Shown here in pieces: positions 1 to 64,000 of a DNA stretch of 64,000 bases. Position numbers and translations under genes: made by a program. Source of the stretch: Candidatus Nitronauta litoralis (lineage in GTDB: Bacteria > Nitrospinota > Nitrospinia > Nitrospinales > Nitrospinaceae). Under the pieces are notes generated by a model. The model saw nothing but the letters and a program-made list of their open reading frames with translations, was not told where the DNA came from and did no database searches. The stretch lies in the NCBI GenBank assembly GCA_015698285.1, contig CP048685.1, forward strand, positions 1,984,001-2,048,000, written 5' to 3'. How positions within the stretch are numbered: the stretch's first letter is position 1; the number at the start of each line of letters is the position of its first letter.

Positions 1-181
1 CACGCCGCAGTCGGCTTTGCCTTTTGGCGGGCAGGTCCTGCCACTGGTCCTTATACGGCTTAAGCACCCGCCTTTCCTGATCATTTAAAGAATCCCAGGG
101 GACAACCTCCTGTCCCAGAGCCGGAGTCGTCACCTGGATCAACAGGCCTATAAGGAGGGCCCAACCGAGTGGTTTAATCAC
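1..181 (-). CDS. DUF3106-like exported protein (partial, 5' end only)
   Basis: Only the first 60 codons lie inside the window; the gene runs off its left edge. Translation from a GTG at 181 gives a hydrophobic N-terminus (signal peptide ending near TPALG) followed by a Trp-x-x-Leu, Gln-rich, Arg-rich segment (WDSLNDQERRVLKPYKDQW) like the repeated W..L...Q...L.P....W motif of DUF3106 proteins. The GTG overlaps the end of the upstream gene, so it is probably translationally coupled. It follows an ECF sigma factor and a DUF3619-like gene, an order known from several proteobacteria. Function unknown; an envelope or stress role is only inferred. Confidence 0.6.
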   Translation of the reverse strand, partial: MIKPLGWALLIGLLIQVTTPALGQEVVPWDSLNDQERRVLKPYKDQWQDLPAKRQSRLRR

Positions 182-431
182 GGGGAGGCTCCTCTTCGGG
201 ATTAGATGGTTCCGGGTTGTCATTAATATCATCCATTTGTTCCAGTTCCTCTGGATCGATCCATTCACCGTCTTCCGTTTCAAACTCTCCCAGATACTCC
301 AGCAGTTCCAGGGAGGGGACAACGTCACTACCATTGTCTCCTTTATCATTGGAAGGGGGCTCCCCATATACCGGTGTGCACAGGATCCACAAAAGCAAGA
401 TCAGGCTTGAAAAAATATCAGCCGGTTTCAT
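174..431 (-). CDS. small acidic exported protein of the sigma-factor operon
   Basis: 85 residues starting at ATG 431, which overlaps the stop of the upstream gene (stop at 418-420). That overlap argues against the longer in-frame start at 485. Residues 1-21 form a signal peptide (MKPADIFSSLILLLWILCTP) with a likely cleavage after VYG. The mature part is very acidic, rich in Glu, Asp and Pro, and ends in a Glu/Pro tail. I do not recognise a domain. Its place between the DUF3619-like and DUF3106-like genes suggests it belongs to the same regulon as the ECF sigma factor. Confidence 0.6.
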   Translation of the reverse strand: MKPADIFSSLILLLWILCTPVYGEPPSNDKGDNGSDVVPSLELLEYLGEFETEDGEWIDPEELEQMDDINDNPEPSNPEEEPPRD

Positions 432-789
432 AGGTTTCCGCTGGATCTTTTTCTGCCAGCCAGGCATAGAACTCCATGTCCTCATAGAACTCCAGTTGAT
501 CTGTTGTCGCCAGTAATTCGAGGTCTTCCAGAGTGCTACCCGACTGCTTTTTTGCCGGTCCGTTTAATGTAAACACCAGTGCCAGAAGAAGACACGCTGC
601 CAATGCGAACCCGGGTGCGGGTCGGGTTATCCACTCACGCCACCAGGAAGGGTTGCTTTTCTGTTCCAACGCACGATATCGCGCCTGCGTGAGGCGCGAT
701 TGCAAACCCGCATCCAGATTGTCGGAAGACTTATCCATCAGGTTTTTTGCGAACTGTTCGAAATCCCTGTTTTCGGGTTGCTGGCTCAT
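418..789 (-). CDS. DUF3619-like single-pass membrane protein, possible anti-sigma factor
   Basis: 123 residues starting at ATG 789, which overlaps the sigma-factor stop as ATGA; this is preferred over an upstream in-frame start at 867. A soluble N-terminal half (EQFAKNLMDKSSDNLDAGLQSRLTQARYRAL) precedes one transmembrane helix (PGFALAACLLLALVFTL), followed by a short acidic tail ending in LEFYEDMEFYAWLAEKD. This matches the small DUF3619 proteins encoded directly after ECF sigma factors. By position it could hold the sigma factor at the membrane as an anti-sigma factor, but no zinc-binding HxxxCxxC motif is visible, so that role is inference. Confidence 0.6.
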   Translation of the reverse strand: MSQQPENRDFEQFAKNLMDKSSDNLDAGLQSRLTQARYRALEQKSNPSWWREWITRPAPGFALAACLLLALVFTLNGPAKKQSGSTLEDLELLATTDQLEFYEDMEFYAWLAEKDPAETYETG

Positions 790-1313
790 GGCCAATGGTC
801 CTTTAATAATTTCTTTAAAGTTTGTACCGCTCTTGAGTGATGCGTTTTGACTGATCCCTCGGAACACCCCATGGCTTTGGCAGTTTCGGCTACGCTCAAT
901 TCTTCCCAGGAGCGCAACAGGAACGCTTGTTGTTGCCGAAGGGGAAGACGCTCAATTGCCGCCTGCAAGGCATCGCCGGAATCGCAAATGGATAGTTCTT
1001 TTTCAGGACTTCTTCCTCTAGGATCGGCCAACCGGGCGATGGGATCCGAATCATCTTCTTCGTCCTGCTTACTGCCGATCCACCATGCTGTCCAGCGATT
1101 GCGGACATTCTGTCTTCGATGCCAGTCGCGAATCCGGTTTTGCACAATGCGGAAAAACAGGGGGCGTCGTTCCTCTTCCGGCTTGTCTGCATAACTTTTG
1201 ACGAATGCCATCATGGCGTCCTGCACAATATCGAGCGCTTCGTCAGGGTTGCTCGTTGCGAATTGTGCCATTTGGAAGGCCCGCCTTTCAACTGATTGCA
1301 GGAATTCGTCCAT
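786..1313 (-). CDS. ECF-type RNA polymerase sigma factor
   Basis: 175 residues. Region 2 lies near residues 10-75 (EALDIVQDAMMAFVKSY, then FFRIVQNRIRDWHRRQ). An acidic linker of about 30 residues follows (DEEDDSDPIARL). Region 4 spans about residues 115-170, with RLPLRQQQAFLLRSWEELS and the helix-turn-helix ETAKAMGCSEGSVKTHHSRA. It should direct RNA polymerase to a small set of promoters. The next three genes overlap it or each other by a few bases, so sigma factor, DUF3619-like protein, acidic exported protein and DUF3106-like protein form one translationally coupled operon. The inducing signal is not evident. Confidence 0.88.
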   Translation of the reverse strand: MDEFLQSVERRAFQMAQFATSNPDEALDIVQDAMMAFVKSYADKPEEERRPLFFRIVQNRIRDWHRRQNVRNRWTAWWIGSKQDEEDDSDPIARLADPRGRSPEKELSICDSGDALQAAIERLPLRQQQAFLLRSWEELSVAETAKAMGCSEGSVKTHHSRAVQTLKKLLKDHWP

Positions 1314-1393
1314 TCCCCTTGAAAGCTCCCTGAGAATTGGTTACCCAAGCTAGCATAACGGTTTTCCCAGAGAGAGCCAGGGGTAAAAATCTA

Positions 1394-2077
1394 TTAGCGA
1401 CGGGCTTTTCTATCCAGACGCTTGTTGACACGTTCACCCTTGCGGTCCAATCGTTTGTTCACGCGTTCGCCTTTGCGATCCAGTCGCTGGTTGATGCGGT
1501 CTCCTTTTCTGTCCAGGCGGTCAGCTCGCAATTCGTTGCCATTGGCGCGGGCACGATCCGCTTTTCTGTCCAACCTCTGGTTGATGCGGTCTCCTTTATT
1601 ATCGAGACGCCTTTCGACACGATCACCTTTTCGGTCTAGCCGACGTTCCGCACGATCACCTGCACGATCCAGATTTGCGCGACGGGGAGGTTGGCCGTTG
1701 TCAATTCGATTTTGAATCCGCTGACCTTTATTATCGAGCCTCTGGTCCACTCGTTGACCTTTTCGGTCAAGTCGGTTGTCGATCCGGTCGCCTTTGCGAT
1801 CAAGCCGGTTTTCGATGCGGTCTCCTTTTGTATCGAGGCGATCCGCACGTGCGCCGTTGCCGTTGGCCCGGGCCCGATCGGCCCTTGCGTCCAGCCGGTC
1901 GTTGATGCGTTCCCCTTTATTATCGAGGCGTTCGTTGATCCGGTCACCCCTGTTGTCCAGGCGGTCTTCGATCCGATCACCTTTTGTATCAAATTTGTCT
2001 TCCACATCTGCCATAGCGGGAACAGTTATCAACAAACCGGTGAGGCAAAGTGTGCTCAGTATCAGTTGGGTATTCAT
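1394..2077 (-). CDS. exported protein built of 11-residue charged repeats
   Basis: 227 residues starting at ATG 2077 with GGAG upstream. Residues 1-23 are a clean signal peptide (TLCLTGLLITVPAMA). The rest is almost entirely copies of an 11-residue unit of the form DxKGDRINxRL, roughly 15 units, interrupted twice by an ARADRARANGN-type insert and once by a Gln-Pro-Pro-Arg-Arg segment. Leu, Arg and Asp recur every 11 residues, the hendecad spacing of right-handed coiled coils. The protein is highly charged and basic overall, with no Cys and hardly any aromatics. No enzymatic domain is visible. Similar repeat proteins are known as uncharacterised exported proteins; a periplasmic structural or nucleic-acid-like binding role is a guess. 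Confidence 0.75.
   Translation of the reverse strand: MNTQLILSTLCLTGLLITVPAMADVEDKFDTKGDRIEDRLDNRGDRINERLDNKGERINDRLDARADRARANGNGARADRLDTKGDRIENRLDRKGDRIDNRLDRKGQRVDQRLDNKGQRIQNRIDNGQPPRRANLDRAGDRAERRLDRKGDRVERRLDNKGDRINQRLDRKADRARANGNELRADRLDRKGDRINQRLDRKGERVNKRLDRKGERVNKRLDRKARR
1420..2010 (-). repeat. imperfect 33-bp tandem repeats inside a coding region
   Basis: The DNA under the exported repeat protein is a run of imperfect 33-bp units, each encoding one 11-residue segment, with core words such as cggtcgcctttgcgatc recurring along the plus strand. Divergence is mostly silent or conservative, so the repeats are maintained as protein repeats. Unequal recombination could change the copy number between strains. 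Confidence 0.75.
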
Positions 2078-2238
2078 CTCAATCTCCAGGAGTAGGTTCG
2101 ATTTTGCTTCTTACAAGCTAAAAACGCACCCGGAGCGGATCGGTTGACAAAGAATTTTAAAAATTTTCTGTGGAGCAGAGAGTGGACTTCAGAAGAGTTG
2201 AAATCAGGTTTTTTGGAGCGAGGAAAAGTCTGGGTATT

Positions 2239-3198
2239 TTATTCTGCTCCTGATCGGCTACTCAGGAAATGGACCATGTTGCAGATAGTGTAATTGACCG
2301 GGGTGTCCACACCGTGTTTTTTGCCTAGTGCAACAACAGCGCCATTCAGGGCATTAATTTCAGTGGGTTTGTGCGATCGGATGTCCTGTAACATCGACGG
2401 TTCGTGCTGGTAGGTGGGTGGAAGCTGCTTTTCGTAGAACGTGGTCAGGAAATCCTGAGCTGAAGTCCAATGAGTGTGGTGATTTGAGGCTTTGATCACA
2501 TTGAATACTTCGTGGGCAATGCGCGACATTAAGTCCCGTGTGTGTTCCGATTCACCGAGCAATCCGTAGGGCACACCAAACAGTGTGGACAATCCATTGA
2601 GCATGCAGTTGTAGAGCATTTTTGCCCAGAGGTCTTTTTCAATGTCTTCGGTTATTTTAGAGGGCAGCCCGCCTTTTCTTAAAGCACGTGCAAGGGGCTC
2701 CAGGCTTTCCAGGTCGTCATCAAAAAGGCTTCCCAGGTGGACGGAATCGGCGTGTACCGTGATGTCGACCTGATTGGGTTTAGGTCGACGAAACCCGGTA
2801 ATGATACGTCCTGTTTTTATTTGCTCAGTGGGGAAAAAGGCGGCGAATGTTTCTGCGTTGCCCCAGCCGTTCTGGCACAGAACAAACTGGGTTTTGTCAG
2901 TTTTTAGTTCCGGAGTGGCGGCCAGCATCTCGCCTGCCGTCCGGGTGTCATAGGACTTGGTGCAAATCAGTATGTAATCGTAGGGTCCGGACTCCGGTTC
3001 TTCGAGGTCGCAAAATGCGCTGAAGGAGAAAGGCGGTGCATGAAAGTCCCCAAACAATCCGGTACGTTCGAGTCCGTCAATACTGAGAGCTGAAACGGTT
3101 TCCTCGCGTCCGATAAGATGAACTGTGTGGTCGGCTTTGATGAGGCAGTTGGCCAGGCCCAGGCCCACAGCACCGGCACCAAAAATCATGATCTGCAT
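2239..3198 (-). CDS. panE: 2-dehydropantoate 2-reductase (ketopantoate reductase)
   Basis: 319 residues, the usual family length. It reduces ketopantoate to pantoate with NADPH in pantothenate and coenzyme A synthesis. The N-terminus carries the Rossmann motif GAGAVG at residues 7-12. Further on come the ICTKSYDT strand of the nucleotide domain, the catalytic-lysine region WAKMLYNCMLN and the substrate-binding segment PSMLQDIRSHKPTEINALNG near the C-terminus. It is transcribed alone, with no other pantothenate genes nearby. Family members can be hard to tell from other ApbA/PanE reductases, but the conserved C-terminal motif supports the assignment. Confidence 0.82.
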   Translation of the reverse strand: MQIMIFGAGAVGLGLANCLIKADHTVHLIGREETVSALSIDGLERTGLFGDFHAPPFSFSAFCDLEEPESGPYDYILICTKSYDTRTAGEMLAATPELKTDKTQFVLCQNGWGNAETFAAFFPTEQIKTGRIITGFRRPKPNQVDITVHADSVHLGSLFDDDLESLEPLARALRKGGLPSKITEDIEKDLWAKMLYNCMLNGLSTLFGVPYGLLGESEHTRDLMSRIAHEVFNVIKASNHHTHWTSAQDFLTTFYEKQLPPTYQHEPSMLQDIRSHKPTEINALNGAVVALGKKHGVDTPVNYTICNMVHFLSSRSGAE

Positions 3199-3272
3199 GA
3201 ATCGTCCTTTGAAAGCATGGAAGGATATTTTATTTAAATAACTATAGCATTAAATTATTGATTGCCAGTGGA

Positions 3273-3989
3273 TCAACCCAATTCATCGAGTATTGGAATA
3301 TCCCTCCGCATGTCCGGGTCTAACCGGTTCCACAGCACACCTTTGGGGCGCGCGTGTGGATTTTTGCAGCGTACAGTTTCGGACGGGGTGAATATCCAGT
3401 CGAGAGGAATATCCCAGGGTTCTATTTTCCATCTGCCAGTAACAAGCTGCGCATCATGCACTGTTGTGACAATGGTTGTTTTGGGGTCGACCCGTTTCAA
3501 TTGTGTAGCGATACCAAACTCCAGATCGGAGTATCCCCCTCCTTTGCCTGCCCGTGTTCCATTTTTACGAACAGCGACGGAACCGGCTACGATAAGATCG
3601 ATGAAGGGTAGAGCATCTGGGGCAACCGGTTTCCCAAACTTGACCGACCCGCGGATGCTCACCGCCTTTCTGAAATTCTGCGGGTCGATGGTTTTAGGAT
3701 CCAGGCAGATAAAACATTCCTTTTCGCGCAGACGAGGCACTGCCATATAAACGGTTTTGCCTTGCCGAAGCGCGTTCAGACGTACCGGCAATTGGGGTGC
3801 ATCGGGATTGCATTTGAGCGTTTTGGCCTCAAGAAATGAAGGATGCTCCGCCAGGCGCTCGGCAGCCGCCTCGGCTCCTTTGAAATTAGGTATACGTCCC
3901 TTAATGGGAAAAGGAAAGCGTCCCACCCCTTGTGATTGCATCTCATCCCAGACCTGATCGCGGATCTCTTTTTTGGTTACAATGGTCAT
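3273..3989 (-). CDS. 5-formyltetrahydrofolate cyclo-ligase family protein
   Basis: 238 residues. The glycine-rich signature RAGKGGGYSDLE near residue 168 matches the nucleotide- and substrate-binding loop of the 5-formyl-THF cyclo-ligase fold (usual form GyGgGyYDR). The N-terminal KKEIRDQVWDEM and the Val-His-Asp-Ala-Gln segment (TTVHDAQLV) also fit. Length and details resemble the MTHFSD-like branch more than bacterial YgfA, so ATP-dependent conversion of 5-formyl-THF to methenyl-THF is likely but not certain. It stands alone; the start ATG lies at 3989, just upstream of a divergent gene. Confidence 0.72.
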   Translation of the reverse strand: MTIVTKKEIRDQVWDEMQSQGVGRFPFPIKGRIPNFKGAEAAAERLAEHPSFLEAKTLKCNPDAPQLPVRLNALRQGKTVYMAVPRLREKECFICLDPKTIDPQNFRKAVSIRGSVKFGKPVAPDALPFIDLIVAGSVAVRKNGTRAGKGGGYSDLEFGIATQLKRVDPKTTIVTTVHDAQLVTGRWKIEPWDIPLDWIFTPSETVRCKNPHARPKGVLWNRLDPDMRRDIPILDELG

Positions 3990-4092
3990 TTATAAAGGGG
4001 CATTATTAAGTTGGAGGCTATCCTACCGATGAGAATTCTAGCACGGAGGTACCCTGTGCTTTGCCAGCAAGGTTATTTATTGAGATATACAC

Positions 4093-4785
4093 ATGATTGA
4101 AATCGCAACCTGGTTGTTATCGTTTGCTTTGGTGTCTGCGCCCGGTGTTAAAATTCCGGATTCCGGCGTCGTGGTTCAGGTCCATAGTGGAGACCGGTTT
4201 ACGATAAGATCGGAGGGGCATTTTTTTAAAGTGCGGCTGGCGCATATTTATGCACCACATTTAACACAACCGTTCGGTGATCGTTCCAAAGAATTTCTGG
4301 AGAAAATGGTGCTTCAGCATCGGGTAAAAATCCAAAAAGTGATCAATGATAAATTTAACCGATTGGTTGTGGAGGCTCAGTTGCCCGGAGGTCTCCGGGT
4401 AAATGACGAAATGGTTGCAGCGGGGATGGCATGGCATTACCGTGTGGCAGAGAAACCCAAAAAATATCTGGCGAAGCTTGAGCATCAGGCGTTTTCACAT
4501 AAACTGGGATTCTGGGTGCAGAGAAACCCCGTTCCCCCCTGGGAGTTTGCACGTGAACGCCTCATCCCACCTCCACCTGTGAATGACAGGCAGGCAGATT
4601 ACGACCGGATATTTCACTATGGACTTATAGGAGATCGCAAAACCCGTACGTATAAATGGCCGGAGTGCCACAATTACAGGAAACCCAAAAAACCTGTTAT
4701 TTTTCCCAGCATTCTCGATGCTGAAGCCAGCGGTTTTCGAGCCTCCCGCGATTGTCACCTTTCTGTAAACCGCAACCGAAGCTAA
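4093..4785 (+). CDS. staphylococcal nuclease-fold protein with altered active site
   Basis: 230 residues with a short signal peptide (residues 1-16). Residues 24-155 follow the SNase/thermonuclease fold: VVVQVHSGDRFTI, then FKVRLAHIYAP, QPFGDRSKEFL, NRLVVEAQ and a GLGFW-like KLGFWVQ. Asp34, Arg48 and Arg90 match conserved positions, but the family motif GIDAPE reads HIYAPH here, so the calcium-binding Asp is Tyr53 and the general-base Glu is His56. The protein is therefore probably not a normal calcium-dependent nuclease; it may bind ligand without cleaving or use another metal. The C-terminal 75 residues are Pro- and Arg-rich with no recognised domain. Confidence 0.68.
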   Translation: MIEIATWLLSFALVSAPGVKIPDSGVVVQVHSGDRFTIRSEGHFFKVRLAHIYAPHLTQPFGDRSKEFLEKMVLQHRVKIQKVINDKFNRLVVEAQLPGGLRVNDEMVAAGMAWHYRVAEKPKKYLAKLEHQAFSHKLGFWVQRNPVPPWEFARERLIPPPPVNDRQADYDRIFHYGLIGDRKTRTYKWPECHNYRKPKKPVIFPSILDAEASGFRASRDCHLSVNRNRS

Positions 4786-4927
4786 GGTCCGTTCACATAT
4801 CTGGTTTGGTGGATTTGTTTTACCAGGCTTCCTTGAGTAAGGCGAGTCTCTCCTGTATTTCATGTTACACTTGGTCAATCGTATTTTTAACTGGTCAGGT
4901 GATTCCATACCCTATCGAAGGTCAAGT

Positions 4928-5536
4928 ATGATGAGACAGAAACTGGCACTGGTGTGTATTTTAATGTTGGCATTTACAGGGTGTCTGAGTGCTGATGTGC
5001 AGCAGCGGGTGTCTGCGCTGGAACAAAAGATTCAAACAAACCCGACAGATGCTGCGGCACATCGAGAACTGGGGAAAGTCTGGTTCGAGGGAGGGCATGA
5101 TAAAAAGGCGGTGGAGCATCTCTCCATGGCGGCGAAACTCGAACCGCAGGGCGCAGAGACCATCACCATGCTGGGAACGGCTTTTGCCCGGATGGGGGAT
5201 TACGATAACGCGATCCGCGTGTTGACTGCCGGGCAGCAGCAGGGTTCGGCGAAAAACGATTTCGCCCTGGGTTCCGCTCTATTGGGGGCCGGGCAATACG
5301 ATGAGGGAGTAGCCGCTATTAAAAAAGCGCTCCAGAAGGACCCTTCGCTTGCAAATATGGTGAAGGTGGCAGTCAAGGCACCCAATGCTGAAACGGTGGC
5401 CAAGGCTTTGCAGAGTGCCAGTGCTCAAGACCAGGCATTGGAGGAAGTGCTGGAGCAATCCTACAGCGATTTAAAAGATCAAATTCGCCAGGACGTGCGC
5501 GAACAGATCGCTGAGGACATCATTCTCGAAAAATAA
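4928..5536 (+). CDS. TPR-containing lipoprotein
   Basis: 202 residues from ATG 4928 (a second ATG follows at 4931), preceded by GAAGG. An upstream in-frame start at 4862 is rejected because it would bury the signal sequence. The lipobox LAFTGC puts the lipidated cysteine near residue 19. The remainder contains about three tetratricopeptide repeats (DAAAHRELGKVWFEGGHDKKAVEHL, AETITMLGTAFARMGDYDNAI, DFALGSALLGAGQYDEGV), then an acidic C-terminal helix. It is probably a scaffold protein on the periplasmic side of a membrane. It lies 14 bp before trhP and may share its transcript, without an obvious functional tie. Confidence 0.75.
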   Translation: MMRQKLALVCILMLAFTGCLSADVQQRVSALEQKIQTNPTDAAAHRELGKVWFEGGHDKKAVEHLSMAAKLEPQGAETITMLGTAFARMGDYDNAIRVLTAGQQQGSAKNDFALGSALLGAGQYDEGVAAIKKALQKDPSLANMVKVAVKAPNAETVAKALQSASAQDQALEEVLEQSYSDLKDQIRQDVREQIAEDIILEK

Positions 5537-5550
5537 TCGACAAAGATTTA

Positions 5551-6885
5551 ATGACTAATTCATCCAACATACAATCAGTGCCCGAGTTGCTGGCACCCGC
5601 CGGGAGCCGGGAGAAAATGGACTATGCGTTTGCTTATGGGGCGGATGCGGTCTACGCGGGGGTCCCCAAGTTTTCTTTGAGAGCGAGGGATAACCCTTTT
5701 AAAGACGCGACCCTGCGTGATGCCATTGAGCGAACGCATGAGCTCGGAAAAAAAATCTACATTACGGCGAACATCCTGCCACCAAACCGCAAGATCGAAG
5801 CATTCAAAAAATCGCTGGCGTATTTTGCGGAAGCCAGGCCGGATGCCTTCATCATGGCGGATCCAGGATTGATTGGCTACGCGATCAAAGAGTTTCCGGA
5901 TGTTCCCGTCCATCTTTCTGTCCAGTCGAATACCATCAACTGGGAGTCGGCCAAATTCTGGTACGAGTGCGGTGTCCAGCGCATTATTTTGTCGCGCGAA
6001 CTTTCACTGCCTGAAATTCGCGAGTTTCACGAAAAGGTGCCGGGTCTGGAGCTGGAAGCGTTTGTCCATGGTGCTATTTGTATCGCCTATTCGGGTCGAT
6101 GTCTTCTTTCGAATTATTTTAATCACCGCGATGCCAATCAGGGAACCTGTACCAACAGTTGCCGCTGGGAATACGATATACACCAGCAACCTGCGGGGTA
6201 TGACGGTTACGTGTCTGATACGCACCGCCCGGATTTGCTGCAGGGCGATTATTTTCTGGAAGAGAGAGAGCGGCCGGGTGAGTTGATGCCGATTGATGAA
6301 GATGAGCACGGCACCTACATCATGAATTCAAAAGACCTGCGCGCGATTGAACTGCTGAGTCAGATGCGTGACGCTGGTATCTGTTCATTCAAGATTGAAG
6401 GTCGATCAAAAACCCTGTACTACCTGTCGCTTGTGATAAAAAACTACCGCCGGGCCTTGAATGATCTTGCTGCAGGAAAATCGTTTGATTCTTCCTTGAT
6501 TGATGAAATAGCAAAGACGGCCAACCGTGGATTCACCTCGGCGTTTCTTGTGCCCAAGTCCGACCACCAGACCGAACGTTTTGATTCACCACAGGAGCCT
6601 GATCTGCCTCAGGTGTTCGCAGGTCAGGTGATGGATCACCGCCCCGGCTGGATGGAAGTGGAGGTCAAAAACCGCATCAAGCTTGGGGACCGAGTGGAAT
6701 ATATTGCCCCGTCCGGCCAACAGGTTTTTACGATTTCAGGTATGGAAAAGCAAACGGGAGAGGCAATAGAAGTGGCTCATGGGGGTGCTGGGCGTGTATG
6801 GATCGCATGCGACATGCAGCCGGAACCTTTTGCCTTGCTCAGCCGTATCTGCGAACCTGTCACATCTGCATCGGCAATATCTTAG
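5551..6885 (+). CDS. trhP: U32-family prephenate-dependent tRNA uridine hydroxylase TrhP (YegQ)
   Basis: 444 residues, close to E. coli YegQ/TrhP (about 450) and colinear with it. It opens with PELLAPAGSREKMDYAFAYG and ADAVYAG, continues with DPGLIGYA, HLSVQSN and ILSRELSLPEI, then VHGAICIAYSGRCLLSNY and the cysteine-rich NQGTCTNSCRWEY, and ends with GTYIMNSKDLRAIELL and FKIEGRSK. In E. coli this protein works with prephenate to make 5-hydroxyuridine at position 34 of tRNAs. U32 members were long called peptidases; no protease chemistry is implied here. A second U32 paralogue (TrhO/RlhA-like) is not in the window. Confidence 0.87.
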   Translation: MTNSSNIQSVPELLAPAGSREKMDYAFAYGADAVYAGVPKFSLRARDNPFKDATLRDAIERTHELGKKIYITANILPPNRKIEAFKKSLAYFAEARPDAFIMADPGLIGYAIKEFPDVPVHLSVQSNTINWESAKFWYECGVQRIILSRELSLPEIREFHEKVPGLELEAFVHGAICIAYSGRCLLSNYFNHRDANQGTCTNSCRWEYDIHQQPAGYDGYVSDTHRPDLLQGDYFLEERERPGELMPIDEDEHGTYIMNSKDLRAIELLSQMRDAGICSFKIEGRSKTLYYLSLVIKNYRRALNDLAAGKSFDSSLIDEIAKTANRGFTSAFLVPKSDHQTERFDSPQEPDLPQVFAGQVMDHRPGWMEVEVKNRIKLGDRVEYIAPSGQQVFTISGMEKQTGEAIEVAHGGAGRVWIACDMQPEPFALLSRICEPVTSASAIS

Positions 6886-6904
6886 GTGGCCTTCTGCTGA
6901 AAAT

Positions 6905-7102
6905 CTATTCTGGGTTGTCTTTATCCACGTCATTTGTGGGAGAGTCTACCAATATAATCACGGAGAGAAGGAATACCCCCAATAAAAACAATAGCCATCC
7001 CCCCTCCGTTTCCTCTCGAAAATCAAAGATATCGTAGGTGAGCATGCCATCGATAATGAGGGCGATGATGACCATTAAAATCAGCAGTAAGGTTTTCTTC
7101 AA
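6905..7102 (-). CDS. small two-helix membrane protein
   Basis: 65 residues from a TTG at 7102, with no clear ribosome binding site, so the start is uncertain. Two hydrophobic stretches (LLLILMVIIALIIDGML and GWLLFLLGVFLLSVIILV) are joined by a short charged loop, with a short acidic C-terminal tail. Hydrophobic patterning and the positively charged start (MKK) make it plausible as a real small inner-membrane protein. It runs convergent to trhP. No family is recognised. Confidence 0.42.
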   Translation of the reverse strand: MKKTLLLILMVIIALIIDGMLTYDIFDFREETEGGWLLFLLGVFLLSVIILVDSPTNDVDKDNPE

Positions 7103-7425
7103 AATAAACGACCTATCAGTGACTTAAGGCGAGGCTTGTACTTGCGAACCACGCTTCCAGAGTCTAGTATGAACGCTTTTAGTGGATTATCAATGTAACC
7201 TCTTAAAATAGCAATCGTCGTTTCCGAATTCCAAAATTTTTGGACAAAGGCTTTTAACTTTAAGGATAACAGAGCCGGAAGCAATTTTTTTAGGTGCTCT
7301 CGGGAGTTGTCCTTTATAATAGGTTTTAGAGGAAAATGGGCGACCCATTTTCCTGAAGAAGACCCGGCTCTCTTATAGCTGGTTTCTGAACGTTTTTCAC
7401 CAACCTCAACACCCTGAATAAAACT
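7103..7425. other. intergenic region upstream of hpnH
   Basis: No credible gene is present; minus-strand open frames reaching into hpnH are antisense shadows. It holds the divergent promoter regions of the small membrane protein and hpnH and a perfect palindrome at 7331-7353. I see no clear -35/-10 pair. Confidence 0.5.
7331..7353. repeat. perfect 10-bp inverted repeat upstream of hpnH
   Basis: GGAAAATGGG and CCCATTTTCC are separated by 3 bases (cga). There is no T-run on either side, so it is not a typical terminator. It lies about 75 bp before the hpnH start and could be an operator or an mRNA hairpin; the role is unproven. Confidence 0.5.
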
Positions 7426-8436
7426 ATGGCTGTACCTATCCGACAGGCAATGAAGATCGGTTTGTATATCATGAAGCAGAAAATGATGGGCCGCAAGAAA
7501 TACCCGCTGGTCCTCATGCTGGAACCGCTGTATCGGTGCAATCTGGAATGCACCGGTTGCGGAAAAATACAGAAACCGAATGAAATTCTGAAAAAATACC
7601 TTTCCGTTGATGAATGCCTCAACGCGGCAAATGAAGCCGGTGCTCCGGTTGTTTCCATTGCCGGTGGTGAACCGCTCATTCATCCGGAGATTATTGACGT
7701 AGTCAAGGGACTGATCAAGCAGGACCGGTACGTCTATCTCTGTACCAACGCGATTTTACTCGACAAATATTTTGATCAGTTACCGGTTGATCCCAGGCTC
7801 ACGCTTTCGATTCATCTTGATGGCGGCCAGGAACATCACGATCATATTTGCCAGGAAGAAGGCGTTTACGATAAGGCGATCAACGCCATTCGTGAAGCCA
7901 AGCGGCGGGGATTCCGCGTTACCACCAACACCACTTTCTTTGACGGGGTGACCGTTGACGAGGCTGAAAGTTTTCTCGATCATCTGCGGCCGTTGAATAT
8001 TGATGGCATGACCGTGGCTTCTGCTTTCCAGTATATGGCGGCACCGGATCAGGATCATTTCTTTGGCCGTCGGAAGACGATGGAGTTTTTCAACCAGTTG
8101 CTGGCAAAAAATACCGAAGGCAAACGGTGGAACTTCAACCACTCTCCGTTCTATCTGGATTTTCTTAAAGGCGAACGCGATTACGATTGTACCCCATGGG
8201 GCAACCCGTGCTACTCCGTATTAGGTTGGCAGCAACCTTGCTACCTGCTTGATGAAGGGTATGTTGAGTCGTTCGATGACCTGATGGAAAAAACCGACTG
8301 GGAAAAGTACGGCCATCGCAACCATCCCAAATGCAGGGACTGCACCGCACACTGCGGTTATGAAGCGACGGCTGTTCAGGACAGCACCAGTGGTATCGGC
8401 AACATGCTCACCTCGGCTAAAGCTGTTTTCCAATGA
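7426..8436 (+). CDS. hpnH: hopanoid biosynthesis radical SAM protein HpnH (adenosylhopane synthase)
   Basis: 336 residues, the normal HpnH length. The start MAVPIRQAMKIGLYIMKQK is typical of the family. The radical SAM cluster motif is C38-x3-C42-x2-C45 (CNLECTGC), followed by VVSIAGGEPLIHPEI. A C-terminal cysteine cluster HPKCRDCTAHCGYEATAV is also family-specific. HpnH joins the adenosyl radical of SAM to diploptene, giving adenosylhopane, the first step in extended hopanoid side chains. No squalene-hopene cyclase or other hpn genes are in the window, so the rest of the pathway must be elsewhere. A terminator hairpin follows about 150 bp downstream. Confidence 0.9.
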   Translation: MAVPIRQAMKIGLYIMKQKMMGRKKYPLVLMLEPLYRCNLECTGCGKIQKPNEILKKYLSVDECLNAANEAGAPVVSIAGGEPLIHPEIIDVVKGLIKQDRYVYLCTNAILLDKYFDQLPVDPRLTLSIHLDGGQEHHDHICQEEGVYDKAINAIREAKRRGFRVTTNTTFFDGVTVDEAESFLDHLRPLNIDGMTVASAFQYMAAPDQDHFFGRRKTMEFFNQLLAKNTEGKRWNFNHSPFYLDFLKGERDYDCTPWGNPCYSVLGWQQPCYLLDEGYVESFDDLMEKTDWEKYGHRNHPKCRDCTAHCGYEATAVQDSTSGIGNMLTSAKAVFQ

Positions 8437-8586
8437 TCTTGCGCCCTTCGCCGGAGGGGCAGTGAGCTGAAGTCCGCACCCTGTGATCGGTATTTCCTGA
8501 GCGCATGGCAATAGCGGATTATTGGTTTTGTCCCGGGCATCCTTTGAGCGATCCCAAATTCAGAATGACATTCCCAGGAATTTAGT

Positions 8587-8626
8587 GTGGCCCCCTGAAC
8601 CAGTCATAGGGGGCCACGTTTTTTTT
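8587..8626 (+). terminator. rho-independent terminator after hpnH
   Basis: A perfect 9-bp GC-rich stem (GTGGCCCCC / GGGGGCCAC, 8587-8595 and 8609-8617) with a 13-nt loop is followed by a run of eight T (8619-8626). It reads on the plus strand, between the convergent hpnH and the minus-strand gene ending at 8642. Confidence 0.88.
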
Positions 8627-8641
8627 CTGGCGAGGCTGGCG

Positions 8642-9481
8642 TTAAGAATTTTTGAGGGGGACGATTGATTCGTCGAGCAGGGTTTCGACGCGGCTGAAAT
8701 CGATTCCGCAATGCAAGAGTGATTGCCGTACCTGCATTCCGTTGTAAACCACGTTCCACATGCCATTGCCAAGACTGCCCAGGTTTTCCACCAGTTGTCC
8801 GAGTTTGTCTTCGCGGATCACGCGGAACAGATCGAGCCCGGTGACTGCCCATTTGATGTTGACCTCCAGGCACCGGTGATAAAATCCCAATTCAGTTTGC
8901 ACGGCGTCAAGCTGGCGTCTCAGGGGATGCACCCGCGTGGCCTGCGGAAACCATTTTTCGAAATCCTTTTCGACACCGCGCGCCAGCCATCCGGTCAATA
9001 AAAAGCCGACGCCTTTTAAATCCCACCCACGCAGACGCTGAATCGATTGTTCCACACGTTCCACCATGTCGCCCGTCATGGAATCGGCGAGCGACAGACG
9101 CGGATATTCCTTTTCCTTGAGTGTGAACAGATCGTTTAATTCGCGGAACAATTCACGCAGAACCGCGTTGAGGTTGGCTACCGTGATGGGGGAGTCGGCA
9201 TCGCGTGATTCTTTTAAAGAGTGGCGGGTGACGTCCAGATTCCGATCCACTTCTTCTGAAAAGTTGATCTCGGGAATATCCAGCAGGTTATGAAACTGGG
9301 CCGGTTGCAACAGGGGAACGAGGCCGGTGTTTTGCTCCAGCCATTTGGCAAAGCGGCGGCACCGGATCACTTCCCGCAAAGAGTCGATTAAAACGTCGAG
9401 CGATTCATCGGTTTCTTTTAGTTTCTCTGCTTCGAACCCGTTAGTGAGGATGCGCTTGAGAATTCGTTCGGGATCCGCCAT
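8642..9481 (-). CDS. uncharacterised alpha-helical protein
   Basis: 279 residues, MADPERILKRI to VPLKNS, predicted soluble and largely helical, with alternating charged and leucine positions but no signal peptide or membrane helix. Only scattered Cys and His residues occur and there is no metal-binding or nucleotide-binding signature. I do not recognise a family. It ends close to the Nfu gene on the same strand (28 bp downstream of the Nfu stop), so the two are probably co-transcribed, which weakly suggests an Fe-S or redox connection. Confidence 0.65.
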   Translation of the reverse strand: MADPERILKRILTNGFEAEKLKETDESLDVLIDSLREVIRCRRFAKWLEQNTGLVPLLQPAQFHNLLDIPEINFSEEVDRNLDVTRHSLKESRDADSPITVANLNAVLRELFRELNDLFTLKEKEYPRLSLADSMTGDMVERVEQSIQRLRGWDLKGVGFLLTGWLARGVEKDFEKWFPQATRVHPLRRQLDAVQTELGFYHRCLEVNIKWAVTGLDLFRVIREDKLGQLVENLGSLGNGMWNVVYNGMQVRQSLLHCGIDFSRVETLLDESIVPLKNS

Positions 9482-9509
9482 GGGGAAATTTCAGGAGGTG
9501 GGTAACAGT

Positions 9510-10151
9510 TTAATAACCGCCAATGTTGGTTCCCTGGTCAGAGGTGCTTCCGACGATCACGCGAAGGTTGGGTGATACGTTGGTTTGCAGAATATTCTGC
9601 ATTGCAGAGAGCGTGCTGGATTGGGATTTGGAACAACTGCCGCACGCGCCCTGATAGCGGATTTTTACTACATTATCTGCGACTTCAGTAACGATAACGC
9701 CGCCGCCGTCTGCCGCGAGGGCCGGGCGTACGGTCTCATCCATGTACACGTCGATGATCTGCATTTTGGTTGTGTCGGGGAGATCGTCAAAGGTTTCCAG
9801 GTCGATCTTGTCGAGAATGGAGCCACTGTTTTCTTCTGTATCCTCTTCAGTTTTTTCAGCTTCGTAATAGACCAGGTCTTCCTGGATACACTGGATGATC
9901 GGGTCCAGAAAAAATTCCCATTCATCCGGGGACTCCAGGGTCACCGAGACAAACCGCTCGTGGATCAGAACCGCCGTCACGACACCGAAAGAGAAGAGCT
10001 TTTCAGCAAAGGGGTCGCCTTCCGCTTCGAATTCATTGTTGTAGGCGTGCGTGCTGGCCGCTGCCTGCTGGTTCAGGTTGAACTTGAAAGCGGCTGGATT
10101 CGGCGTAGGTTCTGTGGCAACGACAAGAAAAGGAGATTTTTGGATATTCAT
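9510..10151 (-). CDS. Nfu-type iron-sulfur cluster scaffold/carrier protein
   Basis: 213 residues from ATG 10151; the longer in-frame start at 10232 adds a non-homologous tail and is rejected. The N-terminal Nfu_N domain (about residues 5-95) has the hallmark TEPTPNPAAFKF and the EGDPFAEKLFS segment. After an acidic linker (EKTEEDTEENSG) comes the NifU C-terminal domain: RPALAADGGGV and the cluster-binding C170-G-S-C173 in GACGSCSKS. It should carry a [4Fe-4S] cluster on a subunit-bridging CxxC pair and deliver it to client apoproteins. The N-terminal domain makes it like mitochondrial NFU1 and alphaproteobacterial proteins, not like NifU or NfuA. Confidence 0.85.
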   Translation of the reverse strand: MNIQKSPFLVVATEPTPNPAAFKFNLNQQAAASTHAYNNEFEAEGDPFAEKLFSFGVVTAVLIHERFVSVTLESPDEWEFFLDPIIQCIQEDLVYYEAEKTEEDTEENSGSILDKIDLETFDDLPDTTKMQIIDVYMDETVRPALAADGGGVIVTEVADNVVKIRYQGACGSCSKSQSSTLSAMQNILQTNVSPNLRVIVGSTSDQGTNIGGY

Positions 10152-10425
10152 TTTTGAGCCTTGTATGAAACGGGCGCATGACCCGGGAAATTTGTTATCA
10201 GGTGCTCCACTGGACTCCCTATATTCTCGCACTTTAACACGATTGGATTGAGAGGAGAGTGCAGCCGCTAGTGTTAATAAGATGCAGGGGGGGGAGGGGA
10301 GGATTCAGATAGAGACAGATAACCTGTTTTCAAACCAATACGAGGTTTCAGAATTACCCGATAAATAGAAAAATCGTGGCTTTTATTTTCAGTGGGTTGC
10401 GTTACAATGGCGGCCTGCACACGAT

Positions 10426-10508
10426 GCCGGAGTGGCGGAACGGTCTACGCAGCGGACTTAAAATCCGTACCCAGCAATGGGCTGTGGGTTCGAATCCCAC
10501 CTCCGGCA
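10426..10508 (+). tRNA. tRNA-Leu (anticodon UAA)
   Basis: 83 nt without encoded CCA. Acceptor strands GCCGGAG (10426-10432) and CTCCGGC (10501-10507) pair perfectly, with A10508 as discriminator. The anticodon arm GCGGA-CTTAAAA-TCCGT shows anticodon TAA, decoding UUA and, by wobble, UUG. A long variable arm (ACCCAGCAATGGGC) and the T arm GTGGG-TTCGAAT-CCCAC identify a type II leucine tRNA. A TACAAT hexamer at 10403-10408 is a plausible -10 box. Its 3' end is also the left border of an AT-rich insert (see findings). Confidence 0.95.
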
Positions 10509-10589
10509 CTTTTAGTTTCAGTGGTTTATGGTAACGGGAAATTGTTAGAGTTTTTGGGTTTATTGCCGAATTTGTTGCGGAACTTTTTG

Positions 10590-10622
10590 AAGAATTGTTT
10601 ACGCAACGGACTTTTAGTCCGT
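10590..10622 (+). repeat. tRNA-Leu-like anticodon-arm fragment
   Basis: The segment around acgcaacggacttttagtcc resembles the D-loop end and anticodon arm of the tRNA-Leu gene just upstream (acgcagcggacttaaaatcc), with the stem ACGGA/TCCGT kept and the loop changed to CTTTTAG. There is no acceptor or T arm, so it is not a tRNA gene. It may be a degenerate tandem duplicate, and the hairpin followed by A/T could act as a weak terminator. Confidence 0.45.
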
Positions 10623-10651
10623 AAAAAATATCTATAGGGTTTTAGCCTTAT

Positions 10652-11131
10652 ATGGATAAAGTAAATTTAATGTTAGATACATGCGCGATTAATCATGTTT
10701 TGGATTTTGAAGTTGATCCAAAAATTTTTTCTCGAAAAAGATTTTATTTATGGGTAACACATATTCAAGAAAAGGAAATAAAGAAGACTCAGAATGAGGA
10801 TAGAAGGAAGGCATTGTTAAGCACCTTTAAAAGACTAGAGCTAAATGATATTTCCATTGAATCGGGTATTTGGGGGGCAACTAATTGGGGCCGGTCTAAG
10901 TTCTCCTCAGATCGAGGGGAATTATATAAAAAAATTAAGGAGGACTTGGATAATAAAAAGAAAAAGAGGAACAATAATATGGATGCCTTAATTGGAGAGA
11001 CTGCCTTGAAGAAAAAATTTATTCTTGTTACAGACGATAAAGATTTTCTTGAGGTCTACTTAGAAAATAATGTGGAGGCAATATTCCTAAATACCTTGAT
11101 CAGTAGAATTCACAAAGGGTTCTACGAATAG
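10652..11131 (+). CDS. PIN-like domain protein (putative ribonuclease)
   Basis: 159 residues, AT-rich codon use unlike the flanking genes. The N-terminal MLDTCAINH has the first PIN acidic residue (Asp9), NNMDALIGETAL gives a middle Asp111/Glu116, and ILVTDDKDF gives the Asp128/Asp129/Asp131 group typical of the C-terminal PIN site. PIN domains are Mg-dependent endoribonucleases, often VapC-type toxins. A standard small antitoxin gene is absent: the only partner in the cassette is the DUF4145 gene 60 bp downstream. It lies directly after tRNA-Leu, suggesting horizontal acquisition. A role in defence or stress is inferred only. Confidence 0.65.
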   Translation: MDKVNLMLDTCAINHVLDFEVDPKIFSRKRFYLWVTHIQEKEIKKTQNEDRRKALLSTFKRLELNDISIESGIWGATNWGRSKFSSDRGELYKKIKEDLDNKKKKRNNNMDALIGETALKKKFILVTDDKDFLEVYLENNVEAIFLNTLISRIHKGFYE

Positions 11132-11190
11132 TTTTTCGATGGATGATAATTTCTGTTTTTTCTGATTTTAAAGATAATTAATTTAAGGAA

Positions 11191-11907
11191 ATGAAAATGA
11201 AACCGTTTAATTGGGAATGTCCTTATTGTGGAAAACCGACGACGATTACTAGCCCTCATATTGACCAAAATTTTAGGACTTCACAAATAAGGAACTCCAT
11301 TCTTGGAAGTTATATTGGGATAGGTTACACAATTATTTCTTGCCCAAATAAAGATTGTAAAAGTTTAACAGTTAATGCAGCTATAAATAAAATAATTTGG
11401 GTAAACGGTAATCCCCTTAAAGGAGATATCATTAAGTCTTTTTCATTGCTTCCAGAATCTCATGCAAGGCCTCAGCCTGAATACATTCCAGAAGTTATTA
11501 CTGAAGATTATTACGAAGCCTGCCGAATTTGCAATTTAAGCCCAAAGGCTTCCGCTACGTTGTCTAGAAGATGTTTGCAGGGCATGATTCGGGATTTTTG
11601 GGGGATAAAAATGAATAGATTAGTTGATGAAATTAAAGCCCTAAAAGATAAGGTAGATGGGCCAACTTGGGAGGCTATAGATAGCGTTAGAGAAATTGGA
11701 AATATTGGAGCTCATATGGAAAAGGATGTGAACTTAATTATTGAGGTCGAGCCCGACGAGGCCGAAATTTTAATAAATTTAATAGAAACCCTATTTAAAG
11801 AATGGTACGTGGCAAAATATCAAAAAGAACAAAACTTTAGTTCGGTAGTGCAGCTTGCAAAAGAGAAGAAGGAGAAAAAAAATCAGGGAGGAAAGTTTGA
11901 TTTTTAA
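11191..11907 (+). CDS. DUF4145 domain protein with zinc ribbon
   Basis: 238 residues, low G+C. The N-terminal region has two Cys pairs, CPYCG (residues 10-14) and CPNKDC, forming a likely zinc ribbon. The C-terminal DUF4145 domain is visible from YYEACRICNLSPKASATLSRRCLQGMIRDFW to SVREIGNIGAHMEKD, including the conserved Leu-Arg-Arg-x-Leu and Gly-Asn-x-Gly-Ala-His signatures. The Lys-rich C-terminus is probably disordered. DUF4145 domains are found in restriction enzymes and in standalone proteins of defence islands; their biochemical activity is not settled. It shares the cassette with the PIN-like gene. Confidence 0.75.
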   Translation: MKMKPFNWECPYCGKPTTITSPHIDQNFRTSQIRNSILGSYIGIGYTIISCPNKDCKSLTVNAAINKIIWVNGNPLKGDIIKSFSLLPESHARPQPEYIPEVITEDYYEACRICNLSPKASATLSRRCLQGMIRDFWGIKMNRLVDEIKALKDKVDGPTWEAIDSVREIGNIGAHMEKDVNLIIEVEPDEAEILINLIETLFKEWYVAKYQKEQNFSSVVQLAKEKKEKKNQGGKFDF

Positions 11908-11956
11908 TGAGTTTGTTTGTTGCAGATGTTGCGCAACAAGTGAGTTATCGGCAACA

Positions 11957-12030
11957 TGTACAAGTATCGTAATCGCCTAACAGTGGCCCTTGTTGGGTAT
12001 TGGATTTAGGCGGCTATTTTAGCCGTCTTT
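11957..12030 (+). repeat. 74-bp repeat, copy A, containing a terminator hairpin
   Basis: This matches 22302-22375 at about 66 of 74 positions. Both copies share blocks such as acagtggcc, ttggatttaggcggct and tttagccgtcttt. The 3' part forms a stem GGCGGCT / AGCCGTC followed by T-rich sequence, a rho-independent terminator reading plus. It lies 50 bp after the DUF4145 stop and marks the right end of the AT-rich cassette. In copy B it adjoins an IS481-like remnant. Confidence 0.75.
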
Positions 12031-12105
12031 GTTTCAAAATATTCTACTTAGGCAAAATTCTCCCTTAAGTAGGGGCCATTCCCATCGTTTCGCGGCACAA
12101 AGGAA

Positions 12106-12618
12106 TTATTCAGGTAACCCAACGGCCATCAGGATTCCCTGGATTAGATCGGTGGGGGTGGGAGGGCATCCATGAATTAACACGTCGACAGGAATTACCT
12201 GACTTACCGATCCGACGGTGGCGTAGGTGCGTCCGAACTCGCCTCCACAAACAGCGCAATCTCCGGCGGCAATAACCAGTTTGGGATTGGGTACGGCATC
12301 GTAGGTCATTTTCAGGGCGATTTCCATGTTATGGCTGACCGGCCCGGTGACTAGCAGGAGATCGGCATGCCTGGGGGACGCAACAAAATGAACTCCGAAG
12401 CGCTCAAGATCATAATAGGGGTTGTTCATGGCATGGATTTCCAATTCGCAGGCGTTGCAGGACCCCGCATCTACCTGGCGGATGGCCAATGATCCCTGGA
12501 ATCGTTTTTTGACAACACGGTCCAGTTTGGGCCCCAGCACATCAATGGTCTGTTCAGCCTTGCCGAGGGGTTCGGTGATCTTGCCTACCTTGAATATTTT
12601 TCGCAGAATTCGTTGCAT
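12106..12618 (-). CDS. Ehr/hydrogenase-4-like complex, NuoB/HyfI-type small subunit
   Basis: 170 residues, homologous to HyfI/HycG and complex I NuoB. The cysteines that bind the proximal (N2-type) [4Fe-4S] cluster are present: C54-N-A-C57, C121-A-V-C124 in GDCAVCGG, and C151 in HGCPPTP. It should therefore still carry one cluster and face the large subunit. It is the last gene of the operon, 6 bp after the large-subunit stop. Cluster retention next to a large subunit without [NiFe] ligands implies electron transfer or conformational coupling with an unknown redox partner, not H2 chemistry. Confidence 0.82.
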   Translation of the reverse strand: MQRILRKIFKVGKITEPLGKAEQTIDVLGPKLDRVVKKRFQGSLAIRQVDAGSCNACELEIHAMNNPYYDLERFGVHFVASPRHADLLLVTGPVSHNMEIALKMTYDAVPNPKLVIAAGDCAVCGGEFGRTYATVGSVSQVIPVDVLIHGCPPTPTDLIQGILMAVGLPE

Positions 12619-12624
12619 GGTTTG

Positions 12625-14190
12625 TTAAAGATCGTGCCCGGAGTACGAGCAGTTGAACGATTTATTATTCAGTGGAAAATCCGGTACCGGGACCTCCTGC
12701 ACGGCCAGTTCGAGTCCCAGCCAATTGATCATGGAAGGATCTCGCACATAACAACGCTGGATTTTCCCCCCTGATCCGAAACGAATCCAGGTGGCGATTT
12801 CTCCGCGCCAGGATTCGACTACAGCAAACCCCCAACTCCCTTCCCCGGGTTCCTTAAACGGTTCCTGAAAACTCCCTTCCGGCAGATCGACCAGCAGCTT
12901 TTCGATCAACCGGGCGCTGTCTTGAATTTCCTGGAAACGAATCCAAAGTCGGGCCGAAACATCGCCGCCCCGGCACACTTTGACTTGCGGAGGACATTGG
13001 TCGTAAGGGGAATAAGCCGCGTCGCGGCGGGCATCCAGGTCCTGTTCTGCGCTCCGGCCCACAACTCCCAACAGGCCCAGTGTCTGGGCGTTTTGCGCCG
13101 ATATCCCTCCGGAGCCAATCACACGATCCCGGATCGAAGTTTGTTCTTCATAGATTCCGAACAGCTCCTTCATTTCACCCGCGACAGCCTGTGTTTGATT
13201 CCGCAAGCGAGCCGTCCCATCCCTGTCAAGATCACGGGTCACCCCGCCGGGTACCACGACGTCCATGAGCAATCGGTGGCCGAACAATTTCTGATGCAGT
13301 CGGGCCAGGTCTTCGCGTAACCGCTGGCATTGCATCTGCATGAAAGCCCAGGCGGCGTCATTGCAAATGGCCCCGATATCGCCAATATGGTTCGCCATGC
13401 GTTCCCGTTCGCACAACACGGCACGCAGATGGGCCGCGCGCGGGGACACAACGCGCCCCACCGCCTGTTCCGCCGCTAAACAATAAGCCCAGCTGTGGGC
13501 TACCGTGGCATCGCCGGAGATGCGCGCGGCCATCCGGGCGGCGGAAACCGCGTCCTGGTTCTCGAAATGTTTTTCGATTCCCTTGTGCACGTAACCCAGA
13601 CGTTCCTCCAGGTTTAAAATCTGCTCCCCCACCACCTGAAACCGAAAATGCCCCGGCTCAATGATTCCCGCATGCACTGGTCCCACGGGAATTTCATAAC
13701 TTCCTTCACCATCCGTTTCGATGAAGGGGTAGCTTCCCTCCTGACGTTCCAGAGGCACATTCAGAGCAAAACCTTTACGCAAAGGAAATGCATTTTCCGG
13801 CCAGCTGTCATGCTTGATCCAGCGGCGAAGGTCGGGGTGTCCCAAAGGCGTGAGACCGTAGAAATCATGGATGATCCGTTCCATGCGGGCCGCGACGCTG
13901 TAATGAGGAACCAGGCTGGAAAACTCTTCAACGCCCTGCCTCAACTGGGTGGCAACCAGCGCGTAACCCAGTGCCCCCAATGCATAGGCCGCGTGAATGG
14001 TAAACACTCCTTTTTCTTCAGAAGCCCATTCCGCCACCAGGCGCAAACCCTCCTGTTGGCTGATTTTTGCCACAGGGGCCCATGCTGTCTCAGACACAAA
14101 CAAACAGGGTGGGAATTTCCCTCTCGTCTCAAAAGGTATAGCCGCCTGTTTGAGCTGGGATGCCAGAGATTGAGTCAATGCAAAATTCAT
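12625..14190 (-). CDS. Ehr-type large subunit (NuoC-NuoD fusion), lacking [NiFe] ligands
   Basis: 521 residues from ATG 14190, which overlaps the previous stop as ATGA; the longer upstream frame is not used. Residues about 60-170 are NuoC/30-kDa-like (HPDLRRWIKHDSWPENAFPL), and the rest is NuoD/HycE-like (YVHKGIEKHFENQD, MDVVVPGGVTRD). Where hydrogenases have RxCGxC the sequence reads ARISGDATVAHS, with Ser225 and Ala228 in place of both cysteines. The C-terminal DPCxxC is also missing: the chain ends FNCSYSGHDL with a single Cys514. It cannot bind a [NiFe] site. This is the defining feature of energy-converting-hydrogenase-related (Ehr) complexes. Confidence 0.82.
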   Translation of the reverse strand: MNFALTQSLASQLKQAAIPFETRGKFPPCLFVSETAWAPVAKISQQEGLRLVAEWASEEKGVFTIHAAYALGALGYALVATQLRQGVEEFSSLVPHYSVAARMERIIHDFYGLTPLGHPDLRRWIKHDSWPENAFPLRKGFALNVPLERQEGSYPFIETDGEGSYEIPVGPVHAGIIEPGHFRFQVVGEQILNLEERLGYVHKGIEKHFENQDAVSAARMAARISGDATVAHSWAYCLAAEQAVGRVVSPRAAHLRAVLCERERMANHIGDIGAICNDAAWAFMQMQCQRLREDLARLHQKLFGHRLLMDVVVPGGVTRDLDRDGTARLRNQTQAVAGEMKELFGIYEEQTSIRDRVIGSGGISAQNAQTLGLLGVVGRSAEQDLDARRDAAYSPYDQCPPQVKVCRGGDVSARLWIRFQEIQDSARLIEKLLVDLPEGSFQEPFKEPGEGSWGFAVVESWRGEIATWIRFGSGGKIQRCYVRDPSMINWLGLELAVQEVPVPDFPLNNKSFNCSYSGHDL

Positions 14191-15650
14191 AGAGTCCCCT
14201 GATGCAGAAAATTGGCCGCGATTTGAAACCAGTTCGCTAAAAATCCAGGGATCGCCAATCCCAGAATCAGGGCAAGCCCGAGATGGATGTAGACCGGAAG
14301 CATGTTGATCGGGACCGCATGGACCTCCCTGGGGTACATTCCAAACACCATGGGTTGCAGGTGGCGGAACAGTCCGGCAAAGGCCACGACCAGGCTGGGC
14401 AACAGGATTCCGATGGTCCAGGGGTGGGTTTCGAGGGCCGCTGTGACCAAAAGGAATTCGCTGGTGAAAACCCCGAAGGGGGGTAACCCCGCAATGGCGA
14501 TGGTCCCGAGGAGCAAACCCACACCGATTTTCGGCTGGAGATGCATCAGACCACGGATTTGCGCTATCGTTTGCGTTTTCATCGCCTGGGCGGCATGTCC
14601 CACGGTGAAAAAGATTCCCGATTTGACCAGGGAGTGCACAGTCATGTGCAACAGAGCTGCGTAATTGGCTAAAGGCGTACCGATGCCGAAGGAAAAAGTC
14701 ATCAGGCCCATGTGTTCGATGGAGGAAAAGGAATACAGACGCTTGATATCCTTTTGCCGGTGGAGAGACAAAGCCGCTACGGCCAAAGTCAGCAAGCCAA
14801 ACCCCATCATCAAATGACCGGCCAAATGATTGTGCGTGGCGCCGTCCACCAGTGTCTTGCACCGGACCAGCGCATACAACGCCACGTTGAGCAACAACCC
14901 CGAAAGCACTGCGGAGATAGGAGTGGGTCCTTCCCCATGTGCATCCGGCAACCAGTCATGCATTGGGAACAGCCCGACCTTGGTACCGTAACCCACCATG
15001 AGAAATGCGAAAGCAATGGTCATGACACTCGGGTTGAGCTGGTCGGCCTTTGGGTACAGCAGGGTCCATGTCAGGGCTTCATTGCTGTGGCCAAATACTT
15101 CTAAAGATGTCGAGAAAATCAGGATAGTACCGAACAGTGCCAGGGCGATTCCCATACCGCATAAAATAAAATATTTCCATGCCGCGCTGATGGCCGCCGG
15201 TGTCCGGTACAACGATACCAGGAGAACCGTGGCCAGAGTTGCCAGTTCGAGCGCGATCCAAAGCACCCCCAGATTGTTGGTCGTTAATGCCAGCAACATG
15301 CCGAAAACAAACAACTGGAACATGGCGTGGTAAAGACGCAGGTTGCGGGAGGTTACGCGGCCAATCTTCTCTTCATGAGCCATATATGCCGCGGAAAAAA
15401 TAGCCGTATTGGTCGCCACAAAAGTGGTCAGCGCTACCAGAAAGATATTGTAGGGGTCGAGGAAAAACGCCTGACCGTTGAAAAACAGGGAGCCCTGCAT
15501 CAAAACCTTCCATACCAGACCCAAAGAGACGACAAAGGTCGCCGCACTTGCGACGATATTCAGGCGGGCGGCTTGGCGTGATTTGCCCACAAATGCCAGG
15601 GCGAAACCAGTTAAAGCTGGGATTCCCAGTAAAAGGGGAAAAAGGTTCAT
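14187..15650 (-). CDS. HyfF-like proton-channel subunit (NuoN/M/L family)
   Basis: 487 residues, about 13-14 transmembrane helices. It carries the antiporter-family signature: VLWIALELATLATVLLVSLY (conserved Glu), GTKVGLFPMHDWLPDAHGEGP (conserved Lys and His loop) and the LYSFSSIEHMGLMTFSFGIG helix. HyfF homologues translocate protons in group-4 hydrogenase complexes. Its start overlaps the hyfE-like stop by one base (TAATG) and its stop overlaps the next start (ATGA), so synthesis is tightly coupled. The key Lys and Glu of the channel are kept, suggesting that ion pumping persists although the hydrogenase centre is lost. Confidence 0.82.
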   Translation of the reverse strand: MNLFPLLLGIPALTGFALAFVGKSRQAARLNIVASAATFVVSLGLVWKVLMQGSLFFNGQAFFLDPYNIFLVALTTFVATNTAIFSAAYMAHEEKIGRVTSRNLRLYHAMFQLFVFGMLLALTTNNLGVLWIALELATLATVLLVSLYRTPAAISAAWKYFILCGMGIALALFGTILIFSTSLEVFGHSNEALTWTLLYPKADQLNPSVMTIAFAFLMVGYGTKVGLFPMHDWLPDAHGEGPTPISAVLSGLLLNVALYALVRCKTLVDGATHNHLAGHLMMGFGLLTLAVAALSLHRQKDIKRLYSFSSIEHMGLMTFSFGIGTPLANYAALLHMTVHSLVKSGIFFTVGHAAQAMKTQTIAQIRGLMHLQPKIGVGLLLGTIAIAGLPPFGVFTSEFLLVTAALETHPWTIGILLPSLVVAFAGLFRHLQPMVFGMYPREVHAVPINMLPVYIHLGLALILGLAIPGFLANWFQIAANFLHQGTL

Positions 15651-16306
15651 TATTTCCTTTCCAGATGACGGAGGTCCAGTGAATCGAAAGTCTTCCTGAT
15701 ATGAAAGAAAAACAGGCCAAAGATCAGTCCGGCAATCAGCACGTCGAACGCAATGCCGATTTCCACCACCAGTGGCATTCCGTGCGTGGCAGCGGTGGCG
15801 GTAAAAAACAAGGCATTCTCCATGGCCAGGTAACCCACCACCTGGGTTACGGCCTTGCGACGGGTGATCATGATGAGCATGCCGATCAGGACGCAGGCCA
15901 GCCCGATGGCGATGATGTTACGCGTCATCAGGACGGAGGTTTTCTGAATGGGGAGACTAATGTAATAGGCAAACAGAACCAGAAGCGCGGCAATCAACAA
16001 GGTCGGGAAGATATTGATCAGCGTTTCCACCTCCCGGTTGGCACCCAGGCGGACGACGACCCGCCATAACAACCAGGGCATCAGGAATCCCTTCAACAGG
16101 AGGGCCAGGAGTGCCGAAATATAAAGCTCCGGACTAGCGGCGGCGAAGGCCACAAGAGCGGAGGTGGCCGCCAAAAGAACTCCCTGAATCGCAAACCATC
16201 CTAAAAGCGCTCGCATATGCCGTTGCGCAAGGATCGCAAACGCGGTCAGCAAAAACAGGGCCGCCGCCAGTGAGGTCAGTTGTTTCAGCAGTTCTTGGGA
16301 AATCAC
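15650..16306 (-). CDS. HyfE-like membrane subunit (NuoK-like)
   Basis: 218 residues, start GTG at 16306 overlapping the hyfC-like stop as GTGA. Seven hydrophobic segments fit a HyfE subunit, with NuoK-like character in the C-terminal part (AVTQVVGYLAMENALFF, GMPLVVEIGIAFDVLIAGLI). Glu residues in these helices correspond to the proton path of NuoK. It sits between the HyfC- and HyfF-like subunits as in hydrogenase-4 operons. Confidence 0.78.
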   Translation of the reverse strand: MISQELLKQLTSLAAALFLLTAFAILAQRHMRALLGWFAIQGVLLAATSALVAFAAASPELYISALLALLLKGFLMPWLLWRVVVRLGANREVETLINIFPTLLIAALLVLFAYYISLPIQKTSVLMTRNIIAIGLACVLIGMLIMITRRKAVTQVVGYLAMENALFFTATAATHGMPLVVEIGIAFDVLIAGLIFGLFFFHIRKTFDSLDLRHLERK

Positions 16307-17250
16307 GCCGACCCCTCCAGGATGTAATGGGTCAGCATTCCAAGGATGGCTATGAGGAACGCCGTTCCCAGGTATTCAGGTAGGCGAAAGATACGCATCT
16401 TTGCCATCCAGGTTTCCATGAGGGCGAGTATGCCTTGCAGGAACAATATCTTGAGGGCCAGAAGTCCCCCGGAAAACAGCAGGGCCGGGACCGTGTTCTC
16501 CTCTGCGATTCCCCAGGGACAGAACAGGTTGAGGAGAAGAGTCATAAATAACAGCAACTTCATGTGGTTTGCCCATTCGATCAGACCCAGATAACGTCCC
16601 GAGTACTCCAGGATCATCGCTTCGTGGACCATCGTGAGTTCCAGATGGGTGGACGGGTTGTCTACCGGAATCCGGCCGGTTTCTGCAACGGCCACCAGAA
16701 GCAGGGCCACCAGGGCGAATGCCAACGAAGGACGCAGGCCGAAATGTCCGTTAAGCATATGGTCGATCATGGTGGACAGGTTGGTGCTTTCTGCCGCCAT
16801 GGACACCACAAAAACACTCATCAGCATGGCGGGTTCCGCCAGCGCGGCAAATGTCATTTCCCGGCTGGCTCCCATGCCACCGAAAGCCGTTCCGGTATCC
16901 ATGGCACCCAGGGCCGTGAAAAACCGGGCGAGTGCGAACAGGCCCACCAGGGTAATGACGTCGGCGGCGGCGGACAATGGGGTTTGCACCAGGAGGACAG
17001 GTACTATCGCGCAGGCAAGGGCAGTGGAGGCAAAAATAATATAAGGGGCCAACCGGAATATCCAGGAAGCGCCTTCCGGAAGGATAGGTTCCTTGCCAAA
17101 CAGCTTACGGAGGTCGCGGTACGACTGAAACAAACCGGGGCCACTCCGGTTCTGCAACCGCGCCTTCATCTTTTTCAGGACAGCGGCGCCTAAGGGGGCC
17201 AATGCAATCAATAACAACGCCTGGACGGTATTCAGCAACCAGAGAGTCAT
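16303..17250 (-). CDS. HyfC-like membrane subunit (NuoH family)
   Basis: 315 residues from ATG 17250, overlapping the hyfB-like stop as ATGA; an in-frame extension to 17349 would overlap hyfB widely and is rejected. About eight transmembrane helices. Family-specific segments are RLQNRSGPGLFQSYRDLRKL, GMGASREMTFAALAEPAML and PVDNPSTHLELTMVHEAMI, which include the acidic residues of the quinone/proton entry region in NuoH. It anchors the soluble subunits to the membrane arm. Confidence 0.84.
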   Translation of the reverse strand: MTLWLLNTVQALLLIALAPLGAAVLKKMKARLQNRSGPGLFQSYRDLRKLFGKEPILPEGASWIFRLAPYIIFASTALACAIVPVLLVQTPLSAAADVITLVGLFALARFFTALGAMDTGTAFGGMGASREMTFAALAEPAMLMSVFVVSMAAESTNLSTMIDHMLNGHFGLRPSLAFALVALLLVAVAETGRIPVDNPSTHLELTMVHEAMILEYSGRYLGLIEWANHMKLLLFMTLLLNLFCPWGIAEENTVPALLFSGGLLALKILFLQGILALMETWMAKMRIFRLPEYLGTAFLIAILGMLTHYILEGSA

Positions 17251-19265
17251 ATCAAAAATCCCAGAAGGATCAACAATGTCAAAAACACTAGTGAAAGGTG
17301 ACCGTGAATTTGGCGCTGGTGGAGCCAGTCGGTCCCTCGCGTCAGCCACTCCACGATTTTTCTAGCGGGTGTATAAATATATTTCCAAGCCAAGTCCTGG
17401 ATGTGCACGGAAAACCGAATACGCCTGACCAGAAGCGGATTGCCATGGTTCAACCGGGACACCTCCTCATGCGGTTGATAGACTTTGGAAAAAATCTGGC
17501 GCATGGGCTGGGAAAAACTGGTCGCCGTGTATTGCATGCGCGGATTCAGATCGGGATGGCCGCAACTCCAGATCGGCGCACGGCGCACGGGTTTTCCGCG
17601 GTAGTACAACAAAAACGCAACAAGTCCCGCCAGCAAAGAAGCCAGTAAAACGATCAGAGGAGAATAAGAAGCGCGCTCCGGTGACAGGGGGGTCAACCAC
17701 AACCAATGGCTTCCGGTCGTAGCTCTTTCCAGGCTCGAAGACAACAGGGTGGGCGACACCTGGTCGATCAGTGGAATCACCCAAACCGGGCCGATTCCAA
17801 GAATCAGGCACAACACAGCAGGCAGGGCCATCCCTGAAATCATCCAGCCGTCCACTTCACATGCCTCAGCCGCGGAGCGGGTCCTGGGCGTTCCCTGGAA
17901 AATAATGCCGAATACCTTGATAAAGCAGGTTGCGGTCAACGCTCCGGCCAGTGCGAGCATGGCGGCGGAGAAAGGAATCAACGCGGCAAGCGGCGAACTC
18001 TCCAGTTTTGGGGCCATCAGGGCGGCCTGAAAAGTCAGCCACTCAGATACAAATCCATTGAACGGAGGAAGCGCGGATATTGAAATACAGCCGATCAAGA
18101 ACAGCACAGCCGTAATCGGCATGCGGCGGATCAGACCCCCGAGGCGATCCAGGTTGCGTTGATGGGTGGAGTGGAGAAGGGCGCCTGCCCCCATGAATAA
18201 CAGTCCTTTGAAGAGAGCGTGGTTGAGTGTATGGTACAGTGCCGCCACCAGGCCCAGCGCCGCGAGACCCGGGTGGTCAAAGTGTGTGAAGATCATGGCC
18301 AGCCCGAGACCGATGACGATGATGCCGATGTTTTCCACCGAATGGTACGCCAGCAGGCGTTTCAGGTTGTGCTGTTGCAAGGCCAGCAACACCCCGCCCA
18401 CGGCAGAACTGGACCCCGCCGCCAGCACAAGACCTCCCCACCAACCCTGCGCCTGGTCCAGACCCACCAGATCCCAGATCACCCGCAGGAACCCGAACAC
18501 CGCCACTTTGATCATCACACCGCTCATCAGGGCCGATGCATTGGAAGGAGCAACGGGGTGGGCTTCCGGCAGCCAGATATGCAGAGGAATTATTCCGGCC
18601 TTCAAACCAAATCCCAGTCCTGCGGTCAAAAATACCAGCGACAACCATGTGGGCGACAAGGTTACAGTTCGCATCACCTCAAATTCAAACGATTTCCCCG
18701 CCATATAAAGGATGGAAAAACTGCTGAGGATCAGGAGTGCCCCCAGGTGCGCCATTAACAAATATAAAAAACCCGCCTTTCGGTTCGCTTCCCTTTCGTG
18801 ATCGAAAACGACAAAAAAATAGGAAGCAACACTCATCAGCTCCCAGAAAATCATGAACGTGTAAGCATCATCCGCGAGCACCACCCCCTGCATGCCGACA
18901 ATGAACAGGGACATGGAGATGTCCAGAAGGGTCAGATTCTGAGTTTTTGCACGGGAGCGCAGGTAGCCCACCGAGTAAATGCCCACCGAGGTCACCAGCA
19001 GGCCGATGATCACCATGAAAAAGCCGGCCAGCGGATCCAACCGCAGGTGCATGGGCAACCAGGGCAGGCCCAGCGGCAAGAGGAGCTGTTGTGGAGGAGA
19101 CAGTAATCCCATCACTCCTGCGGCAGTGGTGAATACTCCCGATATCGCGATCAACAGATGGGTGACCCGATTACGAATTTCTTTTGCTTTGCTAAGCGCC
19201 AGGCTGGCTATACAGACAAACAGCGCCATAGCGGGTCCCAACAACAATGTTACTGAGGGGCTCAT
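17247..19265 (-). CDS. HyfB-like proton-channel subunit (NuoL/M family)
   Basis: 672 residues from ATG 19265, which has AAAGGA at good spacing; a TTG 12 bp upstream is less likely. It has about 16 transmembrane helices, with FWELMSVASYFFVVF (conserved Glu), LKAGIIPLHIWLPEAHPVAP (conserved Lys) and LLAYHSVENIGIIVIGLGL. The C-terminal half includes a segment with an Arg-Arg-Ala-Pro-Ile-Trp-Ser-Cys-Gly motif (KPVRRAPIWSCG) typical of HyfB/HycC. It is the first structural gene of the complex, 83 bp downstream of the HTH-EIIA gene. Confidence 0.85.
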   Translation of the reverse strand: MSPSVTLLLGPAMALFVCIASLALSKAKEIRNRVTHLLIAISGVFTTAAGVMGLLSPPQQLLLPLGLPWLPMHLRLDPLAGFFMVIIGLLVTSVGIYSVGYLRSRAKTQNLTLLDISMSLFIVGMQGVVLADDAYTFMIFWELMSVASYFFVVFDHEREANRKAGFLYLLMAHLGALLILSSFSILYMAGKSFEFEVMRTVTLSPTWLSLVFLTAGLGFGLKAGIIPLHIWLPEAHPVAPSNASALMSGVMIKVAVFGFLRVIWDLVGLDQAQGWWGGLVLAAGSSSAVGGVLLALQQHNLKRLLAYHSVENIGIIVIGLGLAMIFTHFDHPGLAALGLVAALYHTLNHALFKGLLFMGAGALLHSTHQRNLDRLGGLIRRMPITAVLFLIGCISISALPPFNGFVSEWLTFQAALMAPKLESSPLAALIPFSAAMLALAGALTATCFIKVFGIIFQGTPRTRSAAEACEVDGWMISGMALPAVLCLILGIGPVWVIPLIDQVSPTLLSSSLERATTGSHWLWLTPLSPERASYSPLIVLLASLLAGLVAFLLYYRGKPVRRAPIWSCGHPDLNPRMQYTATSFSQPMRQIFSKVYQPHEEVSRLNHGNPLLVRRIRFSVHIQDLAWKYIYTPARKIVEWLTRGTDWLHQRQIHGHLSLVFLTLLILLGFLI

Positions 19266-19348
19266 GATTCCTTTCAATTAAATATTGGGCAGTAATAATC
19301 GGTTCAATCGAGTCAACGAATTAACTCTTCTGTTACCTATTGATACAT

Positions 19349-20035
19349 TCAATCCGCCTTCTTCTTCATCGCCTTTTCCGCACGACAGAGCTCCGCAAAA
19401 ATCGTTTCGCGGCTTCCTTGCTCACGGATCACCTTACGGAAAGAGGGGTCCCTCAAAACGTGGGCCAGGCGGGAGATCAGGTGGATGTGACCGCGCACTG
19501 TCTGGCTGAGGATGGTGAACGCCGCAAACACCGGTTTTCCGTCGAGCGCGCCGAAATCGATCGGCTTTTCCAGAAACGACAACGTCAGGCTCGCGTGCGG
19601 CAGGTTGAAGATGAGCGGACTTCGGGGATGAGGAATCGCGATCCCATCCCCGATGCCAGTCGACCCCAGCATTTCTCGCACGCGGAGGAGTTCGTAAACG
19701 TAATCCTTATCCACTTCCGGAGGCAGGCGCAGATTGCGGACTATGTTGAGCAGCACGCTGTCCCGGTCCTGACCTTCTACCCGGTAGAGGATCCCTCCAG
19801 ATTCCAATACCTGTTCCAGCGAAGACAACGGGCCAGTCTCCTCTTGCGTTTCCAGGAAGATGCCCGGCTTGAGGGACACACGGTTGGCCATCGCCCATTC
19901 CAGAACTTCCGACCGTGCAAATCGATACTGATCGTTGATGCGATAAGCCGGGATCTTTCCTTCATTCACCCAGCGGTATAAGGTCTTTTCGGAAACCCCA
20001 AAGAGTTGTGCAGTGTCACGAATCGTCAGTCTCAT
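19349..20035 (-). CDS. HTH-PTS EIIA fusion regulator
   Basis: 228 residues. Residues 1-50 are an excisionase/MerR-like DNA-binding domain (TIRDTAQLFGVSEKTLYRWVNEGKIPAYRI). Residues about 70-220 form a type-2 (fructose/PtsN) EIIA domain, with the phosphorylatable His136 in GDGIAIPHPRSP and the preceding VLREREMLGSTGIG-type segment (RVREMLGSTGIG). It is a likely sensor of phosphorelay state acting directly on DNA. The gene heads the Ehr operon on the same strand and tandem 10-bp repeats precede it, so autoregulation and control of the complex are plausible. The regulatory target is inferred from position. Confidence 0.82.
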   Translation of the reverse strand: MRLTIRDTAQLFGVSEKTLYRWVNEGKIPAYRINDQYRFARSEVLEWAMANRVSLKPGIFLETQEETGPLSSLEQVLESGGILYRVEGQDRDSVLLNIVRNLRLPPEVDKDYVYELLRVREMLGSTGIGDGIAIPHPRSPLIFNLPHASLTLSFLEKPIDFGALDGKPVFAAFTILSQTVRGHIHLISRLAHVLRDPSFRKVIREQGSRETIFAELCRAEKAMKKKAD

Positions 20036-20070
20036 AGAAGGATTTCTCTTTGCGAATTATTGGGAATAGA

Positions 20071-20090
20071 TTGGACATCTTTGGACATAA
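20071..20090. promoter_or_regulatory. tandem 10-bp direct repeat, candidate operator
   Basis: Two adjacent copies of TTGGACAT with exact 10-bp periodicity (20071-20078 and 20081-20088) lie about 40 bp upstream of the HTH-EIIA start. A one-helical-turn spacing is what a protein binding one face of DNA would need. The encoded HTH protein is the obvious candidate binder, but this is inference. Confidence 0.35.
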
Positions 20091-20437
20091 TAATACTTTG
20101 TTCTCATGTGTGGCAAGTGAAAATTTCAAAGCGGGTCTTCCGAAAAGGAGGCTAACCTTAACTATTTAAAATAAAATATTGAGCTCTTACTGCCTCCGGA
20201 ATTACAGTCGCCCAGGAAGTAGTGCGGTGGACCGGCCCAAAATGAAGGAGGCAAAAAAAAGAAAAAAGTATCTGCTAAGGGGGAAAGGGGTGAAATGCTT
20301 CTGAGGCCGTTTCAGAGGTTTTAAATGGGGACGAAAACAGGTCAAAACTTACACAGAATCTTGTGCATACACATTTGAAATCCGAAATAAACTATTGCAA
20401 AATAATTAGTTATAGAAATATAAAAAGGGCCTGAAAT

Positions 20438-20482
20438 CCATCCGCCTCAAGGGGATGTGGGTTCGAATCCCACCTCCGGCAC
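20438..20482 (+). repeat. 3' half of a tRNA-Leu-like gene (attachment-site-like)
   Basis: Positions 20456-20482 are identical to 27 nt at the 3' end of the tRNA-Leu gene (10483-10509): the whole T arm, the 3' acceptor strand and discriminator. About 18 further bases upstream (aatccatccgcctcaagg) look like an anticodon-stem and variable-arm remnant. No 5' half is present, so it is not a functional tRNA. Such 3' tRNA fragments typically mark integration sites. Confidence 0.75.
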
Positions 20483-20669
20483 CCATGTTTTTATTAAACT
20501 TAAAACGCCATGACAGCTTGCAAGTTGGTTATATGAAATAAATCGGTAAAAACCTTGTTTATCCTGGTTTTGCTCTATATTTTCACTTGCCCGTTTGAAG
20601 ACAATATTCATGTGTGATTTTTCAGAAAGCATTCCTTAATTTTAATACGAAAGACTGAAAGAAGAGTTT

Positions 20670-22295
20670 ATGGATATTGAGTGGGTTGCTATTGCGCTTA
20701 GTGATGTTAGTTGGATTTCACTGGCATTTATTCTGGGTTTTTCTGCGAAATTGATAGGTCTTCCGCCATTAGTTGGTTTTCTTGGAACTGGTTTTGTCCT
20801 AAATGCTCTCGGTTTTTCCAGTGGGGAGATGCTTCAAAAACTTTCTGATCTGGGTATCACCCTGCTGCTTTTCGCTGTTGGCTTGAAGCTGAATTTGAAG
20901 ACTTTGATAAGGCCGGAAGTCTGGTTGGTGAGCACAATCCACATGACAGCGGTCATAGTCTTCTTTGGTACGGTTATCTTTTGTCTTTCATTAATGAATG
21001 CGCCATTGTTTGCCGGAATGAATTTCAAGCTTTGTATGATGCTTGCCTTTGCATTGAGCTTTTCCAGCACCGTTTTTGCGGTCAAATCCTTAGAAGAAAA
21101 AGGGCAATTCAATTCCCTCCATGGACGAATTGCAATCGGTATTCTGGTGATGCAGGATTTGGCTGCTGTTATTTTTCTAGCTACATCCTTAGGGAAATTT
21201 CCATCGCTTTGGGCGCCACTACTTATTTTGCTAATTCCTCTTCGACCTCTATTTCATTACTTTTTAAGAAAAACAGGTCATGGCGAGTTAATGATTTTAT
21301 ATGGTTTTGTTCTTGCGATGGGGGGAGCGGAACTCTTTGAGTTGGCCGGGATAAAAGATGATCTGGGTGCGCTGTTGATGGGAGTTCTCATTTCTTCTTA
21401 TCCAAAATCGAAGGAACTGGCAAATTCGATGATGGGCTTTAAGGATCTTTTTCTGGTGGGTTTTTTCCTTTCTATTGGTATGTCAGGACAAATTTCAATC
21501 GAAGTATTGATAGTCGGATTGCTTCTTATTCCCTTTGTCTTTTTTAAATCTGCTCTTTTTTATTTTTTAATGACCCGATTTAAACTGCGATCAAGGACCT
21601 CGCTTTTGGCCAGCCTGAGTTTAACGAATTACAGTGAATTTGGTCTGATTGTCGCCGCGATTGGTGTAGCGAATGGTTGGATACCAGGGGAATGGTTAAT
21701 TGCTATTGCTGTTGCCCTTTCATTCTCATTTGTAATTGGTGCCTCGTTGACCAGAAAGGACGACAGGATCTACCAAAAATATCGGGATTTTTTGATGAGA
21801 TTCCAAAGCAGGGAGAGATTACCAGATGATGAATTATTTGGTACCTTTGATGCCACAATTGCTATTTTTGGTATGGGCCGGGTGGGTACTGGTGCCTATG
21901 ATAAAATGCACAAACTTTATGGTGAGACCGTAGTCGGTATAGACCAGGATTCCGAGAAGATAAAACTGCATCAGTCAATGGGGCGAAAAGTTTTTCAAGG
22001 GGATCCCAGTGATGCAGATTTTTGGGAAAAGGTAGAAAAGAATCACAAAATAGAACTGGTCATGTTGGCACTGCCTAATTTGCAAACCAATTTAGAAACT
22101 CTTGACCAACTAAAAGAGATGTCTTTTTCTGGAAGAATTGCTGCCACGTCGAGATATCCAGATGAAGAAGAAAAGTTATATGAAGCAGGCGCAAACGCAG
22201 TGTTTAATATTTACACTGAAGCAGGTGCAGGGTTTTCGGATCACGTCGAAGCAACAAAAAACATCCAGGACCAGGAGTTGACTAAAGATTATTAG
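20670..22295 (+). CDS. Kef-type cation:proton antiporter with TrkA-N domain (CPA2 family)
   Basis: 541 residues, AT-rich. Residues about 10-385 contain 11-12 transmembrane helices of a CPA2 exchanger, including LVGFLGTGFVLNALG, LLLFAVGLKLNLKTL and FALSFSSTVFAVKSLEEKGQ, which are typical of KefB/KefC. Residues about 390-510 are a Rossmann-type TrkA-N/RCK domain starting IAIFGMGRVGTGAYDKM, with VVGIDQDSEKI as the acidic ribose-binding end. It should exchange K+ (or Na+) for H+ under nucleotide control. It is the sole gene of the second AT-rich cassette, and its stop is 6 bp before the 74-bp repeat. Confidence 0.85.
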   Translation: MDIEWVAIALSDVSWISLAFILGFSAKLIGLPPLVGFLGTGFVLNALGFSSGEMLQKLSDLGITLLLFAVGLKLNLKTLIRPEVWLVSTIHMTAVIVFFGTVIFCLSLMNAPLFAGMNFKLCMMLAFALSFSSTVFAVKSLEEKGQFNSLHGRIAIGILVMQDLAAVIFLATSLGKFPSLWAPLLILLIPLRPLFHYFLRKTGHGELMILYGFVLAMGGAELFELAGIKDDLGALLMGVLISSYPKSKELANSMMGFKDLFLVGFFLSIGMSGQISIEVLIVGLLLIPFVFFKSALFYFLMTRFKLRSRTSLLASLSLTNYSEFGLIVAAIGVANGWIPGEWLIAIAVALSFSFVIGASLTRKDDRIYQKYRDFLMRFQSRERLPDDELFGTFDATIAIFGMGRVGTGAYDKMHKLYGETVVGIDQDSEKIKLHQSMGRKVFQGDPSDADFWEKVEKNHKIELVMLALPNLQTNLETLDQLKEMSFSGRIAATSRYPDEEEKLYEAGANAVFNIYTEAGAGFSDHVEATKNIQDQELTKDY

Positions 22296-22301
22296 TAAGT
22301 T

Positions 22302-22375
22302 TGTACAAATATCGTAATGGGCTGACAGTGGCCTATGTTGGGTGTTGGATTTAGGCGGCTAATTTAGCCGTCTTT
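22302..22375 (+). repeat. 74-bp repeat, copy B, containing a terminator hairpin
   Basis: Second copy of the repeat at 11957-12030, about 89% identical. It includes GGCGGCTAATTTAGCCGTC followed by eight T, a good rho-independent terminator for the Kef-type gene on the plus strand. The transposase remnant begins directly beyond it, on the opposite strand, so the repeat may be an old IS end. Confidence 0.78.
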
Positions 22376-22712
22376 TTTTGTTTTGTATCTGGTTTTGGCA
22401 GTCCCTCTCCACAAAGCCGTTGCTTTGAGGACGCCGGACCTTGGTGGTTCGGTGTTCGATCTGCTCCAACGACAAAAACAGTTCGTAAGGGTGGAGGTCC
22501 TTTCGTCCACAGAACTCTCTGCCATTGTCACTTAAGATGGTCGTGATCCTGGCATCGTGAGATTCAAAGAACGGGAGTACCTCGTTGTTAAGCGTGTGGA
22601 CTGCGGTGACCGGCAGCTTGCTGGTGTAGAGTCCTCCGAAAGCATACCGGCTGTAGCAGTCGATGACAGACTGGAGATACACACGGCCCACGCCTTTCAA
22701 GGTCCCGACCAT
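22359..22712 (-). pseudogene. IS481-like transposase fragment (integrase core)
   Basis: About 110 codons of a DDE integrase core remain: RVYLQSVIDCYSRYAFGG, ILSDNGREFCG with the second catalytic Asp, and RRPQSNGFVER with the catalytic Glu. The first catalytic Asp (normally just before VGTLK) and the whole N-terminal HTH region are missing. After FVER the reading continues into unrelated sequence and then into the 74-bp repeat. It is therefore truncated at both ends and cannot encode an active transposase. It lies between the Kef-type and UspA genes. Confidence 0.8.
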
Positions 22713-22734
22713 GAAGGGATGTTTCCTCTATCTG

Positions 22735-23715
22735 CTAATTTTCATTTTCAAGAGTAATGGGAGAAATAAAGCCATCTGGTTTAATAGTGAGAAGGGAACA
22801 ATTTATTTTATTTAAAATAGTTTCAGCAGTGTTGCCAATAATCAGCCCGGGAATTCCCGAACGACCCACAGTTCCCATCACAAGCAAATCGATATTCTTA
22901 TCTTTAGCAAACTTGGCAATTTCCTTTTTTGGATCACCCTCTATTAAATGGGCTTTGGAATTCACATCATTGAATGAGAAAAGGGATATCAGTTGATTGA
23001 GGCTTTCCTTGCGATATATCTTTTCCTTAGCTTTAAATTCCTTTAATTTCAGACCCGGAATATTCGCACCCCAGCTATTCAACCGGCTGTTACCTATAAA
23101 ATCCCAGACGTGTAATACATGAAGTTCTGAATGTTCTTTTCTGGCGAGGGAGAGAGCTAGATCCACTATTTTTCTATTCATCAGGTCTTCTTCCTCATTA
23201 TTTGAGAAAGGGTTGGTATCTACTGCCGCAAGAATTCTATTAAATTTGATTGATTGATCTGGTTTAATGAGCCATACAGGGCAAATACAGTTTCTGATCA
23301 AGTGAATGTCATTACTTCCCAAAATTCCACACATCAGGCCTGCTTCTCCTTCCGCATTTTTGATTACCAGATCAAAATTAAACCTTAAAACCTCACGAAT
23401 AATTTCAAAATAAGGCTTTCCATTTAATACATCTGAGCTGATCGAGATATTATCCAGGTTAAATGAATTTATTGTATTTTGAATTTCAGTTTTTCGCGAT
23501 AGGATCGCTTGATCCATTAAGTCCTGTTTTTCCAGGATTAATTTTGTTAATTCAGAAGCAGTGCCAAACTGGATTTCCGGAGCCAGGTTTTCCAAAACAT
23601 CTATAATTTTAAGATGGGCTTTATTCGCTTTAGCTAGTTCAAACGCCCGGGTCAGAGCTAATTTCGGATTTGAATTTCCATCTAAGACGAGAAGAATATT
23701 TTTAAATTGTTTCAT
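22735..23715 (-). CDS. tandem universal stress protein (UspE-like)
   Basis: 326 residues with two Usp domains. Domain 1 (about residues 1-155) starts KNILLVLDGNSNPKLAL but lacks a clear G-x2-G-x9-G motif. Domain 2 (about 160-310) starts RILAAVDTNPFS and ends with the ATP-binding loop GTVGRSGIPGLIIGNTAE. The architecture matches UspE/UspF-like proteins in which only the second half binds ATP. It is AT-rich like the neighbouring antiporter gene, which fits co-acquisition. Usp proteins often accompany cation transporters, but a direct role is not shown. Confidence 0.82.
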   Translation of the reverse strand: MKQFKNILLVLDGNSNPKLALTRAFELAKANKAHLKIIDVLENLAPEIQFGTASELTKLILEKQDLMDQAILSRKTEIQNTINSFNLDNISISSDVLNGKPYFEIIREVLRFNFDLVIKNAEGEAGLMCGILGSNDIHLIRNCICPVWLIKPDQSIKFNRILAAVDTNPFSNNEEEDLMNRKIVDLALSLARKEHSELHVLHVWDFIGNSRLNSWGANIPGLKLKEFKAKEKIYRKESLNQLISLFSFNDVNSKAHLIEGDPKKEIAKFAKDKNIDLLVMGTVGRSGIPGLIIGNTAETILNKINCSLLTIKPDGFISPITLENEN

Positions 23716-24171
23716 TGTTTACACCTCATATAAAATAGTGGAAATGGGCTGCCATAAATATTCAAAAATGGTAAGACAATACTTAGGTATTGATGTTAAT
23801 CATATTCGTTATATTCCACCCAACTGTAGTATATCGTATAATAAATTTCATTTTTGCACCTGGCTTGCAACCTGCTTCGAGGTGTACTGTGCGTTGTCAG
23901 ATCAACCTGTACCCGATTTGGATTTAAGTCAAAGACACCAGGGTTTTGTGTTTCCTCTGCAGAACAAAACGTGGTTGATTAGAACCACCTCGAAAATCGA
24001 CATGGTCCCAGTGGCGACCGCGACCAGGGATTAGATTTTTTGGAAAAAACGTTTTTGACATTATATGGTTGGGGAATATGCGATAGAGCTTTGATGATTA
24101 TCGTTTTATAGTTTGCTAAGATCGTGTGAAAGTTTAGTTTTTCCGTCATTCTTCAGGAGATGATCCATTCA
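23716..24171. other. intergenic region upstream of purE
   Basis: About 450 bp without a credible gene; the plus-strand open frame extending out of the Usp region is a shadow with no domain. AT content drops back toward the genome level by the right end. I see no repeat or RNA gene here. A purine riboswitch is not apparent. Confidence 0.45.
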
Positions 24172-24678
24172 ATGAATAACGAAAACCATGTCCTCGTAGG
24201 GATTATTATGGGTTCCAGGTCCGATTGGGAAACCATGCAGCACGCAGCGGACACTTTAAAGCTCCTTGATGTGCCGCATTCAGTGGAGGTTGTCTCGGCA
24301 CACCGCACGCCTGACAAGCTGTTCCAGTACGCGGAAAATGCTGAGAAGCTAGGAATTGAAGTCATTATCGCCGGAGCTGGTGGCGCTGCCCATTTGCCTG
24401 GGATGGCAGCGGCGAAAACCTCTCTACCTGTTCTGGGTGTCCCCGTGAAATCCAAAGCCCTGAATGGTATGGACTCGCTGTTGTCTATCGTTCAAATGCC
24501 TAAGGGAATCCCTGTTGGAACGCTGGCAATCGGCAAGGCAGGAGCCGCCAATGCGGCGTTACTGGCAGCGAGTATTCTGGCCAACAAGTACCCGGAGATT
24601 AAATCGGCACTAAAGAATTATCGAAAACAACAAACTGATACGGTATTAGAAAACCCTGACCCCGGTGAGAGTGATTAA
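24172..24678 (+). CDS. purE: N5-carboxyaminoimidazole ribonucleotide mutase PurE
   Basis: 168 residues from ATG 24172; AGGAG at 24155-24159 abuts an alternative ATG at 24160 too closely, so the inner start is preferred. The class I PurE motifs are clear: [24 protein letters not shown] with the catalytic His, [19 protein letters not shown] and PVLGVPVKS. It moves the carboxylate of N5-CAIR to C4, giving CAIR in purine synthesis. Its stop overlaps the purK start (TAATG), so both are made from one mRNA. Confidence 0.94.
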
Positions 24679-25793
24679 TGAACATCGGTATTCTTGGTGG
24701 AGGCCAGCTGGCCCGTATGATGGCCCAGGCCGGTTCCTCCCTCCAACTAGGTTTTATGTTTCTTTCTCCTGATCCTCACGCACCCGCGGCACCTTTTGGC
24801 GAACATCTTTGCGCTTCCTATGATGACAAAAGCGCCCAGGAACGCCTGGTTCAATGGGCCGATGTGGTGACTTACGAATTTGAAAATATCCCCCTGCCAT
24901 TAGTGGAGTCGCTTGAGCAGCGTATACCGCTTCATCCTGCATCCTCTGTGCTGGCAGTTGCCCGGGATCGCTTGTCTGAGAAAAATCTCTTTCGCAGTCT
25001 GGGAATTCAAACAGCAAAATTCGCCCCGGTGGATAACCTGGAAATGTTGAGGAGTGCTTTAAAGGACATAGGTTTTCCGGCCATCCTCAAATTTCGTACT
25101 CAGGGGTACGATGGTAAAGGCCAGGCCTGGTTGCGTAAAGAAAGCGACAGTTCGGAAGTATGGGGACGGGTTGGAAAAGTCCCATGCATTTTGGAATCCA
25201 TGGTGCCTTTTTGTCGGGAAATTTCGATCATCGCCGCTCGCAACCAACAAGGTGATATGGTTTTCTATCCAGTGACCGAGAACCATCATCGTGATGGAAT
25301 CCTGCGTCTATCAATCAGCCGCCCCGACGATTCCATGCAAGCGGAGGCTGAGTCGAAAATCAGAAAAATAATGGAACACCTGAGTTACGTGGGGGTGATG
25401 GCGCTGGAACTTTTTCATGTTGAAAATGAACTGTTTGCCAACGAGTTGGCGCCGCGTGTTCATAACAGCGGTCATTGGACTATTGAAGGCGCAGAAACCT
25501 CGCAATTCGAAAACCATTTGCGAGCCATTTCCCAACTCCCTTTAGGTAAAACCTCCTCAACGGACACTACGGCAATGGTTAATTTAATTGGTCATTTGCC
25601 AGGAGAAGCGCAAATCGGGAATATCCGGGGTGCCACATTGCATTCATATGATAAATCAGAAAGACCCGGTCGTAAGGTGGGGCATGTTACCTTGACCAGT
25701 GGTGATTGTTCGGCAGAGGAATTTGATCAACGGCTGGAGGCTTTACTTCAGCTTGCAGGTGAGGCTGAATTGGCCAGTCAGAAAATTTTATAG
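24678..25793 (+). CDS. purK: N5-carboxyaminoimidazole ribonucleotide synthase PurK
   Basis: 371 residues, ATP-grasp family. It begins IGILGGGQLARMMAQAG, continues with VVTYEFENIPLPLVE and AILKFRTQGYDGKGQAWL (ATP-grasp lysine and glycine loop), EISIIAARNQQGD, and FANELAPRVHNSGHWTIEGAETSQFENHLRA (metal-binding Glu/Asn). It carboxylates AIR with bicarbonate and ATP; PurE then isomerises the product. Bicarbonate use is a possible but unproven reason for its nearness to the DAB carbon-uptake operon. Confidence 0.94.
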   Translation: MNIGILGGGQLARMMAQAGSSLQLGFMFLSPDPHAPAAPFGEHLCASYDDKSAQERLVQWADVVTYEFENIPLPLVESLEQRIPLHPASSVLAVARDRLSEKNLFRSLGIQTAKFAPVDNLEMLRSALKDIGFPAILKFRTQGYDGKGQAWLRKESDSSEVWGRVGKVPCILESMVPFCREISIIAARNQQGDMVFYPVTENHHRDGILRLSISRPDDSMQAEAESKIRKIMEHLSYVGVMALELFHVENELFANELAPRVHNSGHWTIEGAETSQFENHLRAISQLPLGKTSSTDTTAMVNLIGHLPGEAQIGNIRGATLHSYDKSERPGRKVGHVTLTSGDCSAEEFDQRLEALLQLAGEAELASQKIL

Positions 25794-25847
25794 GTTTGCT
25801 TGCCGGCCAAAAAAAATTAAAACACAGCTCTGAATTTTATCTACACC

Positions 25848-26174
25848 CTAGGAATCAAAATGATCAGGGCGCAGTACGCTTGCATCCAACACAAAGAGGC
25901 TGCCAGAGTGACGTTCCAAAAAGGGTTTGATGCCGGATAAGATAGGTTCCACTTTTTCTTCCGGAACAATGGTCAATATCATTTGAAGGCTGCTCGTGTC
26001 GTTGAACATCATATGGCCTTCGTGGAAACCACCGTGTCCTTTGCCGGAGATATTGTTGAAAATTGTGTAACCACTGGCTTTAATCTGATCAAGAACGTCT
26101 GTCACGAAATGAAGGTGCTCTCCTTCAATAATGATCTTTATTTCTTTCATTGGGTGAAGTGTCAAGCCGTCCAT
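25848..26174 (-). CDS. PII-like signalling protein of the DAB operon
   Basis: 108 residues from ATG 26174 (AGGAG upstream). It follows the PII/GlnB ferredoxin-like fold: KEIKIIIEGEHLHFVTDVLDQIKASGYTIFNNISGKGHGGFHEG (beta-alpha, then a short T-loop region), LQMILTIVPEEKVEPILSGIKPFLE and a C-terminal strand LFVLDASVLRPDHF. The Tyr51 uridylylation site of GlnB is absent. It is the last gene of the dabB/dabA operon, 25 bp after the dabA stop. PII-like proteins are known beside DUF2309/NuoL carbon-uptake genes and likely tune transport by nucleotide binding. Confidence 0.75.
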   Translation of the reverse strand: MDGLTLHPMKEIKIIIEGEHLHFVTDVLDQIKASGYTIFNNISGKGHGGFHEGHMMFNDTSSLQMILTIVPEEKVEPILSGIKPFLERHSGSLFVLDASVLRPDHFDS

Positions 26175-26199
26175 GATTTTTCTATTCTCCTAAACAAGA

Positions 26200-29100
26200 T
26201 TATATCGAATGAATGGGTTCCCATATGTTGGGCGATTTAAAGAGGAAAAACTCCATGACTTCTGGATCTAAAGCCACAATATGGAGCCATTGGTTTCTCG
26301 TCAATTTTTGCAGGAGATTATGCCGAGAAATAATGGTGGTGATCATTTCACGCGGTGCTTCTATTATAACAAATAACCGCATGGGTTCATGGTAAGGTTT
26401 GTCGCCATCAAATACTGTCTGGATAGGGAGTCCGACACAAAGGTCGCTTTGGGTGCCAAACATGACACCAACACGCCCCACCACATTGTGATACGCTTTG
26501 CTTCCCGCTCCAAAAACCTCTGTGTCAACGGTGGAAAAATAGTGTTCCATATTAATCCATTGTCCTACGACCATTGGAGCGGTCATGATGATTTCCAGGT
26601 ATTTTCCATCGGGGTCTCTTTTATAATCATAGGAATGTAAAAATGTCCGGGCTTCCAGATTTAATCCCTGTGTCAACAAACGTCGGCCGGTGATAAATGC
26701 CGTATGTCCGGAAAGCCCCCATTCCGGTCGTACCTGAGACCAGTCTATGCTTCGAGTTTTGGTCCTCTTTAGCGCGCTGAACTTTCCATTTAAATCTGAT
26801 TCGTCTGGCATGCGTGCTAACCGCTCCCTGCTGTTTTTTTCACCAGCTTCGTGGAGGTCGCGCTGAAGCCGGATCAAATCTTTTCGGTGGGTGGCGGGGA
26901 CGTCTTCCAGATCATAGAGCTCAACTTCGTCTGTTGTGGTGTCGTGCTGTCCGGGCAGAAAATGTGTGTCCTCAGGAATCACCAGGTTTTTCAAAGCCAG
27001 CAGGTGCCGGACCTCGGGTTTGTTGGCCATGACGGCCAGGGCGCGTGCGTTGGATACTCCATGGTTACCACCGCATGCGCCGCAATCGAGGGCAGATTCG
27101 TAAGGATTGTTGTCTGAAGTGCTGCCATGGGCACAAAGCAGGATGAGACGGGAAAATGTTTTGAATCCTAATACCCTTAAAGCCGTCTCCACATAATGAG
27201 CCTGCTCTGCAACGGTAAAGCCTGCCTGGGTTATCCGTTGCATTTGGCGGTCCACGTCTCGCTCATTTACATCAAATTCTTTTCTGAGTACCTCAATAAA
27301 ACGTACCAGATCGGGTTCGCCCCACTGCAACAACTGGTTCAGCTCTTTATTGTCAAGACTGTCGATTGGAATTTCATTCATCGCCAGTTTCCGCAAACGT
27401 TCCACTTGCTCGTGGGAAACAGTGGCGCCGAGCGAACCATATTGCTCGATCAAAAGTTTGTAAATGGATGCCCGGTGTTTAGAGGCAACCATTTCGTGGG
27501 CCTCATCCCGTTCAATTTTTTCTACAGTCAGCGTTGTGCCTATGGGAATAGCCAAACGCTCTTTTAACCATGAGACTGCACTTTTGAACCAGTTCGGGCG
27601 CAACGTTTGTCCGAAAAGCCTGAATCCAAAAAACCAGCCAATTGCTTCCACCATGACATATGGGGTGATGACGTTTTCTTTTAAGTCATGCAGCAATGTG
27701 TGGCCAGCCTTGGCGAGTTGTTGTCCTTCCAGAAAATCCTGCGCAGCCTTGGCTTGATAGGCGCGGGGAATTTCTTTTACAACGTGCTTGGGTTTCAGAA
27801 GAACCGGGCATTGGTCTGTCTGGTGTTCGCTCGAAAACTCTTGATAGCAGATGGGAACCCCAAAAAAACCGGCGAATCCAAATGTCTCATTTCCGCCAAC
27901 TTCTTCAAGATGTCTTCTGAAGCCTTCTGATCTGACATCGATGCAAAATATGGATTGGGAAAGAGGACGCGATTCTGTTGGCTTTTCTTCCGAAGCATCA
28001 ATCTTTTTGAGTTTTTCAATATTAGGAGTGAATTTTTTCACAAAATCTGTGATGAAGCTGGATTCCAAAGCTTTGAGCCAGACCGGTCCATGTTTTGATT
28101 CGGGAAACTCTTCAACCCAATCCAGCAAAGTAACTAATGGCACGGGGCCACTCTTCAAAATATCCTTTAAGGGTATGTTAATCGATTTTGCAAGATGCAA
28201 AACTATCAAGGCCCGAACGTCAATTTCCTGCTGTTCCCGAATTTGTTCCCACTTTAGAATCAATTCGGGATTGCATTGATCCAGCTTTTCTATTCGCAGG
28301 GGTTCCTGGATGAACAGGGACATATCCAGATTGTTTTCAATGACCTCTGGCAAACCTCGGGTTTGATAATCTTTAAAAAGACCATACCCGACTGAGAATT
28401 TATTCAGGTAAGCTCGTATCGAAGTATAGCTCCCGGGAATGGCTAACCTGGAGCGACAGGCCAGATCCACAAGTTCTCTTTCATAAAAAATACGAACGGC
28501 CATGTATTTGACAAGGTCAATTGGGAACGCGTTTTGCCATTCATAGTCCAACTGTTCAGAGCGCCATTTGATGAGTCCTGTCCACCCGGCCAATTGAGCA
28601 AAATGCAGGGTAAAATAGTTGATCCACAGTCCTTTCGGAATCGATAATCTGGCCATGATTTCGAGGATTGCATCTTCTGGTCGATCAGGTAAATTTTTGA
28701 TTTTGTTTTTCCAATCGGGAATACCCAGGGAAGAACCGAAACCGTCATCCTGGGCTAACTCTTTCCAACTGCCGTAGAAAGATTTTTCCCTCAAGGGCAT
28801 TCCCCAGGGGCCATGCCCCTCATCGAGAAACCCGCTGATCCATTTGATAATTTCACTATTGATTTGGCGTTGTACATCAGTTCCAAATGTCTGGTCGCAC
28901 CATTCACCAAGCGTGTACCGTGTCGCCAGCTCTTCCTGTTCACGGCTTGCATAACCCTGCAAAGATTCCTTGTGCTCGTTGTTTTTCGGAAAACCCCGGA
29001 CTTTCTGGATCAGATCTTTTATTTCTGGTTGGTTATGTGAAGATTGCAAAACCGCCGAAGCCACGTCTGCAGCTATTTTCCCGGTGCCTTTGAGCAATAT

Positions 29101-29454
29101 TGTTTTCAGAAACTCCAGATGAGAAATATTTTTATTGCCCAATTCAATGGTGGCATCTTTTGATACGTCCTTTAAGGCTTCGTTCAGAGCCTCAACAGTT
29201 ATTCGCCCTTGTTTTACAAAGTTTCGGTATTCTTCATTAGGTAGAAATCCGCGCCCCCCAAAAAACCGTTCAGCCTCCTTAATCGCTTTTTCGAAATGGA
29301 AATGTTCCAGACCGTGAAGCGGATTATGATGGATAAACGTTTTCATAGGCCAGAAATGAGAAATCGGTTCACCCGCCAGCATCACGAACGAGCGCAATTC
29401 AATCTGCTGGGCTTCAGTTGGAGTCTTGGTTTCTTTGTCGTCGATGGTAAGCAT
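26200..29454 (-). CDS. dabA: inorganic carbon uptake protein DabA (DUF2309, beta-carbonic-anhydrase-like)
   Basis: 1084 residues, on the long side for the family. The DUF2309 zinc-site residues are all present with family spacing: Cys504 and Asp506 in FCIDVRSE, His776 in LCAHGSTSD and Cys791 in SALDCGACGG. The N-terminus HHNPLHGLEHFHFE is also characteristic. DabA is a cytoplasmic, membrane-associated subunit that converts CO2 to bicarbonate vectorially, driven through its DabB partner. It lies in one operon with dabB, a second NuoM-like gene and a PII-like gene. The assignment is strong; activity depends on the energy-coupling partner. Confidence 0.9.
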   Translation of the reverse strand: MLTIDDKETKTPTEAQQIELRSFVMLAGEPISHFWPMKTFIHHNPLHGLEHFHFEKAIKEAERFFGGRGFLPNEEYRNFVKQGRITVEALNEALKDVSKDATIELGNKNISHLEFLKTILLKGTGKIAADVASAVLQSSHNQPEIKDLIQKVRGFPKNNEHKESLQGYASREQEELATRYTLGEWCDQTFGTDVQRQINSEIIKWISGFLDEGHGPWGMPLREKSFYGSWKELAQDDGFGSSLGIPDWKNKIKNLPDRPEDAILEIMARLSIPKGLWINYFTLHFAQLAGWTGLIKWRSEQLDYEWQNAFPIDLVKYMAVRIFYERELVDLACRSRLAIPGSYTSIRAYLNKFSVGYGLFKDYQTRGLPEVIENNLDMSLFIQEPLRIEKLDQCNPELILKWEQIREQQEIDVRALIVLHLAKSINIPLKDILKSGPVPLVTLLDWVEEFPESKHGPVWLKALESSFITDFVKKFTPNIEKLKKIDASEEKPTESRPLSQSIFCIDVRSEGFRRHLEEVGGNETFGFAGFFGVPICYQEFSSEHQTDQCPVLLKPKHVVKEIPRAYQAKAAQDFLEGQQLAKAGHTLLHDLKENVITPYVMVEAIGWFFGFRLFGQTLRPNWFKSAVSWLKERLAIPIGTTLTVEKIERDEAHEMVASKHRASIYKLLIEQYGSLGATVSHEQVERLRKLAMNEIPIDSLDNKELNQLLQWGEPDLVRFIEVLRKEFDVNERDVDRQMQRITQAGFTVAEQAHYVETALRVLGFKTFSRLILLCAHGSTSDNNPYESALDCGACGGNHGVSNARALAVMANKPEVRHLLALKNLVIPEDTHFLPGQHDTTTDEVELYDLEDVPATHRKDLIRLQRDLHEAGEKNSRERLARMPDESDLNGKFSALKRTKTRSIDWSQVRPEWGLSGHTAFITGRRLLTQGLNLEARTFLHSYDYKRDPDGKYLEIIMTAPMVVGQWINMEHYFSTVDTEVFGAGSKAYHNVVGRVGVMFGTQSDLCVGLPIQTVFDGDKPYHEPMRLFVIIEAPREMITTIISRHNLLQKLTRNQWLHIVALDPEVMEFFLFKSPNIWEPIHSI

Positions 29455-29499
29455 GGCTTTGGCCTGCTGACTTCCTGAAAAAGTTAAACAATTGGTGCG

Positions 29500-30732
29500 C
29501 TAGTAAAGCAGTCCGCTATAGCCAGCGCCTAATAATAAAACGGTTACTGCGACAACTTCCTTTGCCTGCAGATCAGAATAAGGTACATCCGTGCGCGTTG
29601 CTCCAAAAGCGGTTTGGTGGAGCATTTGAATGAAAAACCAGCCACCTCCCAGCCAAACTGCAAGAAACATCAAAAAAACCTTGATGAAACTTCCATCCAA
29701 AACATCGACTGTTGGCATCAGGACCAAACCCGAAAACGTAGGGAACATTGGGAGAAACAGTGAGAAACTCACAAGAATAACCAGAATAATTCCAAACCGG
29801 GGCATTGGAGAAGCGAGCCCGGGAAGTTTTCCAATGATCTGCCATCCATATCGTAGCCGAATAAAGGAAAATGCGAGGCAAATGCCACCCAACGCAAAGG
29901 CGACAGCAATACCAAACGCGATTCCCCACTTGGGAAAGCTCGGAAAAATATTTAGCAATCCCCACACGAGCGATATGTGTGCCACAGTAGCGGCTGCGAC
30001 GAACAGATTGCTTTGTTTTTGTCCAAGAGCGGCTAAGGAAGAATAAAATGCACTTACCAAGGCTAACAAACTTATGACCAGAAGCGTATCAGCTGTAAGC
30101 GAAGAGTAAATCAGGTTCAATTCCGCAAGCCCGATAGCTAACCAAACGACAATCCAAAAGCTTGAGAGAGATCCTTTCGCTCCTTCTATCGTTCCCACAA
30201 ACGGAAGATGGAAAGGAAACAGAGGCAGGAAGGTGACTGCCAGAAACAAGCTGGAATACATCTGCAAGGTGTTGTCGCCCAGGGCGGAACTCAAGGAAAG
30301 AAAGATGGCAACGAAAATATGAATGAGAATGAGGGTCGTTCGAAAGGAGCGATTTTTACCGCGAATAAGAGAAAATGCGGCATAACCCAGGAGGCCGCAT
30401 AGGAAAAGCCTTCCCACAAGTCCCTCGCAAAGCAATGCGCCCAGGGCCAGTCCCATAGTTGTCATGCTTGAAGAGCAGATTCCCGCAGCCTGGTGCGACT
30501 TTCCCTGGCAAAGCATGACGCAAAAACCTGAGAGAAGCACCGCAAAAGCTAAAAATCCATTAGGGGGATCTGTTTCTACAGCAAAGGCAAGAAACAAGGC
30601 CAAAATTACAATCGTCATCAAACCCAGAGTTTTAAGGCTGGAAAACGAAATGTTCACAATCTTCCTGACAATTCCCACAATAAGCGGAAAAAGAGCAAAA
30701 ATTATTGGAAGAGAATGTTGAGTATTCATCAT
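29500..30732 (-). CDS. degenerate NuoM-like membrane protein of the DAB operon
   Basis: 410 residues, about 12 transmembrane helices, hardly any charged residues inside the membrane. Faint antiporter-family landmarks remain: FLPLFPFHLPFVGTIEGAKG where NuoM has the K-x-x-x-FPxHxWLPDA loop, VAHISLVWGLL for the SxxHMG helix, and a C-terminal FGATRTDVPYSDLQAKEV like the DLxxRE segment. The conserved Lys and Glu of the proton channel are absent. It probably forms an extra membrane element for the dabA/dabB system. Spacing to its neighbours is 46 bp and 16 bp. Confidence 0.65.
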   Translation of the reverse strand: MMNTQHSLPIIFALFPLIVGIVRKIVNISFSSLKTLGLMTIVILALFLAFAVETDPPNGFLAFAVLLSGFCVMLCQGKSHQAAGICSSSMTTMGLALGALLCEGLVGRLFLCGLLGYAAFSLIRGKNRSFRTTLILIHIFVAIFLSLSSALGDNTLQMYSSLFLAVTFLPLFPFHLPFVGTIEGAKGSLSSFWIVVWLAIGLAELNLIYSSLTADTLLVISLLALVSAFYSSLAALGQKQSNLFVAAATVAHISLVWGLLNIFPSFPKWGIAFGIAVAFALGGICLAFSFIRLRYGWQIIGKLPGLASPMPRFGIILVILVSFSLFLPMFPTFSGLVLMPTVDVLDGSFIKVFLMFLAVWLGGGWFFIQMLHQTAFGATRTDVPYSDLQAKEVVAVTVLLLGAGYSGLLY

Positions 30733-30747
30733 TATTTCCAGTCGTGT

Positions 30748-32448
30748 TTAAAAACGATGAGCTACCTTTTGAGCCAGCCGGAGTATGTTTCTACTCCATC
30801 GCACATAAGCCAGGTCTACATAGAACCGATTGATTAGCAGAATGTACATTTGTTTTCGTAACGAAACGAGCCAATCTGCAATAAATATTTTTTGTCCCTT
30901 GGCATTGGTATAGAGAACAAACCAGCCAACAAGAATGAGCGCAGTGGCGGTGAATATGATCAAGTCAAAGACATGCGGATTAAAAGCCGCTGCCACAAAG
31001 AAACTTTCTGATACCCCCGGTTCAGGGTAAAGGAAATGTGTGAATTCCTCTCCAGCCCACAGGTAAACAAATCCAATGAAAAACAATGCACCGATCATTG
31101 TGCATGCGACTTTCCAGGAATCGACGGCTTGAAGACGATATAAGCTGAACATGACCTGGGAAGCCGTTACCCAACCGAAGAAGAGGAAGATAACCGCACC
31201 GTGTGCATCCTGCAGAGGTATTTCCAGCATGTCGTGGGCGATCATAAGAATCACAAGCGGCATCAACAACGTGACCACTAACCCCGTTACCCAGGTTAAA
31301 TGGGTGGAAGATTTGTTTTCCTCAATTATATGTTCTGAAGAATGGGGAAGCTTTGGTTCTTCCCGTGAAGCATGGATGCCGGTTCCTGCTCCCAGAAACA
31401 AGGTCGCTTTAAAAAGACCGTGGGCAATTAAATGAAAAATTGCCAGGGCAAATGCCCCCAGTCCACATTCCATAATCATGTAACCCATTTGCCCCATCGT
31501 GGAAAACCCAAGAGTTTTCTTGATGTCGTTTTGAGCCAGCATCATGGAGGCTCCCAGCAGAACCGTCAAAACTCCTATCAAAAATACAATATGAAGCGTT
31601 GTCGACGAGAGAGCATAAAACGGAGCCAACCGGTTCAATAGAAATCCGCCGGCATTGATAATTCCTGCATGCATAAGAGCCGAAACGGGGGTGGGCGAAT
31701 CCATGGTGTCGGGCAACCACACGTGTAAAGGGAATTGTGAAGATTTGGCCATTGCGCCAACAAATATGAGGAGTCCAATCAGAGCAATGACATCGATTTC
31801 AAACAAGTTCCCCGGTAATAAAGAAACCGTGTATGGATTTTCTGCCGCTGCTGCAAAGAGTTCATTAAATTCCAGGGTTCCAAAATATTTATAGGCAAGA
31901 AACAATCCACAGAGAAAGCTCACGTCTCCCACGCGATGGACAAAAAACGTTTTAAACGCATTGCGGCAAGCGTCGGGATGGGAAAAATTAAAATTAAGAA
32001 TAAGGTATAGAGCGAGACTCAATAACTGCCAGAACATGAACAGCATGAACAGGTTCGGACTGGAAACGAGTGAGAGGATGACAAAGGTCATGAAGCTCAA
32101 TAGCCCAAAAAACCGGACGTAACCATTATCTCCTTCCAGATACCGGACCGAATAGACATGAATGACGACACTGACGCTCGTGATCAGCATCATCATGGTG
32201 GCCGTGAGACGATCGACCAGCATGCCAATCTTCAAAATAGCAGAACCCTCAGAACTCAATGTCCAGAAAACAAACCGGACTGTTCCCTCGTTGCTTACAT
32301 AATAGAGAGTCCAGGCAGAAATCAGGCAGGATATAGAAGTGGCAATAATCCCGACCTTGGCCACATGGTTGGGCATGCGGTTGCCATAGACCCAGATTAA
32401 AAGCCCGGCTAGAAGAGGAAAGAGAGGAATAAGAATCGGGAGGGTCAT
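30748..32448 (-). CDS. dabB: DabB, NuoL-like cation-coupled subunit of the DAB carbon pump
   Basis: 566 residues, about 14-15 transmembrane helices of the complex I antiporter family. VGAMAKSSQFPLHVWLPDTMDSPTPVSALMHAG has the conserved Lys and His, and KTLGFSTMGQMGYMIMECG the next motif. At the site where NuoL has FWELVS the sequence is FWQLLS, so the channel Glu is Gln141. It is first in the operon (dabB, NuoM-like, dabA, PII-like). DabB is thought to let cations (H+ or Na+) flow inward to power CO2 hydration by DabA. Confidence 0.85.
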   Translation of the reverse strand: MTLPILIPLFPLLAGLLIWVYGNRMPNHVAKVGIIATSISCLISAWTLYYVSNEGTVRFVFWTLSSEGSAILKIGMLVDRLTATMMMLITSVSVVIHVYSVRYLEGDNGYVRFFGLLSFMTFVILSLVSSPNLFMLFMFWQLLSLALYLILNFNFSHPDACRNAFKTFFVHRVGDVSFLCGLFLAYKYFGTLEFNELFAAAAENPYTVSLLPGNLFEIDVIALIGLLIFVGAMAKSSQFPLHVWLPDTMDSPTPVSALMHAGIINAGGFLLNRLAPFYALSSTTLHIVFLIGVLTVLLGASMMLAQNDIKKTLGFSTMGQMGYMIMECGLGAFALAIFHLIAHGLFKATLFLGAGTGIHASREEPKLPHSSEHIIEENKSSTHLTWVTGLVVTLLMPLVILMIAHDMLEIPLQDAHGAVIFLFFGWVTASQVMFSLYRLQAVDSWKVACTMIGALFFIGFVYLWAGEEFTHFLYPEPGVSESFFVAAAFNPHVFDLIIFTATALILVGWFVLYTNAKGQKIFIADWLVSLRKQMYILLINRFYVDLAYVRWSRNILRLAQKVAHRF

Positions 32449-33330
32449 GGTCTATATATTTTTAATACCTGTTTTAATGTTTGAAATTTCCATAAACCGC
32501 TTTAAATTGGATGGTTGCAATTTAAAATTCAATTTATTTATGGCTCGTTTCTGCAAGTTTCCTTTGAAAATCTAACCAGAAAACCAGGCATAAGTTTTTG
32601 CCATAGTATAAAGATGATTCTTCGCAAATAACGATTTAAAAAATTTGATCCATAGATTTTTTTGAATGAAAAGGTGGAAAAAATTGAATTGACCAAAGAT
32701 CAGTGTCCCGAAGAGGGTGGGGTGGTTTGAATTCCACCTTCTATACTGGCTCCTTAGGCTGTCTTGCTTCGTAAACGAGAGCTTCGCATAAGTGTTTCCT
32801 GGCATTGCAAATATTTAAGGAGGTCACCCTTCTCACCCTTCCATTCGACAAGCTCAGCAACAAGAACGGGCTCCAGGCTCCGGGTGACGCATTAAACCAG
32901 TGCAATGCCTGTCTGAGCGAAGCCCTTCGTCAGGCCCATGAAAAAACTCCGAATCTTGCCCTGGACTTTGATTTTGAGGTTATGTAAAGACCTCTTAATA
33001 ACTGTGGCTGTATTAACCGGGAAAAAATGCCGTCTGGATATCGCACAAGTATTGGAAAGATGCATCACTGGATGAGTGCGACCAGACACAGCGATAATAG
33101 GGCACTATCTGGTCGTCCGCTAAGGAAATACACTTGCAAAAGGCTGAAAGAAGATATCCATTTTTTTTTCACCCGCATCCCCGTGAGAAACCCCGCCATC
33201 AACGCTGCGTTTCATTTATTCCTTAAACACCCCTTATCTTTTTCTCACAATAGACTTAGAATAAGCGGGATTGTTGAACCCATAACTAACCCCGGAAGAA
33301 ATTCCACCCTCCAAAAGAAGTGACCTTTAT
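32449..33330. other. intergenic region with repeat debris
   Basis: About 880 bp between the divergent dabB and ppa genes, with no credible gene. It contains a piece of the dispersed repeat (attcgacaagctcagc near 32841-32856), a T-arm-like hairpin (ggtggtttgaattccacc near 32720) and an inverted repeat CGACCAGA / TCTGGTCG (33079-33086 and 33108-33115). The short open frames here have no domain. Confidence 0.5.
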
Positions 33331-33858
33331 ATGAACATAAATGAAATACCGATTGGTGAAGCTCCGCCCTGGGATGTTAACGTGATCATCGAAGTCCCGT
33401 TTGGCCGTGAGCCGGTTAAATACGAAATGGACAAGAATTCCGGTGCCCTGTTTGTTGACCGGGTGATGCACACCTCCATGCGCTATCCCTGCAACTACGG
33501 ATTCATACCCCACACGCTTTCAGAAGATGGAGACCCGATTGATGTGCTGGTCGCGTCGCCAGTGGAGTTTTTATCCGGGTGCATCGTCCGATGTCGACCG
33601 GTCGGAGTTTTGAAAATGGAAGATGAAAAGGGGGCGGACGAAAAAATCCTGGCAGTGCCGGTGAATGCCCTGAATCCTTATTACAAACACGTCAAAGAAT
33701 ATACAGAATTGCCCAATATGCTGCTGGATCAGATATCCCATTTCTTTTCACGCTACAAGGATCTGGAATCCGGTAAATGGGTTGAGCTGGATGGCTGGGC
33801 CGGGGCTGAGCACGCCGCTGAATTAATCCAGCAATCGATTGAGAGAGCGATTGACTAA
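33331..33858 (+). CDS. ppa: inorganic pyrophosphatase (family I)
   Basis: 175 residues, the usual length of bacterial soluble PPase. Active-site stretches are intact: [19 protein letters not shown], then [25 protein letters not shown] with the Asp residues that bind Mg ions, and the C-terminal [15 protein letters not shown]. It hydrolyses pyrophosphate, pulling biosynthetic reactions forward. It is monocistronic. Confidence 0.94.
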
Positions 33859-33989
33859 CGTTGATCCGTTTGAAGAGCCAGTCTTATTAATTCGTGGTTT
33901 TTTTTGTGCGAAGCCCTTCCCGCGCAAGATTCATCATGCTCTGGGTAGGAGGATCAGCCGCTTTGTCAAACCCAATGCTGTCCGGCGAC

Positions 33990-34420
33990 AATCCGGTCAT
34001 CAAACCCATCCCAGTTTTAAAGTCCCCGCCATTTCAGTGAGTCCCGCCAGTTTGTCCGGAAAGAACATGATGCCGAACTGGCACACAACCGGGTCAAACG
34101 CATGATCCTCAAATGTCAGGGACAGGGCACTGGCTGTTTTAAACGTTACGCCGTGTAAATGGCCACGCTATTCTTTTGCAAAGTCAAGCATGGATGGATT
34201 CAGGTCGGTAGCGACAATTTGAATCTGATCGGGGAGGGGCTGTCGCAGAAATTGCGTTGAGATTCCGGTTCATCTGGCTACTTCCAGAATTCTGCCTTCT
34301 GCAGGGATATTTTTCTTAACCCGTCGTGCCAGATCCTTCGCGGAAAACTCGAACCAATAGGGCACCCAGCCGGGCAACGCCCGGTGGTAACTGGGAAAAA
34401 CCTCTGGATCTACCCCTTCG
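33990..34420 (-). pseudogene. class I SAM-dependent methyltransferase pseudogene
   Basis: Translation of the minus strand in one frame gives recognisable methyltransferase pieces: RVKKNIPAEGRILEVA, then a TGA where CGTG is expected, IVATDLNPSMLDFAKE followed by TAG, then ALSLTFEDHAFDPVVCQFG and IMFFPDKLAGLTEM. The order matches motif I, the acidic loop, post I and motif II of Rossmann methyltransferases. Two in-frame stops and loss of the SAM-binding glycines show the gene is dead. It lies in the 670-bp gap between ppa and yacG; no other gene is seen there. Confidence 0.75.
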
Positions 34421-34534
34421 GGGCACTAAAGCTTAGGAAAAACACCTTGGCCACGCTCCCTCTGGTCGCTCGCGATGACGGGTTTTCAAAAAAGTTTTTG
34501 TGCGATGGGGCTGGCAATATTTAATTAAGTGTTT

Positions 34535-34744
34535 CTACCAATTTTCCTCGTCACTATCTGGAAGTGTTTCGCGTTCGCCGTCTGCGTAGGACCCCGGGAT
34601 GCTGTAGCCATTGTCGAGCCATTTGCCGAGGTCTTGAAGCTGGCAGCGTTCGGTGCAGAAAGGGAAGTAAGAGTTGCCCTCCTGCCCAGTCTTTTTGCGG
34701 CAGGTGGGACAGTGCGGCGTTTTGTCTTTTGAGGCGGTGTTCAT
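34535..34744 (-). CDS. yacG: DNA gyrase inhibitor YacG (zinc protein)
   Basis: 69 residues. The zinc finger uses HCPTCRKKTG and FPFCTERCQLQDLGKWLDN; the four cysteines and the FCSxRCxxxDLGxW-type motif are characteristic of YacG. The C-terminal Tyr-Ser-Ile-Pro-Gly segment is also conserved. YacG binds GyrB and inhibits DNA gyrase in E. coli. It is followed upstream by a small uncharacterised gene on the same strand, 24 bp away. Confidence 0.85.
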   Translation of the reverse strand: MNTASKDKTPHCPTCRKKTGQEGNSYFPFCTERCQLQDLGKWLDNGYSIPGSYADGERETLPDSDEENW

Positions 34745-34768
34745 TTTTTATTCGTTGCGCGACGAGTC

Positions 34769-35026
34769 CTACCGATACGGCATGTCGTTGCCGCTCAGTT
34801 GTGTTGAGATTTCGCGTTCGATCTGGTTTTCCTGGGTGACAAAATCCTCAAGCGCTTTTGTAGAATCAAACTCAAACTGGCGCGGTTCCTTCTGTCCGCA
34901 GATTTCCTCATCCTGCTCCACGATGATATGGGTACCCTCGATAGAGGCGATTTTGAATTTTTTTCGGGTGTTCAGCCGTTTAAAAATGGTGCGGCACTGG
35001 ATTTCATATTCCTGATCCGTAGGCAT
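34769..35026 (-). CDS. small uncharacterised cytoplasmic protein
   Basis: 85 residues from ATG 35026, which has AGGAGG at ideal spacing; the longer in-frame start at 35056 is upstream of this site and rejected. It opens MPTDQEYEIQCRTIFKRLNTRKKFKI and continues with EGTHIIVEQDEEICGQKEP, an alternating beta-rich stretch, then a helical EDFVTQENQIEREI tail. No family recognised. It is adjacent to yacG in the same direction and probably co-transcribed. Confidence 0.6.
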   Translation of the reverse strand: MPTDQEYEIQCRTIFKRLNTRKKFKIASIEGTHIIVEQDEEICGQKEPRQFEFDSTKALEDFVTQENQIEREISTQLSGNDMPYR

Positions 35027-35282
35027 CGGGGTTCCTCCTGTTAGCCGGTTTTTCAAATTAATTCACTAAATGATGCCCCTATTATAATTCTTTCAACCCC
35101 GAATTGTAGATTCTGTGTAGGAAAATTTAAAAATTTTTGAAGTCTTCGGGGGTTAATCGCAGGCTCAATTTATGTTAAGATTGTCTCGCATTTTCTGTAG
35201 GTCTGCAATCCCGCCTCGAGTTCTCGAAGGTGGGTCATCAATCTCCGCTCTCGGCTTGCTCAAGCCATTCAGGAATGACCCC

Positions 35283-36731
35283 ATGCCCTCTTCCCGTACC
35301 TTAAAGTCCCTGGCCGAAACTCTCATCGAAGAATCGTCTGCTCCCTTTTCCACCGAAGAATATCTCGAGCGCGTTAAGGACAATTGGCGTCGGCGTATCG
35401 CTCCATCGACTCTCGAAGGTCTGAAACAGAATTTGCAGGATCATCACCTGCTGATCGAGACACCCGAAGGCGGTTATTTGCCATATCGTCTTGTGCTGGA
35501 ACGCATCGGTCATGTGCCGTTGCTTATCAAGTTCAGCGCGATGGAGTGGCAGCGACAGGTATTCATCCCGGGTCATCAGGTGATCCCGTTTCTATCCGGC
35601 GAATTGAGCGAGGAGGATCCGGTGTTTCACGATGTTGGTGGACGCGAGATGAAAAAAAAGCGCGAATCATTTTACATTGAAGAGGTGCTGACGCATTTCG
35701 AATACGCAGGGGAAACCCATTTCCCGGATCGCATTCGCATCAACGAACGGCTGCCGGGTAAAAGTAAAATCGATCTCACCGTTTGGGACCTGTCGTCACT
35801 CATCGAAAGCGGAGCTTTGAAATCCGGTGACGCGCTGAAAGTTACCCTTCAGGATTACCACACCGGCCGATTTCAGTTTGAAATATATCCAAAGGAAGAG
35901 TTGCGGCGTGATCGACTGCGCCTGCGCGCGTTCCATGTAGCGCTTGAAAATACGATGAAGCGCCAATGGGAAGAGGGCGGATCCAAGCCAGTCGGACTCG
36001 AAAAACAGTTGCTTCAATCCATCTTCGCGTTGGATAAGGATCAACTCAATCCGCCGGCCTTTTCATTGACAGAACTGGTGGAGTCGCTGAACCACCTGTC
36101 GGTCTACCGAGGAGCCGACCGCGGACTCCACTTCGCCCCGCTGGAAGCCTCCTTGCCGGATGAAATCATGTGGGAGGAAGCGCCGCGCATGCCGAATGGC
36201 AGTACTGGATCGCTTGATGCCATTTTTCAGGACATGGGTCTGGCGTTCAGCGAACCTGAGTTCAAGGCAATTTTATATGCGCTGATGGGTGAAGACGATT
36301 TCAACGTGGAAGCCGTATTTCAACTGTTGTTCGAGGGCAAGAAAGATAATTTCCACAGCAAGAAACAGCACAACGCGTTTTACCGAAAACTGCGTGTTCT
36401 GCTGAACGCTGTTTGCGCCGATTTAAAAACGCCCGAGCCGAAACTGGTCACGCAACTCCGTATGCGGACGACGTTTATCAAACTGCGATTGATTGAAATC
36501 CTGCGTTACTTTGAAGAACAGGAAGTGACGTTGCCGGACCTGCCCGAAACGATCCTCGATCAGCTGGCTGACCTCGACACGTTTTGTGCCGACGCCCTGA
36601 AGAAACTGGCCGACCGTCCGCGCCCACCGGATGTGAAGTCCATACGCGACATACGGCTGGGCCTCAAAGTAATGCAACCCCACCTCGACCGCCTCGAAGA
36701 AGACGTTTATTACCGCCTCGGAATCTACTAG
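35283..36731 (+). CDS. uncharacterised 482-residue protein
   Basis: Start ATG 35283 (AGGAA upstream) is preferred over an ATG at 35172, because the extra N-terminal codons come from low-complexity sequence. No signal peptide or membrane helix. The N-terminal part (SLAETLIEESSAPFSTEEYLERVKDNW) resembles a winged-helix-like region, the middle holds a beta-rich segment (KSGDALKVTLQDYHTGRFQFEIYP), and the C-terminal half is helical with many Leu and charged residues. I do not recognise a family. It seems monocistronic. Confidence 0.7.
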   Translation: MPSSRTLKSLAETLIEESSAPFSTEEYLERVKDNWRRRIAPSTLEGLKQNLQDHHLLIETPEGGYLPYRLVLERIGHVPLLIKFSAMEWQRQVFIPGHQVIPFLSGELSEEDPVFHDVGGREMKKKRESFYIEEVLTHFEYAGETHFPDRIRINERLPGKSKIDLTVWDLSSLIESGALKSGDALKVTLQDYHTGRFQFEIYPKEELRRDRLRLRAFHVALENTMKRQWEEGGSKPVGLEKQLLQSIFALDKDQLNPPAFSLTELVESLNHLSVYRGADRGLHFAPLEASLPDEIMWEEAPRMPNGSTGSLDAIFQDMGLAFSEPEFKAILYALMGEDDFNVEAVFQLLFEGKKDNFHSKKQHNAFYRKLRVLLNAVCADLKTPEPKLVTQLRMRTTFIKLRLIEILRYFEEQEVTLPDLPETILDQLADLDTFCADALKKLADRPRPPDVKSIRDIRLGLKVMQPHLDRLEEDVYYRLGIY

Positions 36732-36764
36732 CTCCTCACCGGAGGAGTAAATGCCACTTAGAAA

Positions 36765-37130
36765 ATGTTTTGGTGTCATTCTGAGCCCTTCGACAAGCTC
36801 AGGATAAACTCCGCGAAGAATCTCGCCTTTTCACGTGACAGATCTGCCGAGGTGCGCGACTGGGCAACTTTTGGGTTTGCACAACAGATTAATTCGGATA
36901 CCCCTGCCATTCGTAAAGCTCTTTTTGAGCGACTTGAAGATTCAGATACAGATACTCGTGGAGAAGTGTTGGTGGGACTTGCGAGGCGAAAAGACCCGAG
37001 GGTGAAGCCCTATATTATTTTAGAAATCCAAAGAGAAAATGAAACTGCTTACAATTATGCGTATGATGCGGCACAAGAATTTGGATATAAAAAGTTGATC
37101 TCTTTAGCAGAACGTCAATACCACAGTTAA
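36765..37130 (+). pseudogene. truncated HEAT-repeat protein
   Basis: The open frame of 121 codons starts inside a dispersed repeat (MFWCHSEPFDKLRINSAKNL is repeat-encoded and not protein-like). From about codon 23 it becomes a HEAT/PBS-lyase type repeat: RSAEVRDWATFGFAQQINS, then SDTDTRGEVLVGLARRKDPRVKPYI. This is the C-terminal end of a longer HEAT-repeat protein whose N-terminal part has been lost, probably during repeat insertion. Expression of the remnant is possible but unproven. Confidence 0.6.
36775..36831 (+). repeat. dispersed repeat, plus orientation
   Basis: GTCATTCTGAGCCCTTCGAC, then an AAGCTCAGG block, ending with CGCGAAGAATCTCGCC. The outer blocks recur inverted at 38337-38379, and the attcgacaagctcag block recurs near 32841. 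Similar short repeats are widespread in bacterial genomes as intergenic elements. Confidence 0.6.
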
Positions 37131-37144
37131 AAAATAATTTAGAG

Positions 37145-38302
37145 TCATTCTTCATCCAGACTTGGGCTCAGGAGAAATTTGCCGTAGATAATGGCGAACA
37201 GTAAATAGCCTCCACTCCAGGCCATCGCTGAAAAGTTATAAACGAAAAATGTGGGGATCGGTGTGGCCGGACCAAAGACTCTGAGCAGTGCACCCAGGTT
37301 CACAAGGCTGTACATCATGATTGTTCCCGGCCCCGCGTATTTGGGGCGTCCGGTATGGCCGAGACTGGCACGGGTCATGATGGCGAGTGTCATGGATCCA
37401 ATAGCCCCTGTCGTCAGTGCATGTATAGCTTCACCCAGATAAAATCCAACCCCGAGAGCGGCCGCTCCCAGAATGATCAAGGCCATTGCGAGCCATCCAT
37501 AACCCACGTGCAGGATCAACACCAGAGGTTCGCGCCAGGTCCGCCAACCGTACCACCGGGACAGACGGATAAGGTGCATGATTCCCGCTGTGAGCAGTAA
37601 CCATCCCGTTGTATGAGTCAGTGGTTGGACAATCCAGCTGATCCCCGCGATGAGGGTCAATAGAATGGTGGCCTTGTCGATGCCGGAAAAATCCGGGGGC
37701 CGTTGCGGAAGATTGTGATCCTCCAAAAAATCTTCGGTAAAACCCGGAGTCACCTTTCCACCAATCAAAGACAAGAGGAGGATGATGATCGTGAGTCCCA
37801 TGCGCTCGGCGAGTTCTGTCGAAGAGTCGCTGAGCGCCAACCCGTGGAACAGAATATTGGCGAGGGCGTAGAGGCTGATTAACACGCCGATGGGCGATCG
37901 GTCCCAGGCTTTCCCGATTGCGATTTCGCGCCAGACGATACCGGCGACTCCAATCAGAAACAGGACGTCGACCAGGACGCATACCATGTCTGGCAGCCAG
38001 GGTTTGGCGATGACCAGTCGGCCAGCCAGCCACAGGCCCCAGAAAACGATCAGCAGCTTTCCTTTTACAGGAGGGCGGTCGGTCCAGTTTGGCATGGCCG
38101 TGAACAGGAAACCCGCGATAATGGCGGACAAAAACCCGAAGACCATCTCGTGAACATGCCATTCGCGCGGACCATACAAAAACTCGGCACTGTTCGCACC
38201 GGAAAGAATGATGGCCCAGACGGGAATCGCTGTCCCGGCAAACAGTGCAGCACTGAAGAAGAACGGGCGGAACCCGTATGAAAAGAAGGGGAGTCTAGTC
38301 AC
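37145..38302 (-). CDS. nnrS: NnrS family membrane protein
   Basis: 385 residues, about 12 transmembrane helices. Family-typical segments are FFSYGFRPFFFSAALFAG at the N-terminus, WHVHEMVFGFLSAIIAGFLFTAMPNWT, and HALTTGAIGSMTLAIMTRASLGHTGR near the C-terminus, with conserved His residues that may bind haem or copper. NnrS proteins protect against nitric oxide and related iron-thiol damage. It is flanked by copies of a dispersed repeat on both sides. In a nitrogen-oxidising or nitrate-using organism it would make sense, but the metabolism is not shown here. Confidence 0.85.
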   Translation of the reverse strand: MTRLPFFSYGFRPFFFSAALFAGTAIPVWAIILSGANSAEFLYGPREWHVHEMVFGFLSAIIAGFLFTAMPNWTDRPPVKGKLLIVFWGLWLAGRLVIAKPWLPDMVCVLVDVLFLIGVAGIVWREIAIGKAWDRSPIGVLISLYALANILFHGLALSDSSTELAERMGLTIIILLLSLIGGKVTPGFTEDFLEDHNLPQRPPDFSGIDKATILLTLIAGISWIVQPLTHTTGWLLLTAGIMHLIRLSRWYGWRTWREPLVLILHVGYGWLAMALIILGAAALGVGFYLGEAIHALTTGAIGSMTLAIMTRASLGHTGRPKYAGPGTIMMYSLVNLGALLRVFGPATPIPTFFVYNFSAMAWSGGYLLFAIIYGKFLLSPSLDEE

Positions 38303-38336
38303 AACACGGTCCAGGAATAAGTATTAAATCAAAAGT

Positions 38337-38379
38337 AAAGGCGAGATTCTTCACTCCGCTGGGCTAAGTTCAGAATGAC
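38337..38379 (-). repeat. dispersed repeat, minus orientation
   Basis: Read on the minus strand it gives GTCATTCTGAACTTAGCCCA followed by GCGGAGTGAAGAATCTCGCC, matching the outer blocks of the repeat at 36775-36831. The two copies flank the HEAT remnant and nnrS in inverted orientation. Confidence 0.58.
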
Positions 38380-38491
38380 TTGTTTGGGATTGGTATTGCA
38401 ATTTTAAAGCTGGTTTTGAATCAGTATATTTTGAGTATGAACTATGGATAAATTATCCAGGTTTTCTTGAAGACTTTGAAACCGCAAGTAG

Positions 38492-39853
38492 TTATACAGT
38501 GGTTGAATGCAACGCAGGTTTTACCGTAGTTACCCATTGGCCTTTGAGCGCATGGCCTGAAGCGTGGTCGATTTTTACTTTTACAATGTCGCCCGGTTCC
38601 AGTGTTTCATCCGGACAAGCCATCATCACATTCCAGTATTCCGGGTTGCGTCCGCGATAGTCGATGCCCGGTTTTTCGCTCGCACTTTCCACCATCACTT
38701 CCACCTCACGGCCCAGAAAACCCTGACCCGCCTCATTCGCAAGTTCCGCCTGCAGTTGGATGACGCGCTGAAGGCGTTCGTGTTTGACTTCGTGCGGAAC
38801 TGAATCTTCATACTCCGCCGCCGGGGTGAAGGGCCGCGGACTGTAGGCAAACATATAACTGTTATGGAAACCGATCCGTTTCATCAACGTTAAGGTGTTT
38901 TCAAAATCCGCATCGGTTTCGCCCGGGAAACCAACGATGAGATCCGTGGTCATGGCGATGCCGGGCACCTCACTTTTTAGTTCGTCAATCAGGTCGATGT
39001 AGTTTTCCACTGTGTGGTGTCGCCGCATGCGATACAGCACGGCGTCTGATCCGCTTTGCACCGGCAGGTGCATGTGATTCATAAGGTTGGGCAGATCGCG
39101 GTAGGCATCGATCACATCGCGAGTCATGTCCATCGGATGACTTGACGTGAACCGCAGACGTTCGACGCCCGGTATGGCCGCGACTCCGCGCAACAGCTCG
39201 TGAAACGTCAGGGGCTTATCCAGCCCGATCTTGCCGTAGGAGTTGACGTTCTGGCCGAGCAGAATGATTTCGCGTGCACCTGCAGCGACCAGTTGGCGTA
39301 CTTCTTCGTATATTTCATTTTCCGAACGCGATTTCTCCCGCCCGCGTGTGTTGGGCACTACGCAGAACGAACAAAACTTGTCGCAGCCCTTGATGATGTT
39401 GACGTAGGCAACCGGACCGGTGATGCGGGATCCGTCGAGCGCTGGAATCGAGTATTTTTTCTCGCGGTCAAAGTCCGTGTTGATGAGTGTGGTTCGGGAT
39501 TGACGTGCTTTTTCTACAGCATCCGGCACCGACTCGATGGCATCCGGTCCCAGGATGAAATCCAGGAAGGGCATTTTCGCGAGCAGGCTGTCCTGTTCCT
39601 GTTGAGCCAGGCAACCGGTGAGACCGAGGATCACATCCGGATTCTGCTGTTTTATCGGTTTGAGCTGGCCGAACAGGGAAAAGACCTTTTGTTCGGCCTT
39701 TTCGCGAATGGCGCAGGTGTTGATGAGGACTACATCTGCCGCCTCCCGGTGCGAGGTACAGCGGTAGCCGTCCTGGAACAGGAGCTGTTCCATGCGGTCG
39801 GAGTCGGCGACGTTCATCTGGCAGCCGAAAGTTTCAAGATAGAGTTGTTTCAT
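38492..39853 (-). CDS. miaB: tRNA-2-methylthio-N6-dimethylallyladenosine synthase MiaB
   Basis: 453 residues, the normal length. The N-terminal UPF0004 domain supplies the auxiliary-cluster cysteines in ETFGCQMN, INTCAIREKAEQ and LTGCLAQQEQ. The radical SAM motif is CDKFCSFCVVPNTRGREKSR, and the C-terminal TRAM domain is present (RNPEYWNVMMACPDETLEPGDIVKVKI region). MiaB adds the methylthio group to ms2i6A37 in tRNAs that read UNN codons, including the tRNA-Leu(UAA) in this window. Confidence 0.94.
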   Translation of the reverse strand: MKQLYLETFGCQMNVADSDRMEQLLFQDGYRCTSHREAADVVLINTCAIREKAEQKVFSLFGQLKPIKQQNPDVILGLTGCLAQQEQDSLLAKMPFLDFILGPDAIESVPDAVEKARQSRTTLINTDFDREKKYSIPALDGSRITGPVAYVNIIKGCDKFCSFCVVPNTRGREKSRSENEIYEEVRQLVAAGAREIILLGQNVNSYGKIGLDKPLTFHELLRGVAAIPGVERLRFTSSHPMDMTRDVIDAYRDLPNLMNHMHLPVQSGSDAVLYRMRRHHTVENYIDLIDELKSEVPGIAMTTDLIVGFPGETDADFENTLTLMKRIGFHNSYMFAYSPRPFTPAAEYEDSVPHEVKHERLQRVIQLQAELANEAGQGFLGREVEVMVESASEKPGIDYRGRNPEYWNVMMACPDETLEPGDIVKVKIDHASGHALKGQWVTTVKPALHSTTV

Positions 39854-40004
39854 GAAAGCGATTGTAACGGAAATTTGGGCTGGGGAGAAGGGAAACCCCT
39901 GATATTTTGGGCTCCCCGGCGATTTTTAAGGCGGGTATCAATTTATATAAATTTATATAAATTTACTATTAATTAATTTCTTTTAAATTAATTTAAAATT
40001 GTTA

Positions 40005-40033
40005 TTGACAAGTATCCAAAGTTGAAGTATATT
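40005..40033 (+). promoter_or_regulatory. sigma-70-type promoter for the pilus regulator/assembly genes
   Basis: TTGACA (40005-40010) and TATATT (40028-40033) are separated by exactly 17 bp, close to consensus, in an AT-rich block that also holds two tandem atttatataa units (39941-39960). It lies about 70 bp before the XRE gene and points toward it and pilM. No operator is obvious. Confidence 0.75.
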
Positions 40034-40111
40034 AGCTCCCATCCACGAAAAGAAGGTACAAATTTTTAATATTTAGATTCAACCCGTCTCTCTATCTGGA
40101 GGGGAAAAACT

Positions 40112-40387
40112 GTGGCCAATGTGAATAACAATGTCCAGGTAATCCGGGAATCCAAGATGATGAGCAAGGCCGAACTGGCTCGCAAGGCCAATGTCACGGT
40201 CCAGACCATCGATCGGATTGAGAAAGGAAATGACTGCCGTTTGGATACCAAGCGGAAGATCATCCTTGCTTTGGGCTACAAGCTGGGCGAACGGACGAAG
40301 ATCTTCATTGATGAAGAAGCTTCGGCAGGCAAGAAAAAAAGCATCAAGAAAAAGGTTGTTCGAAGGAAGAAAAAATCGGATTTGTAA
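40112..40387 (+). CDS. XRE-family helix-turn-helix regulator
   Basis: 91 residues from GTG 40112, with TGGAGGGG seven bases upstream; no ATG start fits. The HTH spans about residues 9-60 (VIRESKMMSKAELARKANVTVQTIDRIEKG), and a Lys/Arg-rich tail ends the protein (KKKSIKKKVVRRKKKSDL), probably for DNA contact. It precedes pilM by 180 bp on the same strand behind one strong promoter. It may autoregulate or control the pilus genes, but the target is not known. Confidence 0.78.
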   Translation: MANVNNNVQVIRESKMMSKAELARKANVTVQTIDRIEKGNDCRLDTKRKIILALGYKLGERTKIFIDEEASAGKKKSIKKKVVRRKKKSDL

Positions 40388-40565
40388 TCTGATGGAGCAA
40401 CTCTTTGAGTGGGTGGGGAGACCGACTTGAGAGAATCCAGGGTTACCCGCTTCGGAGAAGCTTTTTGATGAGGCCCAGGCAGGGACCGTCAAAAGTGATG
40501 CTGGAGCGGGGAATCGAACATCTCGGAGCGCCAGGGCGCTGCCGAAACAAGGACAGGAAAGACAC

Positions 40566-41648
40566 ATGTTCCTTACAGCGAAAACACCTTTATTGGCCAT
40601 TGATATCGGTTCAAGCTCGGTAAAGCTGGCACAGCTTCAGGGGTCCGGAAGTCGATATGAATTGACCGCTTTCGGGGTCATGCCTCTTGAGCCTGATGCT
40701 GTCACTGACGGTATGGTTCGGGATGAAGAGGCTGTTGCGGATGCCTTGTCTCGCCTGGTGAAGGCGGAAAAGGTGGACACCCGGTTTGCCGTTTCCTCCC
40801 TTTCCGGAGAATCGGTCATCATTAAAAAGATCCAGATGCCGGTTTTGCCTGATGAAGAGCTGGAAGAATCCATCGCTCAGGAAGCGGAGCAGTATATTCC
40901 GTTTGAAATTGACGATGTCCGTCTGGACTATCAGAAACTCGATATTCAGGGGGGTGCCGGAGATGAATTCGGCGGCCTGGATGAAGAGGAAAAAGAAGAC
41001 ATCCTCCTGGTGGCCGTGCAAAACGACCTCATTGACAATCGGTCGGATGTGTTGACGGCGGCAGGACTGAAGCCTGTGATCATCGACCTCGATGTTTTTG
41101 CAGTATCCAACGCTCTCGCGATCCAGCGTGACCTTGAAACGATGGGTGGGGTTGCCGTTGTTGACCTTGGTAATTCGTTCACCCATGTCAACCTGCTCCT
41201 TGATGGAATTTCCTTTTTTACCCGGGACATCCCGCTGGGTGGCAGTGTTTTGACCTATCAATTAGGCAAGGATTACGGCCTGGATTTCAATGAAACCGAG
41301 GGGCTCAAGCAGGGTATTATCCCGGACAGCATTGACCGTCAGGAAGTCATCGACAAAATTGTTGATTCTTTCGATGGGATCATTGACGAGGTCCAGAAGT
41401 CTTTTGAATTTTTCAGTTCTACCTCAAACAGCACCATTGAGCAGGTATTCATTAGTGGAGGGGGCGCCATGATTCCGGGTGTGGATAACCTGCTTTCGGA
41501 TCGCCTGGCAGTTTCGGTGGAAGTATTCAATCCGTTGGAAACGGTGAAGATCAACCCAAGGAAATTTGACCGTGAAAGCATAAACCAGATGGCCCCTTTG
41601 GCCTCGGTTGTTGCAGGTCTTGCAACCAGAAGGTTTGACTACATATGA
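40566..41648 (+). CDS. pilM: type IV pilus assembly protein PilM
   Basis: 360 residues, actin-like ATPase. Motifs: LLAIDIGSSSVKLAQLQ (phosphate 1), a SHS2-like insert, VAVVDLGNSFTHVNLL (phosphate 2), and VFISGGGAMIPGVDNLLSD (adenosine). PilM is cytoplasmic and binds the N-terminus of PilN in the inner-membrane alignment complex. Its stop overlaps the pilN start (ATGA), as in many pilMNOPQ operons. An insert rich in Glu near residues 130-145 (DEFGGLDEEEKEDIL) is unusual. Confidence 0.92.
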   Translation: MFLTAKTPLLAIDIGSSSVKLAQLQGSGSRYELTAFGVMPLEPDAVTDGMVRDEEAVADALSRLVKAEKVDTRFAVSSLSGESVIIKKIQMPVLPDEELEESIAQEAEQYIPFEIDDVRLDYQKLDIQGGAGDEFGGLDEEEKEDILLVAVQNDLIDNRSDVLTAAGLKPVIIDLDVFAVSNALAIQRDLETMGGVAVVDLGNSFTHVNLLLDGISFFTRDIPLGGSVLTYQLGKDYGLDFNETEGLKQGIIPDSIDRQEVIDKIVDSFDGIIDEVQKSFEFFSSTSNSTIEQVFISGGGAMIPGVDNLLSDRLAVSVEVFNPLETVKINPRKFDRESINQMAPLASVVAGLATRRFDYI

Positions 41649-42286
41649 TCAAAATCAATCTTTACGATTACCAGCGAGTTGCACAGGAAGTCACCGTCCA
41701 GAAGATGGTGGTGACTGCGATGATGATTATTGGAGGTGCGATAGTCGTTACCGTAATGGCCGTTTTTGCAGACATCGCCCGTGTCAGTTCGGCTGAATCC
41801 GAGATGGTGGCAGCCCAAATGAAGGTAGACCAGATCAAACCTCAATTTGATGCAGTCCAGAAACTCAAAGCGGAACAGGGCACTCTCAATAAAAAAATTA
41901 CCAGTCTGTCCGATTTGCGTGCATCCAAAATTCCCTTTGCAAAATTGATGGAAGATGTTGGCCAGGTGACCCCGTCGGGTGTCTGGTTGAGCAAAATTGA
42001 ACAAGCCACGGAAGCCAAACTTAGAAGTGGAAACGTTCCCATCCTGTTCATCGAAAAAAGTAAAAAAGGCCCAAGTACAGAAGATCCCCATCTTTTTGTG
42101 AAGTTTCAAGGTAAGGCTTCATCGGATCGGGGTGTGGTTAGATTTATGGAAGGTCTGGAGACTTTGAGCTATCTCGACCATGTGCTCATGCATTCCAGCA
42201 AGCAGGGTTGGGTTGCCAACCGACCGGTGCGGACTTTTATCGTGTATGCCCATGTCGCGGGCACGGGACCCAAACCCAAAAAATAA
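41645..42286 (+). CDS. pilN: type IV pilus assembly protein PilN
   Basis: 213 residues. It starts MIKINLYDYQRVAQEV, which is the PilN motif that inserts in PilM, followed by one transmembrane helix (VTAMMIIGGAIVVTVMAVF), a coiled-coil region, and a periplasmic ferredoxin-like core. Overlaps pilM by 4 bp. PilN and PilO dimerise in the periplasm and help pass force to the secretin. Confidence 0.85.
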   Translation: MIKINLYDYQRVAQEVTVQKMVVTAMMIIGGAIVVTVMAVFADIARVSSAESEMVAAQMKVDQIKPQFDAVQKLKAEQGTLNKKITSLSDLRASKIPFAKLMEDVGQVTPSGVWLSKIEQATEAKLRSGNVPILFIEKSKKGPSTEDPHLFVKFQGKASSDRGVVRFMEGLETLSYLDHVLMHSSKQGWVANRPVRTFIVYAHVAGTGPKPKK

Positions 42287-42296
42287 GAGAGGACTT

Positions 42297-42929
42297 ATGG
42301 AAAAGTTATTTGACAGCTTACCGTATGCCGCTCTGGCGAGGATGACCAAGATCCAGTTTATTTTCCTTGGTCTGCTCATCGGAGGTCTTATTTTTGGGGC
42401 GTACTTTTTTACATTCCATTTGCAGAAAGAAGAAGAGTATGCGGCTCATGTGAAAAAGAAAACAGAGTTGGATGCCACATTCCTGCAGTACCAGACTGCG
42501 ATTGCTGGAAAGCCTGTTTTGGTCAGGTCCATTTCAACCTTGAAGGCGGATCTGGTGGAAGCCAGCAGGGTGCTGCCTCTCGAATCCGAGTTGCCTGAAC
42601 TGCTCCACCGGGTAACCGACATTGGAACTGTTCTGGGTGTGCAGATCGCAGACTTCAAAATTGGCCATCAAATCAATAAGCTTGATTTTTACAGCGAGGT
42701 CCCATTGGAAGTCAAAATCAACGGGGGATTCTACAACACCCTTGGGTTTTTCGACTGGCTTCAGAATCTTCTGCAGGTGGTTGATGTTAAGGAATTGGCA
42801 ATGAATTCGAAAATGACCAAAAGGCAGATTGTGAATGAGGACACTGGCAAGGTGGAGGTTAAATCTGTTGAAGGTATCCAGACAAGCATCAAGGCGACAA
42901 TTTACGCTTTTGCCGGAGACAGGAGCTGA
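42297..42929 (+). CDS. pilO: type IV pilus assembly protein PilO
   Basis: 210 residues from ATG 42297 (GAGAGGA upstream); the longer in-frame start at 42180 lies inside pilN and is rejected. One transmembrane helix (KIQFIFLGLLIGGLIFGAYFFTF), a coiled-coil stretch (QKEEEYAAHVKKKTELDATF), and a PilO core with LPLESELPELLHRVTDIGTVLGV and GGFYNTLGFFDWLQNL. It is the PilN partner. Confidence 0.88.
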   Translation: MEKLFDSLPYAALARMTKIQFIFLGLLIGGLIFGAYFFTFHLQKEEEYAAHVKKKTELDATFLQYQTAIAGKPVLVRSISTLKADLVEASRVLPLESELPELLHRVTDIGTVLGVQIADFKIGHQINKLDFYSEVPLEVKINGGFYNTLGFFDWLQNLLQVVDVKELAMNSKMTKRQIVNEDTGKVEVKSVEGIQTSIKATIYAFAGDRS

Positions 42930-42936
42930 TTCAATC

Positions 42937-44490
42937 ATGCATGATCCAAACGGGATGATTCAGGTAATGCAAACAATCCAAAAAAATATCCGGTTATTTC
43001 TGCTAACGGTTTTGGTAGTCGGTGTTTTGAGTGGCTCAGCCATTGGTGCACAGGCACCAGCCAGTTCGGTCGGGGCCAGCAATGGGCTGGTCCGCCAATT
43101 ATTGGCAGACAGCGGGCTGGATGCAGCCAAAGCTTTCATGGCGGAATCCGAATTGCCTACCGAAATGTTTTCAGACCCCTTATCTCTTCTTTATATGGTG
43201 GCTCCCGACGGTAAACTGAAACTGATTCGGGAACTCTACCAGGGAACCTTTGATTCTGAAGAATATTTTGACGCGATTCAACGCCGTTTTCAAAAAGACC
43301 TGAATTCACAGCATGCCCATAAGGTGTTGGAATTTCTTGCCACCCCATTGGGGCAACAGTCGGTTCAGATGGAAGTACAGTTTTTGAACGATTACCTCTG
43401 GTTTTTATCGCGTGGAAAGGATTTTCTGGGACATTATCGAGAAAAAATGGGACCTGAAAACCTTCCCACGGGTCAACGGTTGTTTCTTACCGGACGGATG
43501 CTGAGGGCGCGGGATCTGGTGAGTCTTGGTATGAGGGTCAACAGTTCAATACTGGCAGTGGCTTCCCCTTTGAAACCGTATTACAACCAGGGGCCATCTG
43601 ACGATAAAGAAAAAATAGTTAAGGAAGACCTTCCTGAATACATCAAAACATTACATATCATGTTCCTGTCCCGAATTTACAGGGAAATGCCTGATGATCG
43701 TTTTAAAGAGCTGGTGAAGTTCTATGAATCTTCTGCCGGTCGCTGGTACCAGAGGACCCGCAACCGTGGCCAGATGGATGCCCAGGACCGTATGAATCAG
43801 CAGGCGCGTATGCGCGTGGCCTCTGTAATGAAAGCATTTGAAGCGGGCAAAGGTGAAAAAGAAATTCTTTATAAAATGTTTCCTCCCGGAATTCGCCAGC
43901 TTTTTGTCCGGAAACGTGATCCGTTCCAGCCTCTTATCTACGCTGGTATGGATAAGGAAAAGAAAGAAAAGGTGGAAGAGGTTCCTGTCCCGGTTGATCG
44001 CTTTGTAGGGACGGATAAAAGATTCGAGACAATTCCGCTGGAGGCTTACAACCAGTTGAAAGAGATCGATCCTCAGCTTTATCAGGATCTGGAGTTCTAC
44101 GGCAAATTGTTTCAGGAGCGAACAGAACTGGAAGCGTTGTCCGATGAAGAATTTGAGGAAGAGGTGTCCCGCTACCAGGCATTAATAGAAAAAGCGAAAG
44201 ACGTGATGGCCAACTCGGTTCTCACGCCGTTGCAGGTAGGTTACGGAAACCTCCAACTGGTAGGTTTGATGGATAACGGGATAGAAAACGTGGGACTGAT
44301 CCAGGCCACCGACTCAAAAGGTTACACAGTAAAAAAAGGAATGTTGATAGGGCCTAATTTTGGAGTCGTGGAATCAATTAATGAAGAACGTATCGAAGTG
44401 GTCGAAAGGGCCCGCGATCATGAAGGAAACATCCTGTCGACAGTGCAGTTTATTGCATTTGCCGATCCGGAAGGTTCCGAAGAAAAATAA
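42937..44490 (+). CDS. pilP: PilP-like lipoprotein-domain protein with long N-terminal extension
   Basis: 517 residues from ATG 42937 (AGGAG upstream), much longer than normal PilP (about 170). A hydrophobic N-terminal segment (IRLFLLTVLVVGVLSGSAIGA) resembles a signal anchor or cleavable signal; there is no lipobox cysteine. Residues about 40-310 contain two DUF2059-like helical units (LIRELYQGTFDSEEYFDAIQRRF and LSRIYREMPDDRFKELVKFYE). From Asp328 (RKRDPFQPL) to the end lies the PilP part, with LTPLQVGYGNLQLVGLMDNG, YTVKKGMLIGPNFG and VVESINEERI. PilP links PilNO to the PilQ secretin; the extra N-terminal region has no known role here. Confidence 0.78.
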   Translation: MHDPNGMIQVMQTIQKNIRLFLLTVLVVGVLSGSAIGAQAPASSVGASNGLVRQLLADSGLDAAKAFMAESELPTEMFSDPLSLLYMVAPDGKLKLIRELYQGTFDSEEYFDAIQRRFQKDLNSQHAHKVLEFLATPLGQQSVQMEVQFLNDYLWFLSRGKDFLGHYREKMGPENLPTGQRLFLTGRMLRARDLVSLGMRVNSSILAVASPLKPYYNQGPSDDKEKIVKEDLPEYIKTLHIMFLSRIYREMPDDRFKELVKFYESSAGRWYQRTRNRGQMDAQDRMNQQARMRVASVMKAFEAGKGEKEILYKMFPPGIRQLFVRKRDPFQPLIYAGMDKEKKEKVEEVPVPVDRFVGTDKRFETIPLEAYNQLKEIDPQLYQDLEFYGKLFQERTELEALSDEEFEEEVSRYQALIEKAKDVMANSVLTPLQVGYGNLQLVGLMDNGIENVGLIQATDSKGYTVKKGMLIGPNFGVVESINEERIEVVERARDHEGNILSTVQFIAFADPEGSEEK

Positions 44491-44504
44491 ACTAGGGGAA
44501 GGCC

Positions 44505-46427
44505 GTGAAACAAACAACCTGGAGACTTGGCTTAGCCGGACTATTGGTCGTTTTAACCTGGGGAATGGTCCCTGTATTGGCTGCGACTGCTCCTGCAGAA
44601 GTCCCGGAAGAAATGGTGGCGCAGGCGGGTTCGACTGAAAGTGCAGAAAACAATGAGCCATCCCGTGCCACGATAACCGATATCCGCACAGAAACAGCAG
44701 GCGATGAGGTTACCGTAGAGGTAGAAGCGACAGGGGATCTTCAATACACGGCCTTTAAACTGATGGACCCCCTCCGTCTGGTACTGGATTTTCAGAATAT
44801 GGAGACCACAAGCGTTTCAGGGTTGACGGATATCAATAAAGGTGTCGTCAAGTCCATTCGCCCTCTTTATTTTGATGATGCGGCGGTTCAACGCCTGGAA
44901 TTTGATCTGGCTTCTACAGCTGTTTATGAAATCCAGAAGCCGGAAAGCAATAAGCTGGTGATAAAGCTGAAAGGTGCAGAAATGCAGGCGGCGGCACCTG
45001 AACCGGAAAAGATGCCGGTAATGAAGGATGAAACCGCCGATCCGGAAATGAACCCGGAAATGGGATCCATGAATACTCGTGGTGTTCCAGGCTTTCAGCC
45101 GACGGAACTCAGCTCGGACATCTGTGACAGCATACTGAATGAAAAAGACCGGTTGATAAAGGTTGAGTTCCAGAATGCAGAATTGAGAAACATTTTTCGC
45201 TTTCTTGCAGAGAGTGAAAACGTCAATCTGGTGGTTTCCCAATCAGTTAGTGGAACAGTGACCATGAAGGTTGATGCCGTTGCATGGAAAAATGTACTCG
45301 AACTGATTCTTGCAAACTACAAACTGGGAAGAAAATGCGAAGGGAATGTGGTTCGGATTGGACTTGAAGACGATTTGATCGCCGAGCGGTTCAATCAGCC
45401 TTTGATCACCCAGATGGTCAGGTTGAATTATGGCGATCCGGACGAAGTGATCAAGAATCTGGACAAAATGAAGTCAAATTTTGGCAAGGTCGTTTCCGAT
45501 AAGAGGACAAACTCGATAATCGTTACCGATACGGAAACCAGTGTTCTCGACATGATGACCGTCATTAATAATCTTGATCAACCGACCACTCAGGTTCAGA
45601 TCGAATCCAAGATTATCCAGATCAACAGGGATTTTCTTCAGGAGATTGGTATCCAGTGGGGATTCGACGGTGTGGCTTTCCGAAACCCGGATTTTCCAAA
45701 TGCAATTGCGTTTAGTGGTGCCGCAGTGGGTGATGGTGCTCTTTCAGCGCCGGTGGGTGCCGGTAGAGTTGACCTTGGGGGTACTCCGGGAAATCTTCCA
45801 GCAACCGCCCAATTGGCAACTCCTCGGTTAACTCCAGGGTTCATCGTGGATCTTGCAACGGTGGGCACTCCTTTTGGTGGCATTGCAACCTCTCTCCGGG
45901 CTCTGGGTGGAGATGTGACTCTGGATCTTCAGTTGAGTGCTCTGGAACGACAGGGTAAATCCAAAACAGTGGCTTCTCCAAAAGTAACAACTCTGAATAA
46001 CAAAGAAGCCAAGATCAGGAGTGGTACGCGTCTTCCATTCCAGACTACGGACCCTGCAGAAGGAACCAAGATTGAATTTATTGATGCGGTGATCGAGCTC
46101 AAGGTAACCCCTCAGATCACTTCAGAAGATATGGTCTATATGAAAGTAGCGGCACAGCAAAATACGCCTGATCCGGTCAGGAATGTTGGGGGTACGCCGG
46201 TAATCCTGACCAAAGAAGCTTTCACTGAACTTCTGGTCGGTGACAAAGATACAGCGGTCATCGGCGGATTGTTTCAGAAACGGGTGACGGATACAACCCG
46301 GGCTATTCCCTACGCTTCTGAAATTCCGATCATTGGGCAATTGTTCAAGAGTAATGCGGATTCTGACAATATCAGTGAGTTGCTGATTCTTATAAAACCA
46401 ACCATTGTCAAAGGACTGGACTCCTGA
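44505..46427 (+). CDS. pilQ: PilQ secretin with AMIN domain
   Basis: 640 residues from GTG 44505 (GGGGAAGG upstream). A signal peptide (LAGLLVVLTWGMVPVLA) precedes an AMIN domain (about residues 55-160) that binds peptidoglycan. Then come the secretin N-domains (IKVEFQNAELRNIFRFLAESENVNLVV and MVRLNYGDPDEVIKNLDK), and the secretin barrel domain ending VVIGGLFQKR-like (TAVIGGLFQKRVTDTTR) and ELLILIKPTIV. It forms the outer-membrane channel for the pilus. A Gly/Ala-rich insertion sits in the barrel region. It is followed in tandem by a paralogue. Confidence 0.92.
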   Translation: MKQTTWRLGLAGLLVVLTWGMVPVLAATAPAEVPEEMVAQAGSTESAENNEPSRATITDIRTETAGDEVTVEVEATGDLQYTAFKLMDPLRLVLDFQNMETTSVSGLTDINKGVVKSIRPLYFDDAAVQRLEFDLASTAVYEIQKPESNKLVIKLKGAEMQAAAPEPEKMPVMKDETADPEMNPEMGSMNTRGVPGFQPTELSSDICDSILNEKDRLIKVEFQNAELRNIFRFLAESENVNLVVSQSVSGTVTMKVDAVAWKNVLELILANYKLGRKCEGNVVRIGLEDDLIAERFNQPLITQMVRLNYGDPDEVIKNLDKMKSNFGKVVSDKRTNSIIVTDTETSVLDMMTVINNLDQPTTQVQIESKIIQINRDFLQEIGIQWGFDGVAFRNPDFPNAIAFSGAAVGDGALSAPVGAGRVDLGGTPGNLPATAQLATPRLTPGFIVDLATVGTPFGGIATSLRALGGDVTLDLQLSALERQGKSKTVASPKVTTLNNKEAKIRSGTRLPFQTTDPAEGTKIEFIDAVIELKVTPQITSEDMVYMKVAAQQNTPDPVRNVGGTPVILTKEAFTELLVGDKDTAVIGGLFQKRVTDTTRAIPYASEIPIIGQLFKSNADSDNISELLILIKPTIVKGLDS

Positions 46428-46485
46428 AGCTTCTCAGGGATTTGAACGAGCAGGCTATAAGGACTTTGTAAAAAAGGAAAATACT

Positions 46486-47925
46486 ATGACCAGGTGGAAC
46501 AGGTTGGAATACAAATTAATGAAATGCGGTTCCCTGTTTGGAGCCGTAGCCTCGATATTGCTTCTTGCAGTTAATCCGGTCTGGAGTATGGGCAATACAG
46601 GCAAGAATAAGGCTGTCGTTACCTCGAGCAGTTTCATTGATGCCTGTGAATCTATTTTTGAAAAGAATCAGACTCCCCTGTCACTGGACTTCCAGGAAGC
46701 CCCTATTGAAGATGTGATGCAGATCATTTCTGAGGTTTCGGGCATGAATATTGTCATGGCTCCTGAAATCCAGGGAAATACAACCGTGATGTTGAACGAT
46801 GTCCCCTGGGGACTGGCGCTGGATATTGTCCTTGATAATGCTGTGCTGGGAAGAGTGTGCGACGAGAATATCATCCGCGTGGATACAAAAGAATCATTTC
46901 GGACTGCCAAGGATCGAGGAGAGATGGTCACCGAAATGATCCGTATCAATTATGCAAACCTTCAGGAAGTCGCGACCCGGGTTAAAGCCCTGCAGACTGC
47001 TGCGGGAACTGTAACCTTCAACGAACGGACTAATACTCTGGTCATGATGGATACGGAAGAGATGATCAAGGATCTTATCGGTGTGGTGAGGAACCTGGAT
47101 ATTCCGACACCCCAGGTGCAGATTGCTTCCAAAATAGTTCAGATCAACCGGAACTTCCTGCAGGAACTGGGTATTCAGTGGGGTTTTTCTACGATCACAA
47201 CGCGAAATCCTCAATTCCCCAACACTATTATCACCACAGGTGCGGCGGCAGGTTCCGGTGTTCTTTCTTCGGGTGGTGGGGCAGGGTTTGATGCTGCAGG
47301 GCTTGGTGGAAACGGCGGGATCAATAATGGTTTTATGGTGGATCTTGCTACTGAACAGCTACCATTTCTGGGGCTTGCCTCCAGTCTTCTCAGTCGGGAT
47401 GGTGATCATACTCTGGATGTACAGTTGTCTGCCATGGAACGTCAGGGTAAGAGCCGAACCATTGCAAACCCAAAAGTCTCTACTGCGGATAACAAACAAG
47501 CCAAGATTCGACAGGGTGAGAGAATTCCATTCCAGACGTTTTCGCAGAATGAAGGTGTGAAAACTGAATTTGTCGATGCCAACCTGGAACTATTGGTGAC
47601 CCCGCATATCACTGCCGATCAAAAAGTATATTTGCAGGTGACGGCGCAACAGAACTCTCCCGACTTTGCCAACACAGTCGGTGGCGCTCCGAGAATCGAT
47701 ACCCGTGAAGCCGTTACAGAAGTTCTGGTGGTTGACGGTGGCACGGCAATTCTGGGCGGTTTGCATCAAAGGACTCAGGTAGAAAACCGTCGGGCAATTC
47801 CTTATCTTGCAGATATCCCGATTCTGGGTTTGCTGTTTAAAAGTAACCTGGAGCGTGACACTGTAGATGAGCTCCTCATCTTTGTGACCCCCTCAATTAT
47901 CAAAGCCGAACAGCCCAATTCATGA
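46486..47925 (+). CDS. second PilQ-like secretin lacking the AMIN domain
   Basis: 479 residues from ATG 46486; an in-frame start at 46405 overlaps the first secretin and is rejected. Signal peptide (GSLFGAVASILLLAVNPVWS), N-domain (LDFQEAPIEDVMQIISEVSGMN), NolW-type repeat (IRINYANLQEVATRVKAL) and a full secretin domain with VQIASKIVQINRNFLQELG nearly identical to the upstream copy (VQIESKIIQINRDFLQEIG). It ends ELLIFVTPSIIK. There is no AMIN domain, so it cannot attach to peptidoglycan the same way. It may form mixed rings with PilQ or serve a different channel. Its stop overlaps aroB. Confidence 0.85.
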   Translation: MTRWNRLEYKLMKCGSLFGAVASILLLAVNPVWSMGNTGKNKAVVTSSSFIDACESIFEKNQTPLSLDFQEAPIEDVMQIISEVSGMNIVMAPEIQGNTTVMLNDVPWGLALDIVLDNAVLGRVCDENIIRVDTKESFRTAKDRGEMVTEMIRINYANLQEVATRVKALQTAAGTVTFNERTNTLVMMDTEEMIKDLIGVVRNLDIPTPQVQIASKIVQINRNFLQELGIQWGFSTITTRNPQFPNTIITTGAAAGSGVLSSGGGAGFDAAGLGGNGGINNGFMVDLATEQLPFLGLASSLLSRDGDHTLDVQLSAMERQGKSRTIANPKVSTADNKQAKIRQGERIPFQTFSQNEGVKTEFVDANLELLVTPHITADQKVYLQVTAQQNSPDFANTVGGAPRIDTREAVTEVLVVDGGTAILGGLHQRTQVENRRAIPYLADIPILGLLFKSNLERDTVDELLIFVTPSIIKAEQPNS

Positions 47926-49007
47926 AACGGTTGAGGATAGACCTCGACGACAGGAGCTACGATATCCTGATCGGCCGAGACCTCCTCTCCCGACTGGCTG
48001 AGTTCATCCCTGAACGTCCCGGCCGGGCTGTTGTCATAACCAATCCCGAAATAAAACGTCTCTATGGCGAAAAGGTCAGGCAGAGTCTGGAGGCCTTCGG
48101 CATCGATTTCAGTTTTGTGGAAATCCCTGAAGGAGAGGCTCATAAAACTCTGGAAGATGCCAACCGGGTCTACGATCACCTCCTGGCGGGAAATTTTGAC
48201 CGTAAAACTTTAATGATTGCATTAGGAGGTGGAGTTATCGGAGACCTCACCGGCTTTGTTGCAGCGACCTATCAGCGCGGAGTTCCTTATGTCCAGGTGC
48301 CAACAACTCTCTTGTCTCAAGTAGACAGCAGCGTGGGTGGAAAAACTGCAGTTAACCATCCACTGGGAAAAAATATGATCGGCGCTTTTTACCAGCCGCG
48401 TGCGGTTATAGCAGATCTTGACACCCTGAAAACCCTGGCTCCAGACGAATTCCGGTGTGGTCTTGCAGAAGTGGTTAAATACGGGGTGATTGAGGACCCG
48501 GACCTGTTTACTTATCTTGAAGAGCACGTCGATTCTATCCTGGGATTGGATGCTGATTGCCTGGCTCATTTAATCCAGACCTCATGTGCAATCAAAGCGA
48601 AGGTAGTCGAAAAAGATGAGCGTGAGTCGAATTACCGGATGGTCCTGAATTTTGGTCACACCCTGGGGCATGCCGTTGAAGCATTAACTCATTATGACCG
48701 GTTCAAACATGGTGAAGCCGTTGCTATCGGAATGGTCTTCGCAGCAGAGTTATCGAGTTTTCTAGGTAATTGTGATGATGAGACTGTGGAGCGCATAAAA
48801 AACCTGATTGCAAGGTTTGGATTGCCTACACAACTACCCCAATTTGATCCCGGGGATTATATTGCTTCCATGCGTCATGATAAAAAGGCTCAGGGTAATA
48901 AAATCCGCTTTATTCTGGTACGAAAGGTGGGAACCATTGAAATTGTTGATTCCGTGGAAGAATCGGCTCTTTTAAAAGTTCTGGGTGATTTGCATATATC
49001 CAGTTAA
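47922..49007 (+). CDS. aroB: 3-dehydroquinate synthase AroB
   Basis: 361 residues, the expected length. Signature parts are VPTTLLSQVDSSVGGKTAVNHPLGKNMIGAFYQP, GLAEVVKYGVIEDPDLF (metal Glu region) and VLNFGHTLGHAVEAL (metal His). It converts DAHP to 3-dehydroquinate in the shikimate pathway, using NAD and a divalent metal. The start overlaps the second secretin stop (ATGA); aroB after pilQ is a recurrent arrangement in proteobacteria (via aroK/aroB). No other shikimate genes are near. Confidence 0.94.
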   Translation: MKRLRIDLDDRSYDILIGRDLLSRLAEFIPERPGRAVVITNPEIKRLYGEKVRQSLEAFGIDFSFVEIPEGEAHKTLEDANRVYDHLLAGNFDRKTLMIALGGGVIGDLTGFVAATYQRGVPYVQVPTTLLSQVDSSVGGKTAVNHPLGKNMIGAFYQPRAVIADLDTLKTLAPDEFRCGLAEVVKYGVIEDPDLFTYLEEHVDSILGLDADCLAHLIQTSCAIKAKVVEKDERESNYRMVLNFGHTLGHAVEALTHYDRFKHGEAVAIGMVFAAELSSFLGNCDDETVERIKNLIARFGLPTQLPQFDPGDYIASMRHDKKAQGNKIRFILVRKVGTIEIVDSVEESALLKVLGDLHISS

Positions 49008-49484
49008 AGGATACCCGTACAAATCGAAGCGCTTTTTCTCCGTAAATTTATCTATCAGGAAAACCGGGTCGTAATGGTGTCCGGAATGCTCAACAACCTG
49101 AATGTAAAAAGAAGGTATTCACTTTTCCTCGGAATCCTTTATTTAAGGCCCCGGTTTATTAGCTGTTTTGAGTTCCCCCTATTTCAGCGTCTAAAGTCTG
49201 AGCAGGCACTAAGTTTTTTCACAGAATCCAGCGTTTTCCCTCATAATATATTCAACCCCTCGATCAGAACCCAGGCATCGCTGTATCCCCGTTGTCAAAG
49301 TGGACTTGAGGGCAAAATTTGGCACCAGCTGTATGAAAATTTATAAGGATTTGCGGGTTTGGTAAAAATTATGTAAATAAATTTTTTAATGAAGGAAAAG
49401 TCAGGTGAAATTTAGATAAAATAACTCATTGTAAATTAAGGGTTACTTGTCTAAGTAAATTTATTTTAATAATAAAGCAAAATT
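49008..49484. other. AT-rich intergenic region between aroB and the minor-pilin genes
   Basis: About 480 bp with no supported gene. The 90-codon open frame at 49074-49346 has no domain and a poor context. The last 150 bp are strongly AT-rich, as expected upstream of a regulated promoter. Confidence 0.5.
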
Positions 49485-49500
49485 TGGCTTAATAATTGCT
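49485..49500 (+). promoter_or_regulatory. candidate sigma-54 promoter upstream of minor-pilin operon
   Basis: TGGCTTAATAATTGCT fits the sigma-54 consensus TGGCAC-N5-TTGCW: GG at 49486-49487 (-24) and GC at 49498-49499 (-12) with correct spacing. Transcription would begin near 49511. That is too close to the ATG at 49514 to include its ribosome site, so either a later start codon is used or the match is fortuitous. Confidence 0.45.
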
Positions 49501-49513
49501 GTGAAAGGCTTGT

Positions 49514-50179
49514 ATGTCAACCATCAAGTGGAAACAGAAAATGAAAGATTTAATCACTACCGCATCTAGAGGCCAGGAGAGTTCCTTAAGGGAATTGGAG
49601 GGCGAGGCGCGGTGGAGAGGAAATGAAAAAGGCTTTACCCTGATTGAACTACTAACCGTGATCGCCATGATTGCAATACTTTCATCGGTGGCGATACCCA
49701 GTTTCAATGTCTGGTTATACAAGTACCGGGCAGATTCAGAAGCCAGTCGGTTGTATTTCAATCTTATGGCTGCCAAGCAGCGGGCCATCAGGAATAACAG
49801 CACAATGATCGTTACATTTTCGACAACCAATGACAACTATATCATCCATGAAGATCTAAATGACGACGGAAACATTGATCTGGGTGAAACAGTCGATACC
49901 ATTCCCCTGGAAAATGAAATGGTTTTTGGAATATTGCCGGGTGTATTAGGGGTGTGGGGAACGGCCGTGTCTAACCCGGTTGCCCTTAACGGGGGCTCAA
50001 CGATCAAGTTTCTTTCGCAAGGTCGGGCAGACCGCAGTGGCGCGATCTACATGGTGCCAGGTTCCGATTTACTATCCGGTTTTAAAGGAAATCAACGGGC
50101 GGTCAAGGTTGTGCAGGCTACAGGAAATGTTGAAGTTGTGAAATATTCAGCAGGCGCGACACCAGGGCCTTGGAGCTAA
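49514..50179 (+). CDS. FimT/GspH-type minor pilin
   Basis: 221 residues from ATG 49514 (GAAAGG five bases upstream). An unusually long leader of 40 residues precedes the prepilin peptidase site RGNEKG / FTLIELLTVIAMIAILSSVA, with the conserved Glu at mature position 5. Alternative starts at ATG 49541 or TTG 49595 would give leaders of 31 or 13 residues; the last would be more usual. The body is beta-rich, GspH-like (RADSEASRLYFNLMAAKQRAIRNN). It is likely a minor pilin of the pilus tip complex, and starts a four-gene pilin group. Confidence 0.82.
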   Translation: MSTIKWKQKMKDLITTASRGQESSLRELEGEARWRGNEKGFTLIELLTVIAMIAILSSVAIPSFNVWLYKYRADSEASRLYFNLMAAKQRAIRNNSTMIVTFSTTNDNYIIHEDLNDDGNIDLGETVDTIPLENEMVFGILPGVLGVWGTAVSNPVALNGGSTIKFLSQGRADRSGAIYMVPGSDLLSGFKGNQRAVKVVQATGNVEVVKYSAGATPGPWS

Positions 50180-50183
50180 TAAA

Positions 50184-50759
50184 ATGAAAAAATTAATAAA
50201 AGCACAATCGAATAAAAAGGTGTCCCGCCCAAATAACAGGGAGTCGGGTTTTACCCTGGTTGAGGTTTTGATCAGCATGGCCATTTTTTCGGTGGGCATT
50301 TTAGGTCTCATGACTTCTATCGGAACCGTCATGGATTACCAGAAAGATGCTAATGACATGACCCAGGCCACACTCCTGACAAAAGAAAAAATTGAAGAGC
50401 TCAAAGCAGTAGCAGCCAATGAGAATACTCTGGTGGGTGGAACCTACGGGTTTAATTATTTTGTTGGTGAGTACACAGACATCACGATACCGGGATCGAC
50501 ACCTCCGAAAAAATTTTTTAAAGAAGATGGCAATTCCCGCTATGTCAACAACGGCAATGGTGAAGTTTTCGACAAGTTCACAAGAAAAACCACCCTGAGC
50601 ATACCACCGGGAACGGGCGGTGATTTTACCGATGCAAACCAACAGTTCATTCGGTTTGTTCGCGTGGATGTGGTCACCAGTTGGACTGATTCAAGGGGAC
50701 ATCCAAAGGATGTCAGTTTGTCAGTCGTTATGAATCGACGAAAGATTTTTCAACAATAA
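50184..50759 (+). CDS. pilV: PilV-type minor pilin
   Basis: 191 residues. A 22-residue leader (MKKLIKAQSNKKVSRPNNRE, then SG) precedes FTLVEVLISMAIFSVGILGLM, with mature Glu5 and the PilV-typical MAIFSVGILG. The globular part has a TKEKIEELKAVAANE helix and ends with SRGHPKDVSLSVVMNRR. It starts 4 bp after the FimT-like stop. Minor pilins of this type prime pilus assembly with FimU, PilW and PilX. Confidence 0.85.
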   Translation: MKKLIKAQSNKKVSRPNNRESGFTLVEVLISMAIFSVGILGLMTSIGTVMDYQKDANDMTQATLLTKEKIEELKAVAANENTLVGGTYGFNYFVGEYTDITIPGSTPPKKFFKEDGNSRYVNNGNGEVFDKFTRKTTLSIPPGTGGDFTDANQQFIRFVRVDVVTSWTDSRGHPKDVSLSVVMNRRKIFQQ

Positions 50760-50801
50760 AGAATAAGAGAAATGTCAGATTCCATTAAGGGAGACAAGAC
50801 A

Positions 50802-52730
50802 ATGAGCGTCCATAAAACCCGCCCCAAAGGCAGATATTTTCATTCGCTGGATGGAGAGCGTGGTGCAACCATTATCGTTTTTCTCATGATACTGGCGGTT
50901 CTCGCGACCATCGCAGCCGGTACCATGAGTGCTATCAACCTGAACTATCAGGCGTCCGGAGCCCATCGCGAAGGTAACCGCGGCTACTACGCAGCAGAAA
51001 CGGCTTTGGACGTTGGTGCCGGACGCATTCTCCAGGAATTTGAAAATCTGAGTGAGTACACAAACTCAAAAGACTTTGGTGGTGATGCCAATGGCTGGGT
51101 TGATGTTGTCGCTGCTGATGTGGGTTTTAGTGAACTGAATGGATTCACCATGGAATACCGGGTGGAACAAGGTACGGCCCGATTTTTCTATCAGACCCAG
51201 ACCGGCCCCAATATTATCTCCCACTACGCTTACCAGTTTGACGTTGAAGGAAAAGCCACTGCCACAGACGGCAGTGGTGCCACTGAAACTCTTAAGGAAA
51301 CCATGCGGGTTCTGCAAACGCCACTCGTACAGTATTTCCTGTTTTTTGGCGGCAGTGGGGATGCGGCTGACCTCGAACTCAATACCGGACCTCATCAGAA
51401 CAGTTGGGGGCGTGTGCATACCAACGGGGACCTTTATGCAGCAGCTCATTCCACGTTTAATTTCAGGAACTACGACACCGACGATCAAATGTCTCCACAT
51501 TCCTGGACGGTTGCGGGGAAAATAATACACGGCTGGAAACCGGGCGCACCCAGTTATCCTGTAAATCCGGTGAAATTCAAAACTGAAGCCGATGGACAGG
51601 CTGATATGACACCAAGTGAAGATGTGGATCGTTCATTTGATCCTGATGTGGCTGCGGATGTCTCTCTGGTGGAATCAAAATATAAAGGCTATGTCCAGAT
51701 CGGCGTCCCGGTCAAACAGGCTCCAGGCAGGACACAGTTTGTACGCGGCGGCTTTTATGAGGATCGCTCGACCAATCCTCAGCGTCTTACCGTTCATGGT
51801 CTGAAAATAGTGGGTACCGGCCCCTTGGTAGCAGCAGGTTCCGGAATACAGGTTTTTGCTTCAGAGCCAACACCAAATACAAACGTAACGGCCTTGATCG
51901 CGAATGGAGAATCTTCTACCGGTACCGCAATGGTGCCTTTCCTCACGCCTATTGTGGATAACCCGAATGCATTCAACGATTGCCGTGAGGGAGATTTGGT
52001 CAGCACGACCGATATCGACCTGTATGCATTGGAAACCTGGTACAAGGCCTATCTCGCTGACCTTGGACTTGCGGAACCTGAGGACGGGATATTGATCTAC
52101 ACTTCACGGTCACCCAATGCAGCTTATCAAAACAACACCTCAGGTGTGCTCCATGCCATTCGTCTGCGAGTTATCGACGGTGCAACCGGTTCGCTTCCTG
52201 GTGTTTTGATGAATACCACCGTTGCAACCGACAACCCATACTATGTTCAGGGTGACTTCAATACCAATGCTCCCTTGAGCGGTGTGGCCGTAATCGGCGA
52301 TGCCTATAACGTATTGTCCAACTCCTGGATCGATCAGACATCTCCAGGCGTATACCGGAAAGTATGCAATGGGAGCACGTCTCCAAATCCATCTGAAACA
52401 ACTCAGAACCTGGCCGCATTCTCGGGAATAGTTCCTACTGACGGCACAATCTGGAGTGGTGCTTTCATTAACTACCCACGGATGCACGAATGCTGGGACG
52501 ACACTCCATGCGGACGATCCTCAGGAAACGAAATTCCCCTCAACATCAACGGTTCTCTTATTAACCTCTGGCAAAGTGCCCAGGGAACCAGCAAATGGCA
52601 GTTGAGTGGACATTATTACAACGCTCCACAAAGGAACTATGGCTGGGATATCAATTTTGACAATCCCGATTACTGGCCACCCTTTGTGCCAGCGATCTAC
52701 AGTATGGAACGCGACAGTTTTGTTGAATAA
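50802..52730 (+). CDS. PilX-type pilin with large C-terminal region
   Basis: 642 residues from ATG 50802, which has AGGGAG at good spacing; an in-frame ATG at 50772 has a poorer site. The leader ends DGERG, followed by ATIIVFLMILAVLATIAAGTMSA. As in PilX_N proteins there is no Glu at mature position 5. NRGYYAAETALDVGAGRIL is the typical PilX helix. The remaining ~560 residues are beta-rich, with TNGDLYAAAHSTFNF and GVAVIGDAYNVLSNSWID, and resemble large extracellular domains rather than standard pilin heads. Typical PilX is about 170 residues, so this is a major expansion. Confidence 0.75.
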   Translation: MSVHKTRPKGRYFHSLDGERGATIIVFLMILAVLATIAAGTMSAINLNYQASGAHREGNRGYYAAETALDVGAGRILQEFENLSEYTNSKDFGGDANGWVDVVAADVGFSELNGFTMEYRVEQGTARFFYQTQTGPNIISHYAYQFDVEGKATATDGSGATETLKETMRVLQTPLVQYFLFFGGSGDAADLELNTGPHQNSWGRVHTNGDLYAAAHSTFNFRNYDTDDQMSPHSWTVAGKIIHGWKPGAPSYPVNPVKFKTEADGQADMTPSEDVDRSFDPDVAADVSLVESKYKGYVQIGVPVKQAPGRTQFVRGGFYEDRSTNPQRLTVHGLKIVGTGPLVAAGSGIQVFASEPTPNTNVTALIANGESSTGTAMVPFLTPIVDNPNAFNDCREGDLVSTTDIDLYALETWYKAYLADLGLAEPEDGILIYTSRSPNAAYQNNTSGVLHAIRLRVIDGATGSLPGVLMNTTVATDNPYYVQGDFNTNAPLSGVAVIGDAYNVLSNSWIDQTSPGVYRKVCNGSTSPNPSETTQNLAAFSGIVPTDGTIWSGAFINYPRMHECWDDTPCGRSSGNEIPLNINGSLINLWQSAQGTSKWQLSGHYYNAPQRNYGWDINFDNPDYWPPFVPAIYSMERDSFVE

Positions 52731-52752
52731 ACCAATCGACCAGGTGAACATC

Positions 52753-55700
52753 ATGAAATGCCTCAAACGAAATCAATATAAATGGAATGACCAGGGTGGT
52801 TTCACCATAATGGAATTGATCATTGCATCGGCGATCTCCATTATGGTGCTGGGAATGGTTGCACAGGTTTTTACCCAGCAAAGGGCGGCTTTTTCCAACC
52901 AGACCAATATGGCCAAAATGGTGGCCAACGGCCGTGGTGCAGTGGAATTTGTTACCCGCGCTATCCAAAATGCTGGATATCACGTGATCCGGGGTGGAAA
53001 AATTCTCAGCGGTGGCGACCATTACGTTACCACTGTATCGGATCTTGACGATGACGGCGTGGTTGAGGGTGAAGAAATTCTGACCTATGTTGTCTCCAGT
53101 GTGAATGGGGCGAACAACCGATCCATTTCGTTTGATGCTTATTTTGATATGAATGGAGACGGGAAATTGCTTTCATCTGAAACCGCCACCTACACTGTCA
53201 ATTATTCTCTCAATGGCCCTCCCTTTAATCTTTTGCAATTTACACCTAAAGCGGATGGCACCCTGGACAGCTACGTGGTCGCGGAAAATATTGATAATCT
53301 GGTTTTTCGTTTCTACGACCATAGTGGCAATGAAATGGGAGTGAACGCAGTGGATGGATCGGCCCCAACAAAAACCGACGGGCTCAATGACCTTCCGATC
53401 CGGGTTGAAAACAATAAGCTTCCTATCGTCAGGACGGTGAACATGGAATACACCGTACGAACAAAGGATCCTGATGAAAATGCCCATTTTATCAATACAG
53501 GTTCCTATATTGATGGCAGCGTAGCCACCCAGACAAGCGGAACTCCTCAGGCAGCGACTGGGGGTTACACTGATTCCTATCGCCGTCAGGTGATGACAGC
53601 GCAGGCTTCACCGCGCAACCTGGGGCTGGCTCCTTTCGGGCGATTGACTATTCAGCCCTCGCAAAATCCAATTGTTTGTCCTGAAACGTCTACACCGTTT
53701 ACCGTAACTGCAGTGGATTCTGCAGGTGCTGCGATTGATAACTGGAATGTCAACTTGCGAGTCACAGACCCTACCAATGTCTCGGTTTCTTCAAATTCAG
53801 TGACAACAGATTCCCAGGGTGAGGCGGTAGGAGCGATCAGTTATAACTGGGTCACTCCAAGTTTCACCACCACACTGTCAGCAGATGCGCAGTGGACGGA
53901 CCTCGACGGTACGCTAAGATCGGTTATCACCTCGGTACCGATTTCATTTGTTTCGCCAACGGGTGCCGGTGTATTTGATGACTTTAATGATGGAGATGCC
54001 ATTGGCTGGGCGGCTGATAACCCGAGCCAGTGGGAAGTTGATAACAACGAATACAAACTGGTAGATGGCCCATCTGGTACGGTCAATGCGATCAACCCGA
54101 TGCATCAGGGTGATGCCACCGCTGATGATAAAGAAACGATTGCGAATTACACGGTATCTGCCGGTGCTGGTGGGCATCTGAAACTGGTTGTCGGTGTGGG
54201 TGCGGAAGCGACCCTCTCAGGTGGTACGCCCACGGTTCTCAATCCACAGGAATATGCGAATGGAGGGGGTGCTTCCAAGGCTTTCACAACCCCTACTTAC
54301 ACAATTCCAAATGCTTCCAATCCACAGAACACACTCAAACTGGTAGTGGTAGTCTCCACAGAAGATAGCAGCAGTGGTGATCTGACTGCAGCCAGCGCTT
54401 CTTTCGGCGGCGTTGCCATGGAGAAGATTCTCGGGCAACAAACCAATTCCTCCTATGAAGCTGCAACGACCATGTTTTACCTTGACGTGACGGCGGGGCA
54501 GTCGGGTCCGATCGCAATTGGTTGGCCTCAGGCATCCCAGAGCTATCAGGTGGTCAACGTGGTCACCCTGGAAAATGTTCAGCCCGGTGGCCCGGAAGTC
54601 GCCGGGGTTGGTTTCAAAAACTCTTCTGGAAACGTATCCAATGCGACAGTGGCCACGCTCAATGACGACACATTGTTGGTCCTTGGCGCTACTTCTGGTG
54701 ACACGGGTTCGTTTACGGCAACCGGTCCAGGTCATACCATTCACAGCAACAATAACACCACGGATGGCGGAACCATGCGCGGTGCGCTGGGAACGGCCCT
54801 GATTCCAACTGCTGGTACAGTAACAAACCTGGGCATGAGCGGAAGTGCCAACCGCATGTCCCTCGTGATCGCCGGGTTTGCACCTTCCTCAGCCGCGTCA
54901 ACGACACCAACCTATGTTCGCTTTAATGGAACGGATATGAATCAGGTTGCCACCTCGCAGTTTGCTGGTGGAACGGGTGTTACCGGCAGCACTCTGTATG
55001 AGCTGGATGTCAACGCAGGTGATTCTGGATCCATTGATGTGCAATGGGCCCAGGAAACCAGTGAGCGTTTCATTACCGTTGCGACTTTGACTGATGTTGC
55101 TTCAGGTCCTATTATCGCTGCGCAGACGGGTACTGCGGCTGATGAAAATAACAATGCAACGGATATCAACATTAACGCTGTGACCCAGGGTTCGATAGCG
55201 GTTTCTTTCGGTTTCGAGAACCATACGGACAAAGTCCAGCAAAAAGGGCCCGGTCATAACCTGTTGATTGATGAGCAGACGGTGAGTGGAACCAGTGCTA
55301 CCTGGGGTGGTATGGGAACTGTGGATGTTCTGGCCGATGGCAACCTGAATGGTTTCGGTTATCAGGGTTCACACACCCGGCGCGCCGCAGTAATGGCAAA
55401 CTTCAAACCGGCTCTGGTTACCGTCAATGACGAAATCACTTCCACCGGTTGTCAGCCCTGGTCTGATGTAGAAGTTCTGGTCAAGATGAAAAACCGGGGT
55501 AATGTCAGTTCGCCTCGTTTTGCAGGAGCAATCGTCCGCTATGAGAATGCGAACAACTATTACTTTGTCCGGGTACAGCACGATACAGTGACTACCCCCG
55601 TGAAAGAGGAAAACTACACCTTGACTCTGATCAAGCGGGATGGTGGAGTGGAAACACCAGTAGGTGCTTCCGAAACCATTACGTTTGAAACCTCTACCCT

Positions 55701-55926
55701 GGCAACCCCGGTTGATTATTACCTGCGGGTTCGAGTGGTCGGTGATGATTTCAAGGTCCGGTGGTGGAAACCAGCCGACCCGACCAGTCCCACGGCGGAT
55801 GAACCGGCAACATGGAATCTTGAAAGGAACGATGCGGGTACCTCTGTTACTGCTGGAACCATTGGAATCATGTCAAATCGGCAGGAATTCCTCTTCGACA
55901 ATGTGAGTGCCGGACCTCCGGTATAG
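52753..55926 (+). CDS. giant PilW-like minor pilin with adhesin-type modules
   Basis: 1057 residues from ATG 52753 (AGGTG upstream); the longer frame to 52606 overlaps the PilX-like gene. A 16-residue leader ends QGG, cut before FTIMELIIASAISIMVLGMVAQVF (Glu5 present). Residues to about 290 are PilW-like. Then follow an Ig-like domain (PSQNPIVCPETSTPFTVTAV to TTLSADAQW), two related beta-rich domains each containing a TFG/GHxxH-type GPGH motif (TATGPGHTIHS; QQKGPGHNLLI), and a C-terminal concanavalin/LamG-like domain (FAGAIVRYENANNYYFVRVQ to GIMSNRQEFLFDN). It looks like a pilus-tip adhesin. No PilY1 is seen in the window. A terminator follows. Confidence 0.82.
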   Translation: MKCLKRNQYKWNDQGGFTIMELIIASAISIMVLGMVAQVFTQQRAAFSNQTNMAKMVANGRGAVEFVTRAIQNAGYHVIRGGKILSGGDHYVTTVSDLDDDGVVEGEEILTYVVSSVNGANNRSISFDAYFDMNGDGKLLSSETATYTVNYSLNGPPFNLLQFTPKADGTLDSYVVAENIDNLVFRFYDHSGNEMGVNAVDGSAPTKTDGLNDLPIRVENNKLPIVRTVNMEYTVRTKDPDENAHFINTGSYIDGSVATQTSGTPQAATGGYTDSYRRQVMTAQASPRNLGLAPFGRLTIQPSQNPIVCPETSTPFTVTAVDSAGAAIDNWNVNLRVTDPTNVSVSSNSVTTDSQGEAVGAISYNWVTPSFTTTLSADAQWTDLDGTLRSVITSVPISFVSPTGAGVFDDFNDGDAIGWAADNPSQWEVDNNEYKLVDGPSGTVNAINPMHQGDATADDKETIANYTVSAGAGGHLKLVVGVGAEATLSGGTPTVLNPQEYANGGGASKAFTTPTYTIPNASNPQNTLKLVVVVSTEDSSSGDLTAASASFGGVAMEKILGQQTNSSYEAATTMFYLDVTAGQSGPIAIGWPQASQSYQVVNVVTLENVQPGGPEVAGVGFKNSSGNVSNATVATLNDDTLLVLGATSGDTGSFTATGPGHTIHSNNNTTDGGTMRGALGTALIPTAGTVTNLGMSGSANRMSLVIAGFAPSSAASTTPTYVRFNGTDMNQVATSQFAGGTGVTGSTLYELDVNAGDSGSIDVQWAQETSERFITVATLTDVASGPIIAAQTGTAADENNNATDININAVTQGSIAVSFGFENHTDKVQQKGPGHNLLIDEQTVSGTSATWGGMGTVDVLADGNLNGFGYQGSHTRRAAVMANFKPALVTVNDEITSTGCQPWSDVEVLVKMKNRGNVSSPRFAGAIVRYENANNYYFVRVQHDTVTTPVKEENYTLTLIKRDGGVETPVGASETITFETSTLATPVDYYLRVRVVGDDFKVRWWKPADPTSPTADEPATWNLERNDAGTSVTAGTIGIMSNRQEFLFDNVSAGPPV

Positions 55927-55950
55927 TCAGCGTCTAAGTAAAGCCTTAGA

Positions 55951-55990
55951 AAGCCCCCTGGATATTTCCAGGGGGCTTTTCTTTTTTCTT
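55951..55990 (+). terminator. rho-independent terminator after the pilin operon
   Basis: Stem AAGCCCCCTGG / CCAGGGGGCTT (55951-55961 and 55968-55978) with a 6-nt loop, then a T-rich tail (ttttcttttttc). It reads plus and closes the minor-pilin transcript 25 bp after the PilW-like stop. Confidence 0.92.
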
Positions 55991-56090
55991 TTTAGCGAAA
56001 CCAGTTCAGCGTTATTCTGAAGATAGAGATATAAGGCAGGGCCTGGTAATTACAAGCTGTCTTTGAAACCCGAACCAAGGGGGATGTGCC

Positions 56091-57575
56091 ATGACCACAA
56101 CTTATAAAAACTATATCAATGGGAAGTGGGTTCGCTCCAGAACCGGGGAAACATTTGAAAATATCAACCCGGCAAACACCGACGATGTGATTGGACGATT
56201 TCAGAAATCAAATAGCGATGATGTAAAGCTCGCGGTTGATGCCGCTTTCAAGGCACGAAAAATGTGGCGTGAGACACCTGCTCCCAGACGTGGTGAAATT
56301 TTATTCCGTGTCGCGGAACTTCTGGTGAAGGAAAAAGAACCGCTGGCACGCGACATGACCCGCGAGATGGGGAAAATACTGGCAGAAACTCGCGGCGATG
56401 TGCAGGAGGCCATCGACCTTACTTATTTTACAGCCGGGGAGGGTCGCAGGCTCGGGGGAGAAACGGTTCCTTCCGAGCTCGATAAAAAGTTCTGTATGTC
56501 CGTTCGCATGCCGATGGGCGTGGTGGGTTGTATCACTCCCTGGAACTTTCCTTTGGCAATTCCTTCGTGGAAACTTATTCCTGCGCTGATTACGGGAAAT
56601 ACGGTGGTCATTAAACCCGCTGAAGACACTCCATTGACGGTAGTAAATTTTATAAAGATATTTGAAAAGGCCGGCCTGCCTCCCGGAGTTTTGAACATGG
56701 TCACTGGATTTGGTCCGGACGTTGGCTGGCCTCTGGTTGAACACCCCAAAGTCAAACTGGTGTCGTTCACCGGGTCGTATGAAACCGGATCGCAGATTGC
56801 TGCCGGGTGTGCCGCCAACATGAAACAGTTTTCTCTGGAGATGGGTGGAAAAAACGCGATCATTGTCATGGATGACGCAGATCTCGATCTTGCCGTCGAG
56901 GGTATCCTGTTTGGAGCTTTTGGAACCACCGGTCAACGATGCACCGCTTGTAGCCGCGTGATCGTTCACCATAAAGTACAAAAAAAGTTCACGGACCTTC
57001 TGGTTAAACGAGCAAAAGCACTCAAGCTGGGGGATGGTCTCAATGCCAAAGTTGAGATGGGGCCATTAATCAATGAAGAAGCGCTGGCGAAGGTCGAGCT
57101 TTATACCAGTATTGGAAAAACCGAAGGTGCAAAACTGCTTTGCGGCGGGGTGGTGCCCAAGGGGCGTGGTCTCAAAAAAGGATTCTTTTTCGAGCCTACG
57201 GTCTTCACGGATGTTTCTCCCCAGATGAGAATTGCTCAGGAGGAGATTTTTGGTCCGGTGGTCTCTCTGATCACCTGCAAGTCTTTTGATCAGGCAGTCG
57301 AAATTGTAAACGATTCACGTTATGGCCTGTCTTCAGCAATTTATACGCGCGATGTCAATAAGGCATTTCAGGCGATTCAGGAATTAGATACCGGAATCAC
57401 CTACGTCAATGCCTCAACCATCGGAGCTGAAATCCAGTTGCCTTTTGGCGGAACCAAGGGCACAGGCAACGGTCATCGCGAAGCCGGCACTGCAGCTCTT
57501 GAAATTTTTACGGAGTGGAAATCGGTTTACGTTGATTACAGTGGCAAACTGCAAAAAGCCCAGATCGACGCTTAG
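56091..57575 (+). CDS. NAD(P)-dependent aldehyde dehydrogenase
   Basis: 494 residues, ALDH superfamily. Catalytic residues are in place: Asn152 in [12 protein letters not shown], Glu250 in LEMGGKNAI and the nucleophile Cys284 in [25 protein letters not shown] and [15 protein letters not shown] complete the C-terminal motifs. The QRCTACSR form and the overall sequence look like alpha-ketoglutaric semialdehyde or aminoadipic semialdehyde dehydrogenases, but substrate cannot be assigned from sequence alone. It seems monocistronic, with GGGGGA before the ATG. Confidence 0.88.
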
Positions 57576-57771
57576 TAGCGGGCAACAAGCTGGCCTGTAT
57601 TGCGCTTCCGGAGTTTCATGAGCGCATGACAATATATTTTTGTATTCGCATTCCAGATTGTCCGTCGTCCGCGGAGGATCAGGGAGTTGATCGGCGGAAG
57701 AGGTTGAGTTATAGTCGGAGCCTGTCCTGTTCTGGACTTGTCGTTCTCTTCCCACCTTAAAGGAGGCTCCC

Positions 57772-58542
57772 ATTCTCCAGTTTTCTGTTCTTGGCAGCGG
57801 CAGCAAAGGCAATTGTGTTTATATTGAAAATGGCAATCATCGTATTCTCCTCGATGCGGGTTTGAGTCTGCGTTCACTCAAGGAGCGGATGGCCAGGATC
57901 GGACGGGACCTTGCCGATGTGTCGGCCGTGTTTTTTACGCATGAGCACAGCGACCATATACGTGGTGCGGGAATGCTTTCCAAAAAATACAAGTTGCCCC
58001 TATATGGTACACGCGGAACACTTGCCAAAATTGAGCATCATCTGCCACCCGATGCCGATTGGCATGTAATAGAGCGTGAAGATGAAGTGTGCCTTGGCAG
58101 TTTGAGAGTGGAATCCTATCCGACTCCGCACGATGGTGTGGAATCGGTAGCTTTTGTCGTGCATTACGGTGATCACCGCCTCGGCCATGCAACTGATCTC
58201 GGTTGTATCGATATGACAGTGTTGGAAAAAATGCGCGGTTGTGATGCCTTGTTGGTGGAATCAAATCATGATCCTGAAATGCTAAAAACAGGACCATATC
58301 CCTGGCCACTCAAGCAGCGGGTTGGCGGGGACCGGGGGCATTTGTCGAACGAAGCCTGTGCCCAACTGCTGAATCAGGTAAAGCACAACGACTTAAAAAC
58401 GGTTGTGCTGATGCACCTCAGTGGAGTCAACAACCATCCCGACATTGTACGCCGCCACGCTACCGGTGCACTGGCGGGGTCGCATGCTGATTTGCATATA
58501 TCAGAGCAGGATCACCCCACCCCACTTATTTCTCTTATTTAA
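57772..58542 (+). CDS. walJ: WalJ/YycJ-type metallo-beta-lactamase-fold hydrolase with likely AUU start
   Basis: 256 residues if translated from ATT at 57772. The family N-terminus FSVLGSGSKGNCVYIENGNHRILLDAGLS is encoded upstream of the first ordinary start (TTG 57862), so that later start would cut the core fold. The only conventional start codons in frame are internal; a strong AAAGGAGG ends 5 bp before the ATT. Metal ligands: THEHSDH, HDGVES region, GHATDLG and LMHLSGVNNHPD. YycJ/WalJ proteins are nuclease-like MBL enzymes linked to cell-wall or DNA homeostasis. Coupled to the next gene, 5 bp away. Confidence 0.75.
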   Translation: MLQFSVLGSGSKGNCVYIENGNHRILLDAGLSLRSLKERMARIGRDLADVSAVFFTHEHSDHIRGAGMLSKKYKLPLYGTRGTLAKIEHHLPPDADWHVIEREDEVCLGSLRVESYPTPHDGVESVAFVVHYGDHRLGHATDLGCIDMTVLEKMRGCDALLVESNHDPEMLKTGPYPWPLKQRVGGDRGHLSNEACAQLLNQVKHNDLKTVVLMHLSGVNNHPDIVRRHATGALAGSHADLHISEQDHPTPLISLI

Positions 58543-58547
58543 AAAAA

Positions 58548-59867
58548 GTGAATCAAGATAAAAGCCTCGGGTCATGGATGGGGCTCGCTATCGGCGATGC
58601 CCTGGGTCAAGCTACCAAGGGATTGAAGCCTGAAGCCATCAAACAGTTGTACAAACGAATGGACAAGTTTCAGGATGTGCGACCATTTATTGGCAAGGGA
58701 GTCAAGACATACCGCATGAAAGGGTTGTATGGATGTCAGATGCAGATGGGCCTGGCGCTTGGCGAAAGTTTGATTCGAAACAAAGGTCTTGATGAAGCCG
58801 CGTTCGGTGAATTGCTTGTTCGTATGTCGCTTGCCGGACCGGAGGGTTATTTCGGAGTTTTCAGGCGGCCGGAGGGCGTATTTGCCCGTTCTGTAATGGA
58901 GTTTACCAACAGGATGGACCCGACTGAGGCAGACTGGAATACGAGCTTTGGAAGCTTTTTTCCACTTGGAGTGGCAACAGCCCTTTTTTATGGGCGCGAT
59001 TCTGCAACATTTAAGGAAGCGGTGACCCGGGTTGGCACCATGATGAGTTCGCATCCCTGGGAAATTTCAGCAACTGCTGTTAGCGGGTTTATCGCCCTGG
59101 CTTTGTGTCGAAAAAATGTGAAGGAAAGTGTTTCGGTTTTAAATGATGCCAAAACATTATTAGAAGAATCCGCAAGTTGGGTGGAACAGGTTGAGCAAAC
59201 GTGTTCTGTTTTAGAAAAAGAGTCGGGACCTGTGGATGCCCTCAGTAAAACCCTGACAGAAATGGCAAAGCGTGTTGAGTCTTCCAGTGCAGAAGAATTG
59301 CAGGACTGGATTTTGGAAAATGCCAATCAATATTTGAAACAACCTCTTCGTTACACTACTCAAGGGCAGGCACTGGTACTTTTGCCTCAAGCACTCCTGC
59401 AGGTGTTGAGATCGCCTGACAGTTTTGACGGGGTAATGGAGCGTACGGGTTCAATGGGACGGGAGGCCGTCAAGTTGTGTGCTTTGACCGGAGCATTTGC
59501 CGGGGCTCTTTTTGGGGCGAATGCTATTGGGCAGGAGTTTATGGCAGGACTTGTAAACGTGAAGGAAATAAAAAGTCGAGGCGAGGCGTTAACGCGGCGA
59601 CGTTTTTCTGGAAAAGGTAAAGACCTTGTTGATATGGAAATGGGGTTGACCCGAAAAGAGGCTGAAGAAAATCGGAAGTATGTCCCCAAAACTCCACGGA
59701 AACCCGCAACAGATCAACCCGTTTCAAAGCATCAGCTGTTTGAGGAAATGGGAGTCGAATGGGAGCACGATCCTCTAATGGAAATTCGCGATAACCCAAG
59801 GTTGCGCAGGGAATTCGAACGCGAAAAATCCAAAAAGAAAAAAGAACGACGCCAACGGTTAAAGTAG
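58548..59867 (+). CDS. ADP-ribosylglycohydrolase-fold protein with lost metal site
   Basis: 439 residues from GTG 58548, five bases after walJ. The fold is recognisable from WMGLAIGDALGQ at the N-terminus, QMQMGLALGESLIRN, WEISATAVSGFIALAL and LTGAFAGALFGANAIG. In active enzymes the first metal motif is YTDDT; here it is YGCQM (residues 61-65), so both Asp ligands are missing. The C-terminal GxDxDTxA motif is also absent. It is therefore probably not an ADP-ribose hydrolase and may bind a ligand or a partner. The last 60 residues are highly charged (REFEREKSKKKKERRQRLK). Confidence 0.65.
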   Translation: MNQDKSLGSWMGLAIGDALGQATKGLKPEAIKQLYKRMDKFQDVRPFIGKGVKTYRMKGLYGCQMQMGLALGESLIRNKGLDEAAFGELLVRMSLAGPEGYFGVFRRPEGVFARSVMEFTNRMDPTEADWNTSFGSFFPLGVATALFYGRDSATFKEAVTRVGTMMSSHPWEISATAVSGFIALALCRKNVKESVSVLNDAKTLLEESASWVEQVEQTCSVLEKESGPVDALSKTLTEMAKRVESSSAEELQDWILENANQYLKQPLRYTTQGQALVLLPQALLQVLRSPDSFDGVMERTGSMGREAVKLCALTGAFAGALFGANAIGQEFMAGLVNVKEIKSRGEALTRRRFSGKGKDLVDMEMGLTRKEAEENRKYVPKTPRKPATDQPVSKHQLFEEMGVEWEHDPLMEIRDNPRLRREFEREKSKKKKERRQRLK

Positions 59868-60259
59868 GCATCAACGATTCAGATAATTGTATTTTTTAGT
59901 TTTTTTGATCCGGATTATTTCCTTCAATAATTTAATGTTTTTCCCTTCCTGAAATTTCCTTAAACTCCATTTAAATGCAATGGGCTTTTTGATTTATCTG
60001 GGGTAGAGGATTACAAATCTTGAGAAGTTGTTGAGTGGCACCGTTTTATTTTTATTTTGAGTGATGATGTTCTATCGGAGTAAAAAACTTAACCCATTGA
60101 ATTTTTGGGCATTAGAATTGCTTGAGATTGTTGCATAAAAAAAGAAGGCTGTTAGACTGAGATTTAGCAACGGTAATGAATTTTACTGAGTTCTCCGGGG
60201 CCACATGATGAGGGGAGATCTATCCTTCTGATTTCCTCAATATTCAAGTTGAGGTTTGT
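59868..60259. other. intergenic region upstream of the two-component genes
   Basis: 392 bp, AT-rich, no gene or repeat recognised. It should hold the promoter of the kinase/activator operon; GAGG occurs before the kinase ATG. I see no convincing sigma-54 site here. Confidence 0.5.
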
Positions 60260-62038
60260 ATGGTTGATGAAGAGAATATTTTAAAATCCAGAATATTGAT
60301 TGTTGATGACGAACCCGCCAACGGGACAATGTTGGAAATGGTTCTGAAGCGAAAAGGGTTTACTCAGGTTGAGACCACAACGTCATCGCGCCAGTCGATA
60401 GCTATATATGAAGAGATACAGCCTGATCTCGTGTTGCTTGATTTGAGAATGCCAGACATGGATGGATTCGATGTCCTGGCAGCCATTCGCGAAATGGAAC
60501 AGGACTATTATCCTCCAGTGATTATCCTGACTGCTGAGTCTGATCCGAATACCCGGGTCAAAGCACTCCAGGCCGGGGCTAAAGATTTTCTTTCCAAACC
60601 CCTCGATCTTTCCGAGGTTGTGTGTCGATGTCGGAACCTTCTCGAAATGCAATTGCTTCATAAACAGTTGATAGAGAAAAAAGATCGGATGCAGCAGATG
60701 GTGCGCGATCGTACTGCGGAATTGTGGACGGCAAACGCATTGTTAAGAGAAGAAATCGCTGAAAGGGAGGAAATCCAGACCTGGCTTGAAAAACAAAACG
60801 AGCTTCTGGAAATGGTTGGACAGGGAGGCTCTCTGACGGATTGTATTGAGCGAATTCGCCAATTCTGGAAAACTTTTTCAGAGTCTTCATCCTGCGTTCA
60901 TTTGATGGATAAAAGGAGCAAAAGTTTTCAGGTGGGCTTCAATTGGGGGTTGTCTGACCAGTTTGTAAAAAAGCTGGAAGATCTTTCATTGAGAGGCGAA
61001 TCGTCATCTTTCCACCTTGCAGTTGAACGGGATGAAACGGTGGTCGATATTTTTCCTGAGCACGATGAATTTGAAACTGAATATTCTCATCTGGTAATTG
61101 AAGAAGGATTTGCGGCTGTCTGGTCGACCCCGATCAAAGGAAAGGAAAACCGTATTTTGGGGGCACTGGATCTATATTTTGACCATCCCCGCAGCCCGGA
61201 GAAGATTGATAAGGCGTGGGTTTATCTGATATCCAGATTAGCCGGTATTGTTCTGGAAAGGACCAGCGCAGAAGAGAAACTGCGCCGTGTGAACCATCAA
61301 TTGCTCCATTCAGAGAAGCTGTCTGCAATGGGGAAGTTATCAGCTTCTATTTCACATGAATTCAATAATCCCATTCTTGGAATTCGGAATGTACTGGAAC
61401 AGATTTCGAGAGAGAATGTTCTGGACGAGGGGTTGCAGGAGTTATCCCTATTGGCGATTGAAGAATGCTCTCGGGTAATGAAACTGGCGACCCGGCTACG
61501 GGATTTTTTCCAGCCATCAACAGGTGTTCCTGAAGCGATCAGGTTGGAGCAGTCGGTTGAAGATATGGTGTTGCTCCAAAGAAATGATCTTCGGAAACGG
61601 GGAATAATCCTGGAGCGGTATTACGAATCGGAGCTTCCAATGGTTTTTGCTGTACAGGATCAGGTTAAGCAGGTGGTGCTCAATCTGGTACAAAACGCAG
61701 GGGAAGCGGTACCCGAACAGGGTGGCAAAATTGGAATTCGTTTAATCAGGGCAGGGGCTTTTGTGCAGTTACAAGTGGAAGACAACGGTACCGGAATTTC
61801 TCAGGAGATCCGGGGTCAGATATTTGAGCCTTTTTTCACAACCAAAAAAGATAAGGTGAAAGGGACTGGTCTGGGTTTGTCTGTATCTTATGGGATCGTG
61901 AATAACCATGGTGGTTATATCGAATATGAAAGTGTTGAAGGGAAGGGAACTGTTTTCTCAGTCTTCTTCCCGGTTTTTAATGAAAACAGTTCTGAGATGA
62001 TTGAAACCTTCTCACGGATTGAAAGGTCAGCAGTATGA
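60260..62038 (+). CDS. soluble hybrid REC-histidine kinase
   Basis: 592 residues, no transmembrane helix. REC domain, residues about 10-130: ILIVDDEPANG, LVLLDLRMPDMDGFDVL with the phospho-acceptor Asp, and FLSKPLDLSEV. A coiled-coil and a GAF-like segment follow. The HisKA box is LSAMGKLSASISHEFNNPILGIRN (phospho-His in SHEFNNP), then the ATPase domain with QVVLNLVQNAGEAVPEQ, VEDNGTGISQEI and GTGLGLSVSYGIVNNHGG. It phosphorylates the sigma-54 activator encoded by the overlapping next gene (ATGA). The input signal is unknown and must be cytoplasmic. Confidence 0.9.
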   Translation: MVDEENILKSRILIVDDEPANGTMLEMVLKRKGFTQVETTTSSRQSIAIYEEIQPDLVLLDLRMPDMDGFDVLAAIREMEQDYYPPVIILTAESDPNTRVKALQAGAKDFLSKPLDLSEVVCRCRNLLEMQLLHKQLIEKKDRMQQMVRDRTAELWTANALLREEIAEREEIQTWLEKQNELLEMVGQGGSLTDCIERIRQFWKTFSESSSCVHLMDKRSKSFQVGFNWGLSDQFVKKLEDLSLRGESSSFHLAVERDETVVDIFPEHDEFETEYSHLVIEEGFAAVWSTPIKGKENRILGALDLYFDHPRSPEKIDKAWVYLISRLAGIVLERTSAEEKLRRVNHQLLHSEKLSAMGKLSASISHEFNNPILGIRNVLEQISRENVLDEGLQELSLLAIEECSRVMKLATRLRDFFQPSTGVPEAIRLEQSVEDMVLLQRNDLRKRGIILERYYESELPMVFAVQDQVKQVVLNLVQNAGEAVPEQGGKIGIRLIRAGAFVQLQVEDNGTGISQEIRGQIFEPFFTTKKDKVKGTGLGLSVSYGIVNNHGGYIEYESVEGKGTVFSVFFPVFNENSSEMIETFSRIERSAV

Positions 62039-63405
62039 ATGCCATTGGGAAAGTCATTCTTGTAGATGATGAAGTCCTGGTTCGAAGGGCCTACCAGAAT
62101 GATCTTAAGAAAAACGGGTTTGAAGTGAAAGCGTTCGAAAGTGCGGAAAAAGCGCTTCCTGAAATTTCCAATGATTGGCCTGGAATTGTGATTACCGATG
62201 TTGTCATGCCAAAAATGGATGGCCTGGATTTTTTAAAGAAGGTCAAGGAAATCGATGAAGACTTGCCAGTGATTCTGATGACAGGCCGCGGAGATATACC
62301 CATGGCTGTCCAGGCTGTTCGCCGGGGGGCTTTTGAATTCCTCGAAAAACCGTTTCCAACAGAGGCCTTGATGGGAGCGGTTCACCAGGCGATTGAAAAA
62401 CGCAAACTGATCATGGAAATCCGGACCCTTCGATCCCAGATTGAAGATCAATCACGACTGGAAACAAGACTTATCGGAAATTCGTCATCTATCCAGCGGT
62501 TGCGGGAAGTGGTCCGCGGAGTCGCTGAAACCAACTCAGATATCCTGATTGAGGGTGAAACCGGCACTGGAAAAGATCTCGTGGCCCGTTGCCTTCATGA
62601 TTTCAGCTCGCGTAGCAAACACCCCTTTGTAGCGATCAATTGTGGTGCGCTACCTGAAACCATTATCGAAAGTGAATTGTTCGGGCATGAGGCGGGATCT
62701 TTTACTGGAGCTGATCGGAAGCGCATTGGGAAATTTGAATTCGCTCATCTGGGAACCATATACCTTGATGAAATAGAAAGCATGCCACTTCATTTGCAGG
62801 TCAAGCTTCTCAGGGTTCTTCAGGAAAGGGTGGTGGAACGGGTTGGATCCAACGAACCGATACCGGTCGATGTAAGGGTTATTGCGGCCACAAAAGATAA
62901 CCTGAAGCTGGCTTCGGATGAGGGTCGCTTTCGAAAAGATCTTTATTTCCGTTTAAATGTCATTCAGATTCCCTTGCCTCCTCTTCGTGAGAGGAAGGAA
63001 GATATTCATCTGTTGTTTCATCACTTTTCCCAGCAAGCCGGAGTCAGGACGCAACTGGAGGTGACGACACCTTCAGTAAATTATCTTGAAGAATTAAAAA
63101 CCCGGCCCTGGGACGGAAATATTCGTGAATTGAAAAACGAAGCGGAACGATTTGTTTTGGAACAAAGTCTCGGGCTCTCACGGCTTCAAAACAAGGCCGA
63201 CTCCACGCCGCAACAGGAGAATGAAATTGAAGTGACGGGTTCTCTAAAAGAAAAACTGACTCAATTTGAGCGGCACCTGTTGGTTAAAGAACTATCTCAC
63301 CAAAATGGACATATCGCCAAAACCCACCTGGCTCTGGGAATTCCCCGTCAGACTCTTTGCTCGAAAATGAAAAAATTCAATCTGAAGCGGAAAGACTTTC
63401 TCTGA
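62035..63405 (+). CDS. sigma-54-dependent response regulator (NtrC family)
   Basis: 456 residues: REC (about 8-125, IVITDVVMPKMDGLDFLKK), AAA+ (about 145-380) and a C-terminal Fis-type HTH (HLLVKELSHQNGHIAKTHLALGIPRQTLCSKMKK). Walker A is GETGTGKD, Walker B LGTIYLDEIES, and the sigma-54 contact loop reads GSFTGA instead of GAFTGA. The arginine fingers and RDLYFRLNV are present. It activates promoters read by sigma-54 RNA polymerase. The nearest candidate target is the pilin promoter at 49485. Confidence 0.9.
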   Translation: MNAIGKVILVDDEVLVRRAYQNDLKKNGFEVKAFESAEKALPEISNDWPGIVITDVVMPKMDGLDFLKKVKEIDEDLPVILMTGRGDIPMAVQAVRRGAFEFLEKPFPTEALMGAVHQAIEKRKLIMEIRTLRSQIEDQSRLETRLIGNSSSIQRLREVVRGVAETNSDILIEGETGTGKDLVARCLHDFSSRSKHPFVAINCGALPETIIESELFGHEAGSFTGADRKRIGKFEFAHLGTIYLDEIESMPLHLQVKLLRVLQERVVERVGSNEPIPVDVRVIAATKDNLKLASDEGRFRKDLYFRLNVIQIPLPPLRERKEDIHLLFHHFSQQAGVRTQLEVTTPSVNYLEELKTRPWDGNIRELKNEAERFVLEQSLGLSRLQNKADSTPQQENEIEVTGSLKEKLTQFERHLLVKELSHQNGHIAKTHLALGIPRQTLCSKMKKFNLKRKDFL

Positions 63406-63916
63406 TCATTTCAACGGGATTTCTTCCCGGGGCGATGGGAGATTTCCAGTCATTAAAAATCGAATAAATTCAGATAAAAGATAGAGAACGAAACAAAACC
63501 CCAATAGATTAATTCAAGCGTAAAAAAGATACTTATCCGAAAAGGTTTTCGGAAAAGATTGCTTTGGTTCTACAAAGCACGATATGTTATTCACCGTCTG
63601 CAACGCCCGGGATTATTAGATGCCTCTCATATCTTTCCAGATAATGATTCCAGAATTATTATTCGTTAGCTCAAATTTTGTCTGAGTACATCTCGTGAAA
63701 AAACATTCCATCGTGAAAAAAGTTGGGATTTTGCGCGAATCTTGTTATCAACGAAATCCTAATGTAGTATGCGTTCGCTTTTCAATTTCCAGGTTATGAA
63801 TGCCCTTGTGCTTTTCTGCGCTTAAGGTGAAGGTGAATCTCAAAAGCGCTGACCTAAGCTAAAAGCCCACCAGAAAATTAATCAAGACATGAAGTTCGGC
63901 AGGAATATAGGCCCCT
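63406..63916. other. intergenic region before a partial sigma-factor gene
   Basis: About 510 bp, AT-rich, no supported gene or repeat. A 12-base word (attattagatgc) appears at about 63614 and again inside the downstream gene at about 63932; nothing more is conserved. Confidence 0.45.
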
Positions 63917-64000
63917 ATGCAGGAATCAGTATTATTAGATGCTTTTCGAGAATATGAATCCGAGCTATTGCGTTTTTTAAGCAAGAGATTCGGTTCAGCT
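63917..64000 (+). CDS. ECF-type sigma factor (partial, 5' end only)
   Basis: The first 28 codons before the window edge read MQESVLLDAFREYESELLRF then LSKRFGSA. This is typical of region 2.1 of FecI-like ECF sigma factors (hydrophobic helix followed by LRRFLxRRLGS). Its target and partner genes are outside the window. Confidence 0.55.
   Translation, partial: MQESVLLDAFREYESELLRFLSKRFGSA

Follow-up and report, generated by a model that had tools for sequence, protein, structure and literature searches.

DAB2 is a two-subunit complex that is fragile in purification and sodium-independent (PMC13144422), and the mechanism published for it, in which proton entry activates the zinc site, is a proposal from structures and mutants. 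A homologue, MpsAB, has been argued to use sodium, and the DAB1 system of Halothiobacillus neapolitanus has been termed a three-subunit DAC whose third member goes under the name of a "small hypothetical transmembrane protein" (PMC13144422). PMC4633670 gives the DAB1 gene order as NuoL-like protein, transmembrane protein, DabA (DUF2309) and PII. In PMC5700660, operons of this kind carry the PII gene at their 3' end, and NuoM-type genes are assigned to another class of DabA operon. Two-gene DABs without either extra gene also exist (Thiodictyon, Salinivibrio, Haloarcula), in keeping with the original prediction that simple systems need only dabA and dabB.

The locus described here lies in a window of 64,000 nucleotides (the whole stretch of DNA analysed) that is part of a complete Nitrospinota chromosome. 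According to PMC10839748, Nitrospinota are the dominant known nitrite oxidisers of the marine water column, and 15-43% of northern Atlantic inorganic carbon fixation is attributed to them; the way in which they gather inorganic carbon therefore matters. A term search of that paper returned text on carbonic anhydrase and none on bicarbonate, NuoL or Mrp. Four genes were confirmed on the minus strand, tightly packed with intergenic gaps of 15, 45 and 25 bp, in the 5' to 3' order dabB, a NuoM-like third-subunit gene, dabA and a CPII-like PII gene (Table 1). "DabM" is a label coined in this analysis for the NuoM-like gene. An order of dabB, membrane protein and dabA with PII adjoining is that of DAB1, as given for H. 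neapolitanus in published text, and the four-gene layout is thus not new, having precedents in both sulfur oxidisers and nitrite oxidisers.

Table 1. Features of the four-gene DAB operon, with positions in the window
Feature	Position	Strand	Basis
dabB, 566 aa, NuoL-like putative proton-conducting membrane subunit	30748..32448	-	PF00361 + PF00662
DabM, 410 aa, third membrane subunit, NuoM-like but lacking channel Lys/Glu	29500..30732	-	NDH_I_M E 5.7e-9, shuffles, residue loss
dabA, 1084 aa, beta-CA-like predicted CO2-hydrating subunit	26200..29454	-	PF10070, 9rd0_A
DabA Glu603, place of DabA2 'finger' Glu444	27646..27648	-	motif + position
DabA insertion, residues 646-742, ~97 residues, after finger	27229..27519	-	row comparison; helical in model
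CPII-like PII protein, 108 aa	25848..26174	-	PF00543; PDB 5d4n

The predicted pump subunits and the PII-like protein

DabA matched PF10070 at 862.6 bits and the DAB2 chain 9rd0_A with an E-value of 1.8e-102. Cys504, Asp506, Arg508, His776 and Cys791 are conserved, so that the Cys2His zinc site and the Asp-Arg dyad of a DAB pump are both present. The adjoining NuoL-like DabB, identified by a Pfam profile search, carries the proton-path residues: when read against the mutational map of DAB2 (PMC13144422), K235, S256, H260, K310, S316, H339, H343 and K347 (DabB2 numbering) were identical in all 15 Nitrospinota DabB sequences. The place of NuoL Glu144 is occupied by Gln141 in the same number (15/15).

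The DabA finger residue was assigned from motif and position rather than from direct alignment to 9rd0_A. Among full-length rows (contig-edge fragments such as L039, L043, L050, L054 and L055 being excluded), the finger position is Glu in 17/17 DabM-linked, 2/2 Nitrobacter and 6/6 other DabA sequences, and Asp in 18/18 Mrp-linked ones. The insertion measures 96-97 residues in 16 of the 17 DabM-linked rows, and each of the two Nitrobacter copies has 93, whereas the same stretch has 22 residues in all 18 Mrp-linked rows and 0-22 in the six others. The DabA model has a pLDDT of 54.8, with 64-81 per block at residues 651-730. A strict tie between insertion and DabM was considered and dropped, as one genome (G024) has DabM but only 13 residues at this site. 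A role for the insertion in docking the CPII-like protein is possible, the case for it being one loss. The PII gene is absent beside two DabM operons, those of G024 and G056, with 1.8-2 kb of downstream sequence; G056 has both DabM and the insertion, yet no PII within ~2 kb, and actinobacterial operons have PII and no insertion.

The best PDB matches of the PII-like protein were 5d4n and 5d4l, followed by SbtB at E-values of 0.06-0.09. Alignment with 5d4n, which we take to be the CPII of Thiomonas intermedia K12, was gap-free (E 4.9e-32; 54/106 residues identical, 51%), and the sequence is nearer to CPII than to GlnB; identity with the Nitrobacter PII is 48%. Its lone Tyr lies in the motif SGYTIF, before the T-loop, and none occupies the place of GlnB Tyr51, the uridylylation site, which bears out the predicted absence of that residue. 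As neither a RuBisCO large subunit nor BMC shell proteins gave a match in the chromosome, the protein is named CPII-like: the association with alpha-carboxysome genes that the name CPII implies was not found here. The CPII paper reportedly describes binding of ADP/AMP and bicarbonate by CPII, and gating of transport by nucleotide or bicarbonate, as first suggested for this locus, fits that family.

The third membrane subunit

DabM gave no Pfam match. Its residues 160-402 matched the NCBIfam model NDH_I_M at 35.2 bits, far below the cut-off of 263.8, and it therefore falls outside the NuoM family as that model delimits it. Against an HMM built from the three NuoM proteins that this genome encodes, DabM scored 17.0 bits, a score reached by 0/500 full and 0/500 local shuffles (12-residue blocks). 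The window DabM was again above its shuffles with a broader antiporter HMM; a divergent orthologue (G014) scored -11.7 bits with null2 on, 494/500 and 492/500 shuffles scoring higher, and passed with null2 off. A DabM profile searched against PDB sequences returned nothing at E <= 1, and hhalign of narrow DabM and MrpD alignments gave no match.

The structure model of DabM contains 14 long helices at low confidence (pLDDT 48), and Foldseek found no match to this model at E <= 0.001. VIA-align, re-examining Foldseek's own picks, listed complex I-type or Mrp antiporter-like chains in 48 of 50 rows, at Z scores of 6.4-8.1 that lie under the tool's clear level for helical proteins; the list is consistent with an antiporter fold, and no more than that. 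As modelled, the layout is likely to be of the 14-helix antiporter type.

In the alignment, DabM has gaps where NuoM has its TM7 and TM8 Lys, and the TM12 Glu of NuoM aligns to Leu336, which is invariant in 17 rows. The TM5 Glu column reads E, Q, Q, Q, T and E in six DabM rows, and so holds no conserved Glu. Charged or titratable residues that are invariant in DabM are R131, H175, K186, R294, R312 and H372, with H138 and E204 nearly so. With the shuffle results, the loss of both Lys and of the TM12 Glu upholds the prediction of an extra antiporter-like subunit without channel residues.

DabM was found in 20 of the 77 Nitrospinota genomes searched and directly adjoins dabB and/or dabA in all 18 loci read; the condition that would have spoken against the prediction, an absent or unlinked gene in close relatives with functional DAB, thus did not arise. 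Relatives also possess a second, Mrp-linked DAB without DabM, and DabM is therefore a part of one DAB type rather than of DAB function generally. Outside Nitrospinota, none was detected in the plasmids searched. A genome scan with two narrow patterns yielded 19 DabM loci, of which 15 are titled Nitrospinia, Nitrospinota, Nitrospinaceae or Nitrospina; the other four (L048, L050, L054 and L055) bear the submitter titles Nitrospirales, Cryomorphaceae or Nitrospirota, and are placed by those titles alone.

Plasmid 1 of Nitrobacter hamburgensis X14 carries, twice, an operon of dabB (565), a 253-aa membrane protein, a dabA (1037) that has the insertion, and PII (108). The window type grouped with this DAB1-like operon in the DabA tree (99/96, and 98/95 after removal of the insertion) and in the DabB tree (95/95), in trees built without H. 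neapolitanus sequences; the placement may be an artefact, because Nitrobacter forms a long branch. DabM and the Nitrobacter third subunit each exceeded all shuffles with the NuoM HMM. A direct link between the two was unsupported by hhalign (probability 0.2%) and by the DabM HMM, for which 488/500 full shuffles scored higher than the whole Nitrobacter protein with null2 on and 17/500 higher than its C-terminal 153 residues; the connection is drawn from parallel similarity to NuoM and from position. From these sequences, both lineages seem to have a third subunit of antiporter origin, at full length in Nitrospinota and about half length in Nitrobacter. The full-length form seen in Nitrospinota suggests that the DAB1 third subunit is a decayed antiporter subunit, which makes its role testable.

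Proposed function and its alternatives

The four genes probably specify a CO2-hydration pump of the DAB1-like kind, powered by the PMF, in which DabM does not conduct and a regulator senses bicarbonate and adenylates, in a genome without detected RuBisCO. Judging from the conserved residues, the membrane potential would drive protons into the cell by way of DabB and the helix pair of the DabA finger; these protons would activate the zinc site buried in DabA, where CO2 would be hydrated to bicarbonate that is kept in the cytoplasm. DabM, on this reading derived from NuoM and no longer ion-conducting, would pack against DabB in the way that NuoM adjoins NuoL, and may provide DabB and DabA with a scaffold. 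By analogy with CPII and SbtB, the CPII-like protein would sense bicarbonate and adenylates and throttle the pump once internal bicarbonate is sufficient. The bicarbonate would probably feed bicarbonate-using carboxylases rather than carboxysomes.

DabM might instead assist assembly or stabilise the complex, and be required solely while it is being built. The fragility of two-subunit DAB2 in purification (PMC13144422) and the faster divergence of DabM relative to its neighbours (across the same loci, DabM is 50-74% identical, whereas DabB reaches 69-87% and PII 82-88%) would agree with such a role, but its 1:1 place in the operon and its many invariant positions suit a structural subunit equally well, and the idea is considered unlikely. 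Somewhat less likely is ion conduction by DabM through another set of residues, with more ions spent on each CO2 as a result. The conserved charged and titratable positions listed above could supply such a set; however, the TM7 Lys, TM8 Lys and TM12 Glu are lost whereas the DabB set is complete, and this loss argues against a second ion pump. The original prediction that the extra subunit may change ion coupling thus found no sequence support, although an indirect effect may remain.

The loss of channel charges could also mean that DabM is a CO2 conduit, with a non-polar path feeding CO2 to DabA. A similar proposal exists for NdhF3 of the cyanobacterial NDH-1MS, in which charged elements turned non-polar form a lateral channel suggested as a CO2 path (PMC6981117), and the gene order is that of ndhF3-ndhD3-cupA-cupS (PMC11456788). 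Yet DAB2 functions without DabM, CO2 passes membranes easily and conserved charges persist in DabM (K186, R131, R294 and R312); the model, at its pLDDT, is too poor for tunnel computation. This explanation is regarded as distinctly unlikely. The most doubtful alternative is that, instead of hydrating CO2 with the help of protons, the whole system co-transports Na+ and HCO3- as a symporter of the staphylococcal MpsAB kind: the sodium use argued for that homologue (PMC13144422) favours it, but DAB2, which is sodium-independent according to the same source, has the same zinc site and finger Glu in DabA and the same proton residues in DabB.

Comparison with known systems

What is new here is an apparently antiporter-derived third subunit in both lineages, full length in Nitrospinota and about half length in Nitrobacter, and a genome in which neither RuBisCO nor BMC shell genes were detected. 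A literature search returned no account of a DAB third subunit as NuoM-like, nor of DAB in Nitrospinota; its coverage was limited and is no proof of absence in print.

The DAB1 locus of H. neapolitanus (hneap_0907/0908/0909 and a PII gene) has its order in common with this operon, its DabA is also long (1046 aa) and its PII is a PII/SbtB homologue (PMC4633670). It differs, by published description, in a small third subunit and in lying near a carboxysome locus. The Nitrobacter operon adjoins a form I RuBisCO gene, with none detected in the present genome, and the match of its third subunit to NuoM is confined to the C-terminal part of the latter, whereas DabM is full length. The Thiomonas CPII aligns with the protein described here over 106 residues; here, no carboxysome genes were found.

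The cyanobacterial NDH-1MS has the same order of NuoL-like subunit, NuoM-like subunit, hydration subunit and small soluble protein (PMC11456788), and the working principle is similar. It differs in that the complex is redox-driven and the CupA fold is unlike carbonic anhydrases (PMC6981117). Convergence is conceivable, if improbable: DAB1-like pumps and NDH-1MS may have arrived independently at a NuoL-like conductor, a NuoM-like neighbour without a proton axis that serves not as a pump but as a dedicated element (a path for CO2 or a gate), a soluble CO2-hydration subunit and a small soluble partner, in the same order, the neighbour being about halved in proteobacteria. To our knowledge, CupS is not a PII protein.

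The Mrp-linked DAB of the same genome likewise has a DabA paralogue with NuoL-like and NuoM-like subunits, but it places DabA first, includes an Mrp-type set, has Asp at the finger position and lacks both the CPII-like protein and the insertion. DAB2 (9rd0) shares the DabA zinc site and DabB proton path with this operon; it has no third subunit, and its DabA leaves no room for an insertion of ~97 residues, residues 562-737 of the window DabA (175 residues) corresponding to 410-484 of the DAB2 chain (74).

The operon and its genomic setting

The original prediction of a four-gene DAB operon, with an antiporter-like subunit that lacks the channel Lys and Glu, holds for the window. The intergenic gaps between dabB and the DabM gene, the DabM gene and dabA, and dabA and the PII-like gene are 15, 45 and 25 bp. 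The operon type is already known; the new parts are a full-length NuoM-like third subunit (named DabM here), a parallel in Nitrobacter and a carboxysome-free setting.

Features of the DAB operon and of the complex I-like cluster in the window
Feature	Coordinates	Strand	Family match
dabB	32448-30748	minus	PF00361/PF00662
DabM gene, 410 aa	30732-29500	minus	Pfam: none; NCBIfam NDH_I_M match
dabA	29454-26200	minus	PF10070, 862.6 bits
PII-like gene	26174-25848	minus	PF00543
Complex I-like membrane cluster (NuoB-like, fused 30/49-kDa-like, NuoH-like, two antiporter-like subunits)	12106-19277	minus	
HTH + PTS EIIA-like regulator gene, adjoining the complex I-like cluster	19349-20035		

Among the 77 Nitrospinota genomes searched, DabA was found in 36, DabM in 20, the PII-like protein in 18, and the last two together in 16; none of the three was found in the 13 of these genomes outside the order. 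In the 18 DabM loci read, dabB lay immediately upstream in 16 and dabA immediately downstream in 16, the loci without one of these neighbors being cut by contig ends. PII lay 3' of dabA in 11 of the 18, with a contig-end fragment in a further genome (G040), and was not found beside the operons of G024 and G056, though 1.8-2 kb of sequence remained. Two genomes (G001, G033) have PII without DabM, each with just DabA fragments adjoining it. In G051 (contig C92; loci L039 and L060), DabB is split into two neighboring open reading frames (180 aa and 357 aa), which is a frameshift or assembly error.

The host genome is a single contig of 3.92 Mb that also holds a second, Mrp-linked DAB without DabM (L006:10067-19203, C1:2526566-2535702, with a NuoM-like gene after it), in which a 1002-aa dabA stands upstream of Mrp-type genes, comprising E-, C- and D-like members as well as some smaller ones. 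Its NuoL-like and NuoM proteins score above the NDH_I_L and NDH_I_M cut-offs, respectively. This type recurs across the Nitrospinota short-DabA loci read and, in G013 (L115), lies directly 3' of the DabM-type operon.

DabM as a NuoM relative

A Pfam search with DabM gave no match. The NCBIfam model NDH_I_M matched residues 160-402 (model 211-460; E 5.7e-9) under its curated cut-off, the weakest of 13 matches in the whole genome, three of which were above it. Scores were compared with 500 full shuffles and 500 shuffles within 12-residue blocks per protein. Against an HMM built from the genome's own three NuoM proteins, DabM scored 17.0 bits and a divergent orthologue from G014 scored 9.2 bits, and for neither did any of the 500 full or 500 block shuffles score as high. 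With a broader antiporter HMM, the window's DabM (15.7 bits) was above every shuffle; the G014 orthologue was above its shuffles with null2 correction off, and was outscored by 494/500 and 492/500 of them with it on.

The AlphaFold model of DabM has 14 long helices, but is poor (pLDDT 48). Foldseek with this model returned zero matches at E <= 0.001, and complex I-type chains at ranks 1, 4 and 7 were all weaker than that threshold. When the Foldseek picks were re-examined with VIA-align, complex I-type or Mrp antiporter-like subunits made up 48 of the 50 rows listed, at Z 6.4-8.1; by the tool's own criteria, such values fall short of conclusive for helical proteins. Aligned with NuoM, DabM has gaps at the positions of the TM7 and TM8 Lys and Leu336 in place of the TM12 Glu; the TM5 Glu column reads E, Q, Q, Q, T and E in six DabM rows.

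Residues of DabB and DabA, and the PII-like protein

The solved two-subunit complex DAB2 is described as a proton-motive-force-driven CO2 hydratase, with a proton path formed by DabB and the DabA finger (excerpt of PMC13144422). The residues that carry this argument are present in the window's DabB and DabA, as far as checked. K235, S256, H260, K310, S316, H339, H343 and K347 (DabB2 numbering; roles in the same excerpt of PMC13144422) are identical in 15/15 Nitrospinota DabB rows. The place of NuoL Glu144 is Gln in all 15 and Ile151 in DabB2; the genome's own Mrp-linked NuoL-like protein retains Glu.

DabA of the window has the zinc ligands Cys504, His776 and Cys791, the Asp506-Arg508 dyad and the finger Glu603, and substitution of their DAB2 counterparts impairs or abolishes function (PMC13144422, excerpt). 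Position 603 is Asp in 18/18 Mrp-linked rows and Glu in the 25/25 others; E444A and E444Q in the DAB2 finger both abolish activity (PMC13144422, excerpt). This difference hints that coupling in Mrp-linked DabA may be unlike that of Glu-type DabA.

An insertion of ~97 residues separates the finger from the second half of the zinc domain. It occurs in 16/17 full-length DabM-linked rows and, as 93 residues, in both Nitrobacter copies, and is absent or short (0-22 residues) in 18/18 Mrp-linked and 6/6 other rows. The insertion is predicted to be helical, with pLDDT of 64-81 per block, above its surroundings. In the exception, G024 (L030:1815-4814; 13 residues), it is missing in frame, and a PII of this kind was found neither in the DabM operon nor elsewhere in the genome. 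This double absence is one hint that the insertion serves the CPII-like protein.

The best solved relatives of the PII-like protein are the CPII structures 5d4n and 5d4l, both at E 5e-32, with SbtB far behind (E 0.06-0.09); 54/106 residues are identical to 5d4n. Both structures are presumably Thiomonas CPII, whose ligands are adenine nucleotides and bicarbonate. By analogy with SbtB acting on SbtA (excerpt of PMC8438413), the CPII-like protein would be a natural regulator of the pump. Whole-genome searches found neither a RuBisCO large subunit nor a BMC shell protein, and one beta-carbonic-anhydrase match. The carboxysome-named protein thus serves a lineage in which every class is reported to have a key rTCA-cycle enzyme family (excerpt of PMC10839748).

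Origin and possible role of the third subunit

Like the window, a Nitrobacter hamburgensis plasmid encodes DabB (565 aa), a membrane protein (253 aa), DabA (1037 aa) and PII (108 aa), here in two copies that adjoin a form I RuBisCO gene. The tandem operons (L063:3441-9327 and 10360-16246, plasmid 1) have identical third-subunit accessions and identical PII accessions. Halothiobacillus neapolitanus shares the operon's gene order, its DUF2309 protein being 1046 aa long (excerpt of PMC4633670), and its system is termed three-subunit DAB1 (excerpt of PMC13144422). An excerpt of PMC5700660 describes one clade with a 3'-end PII and another with NuoM-type genes. Two actinobacterial plasmids (L064:3999-9010, Mycolicibacterium; L065) carry dabB-dabA-PII and no third membrane subunit, followed in L064 by a carbonic anhydrase gene.

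The Nitrobacter 253-aa protein looks antiporter-derived from its sequence: its scores were 9.7 bits (NuoM HMM) and 14.5 bits (broader antiporter HMM), with 0/1000 shuffles above in each case, and the alignment covered just the C-terminal part of the model. Neither it nor DabM picks up the other, by hhalign or by a DabM HMM with shuffles, and two readings of their origin therefore stand. The third subunits may have been recruited separately in the two lineages, or one ancestral NuoM-like subunit stayed full-length in Nitrospinota and was shortened in proteobacteria. The latter is favored because of the shared gene order and the trees, in which the window type groups with Nitrobacter for DabA (support 99/96; 98/95 with the insertion removed) and DabB (95/95), separate from two-gene and Mrp-linked forms. 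As Nitrobacter is a long branch, this grouping is good and not final.

DabM would be an antiporter-shaped neighbor added to the pump, without a proton axis. Most likely it packs at the NuoM-on-NuoL position, steadying DabB and DabA. A bolder idea, borrowed from cyanobacterial NDH-1MS, is that the former proton axis may carry CO2. The ndhF3-ndhD3-cupA-cupS order given for NDH-1MS (excerpt of PMC11456788) is close to the operon layout, and an antiporter axis turned non-polar is proposed there as a possible carrier of CO2 (excerpt of PMC6981117).

Follow-up and report, generated by a model that had tools for sequence, protein, structure and literature searches.

A giant modular PilW-like minor pilin with a nested, phage-tail-like insertion is a candidate tip adhesin of a PilY1-less type IVa pilus in Nitrospinota

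How might a type IVa pilus carry an adhesin at its tip when PilY1 is missing? This question is raised by the last gene of a pilus cluster in Candidatus Nitronauta litoralis, whose product (hereafter giant PilW) begins as a prepilin and continues far beyond the size of an ordinary minor pilin. We analyzed it within a stretch of 64,000 nucleotides (hereafter the window), together with relatives from other Nitrospinota genomes. Giant PilW is probably a modular minor pilin of the PilW/GspJ type that serves as the tip adhesin for a type IVa pilus lacking PilY1.

The gene occupies positions 52753-55926 of the forward strand and comprises an intact frame of 1057 amino acids plus a stop codon. The longest possible ORF begins at GTG 52606, within the upstream gene; we favored ATG 52753 as the start, since it gives the usual short leader and has AGGTGA on its 5' side. 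An artefact, frameshift or mis-assembly was ruled out, as three genomes are concordant. In this complete, single-contig genome (3,921,641 bases), giant PilW is encoded by the final gene of a pilMNOPQ-aroB-fimT-pilV-pilX-pilW cluster (Table 1), in which the gene at 47922 is presumably aroB, named from its translation. The 652-aa PilX-like pilin encoded immediately upstream is a likely partner of giant PilW.

Several neighbors show features of their own. The PilX-like protein bears a conserved long extension, and it displays weak matches to cyanobacterial HpsA at its C-terminus (E 4.9e-6) and to tapirin at its N-terminus. Within the PilP-like protein, the PilP match is confined to a region near the C-terminus; such long PilP frames, of about 490-560 aa, are frequent in the order, while the PilP frames of several sister lineages have about 170-240 aa. 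The gene that follows giant PilW (56091) resembles an aldehyde dehydrogenase.

Table 1. Features of the giant PilW gene and of the pilus cluster that it closes (positions are those of the window).
Feature	Position	Strand	Basis or remark
pilM, pilN, pilO, pilP-like and two tandem pilQ-like secretin genes	40566..47925	+	type IVa pilus machinery upstream
pilM	begins 40566	+	
pilN	begins 41645	+	
pilO	begins 42180	+	
pilP-like gene	42835-44490	+	551 aa
First PilQ-type secretin gene	44505-46427	+	has AMIN domain
Second PilQ-type secretin gene	46405-47925	+	without AMIN domain; overlaps first secretin gene
FimT/GspH-like minor pilin	49514..50179	+	GspH 2.1e-5; gspH 1.2e-10, under its curated cut-off
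PilV/GspI-like minor pilin	50184..50759	+	N_methyl 1.6e-9; PilV 7.9e-10, under its curated cut-off
Enlarged PilX/GspK-like minor pilin, 652 aa	50772..52730	+	PilX_N and GspK N-terminal matches, sub-threshold
Prepilin leader, N-terminal helix and PilW/GspJ-type pilin head (residues 1-292)	52753..53628	+	homology to short PilW; N_methyl sub-threshold, E 0.0013
Ig-like domain (residues 293-403)	53629..53961	+	Big_1 sub-threshold, E 0.012; beta strands in model
First part of concanavalin/CBM66-type domain (residues 404-440), GVFDDFNDGDAIGW...NNEYKL	53962..54072	+	aligned with uninterrupted homologues
Whole genus-specific insertion inside concanavalin domain (residues 441-890)	54073..55422	+	in 3 genomes of genus g1; absent from other aligned full-length homologues
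N-terminal strands of module R2 (residues 458-491), severed from body by R1	54124..54225	+	HMM positions 5-31 at residues 462-490, i-E 3.4e-4; also a separate hit in module search of 77 genomes
Complete module R1 (residues 506-711), phage minor-tail-type beta sandwich	54268..54885	+	AF2, BFVD Foldseek, PHROG_553
Body of module R2 (residues 713-886)	54889..55410	+	HMM positions 29-199, i-E 3e-29
Remaining concanavalin/CBM66-type domain (residues 891-1057)	55423..55923	+	Foldseek CBM66 4b1m/4azz
Strong intrinsic-terminator-like hairpin, 14 pairs	55949..55980	+	directly 3' of giant PilW gene

Giant PilW begins with the leader MKCLKRNQYKWNDQG-G / FTIMELI, whose Glu is position 5 of the mature protein, and it displays the elements of a class III signal peptide as found in type IV pilins (GG/FTIMELIIASAISIMVLGMVAQVF, leader Gly, hydrophobic segment, and Glu5). 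Cleavage is expected after G16 (codon 52798-52800), and an N-terminal helix spans residues 19-72 of the predicted model. Curated pilin families match the protein below threshold only; a BLAST comparison with the short PilW proteins of sister PilV-PilW-PilX(-PilY1) loci identified the head as PilW/GspJ-type, with E-values of 1e-12 to 1e-16. The sequence signal for an Ig-like domain in residues 293-403 is weak, with a Big_1 score of 16.2 bits against a Pfam cut-off of 34.9. Two cysteines, Cys309 in this domain (53677-53679) and Cys900 in the concanavalin-type domain (55450-55452), are each invariant in 22/22 homologues. Since no other cysteine is common to all 22, a disulfide between Cys309 and Cys900 is plausible and may connect the Ig and lectin domains.

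The full-length model of giant PilW is only moderate to poor (pLDDT 62.8, pTM 0.40), good over the pilin head and the C-terminal domain and poor over much of the insert. A Foldseek search of the PDB with this model returned the CBM66 structures 4b1m and 4azz as the best matches (E 4.6e-5, TM 0.62-0.65 over the target, rmsd 2.5-2.8), and the list also includes thrombospondin C-terminal domains and galectin-11. The C-terminal domain thus matches a CBM66/ConA-like jelly roll at the fold level, and a recognizable ConA/CBM66 fold beyond the pilin head marks giant PilW as a modular pilin. Although the jelly roll is common to giant PilW and the CBM66 of Bacillus subtilis, a likeness known at the fold level, identity between the two is about 15%, and in this genus the jelly roll is interrupted by an insertion. 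From the modeled fold, we infer that the concanavalin domain binds carbohydrate. Sequence searches against solved structures gave nothing useful for giant PilW or its inserted module. An enzymatic reading was ruled out, as curated family searches matched no catalytic family in the giant PilW modules and the GH43 matches of Foldseek span about 170-190 columns, which is the size of a beta-sandwich module.

Full-length homologues from the order cover two parts of giant PilW, residues 1-440 and about 892-1057, and run almost directly from ...NWNVASGQYK(S/T) to ...NGCxxWQDY without an insert. Since these uninterrupted homologues pass almost directly across that point, the roughly 450 extra residues lie within one domain, a claim that rests on the alignment given the poor full-length model. 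The insert consists of two ~200-aa copies of one module, R1 and R2. To examine their nesting, we used an HMM built without any R2 copy, which matches R1 at full length (residues 508-711) and finds R2 on both sides of it, at residues 462-490 and 713-886. R2 is thus split after its first strands, with R1 in the gap; the two R2 parts, once joined, match the remaining module copies from end to end. An HMM built from a second pilus locus alone (see below) yielded the identical split, which is common to all three genomes of the genus. The architecture predicted from these alignments is pilin - Ig - ConA[ R2[ R1 ] ].

The first-pass annotation of this gene had recognized a standard prepilin N-terminus (FTIMELI), an Ig-like module, two related domains with a GPGH motif, and a concanavalin-like end. 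GG/FTIMELI with Glu5 bears out the first of these, and the CBM66 and galectin-11 matches support the last at the level of fold. The Ig-like module shows beta strands in the model but stays below the Big_1 threshold. While Ig, repeated, and lectin-like parts are all present, their layout differs from the one described: the repeats lie inside the lectin fold, with R1 inside R2, and not between the Ig and lectin domains. Both modules carry GPGH (residues 658 and 832), but the motif is not strictly conserved, as other copies read GAGH, GPSH, GSGH, GTGH, or GTDH and two lack it. A catalytic or binding signature was therefore ruled out, and GPGH serves as a landmark only.

All three species retain the complete architecture, the other two proteins being 63-73% identical to giant PilW, and pN/pS ranges from 0.16 to 0.46 across all modules, so that conservation of the architecture exceeds chance. 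For the closest pair, in which dS is saturated, pN/pS is 0.16 in the pilin part versus 0.22-0.28 in the distal modules. Every part of giant PilW is constrained, the distal parts less so.

We then considered what the inserted module resembles. R1 alone folds confidently as an all-beta structure (AF2 pLDDT 85.6, pTM 0.88). A Foldseek search of the PDB with this model gave only incoherent matches, none convincing, and Pfam holds no family for the module. The viral structure library BFVD yielded 59 matches at E <= 0.001, the best of which is near-full-length (E 3.4e-12, TM 0.80, probability 1.00). Most of these are uncharacterized Caudovirales proteins, along with minor tail proteins of Mycobacterium or Gordonia phages, and R1 shares 10-23% identity with the phage proteins in these Foldseek matches. 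A search of the PHROG families with R1 returned PHROG_553, annotated as minor tail protein (E 1.9e-5). An hhalign comparison with gp21-type minor tail proteins gave E 1.4e-5 and 80% probability over 166 collinear columns, from small profiles, while an unrelated Ig-ConA control profile received 0.4% probability. The module profile also placed the minor tail protein gp21 first among 34 Tweety proteins (E 0.0023). Collectively, these results make a resemblance in predicted fold between R1 and phage minor tail proteins well supported. The mycobacteriophage proteins (PHROG_553, PHROG_2106; Tweety gp21) share with R1 a predicted fold and a collinear profile match, but identity is low, and giant PilW differs in carrying its modules within a bacterial pilin, where one splits the other.

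Descent of the module from phage is not shown by these comparisons, which covered the PDB and the viral library at the level of structure. The repeats may instead be generic bacterial surface beta-sandwich domains, whose phage likeness would reflect a widely shared fold and not a phage origin; we regard this as a serious possibility for the module, if a somewhat doubtful one. The low identity to phage proteins fits it, as does the failure of translated searches of viral contigs, plasmids, and phages to find the module. PHROG_553 was matched by R1, with no PHROG match for R2 or the full-length proteins, the 80% hhalign probability came from small profiles, and structure searches spanning the PDB and the viral library leave room for bacterial relatives. 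A generic fold sits less easily with near-full-length matches to many phage proteins, at TM up to 0.80 and probability 1.00, when the PDB offers nothing convincing; the same holds for the collinear profile-profile alignment with its low-scoring control and for the top rank of gp21 within Tweety. A PHROG_553 search across whole genomes missed even known copies of the module and thus sets no bound on its spread.

Using our own HMM, we searched 77 Nitrospinota genomes and found the module to be confined to this genus, where each of the three genomes carries two pairs, the first in PilW and the other in a second protein. In the genome of the window, this second protein is a 597-aa pilin-like product (L050:9064-10857, from G000:C1:2610000-2629000), whose N-terminus appears GspK/PilX-like when judged by eye and has no Pfam match. 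Its locus encodes pilins, a PilM-like protein, a secretin, an AAA ATPase with a SPOR domain, and a TPR protein, a gene content that suggests an MSHA-like pilus. As in giant PilW, the module is paired in the 597-aa pilin, but there the copies stand in tandem and are not nested, and we detected no Ig or ConA domain. An adjoining 418-aa pilin (L050:10857-12113, reverse strand) has a long C-terminal extension without a Pfam match. Taken together, we tentatively propose that a phage-tail binding module was domesticated for pilus tips in a lineage without PilY1: one genus-specific module would serve two pili, nested twice into the lectin domain of a type IVa PilW and placed as a tandem pair within the GspK-like pilin that belongs to another, MSHA-like pilus. 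This is quite possible, though we do not favor it with confidence.

Giant PilW has shorter relatives throughout the order. These proteins of 573-642 aa consist of a pilin, an Ig-like domain, and a concanavalin-type domain. Within the order, 28 genomes preserve this core, and nearly all named relatives come from Nitrospinota MAGs. Two records titled Nitrosomonadaceae and Nitrospirae (L039 and L040) bear the extended PilW seen in Nitrospinota and are possibly misnamed or mixed bins. Several members of the order encode, near the extended PilW, an additional short PilW-like pilin of about 258-265 aa along with a PilX-like protein of ~441-449 aa (L117:15530-17634, also G046:C60, G051:C7, and G041:C200).

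The absence of PilY1 from the pilin group, which the first-pass annotation had pointed out, extends to the genome as a whole: neither the curated family PF05567 nor a profile of sister-lineage PilY1 proteins matched giant PilW or anything else on the single contig. In the order, the PF05567 search uncovered no PilY1 in 61 genomes (three sub-threshold matches reached 12-13 bits), and the sister-lineage profile found none in 64. As positive controls, PF05567 matched 7/13 and the profile 8/13 sister-lineage genomes. The contrast between 0/64 and 8/13 gives a Fisher p of 6e-8, which is overstated because genomes within a lineage are not independent. Sister loci encode a short PilW (217-252 aa) and a short PilX (164-219 aa), and most of them have a gene for PilY1 (1167-1524 aa) nearby. 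In the order of giant PilW, by contrast, PilX has 608-652 aa (three compared) and PilW 573-1057 aa. Long PilX relatives occur in 26/28 genomes with an extended PilW and in none without (p 1.6e-18, likewise overstated by non-independence of lineage genomes). This pattern fits a replacement of PilY1 by the extended PilW without proving it. In the order, PilP is matched in about 22 genomes that have neither PilY1 nor an extended PilW, perhaps owing to incomplete assembly or other pilus types; the absence of PilY1 therefore does not require an extended PilW, and some such pili work otherwise.

What giant PilW might do is best approached from known systems. In Streptococcus sanguinis PilC, a pilin part is followed by an Ig module and a ConA lectin. 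Experiments have shown that it binds glycans, namely sialylated ones and probes of the heparin type, and it has been placed in a proposed complex at the tip of a pilus that has no PilY1 (PMC9934059). Giant PilW has the same module order, with a ConA-type carbohydrate-binding fold after an Ig-like module, and is likewise a minor pilin of a PilY1-less pilus. However, PilC is a protein of about 53 kDa from a monoderm, and giant PilW comes from a diderm, is 1057 aa long, and combines a pilin head of full size with two nested inserts in its lectin domain; the likeness is one of architecture, and we do not claim shared ancestry. With PilY1/PilC (T4P_PilY1, PF05567), giant PilW has in common the proposed role of a large adhesin of modular build that sits at the tip of a type IVa pilus, but giant PilW lacks the PilY1 domain and is itself a pilin. 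Drawing on the module order common to giant PilW and S. sanguinis PilC, carbohydrate-mediated attachment at the pilus tip is the most likely function, and the inserted modules would add a surface for recognition. Prepilin peptidase would cut giant PilW after Gly16, and PilW would assemble with FimT, PilV, and PilX at the filament tip, where its bulky extension would be displayed. The concanavalin domain could then bind glycans of particles, biofilms, or cell surfaces, and the modules carried on a loop of the lectin domain might supply another surface for binding, a role that their counterparts might also have on phage tails. The earlier suggestion of a tip adhesin accordingly gains from the lack of PilY1 elsewhere in the genome and from the lack of a match to an enzyme catalytic domain; adhesion and tip location themselves we infer from architecture, synteny, and the S. 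sanguinis precedent.

Giant PilW could alternatively be chiefly a structural or priming subunit of the tip, with extensions that act as spacers to lift or shield it and bind no specific ligand. Ig-like domains and beta-sandwich repeats often form stalks, GPGH is not invariant, and no conserved ligand pocket has been shown. We nevertheless consider a mere spacer unlikely, since the far-end domain conserved across the order has a carbohydrate-binding fold, and the insertion occupies a loop of the ConA domain instead of lengthening a stalk. It is similarly improbable that a protein from outside the pil cluster, MshQ-like or an unrelated adhesin, caps the pilus and leaves giant PilW a secondary role. 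PilP-positive genomes of the order without an extended PilW would fit such a cap, but PilY1 is absent by both the curated family and the sister-lineage profile. The MshQ family PF20419 (DUF6701) had no match in the genome of the window either, in a search in which no positive control matched. Least probable is a short secretion pseudopilus or DNA-uptake filament in which giant PilW recognizes cargo or DNA and not a surface: the FimT/PilV/PilX/PilW set does resemble GspH-I-K-J, the PilX-like N-terminus matches GspK, and the secretin genes form a tandem pair, but the upstream PilM, PilN, PilO, and PilP with an AMIN-domain secretin follow the type IVa pilus arrangement, and a domain of ConA/CBM66 fold points to carbohydrate.

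Pilins of modular build occur widely (PMC8179133), and examples with a ConA lectin are already known. S. sanguinis PilB and other modular pilins likewise present an effector domain on a filament by joining it to a pilin, but their extra domains are described as arranged in series (PMC8179133), whereas those of giant PilW are nested and of phage-tail type. In the open-access literature, we found nothing on point for Nitrospinota pili or for phage-tail domains in minor pilins. The new elements are the nested insertion, the phage-tail-type modules common to two pilus systems of one genus, and the PilY1 contrast within a phylum. Beyond the first-pass annotation, our analysis thus adds the order-wide pilin-Ig-ConA core, the nested genus-specific insertion, the likeness to phage minor tail proteins, and the module in a second pilus locus.

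If our reading of giant PilW as a tip adhesin is true, a diderm type IVa pilus would dispense with PilY1 by means of enlarged tip pilins, as known from S. sanguinis, and one phylum would offer both PilY1 states for comparison, given the sister Nitrospinota that combine PilY1 with short PilW and PilX. Giant PilW would also be a naturally occurring adhesin in which inserted domains are nested, and it suggests that phage tails and pilus tips exchange binding modules. For the organisms themselves, it is a candidate for the attachment of marine nitrite oxidizers to particles and biofilms.
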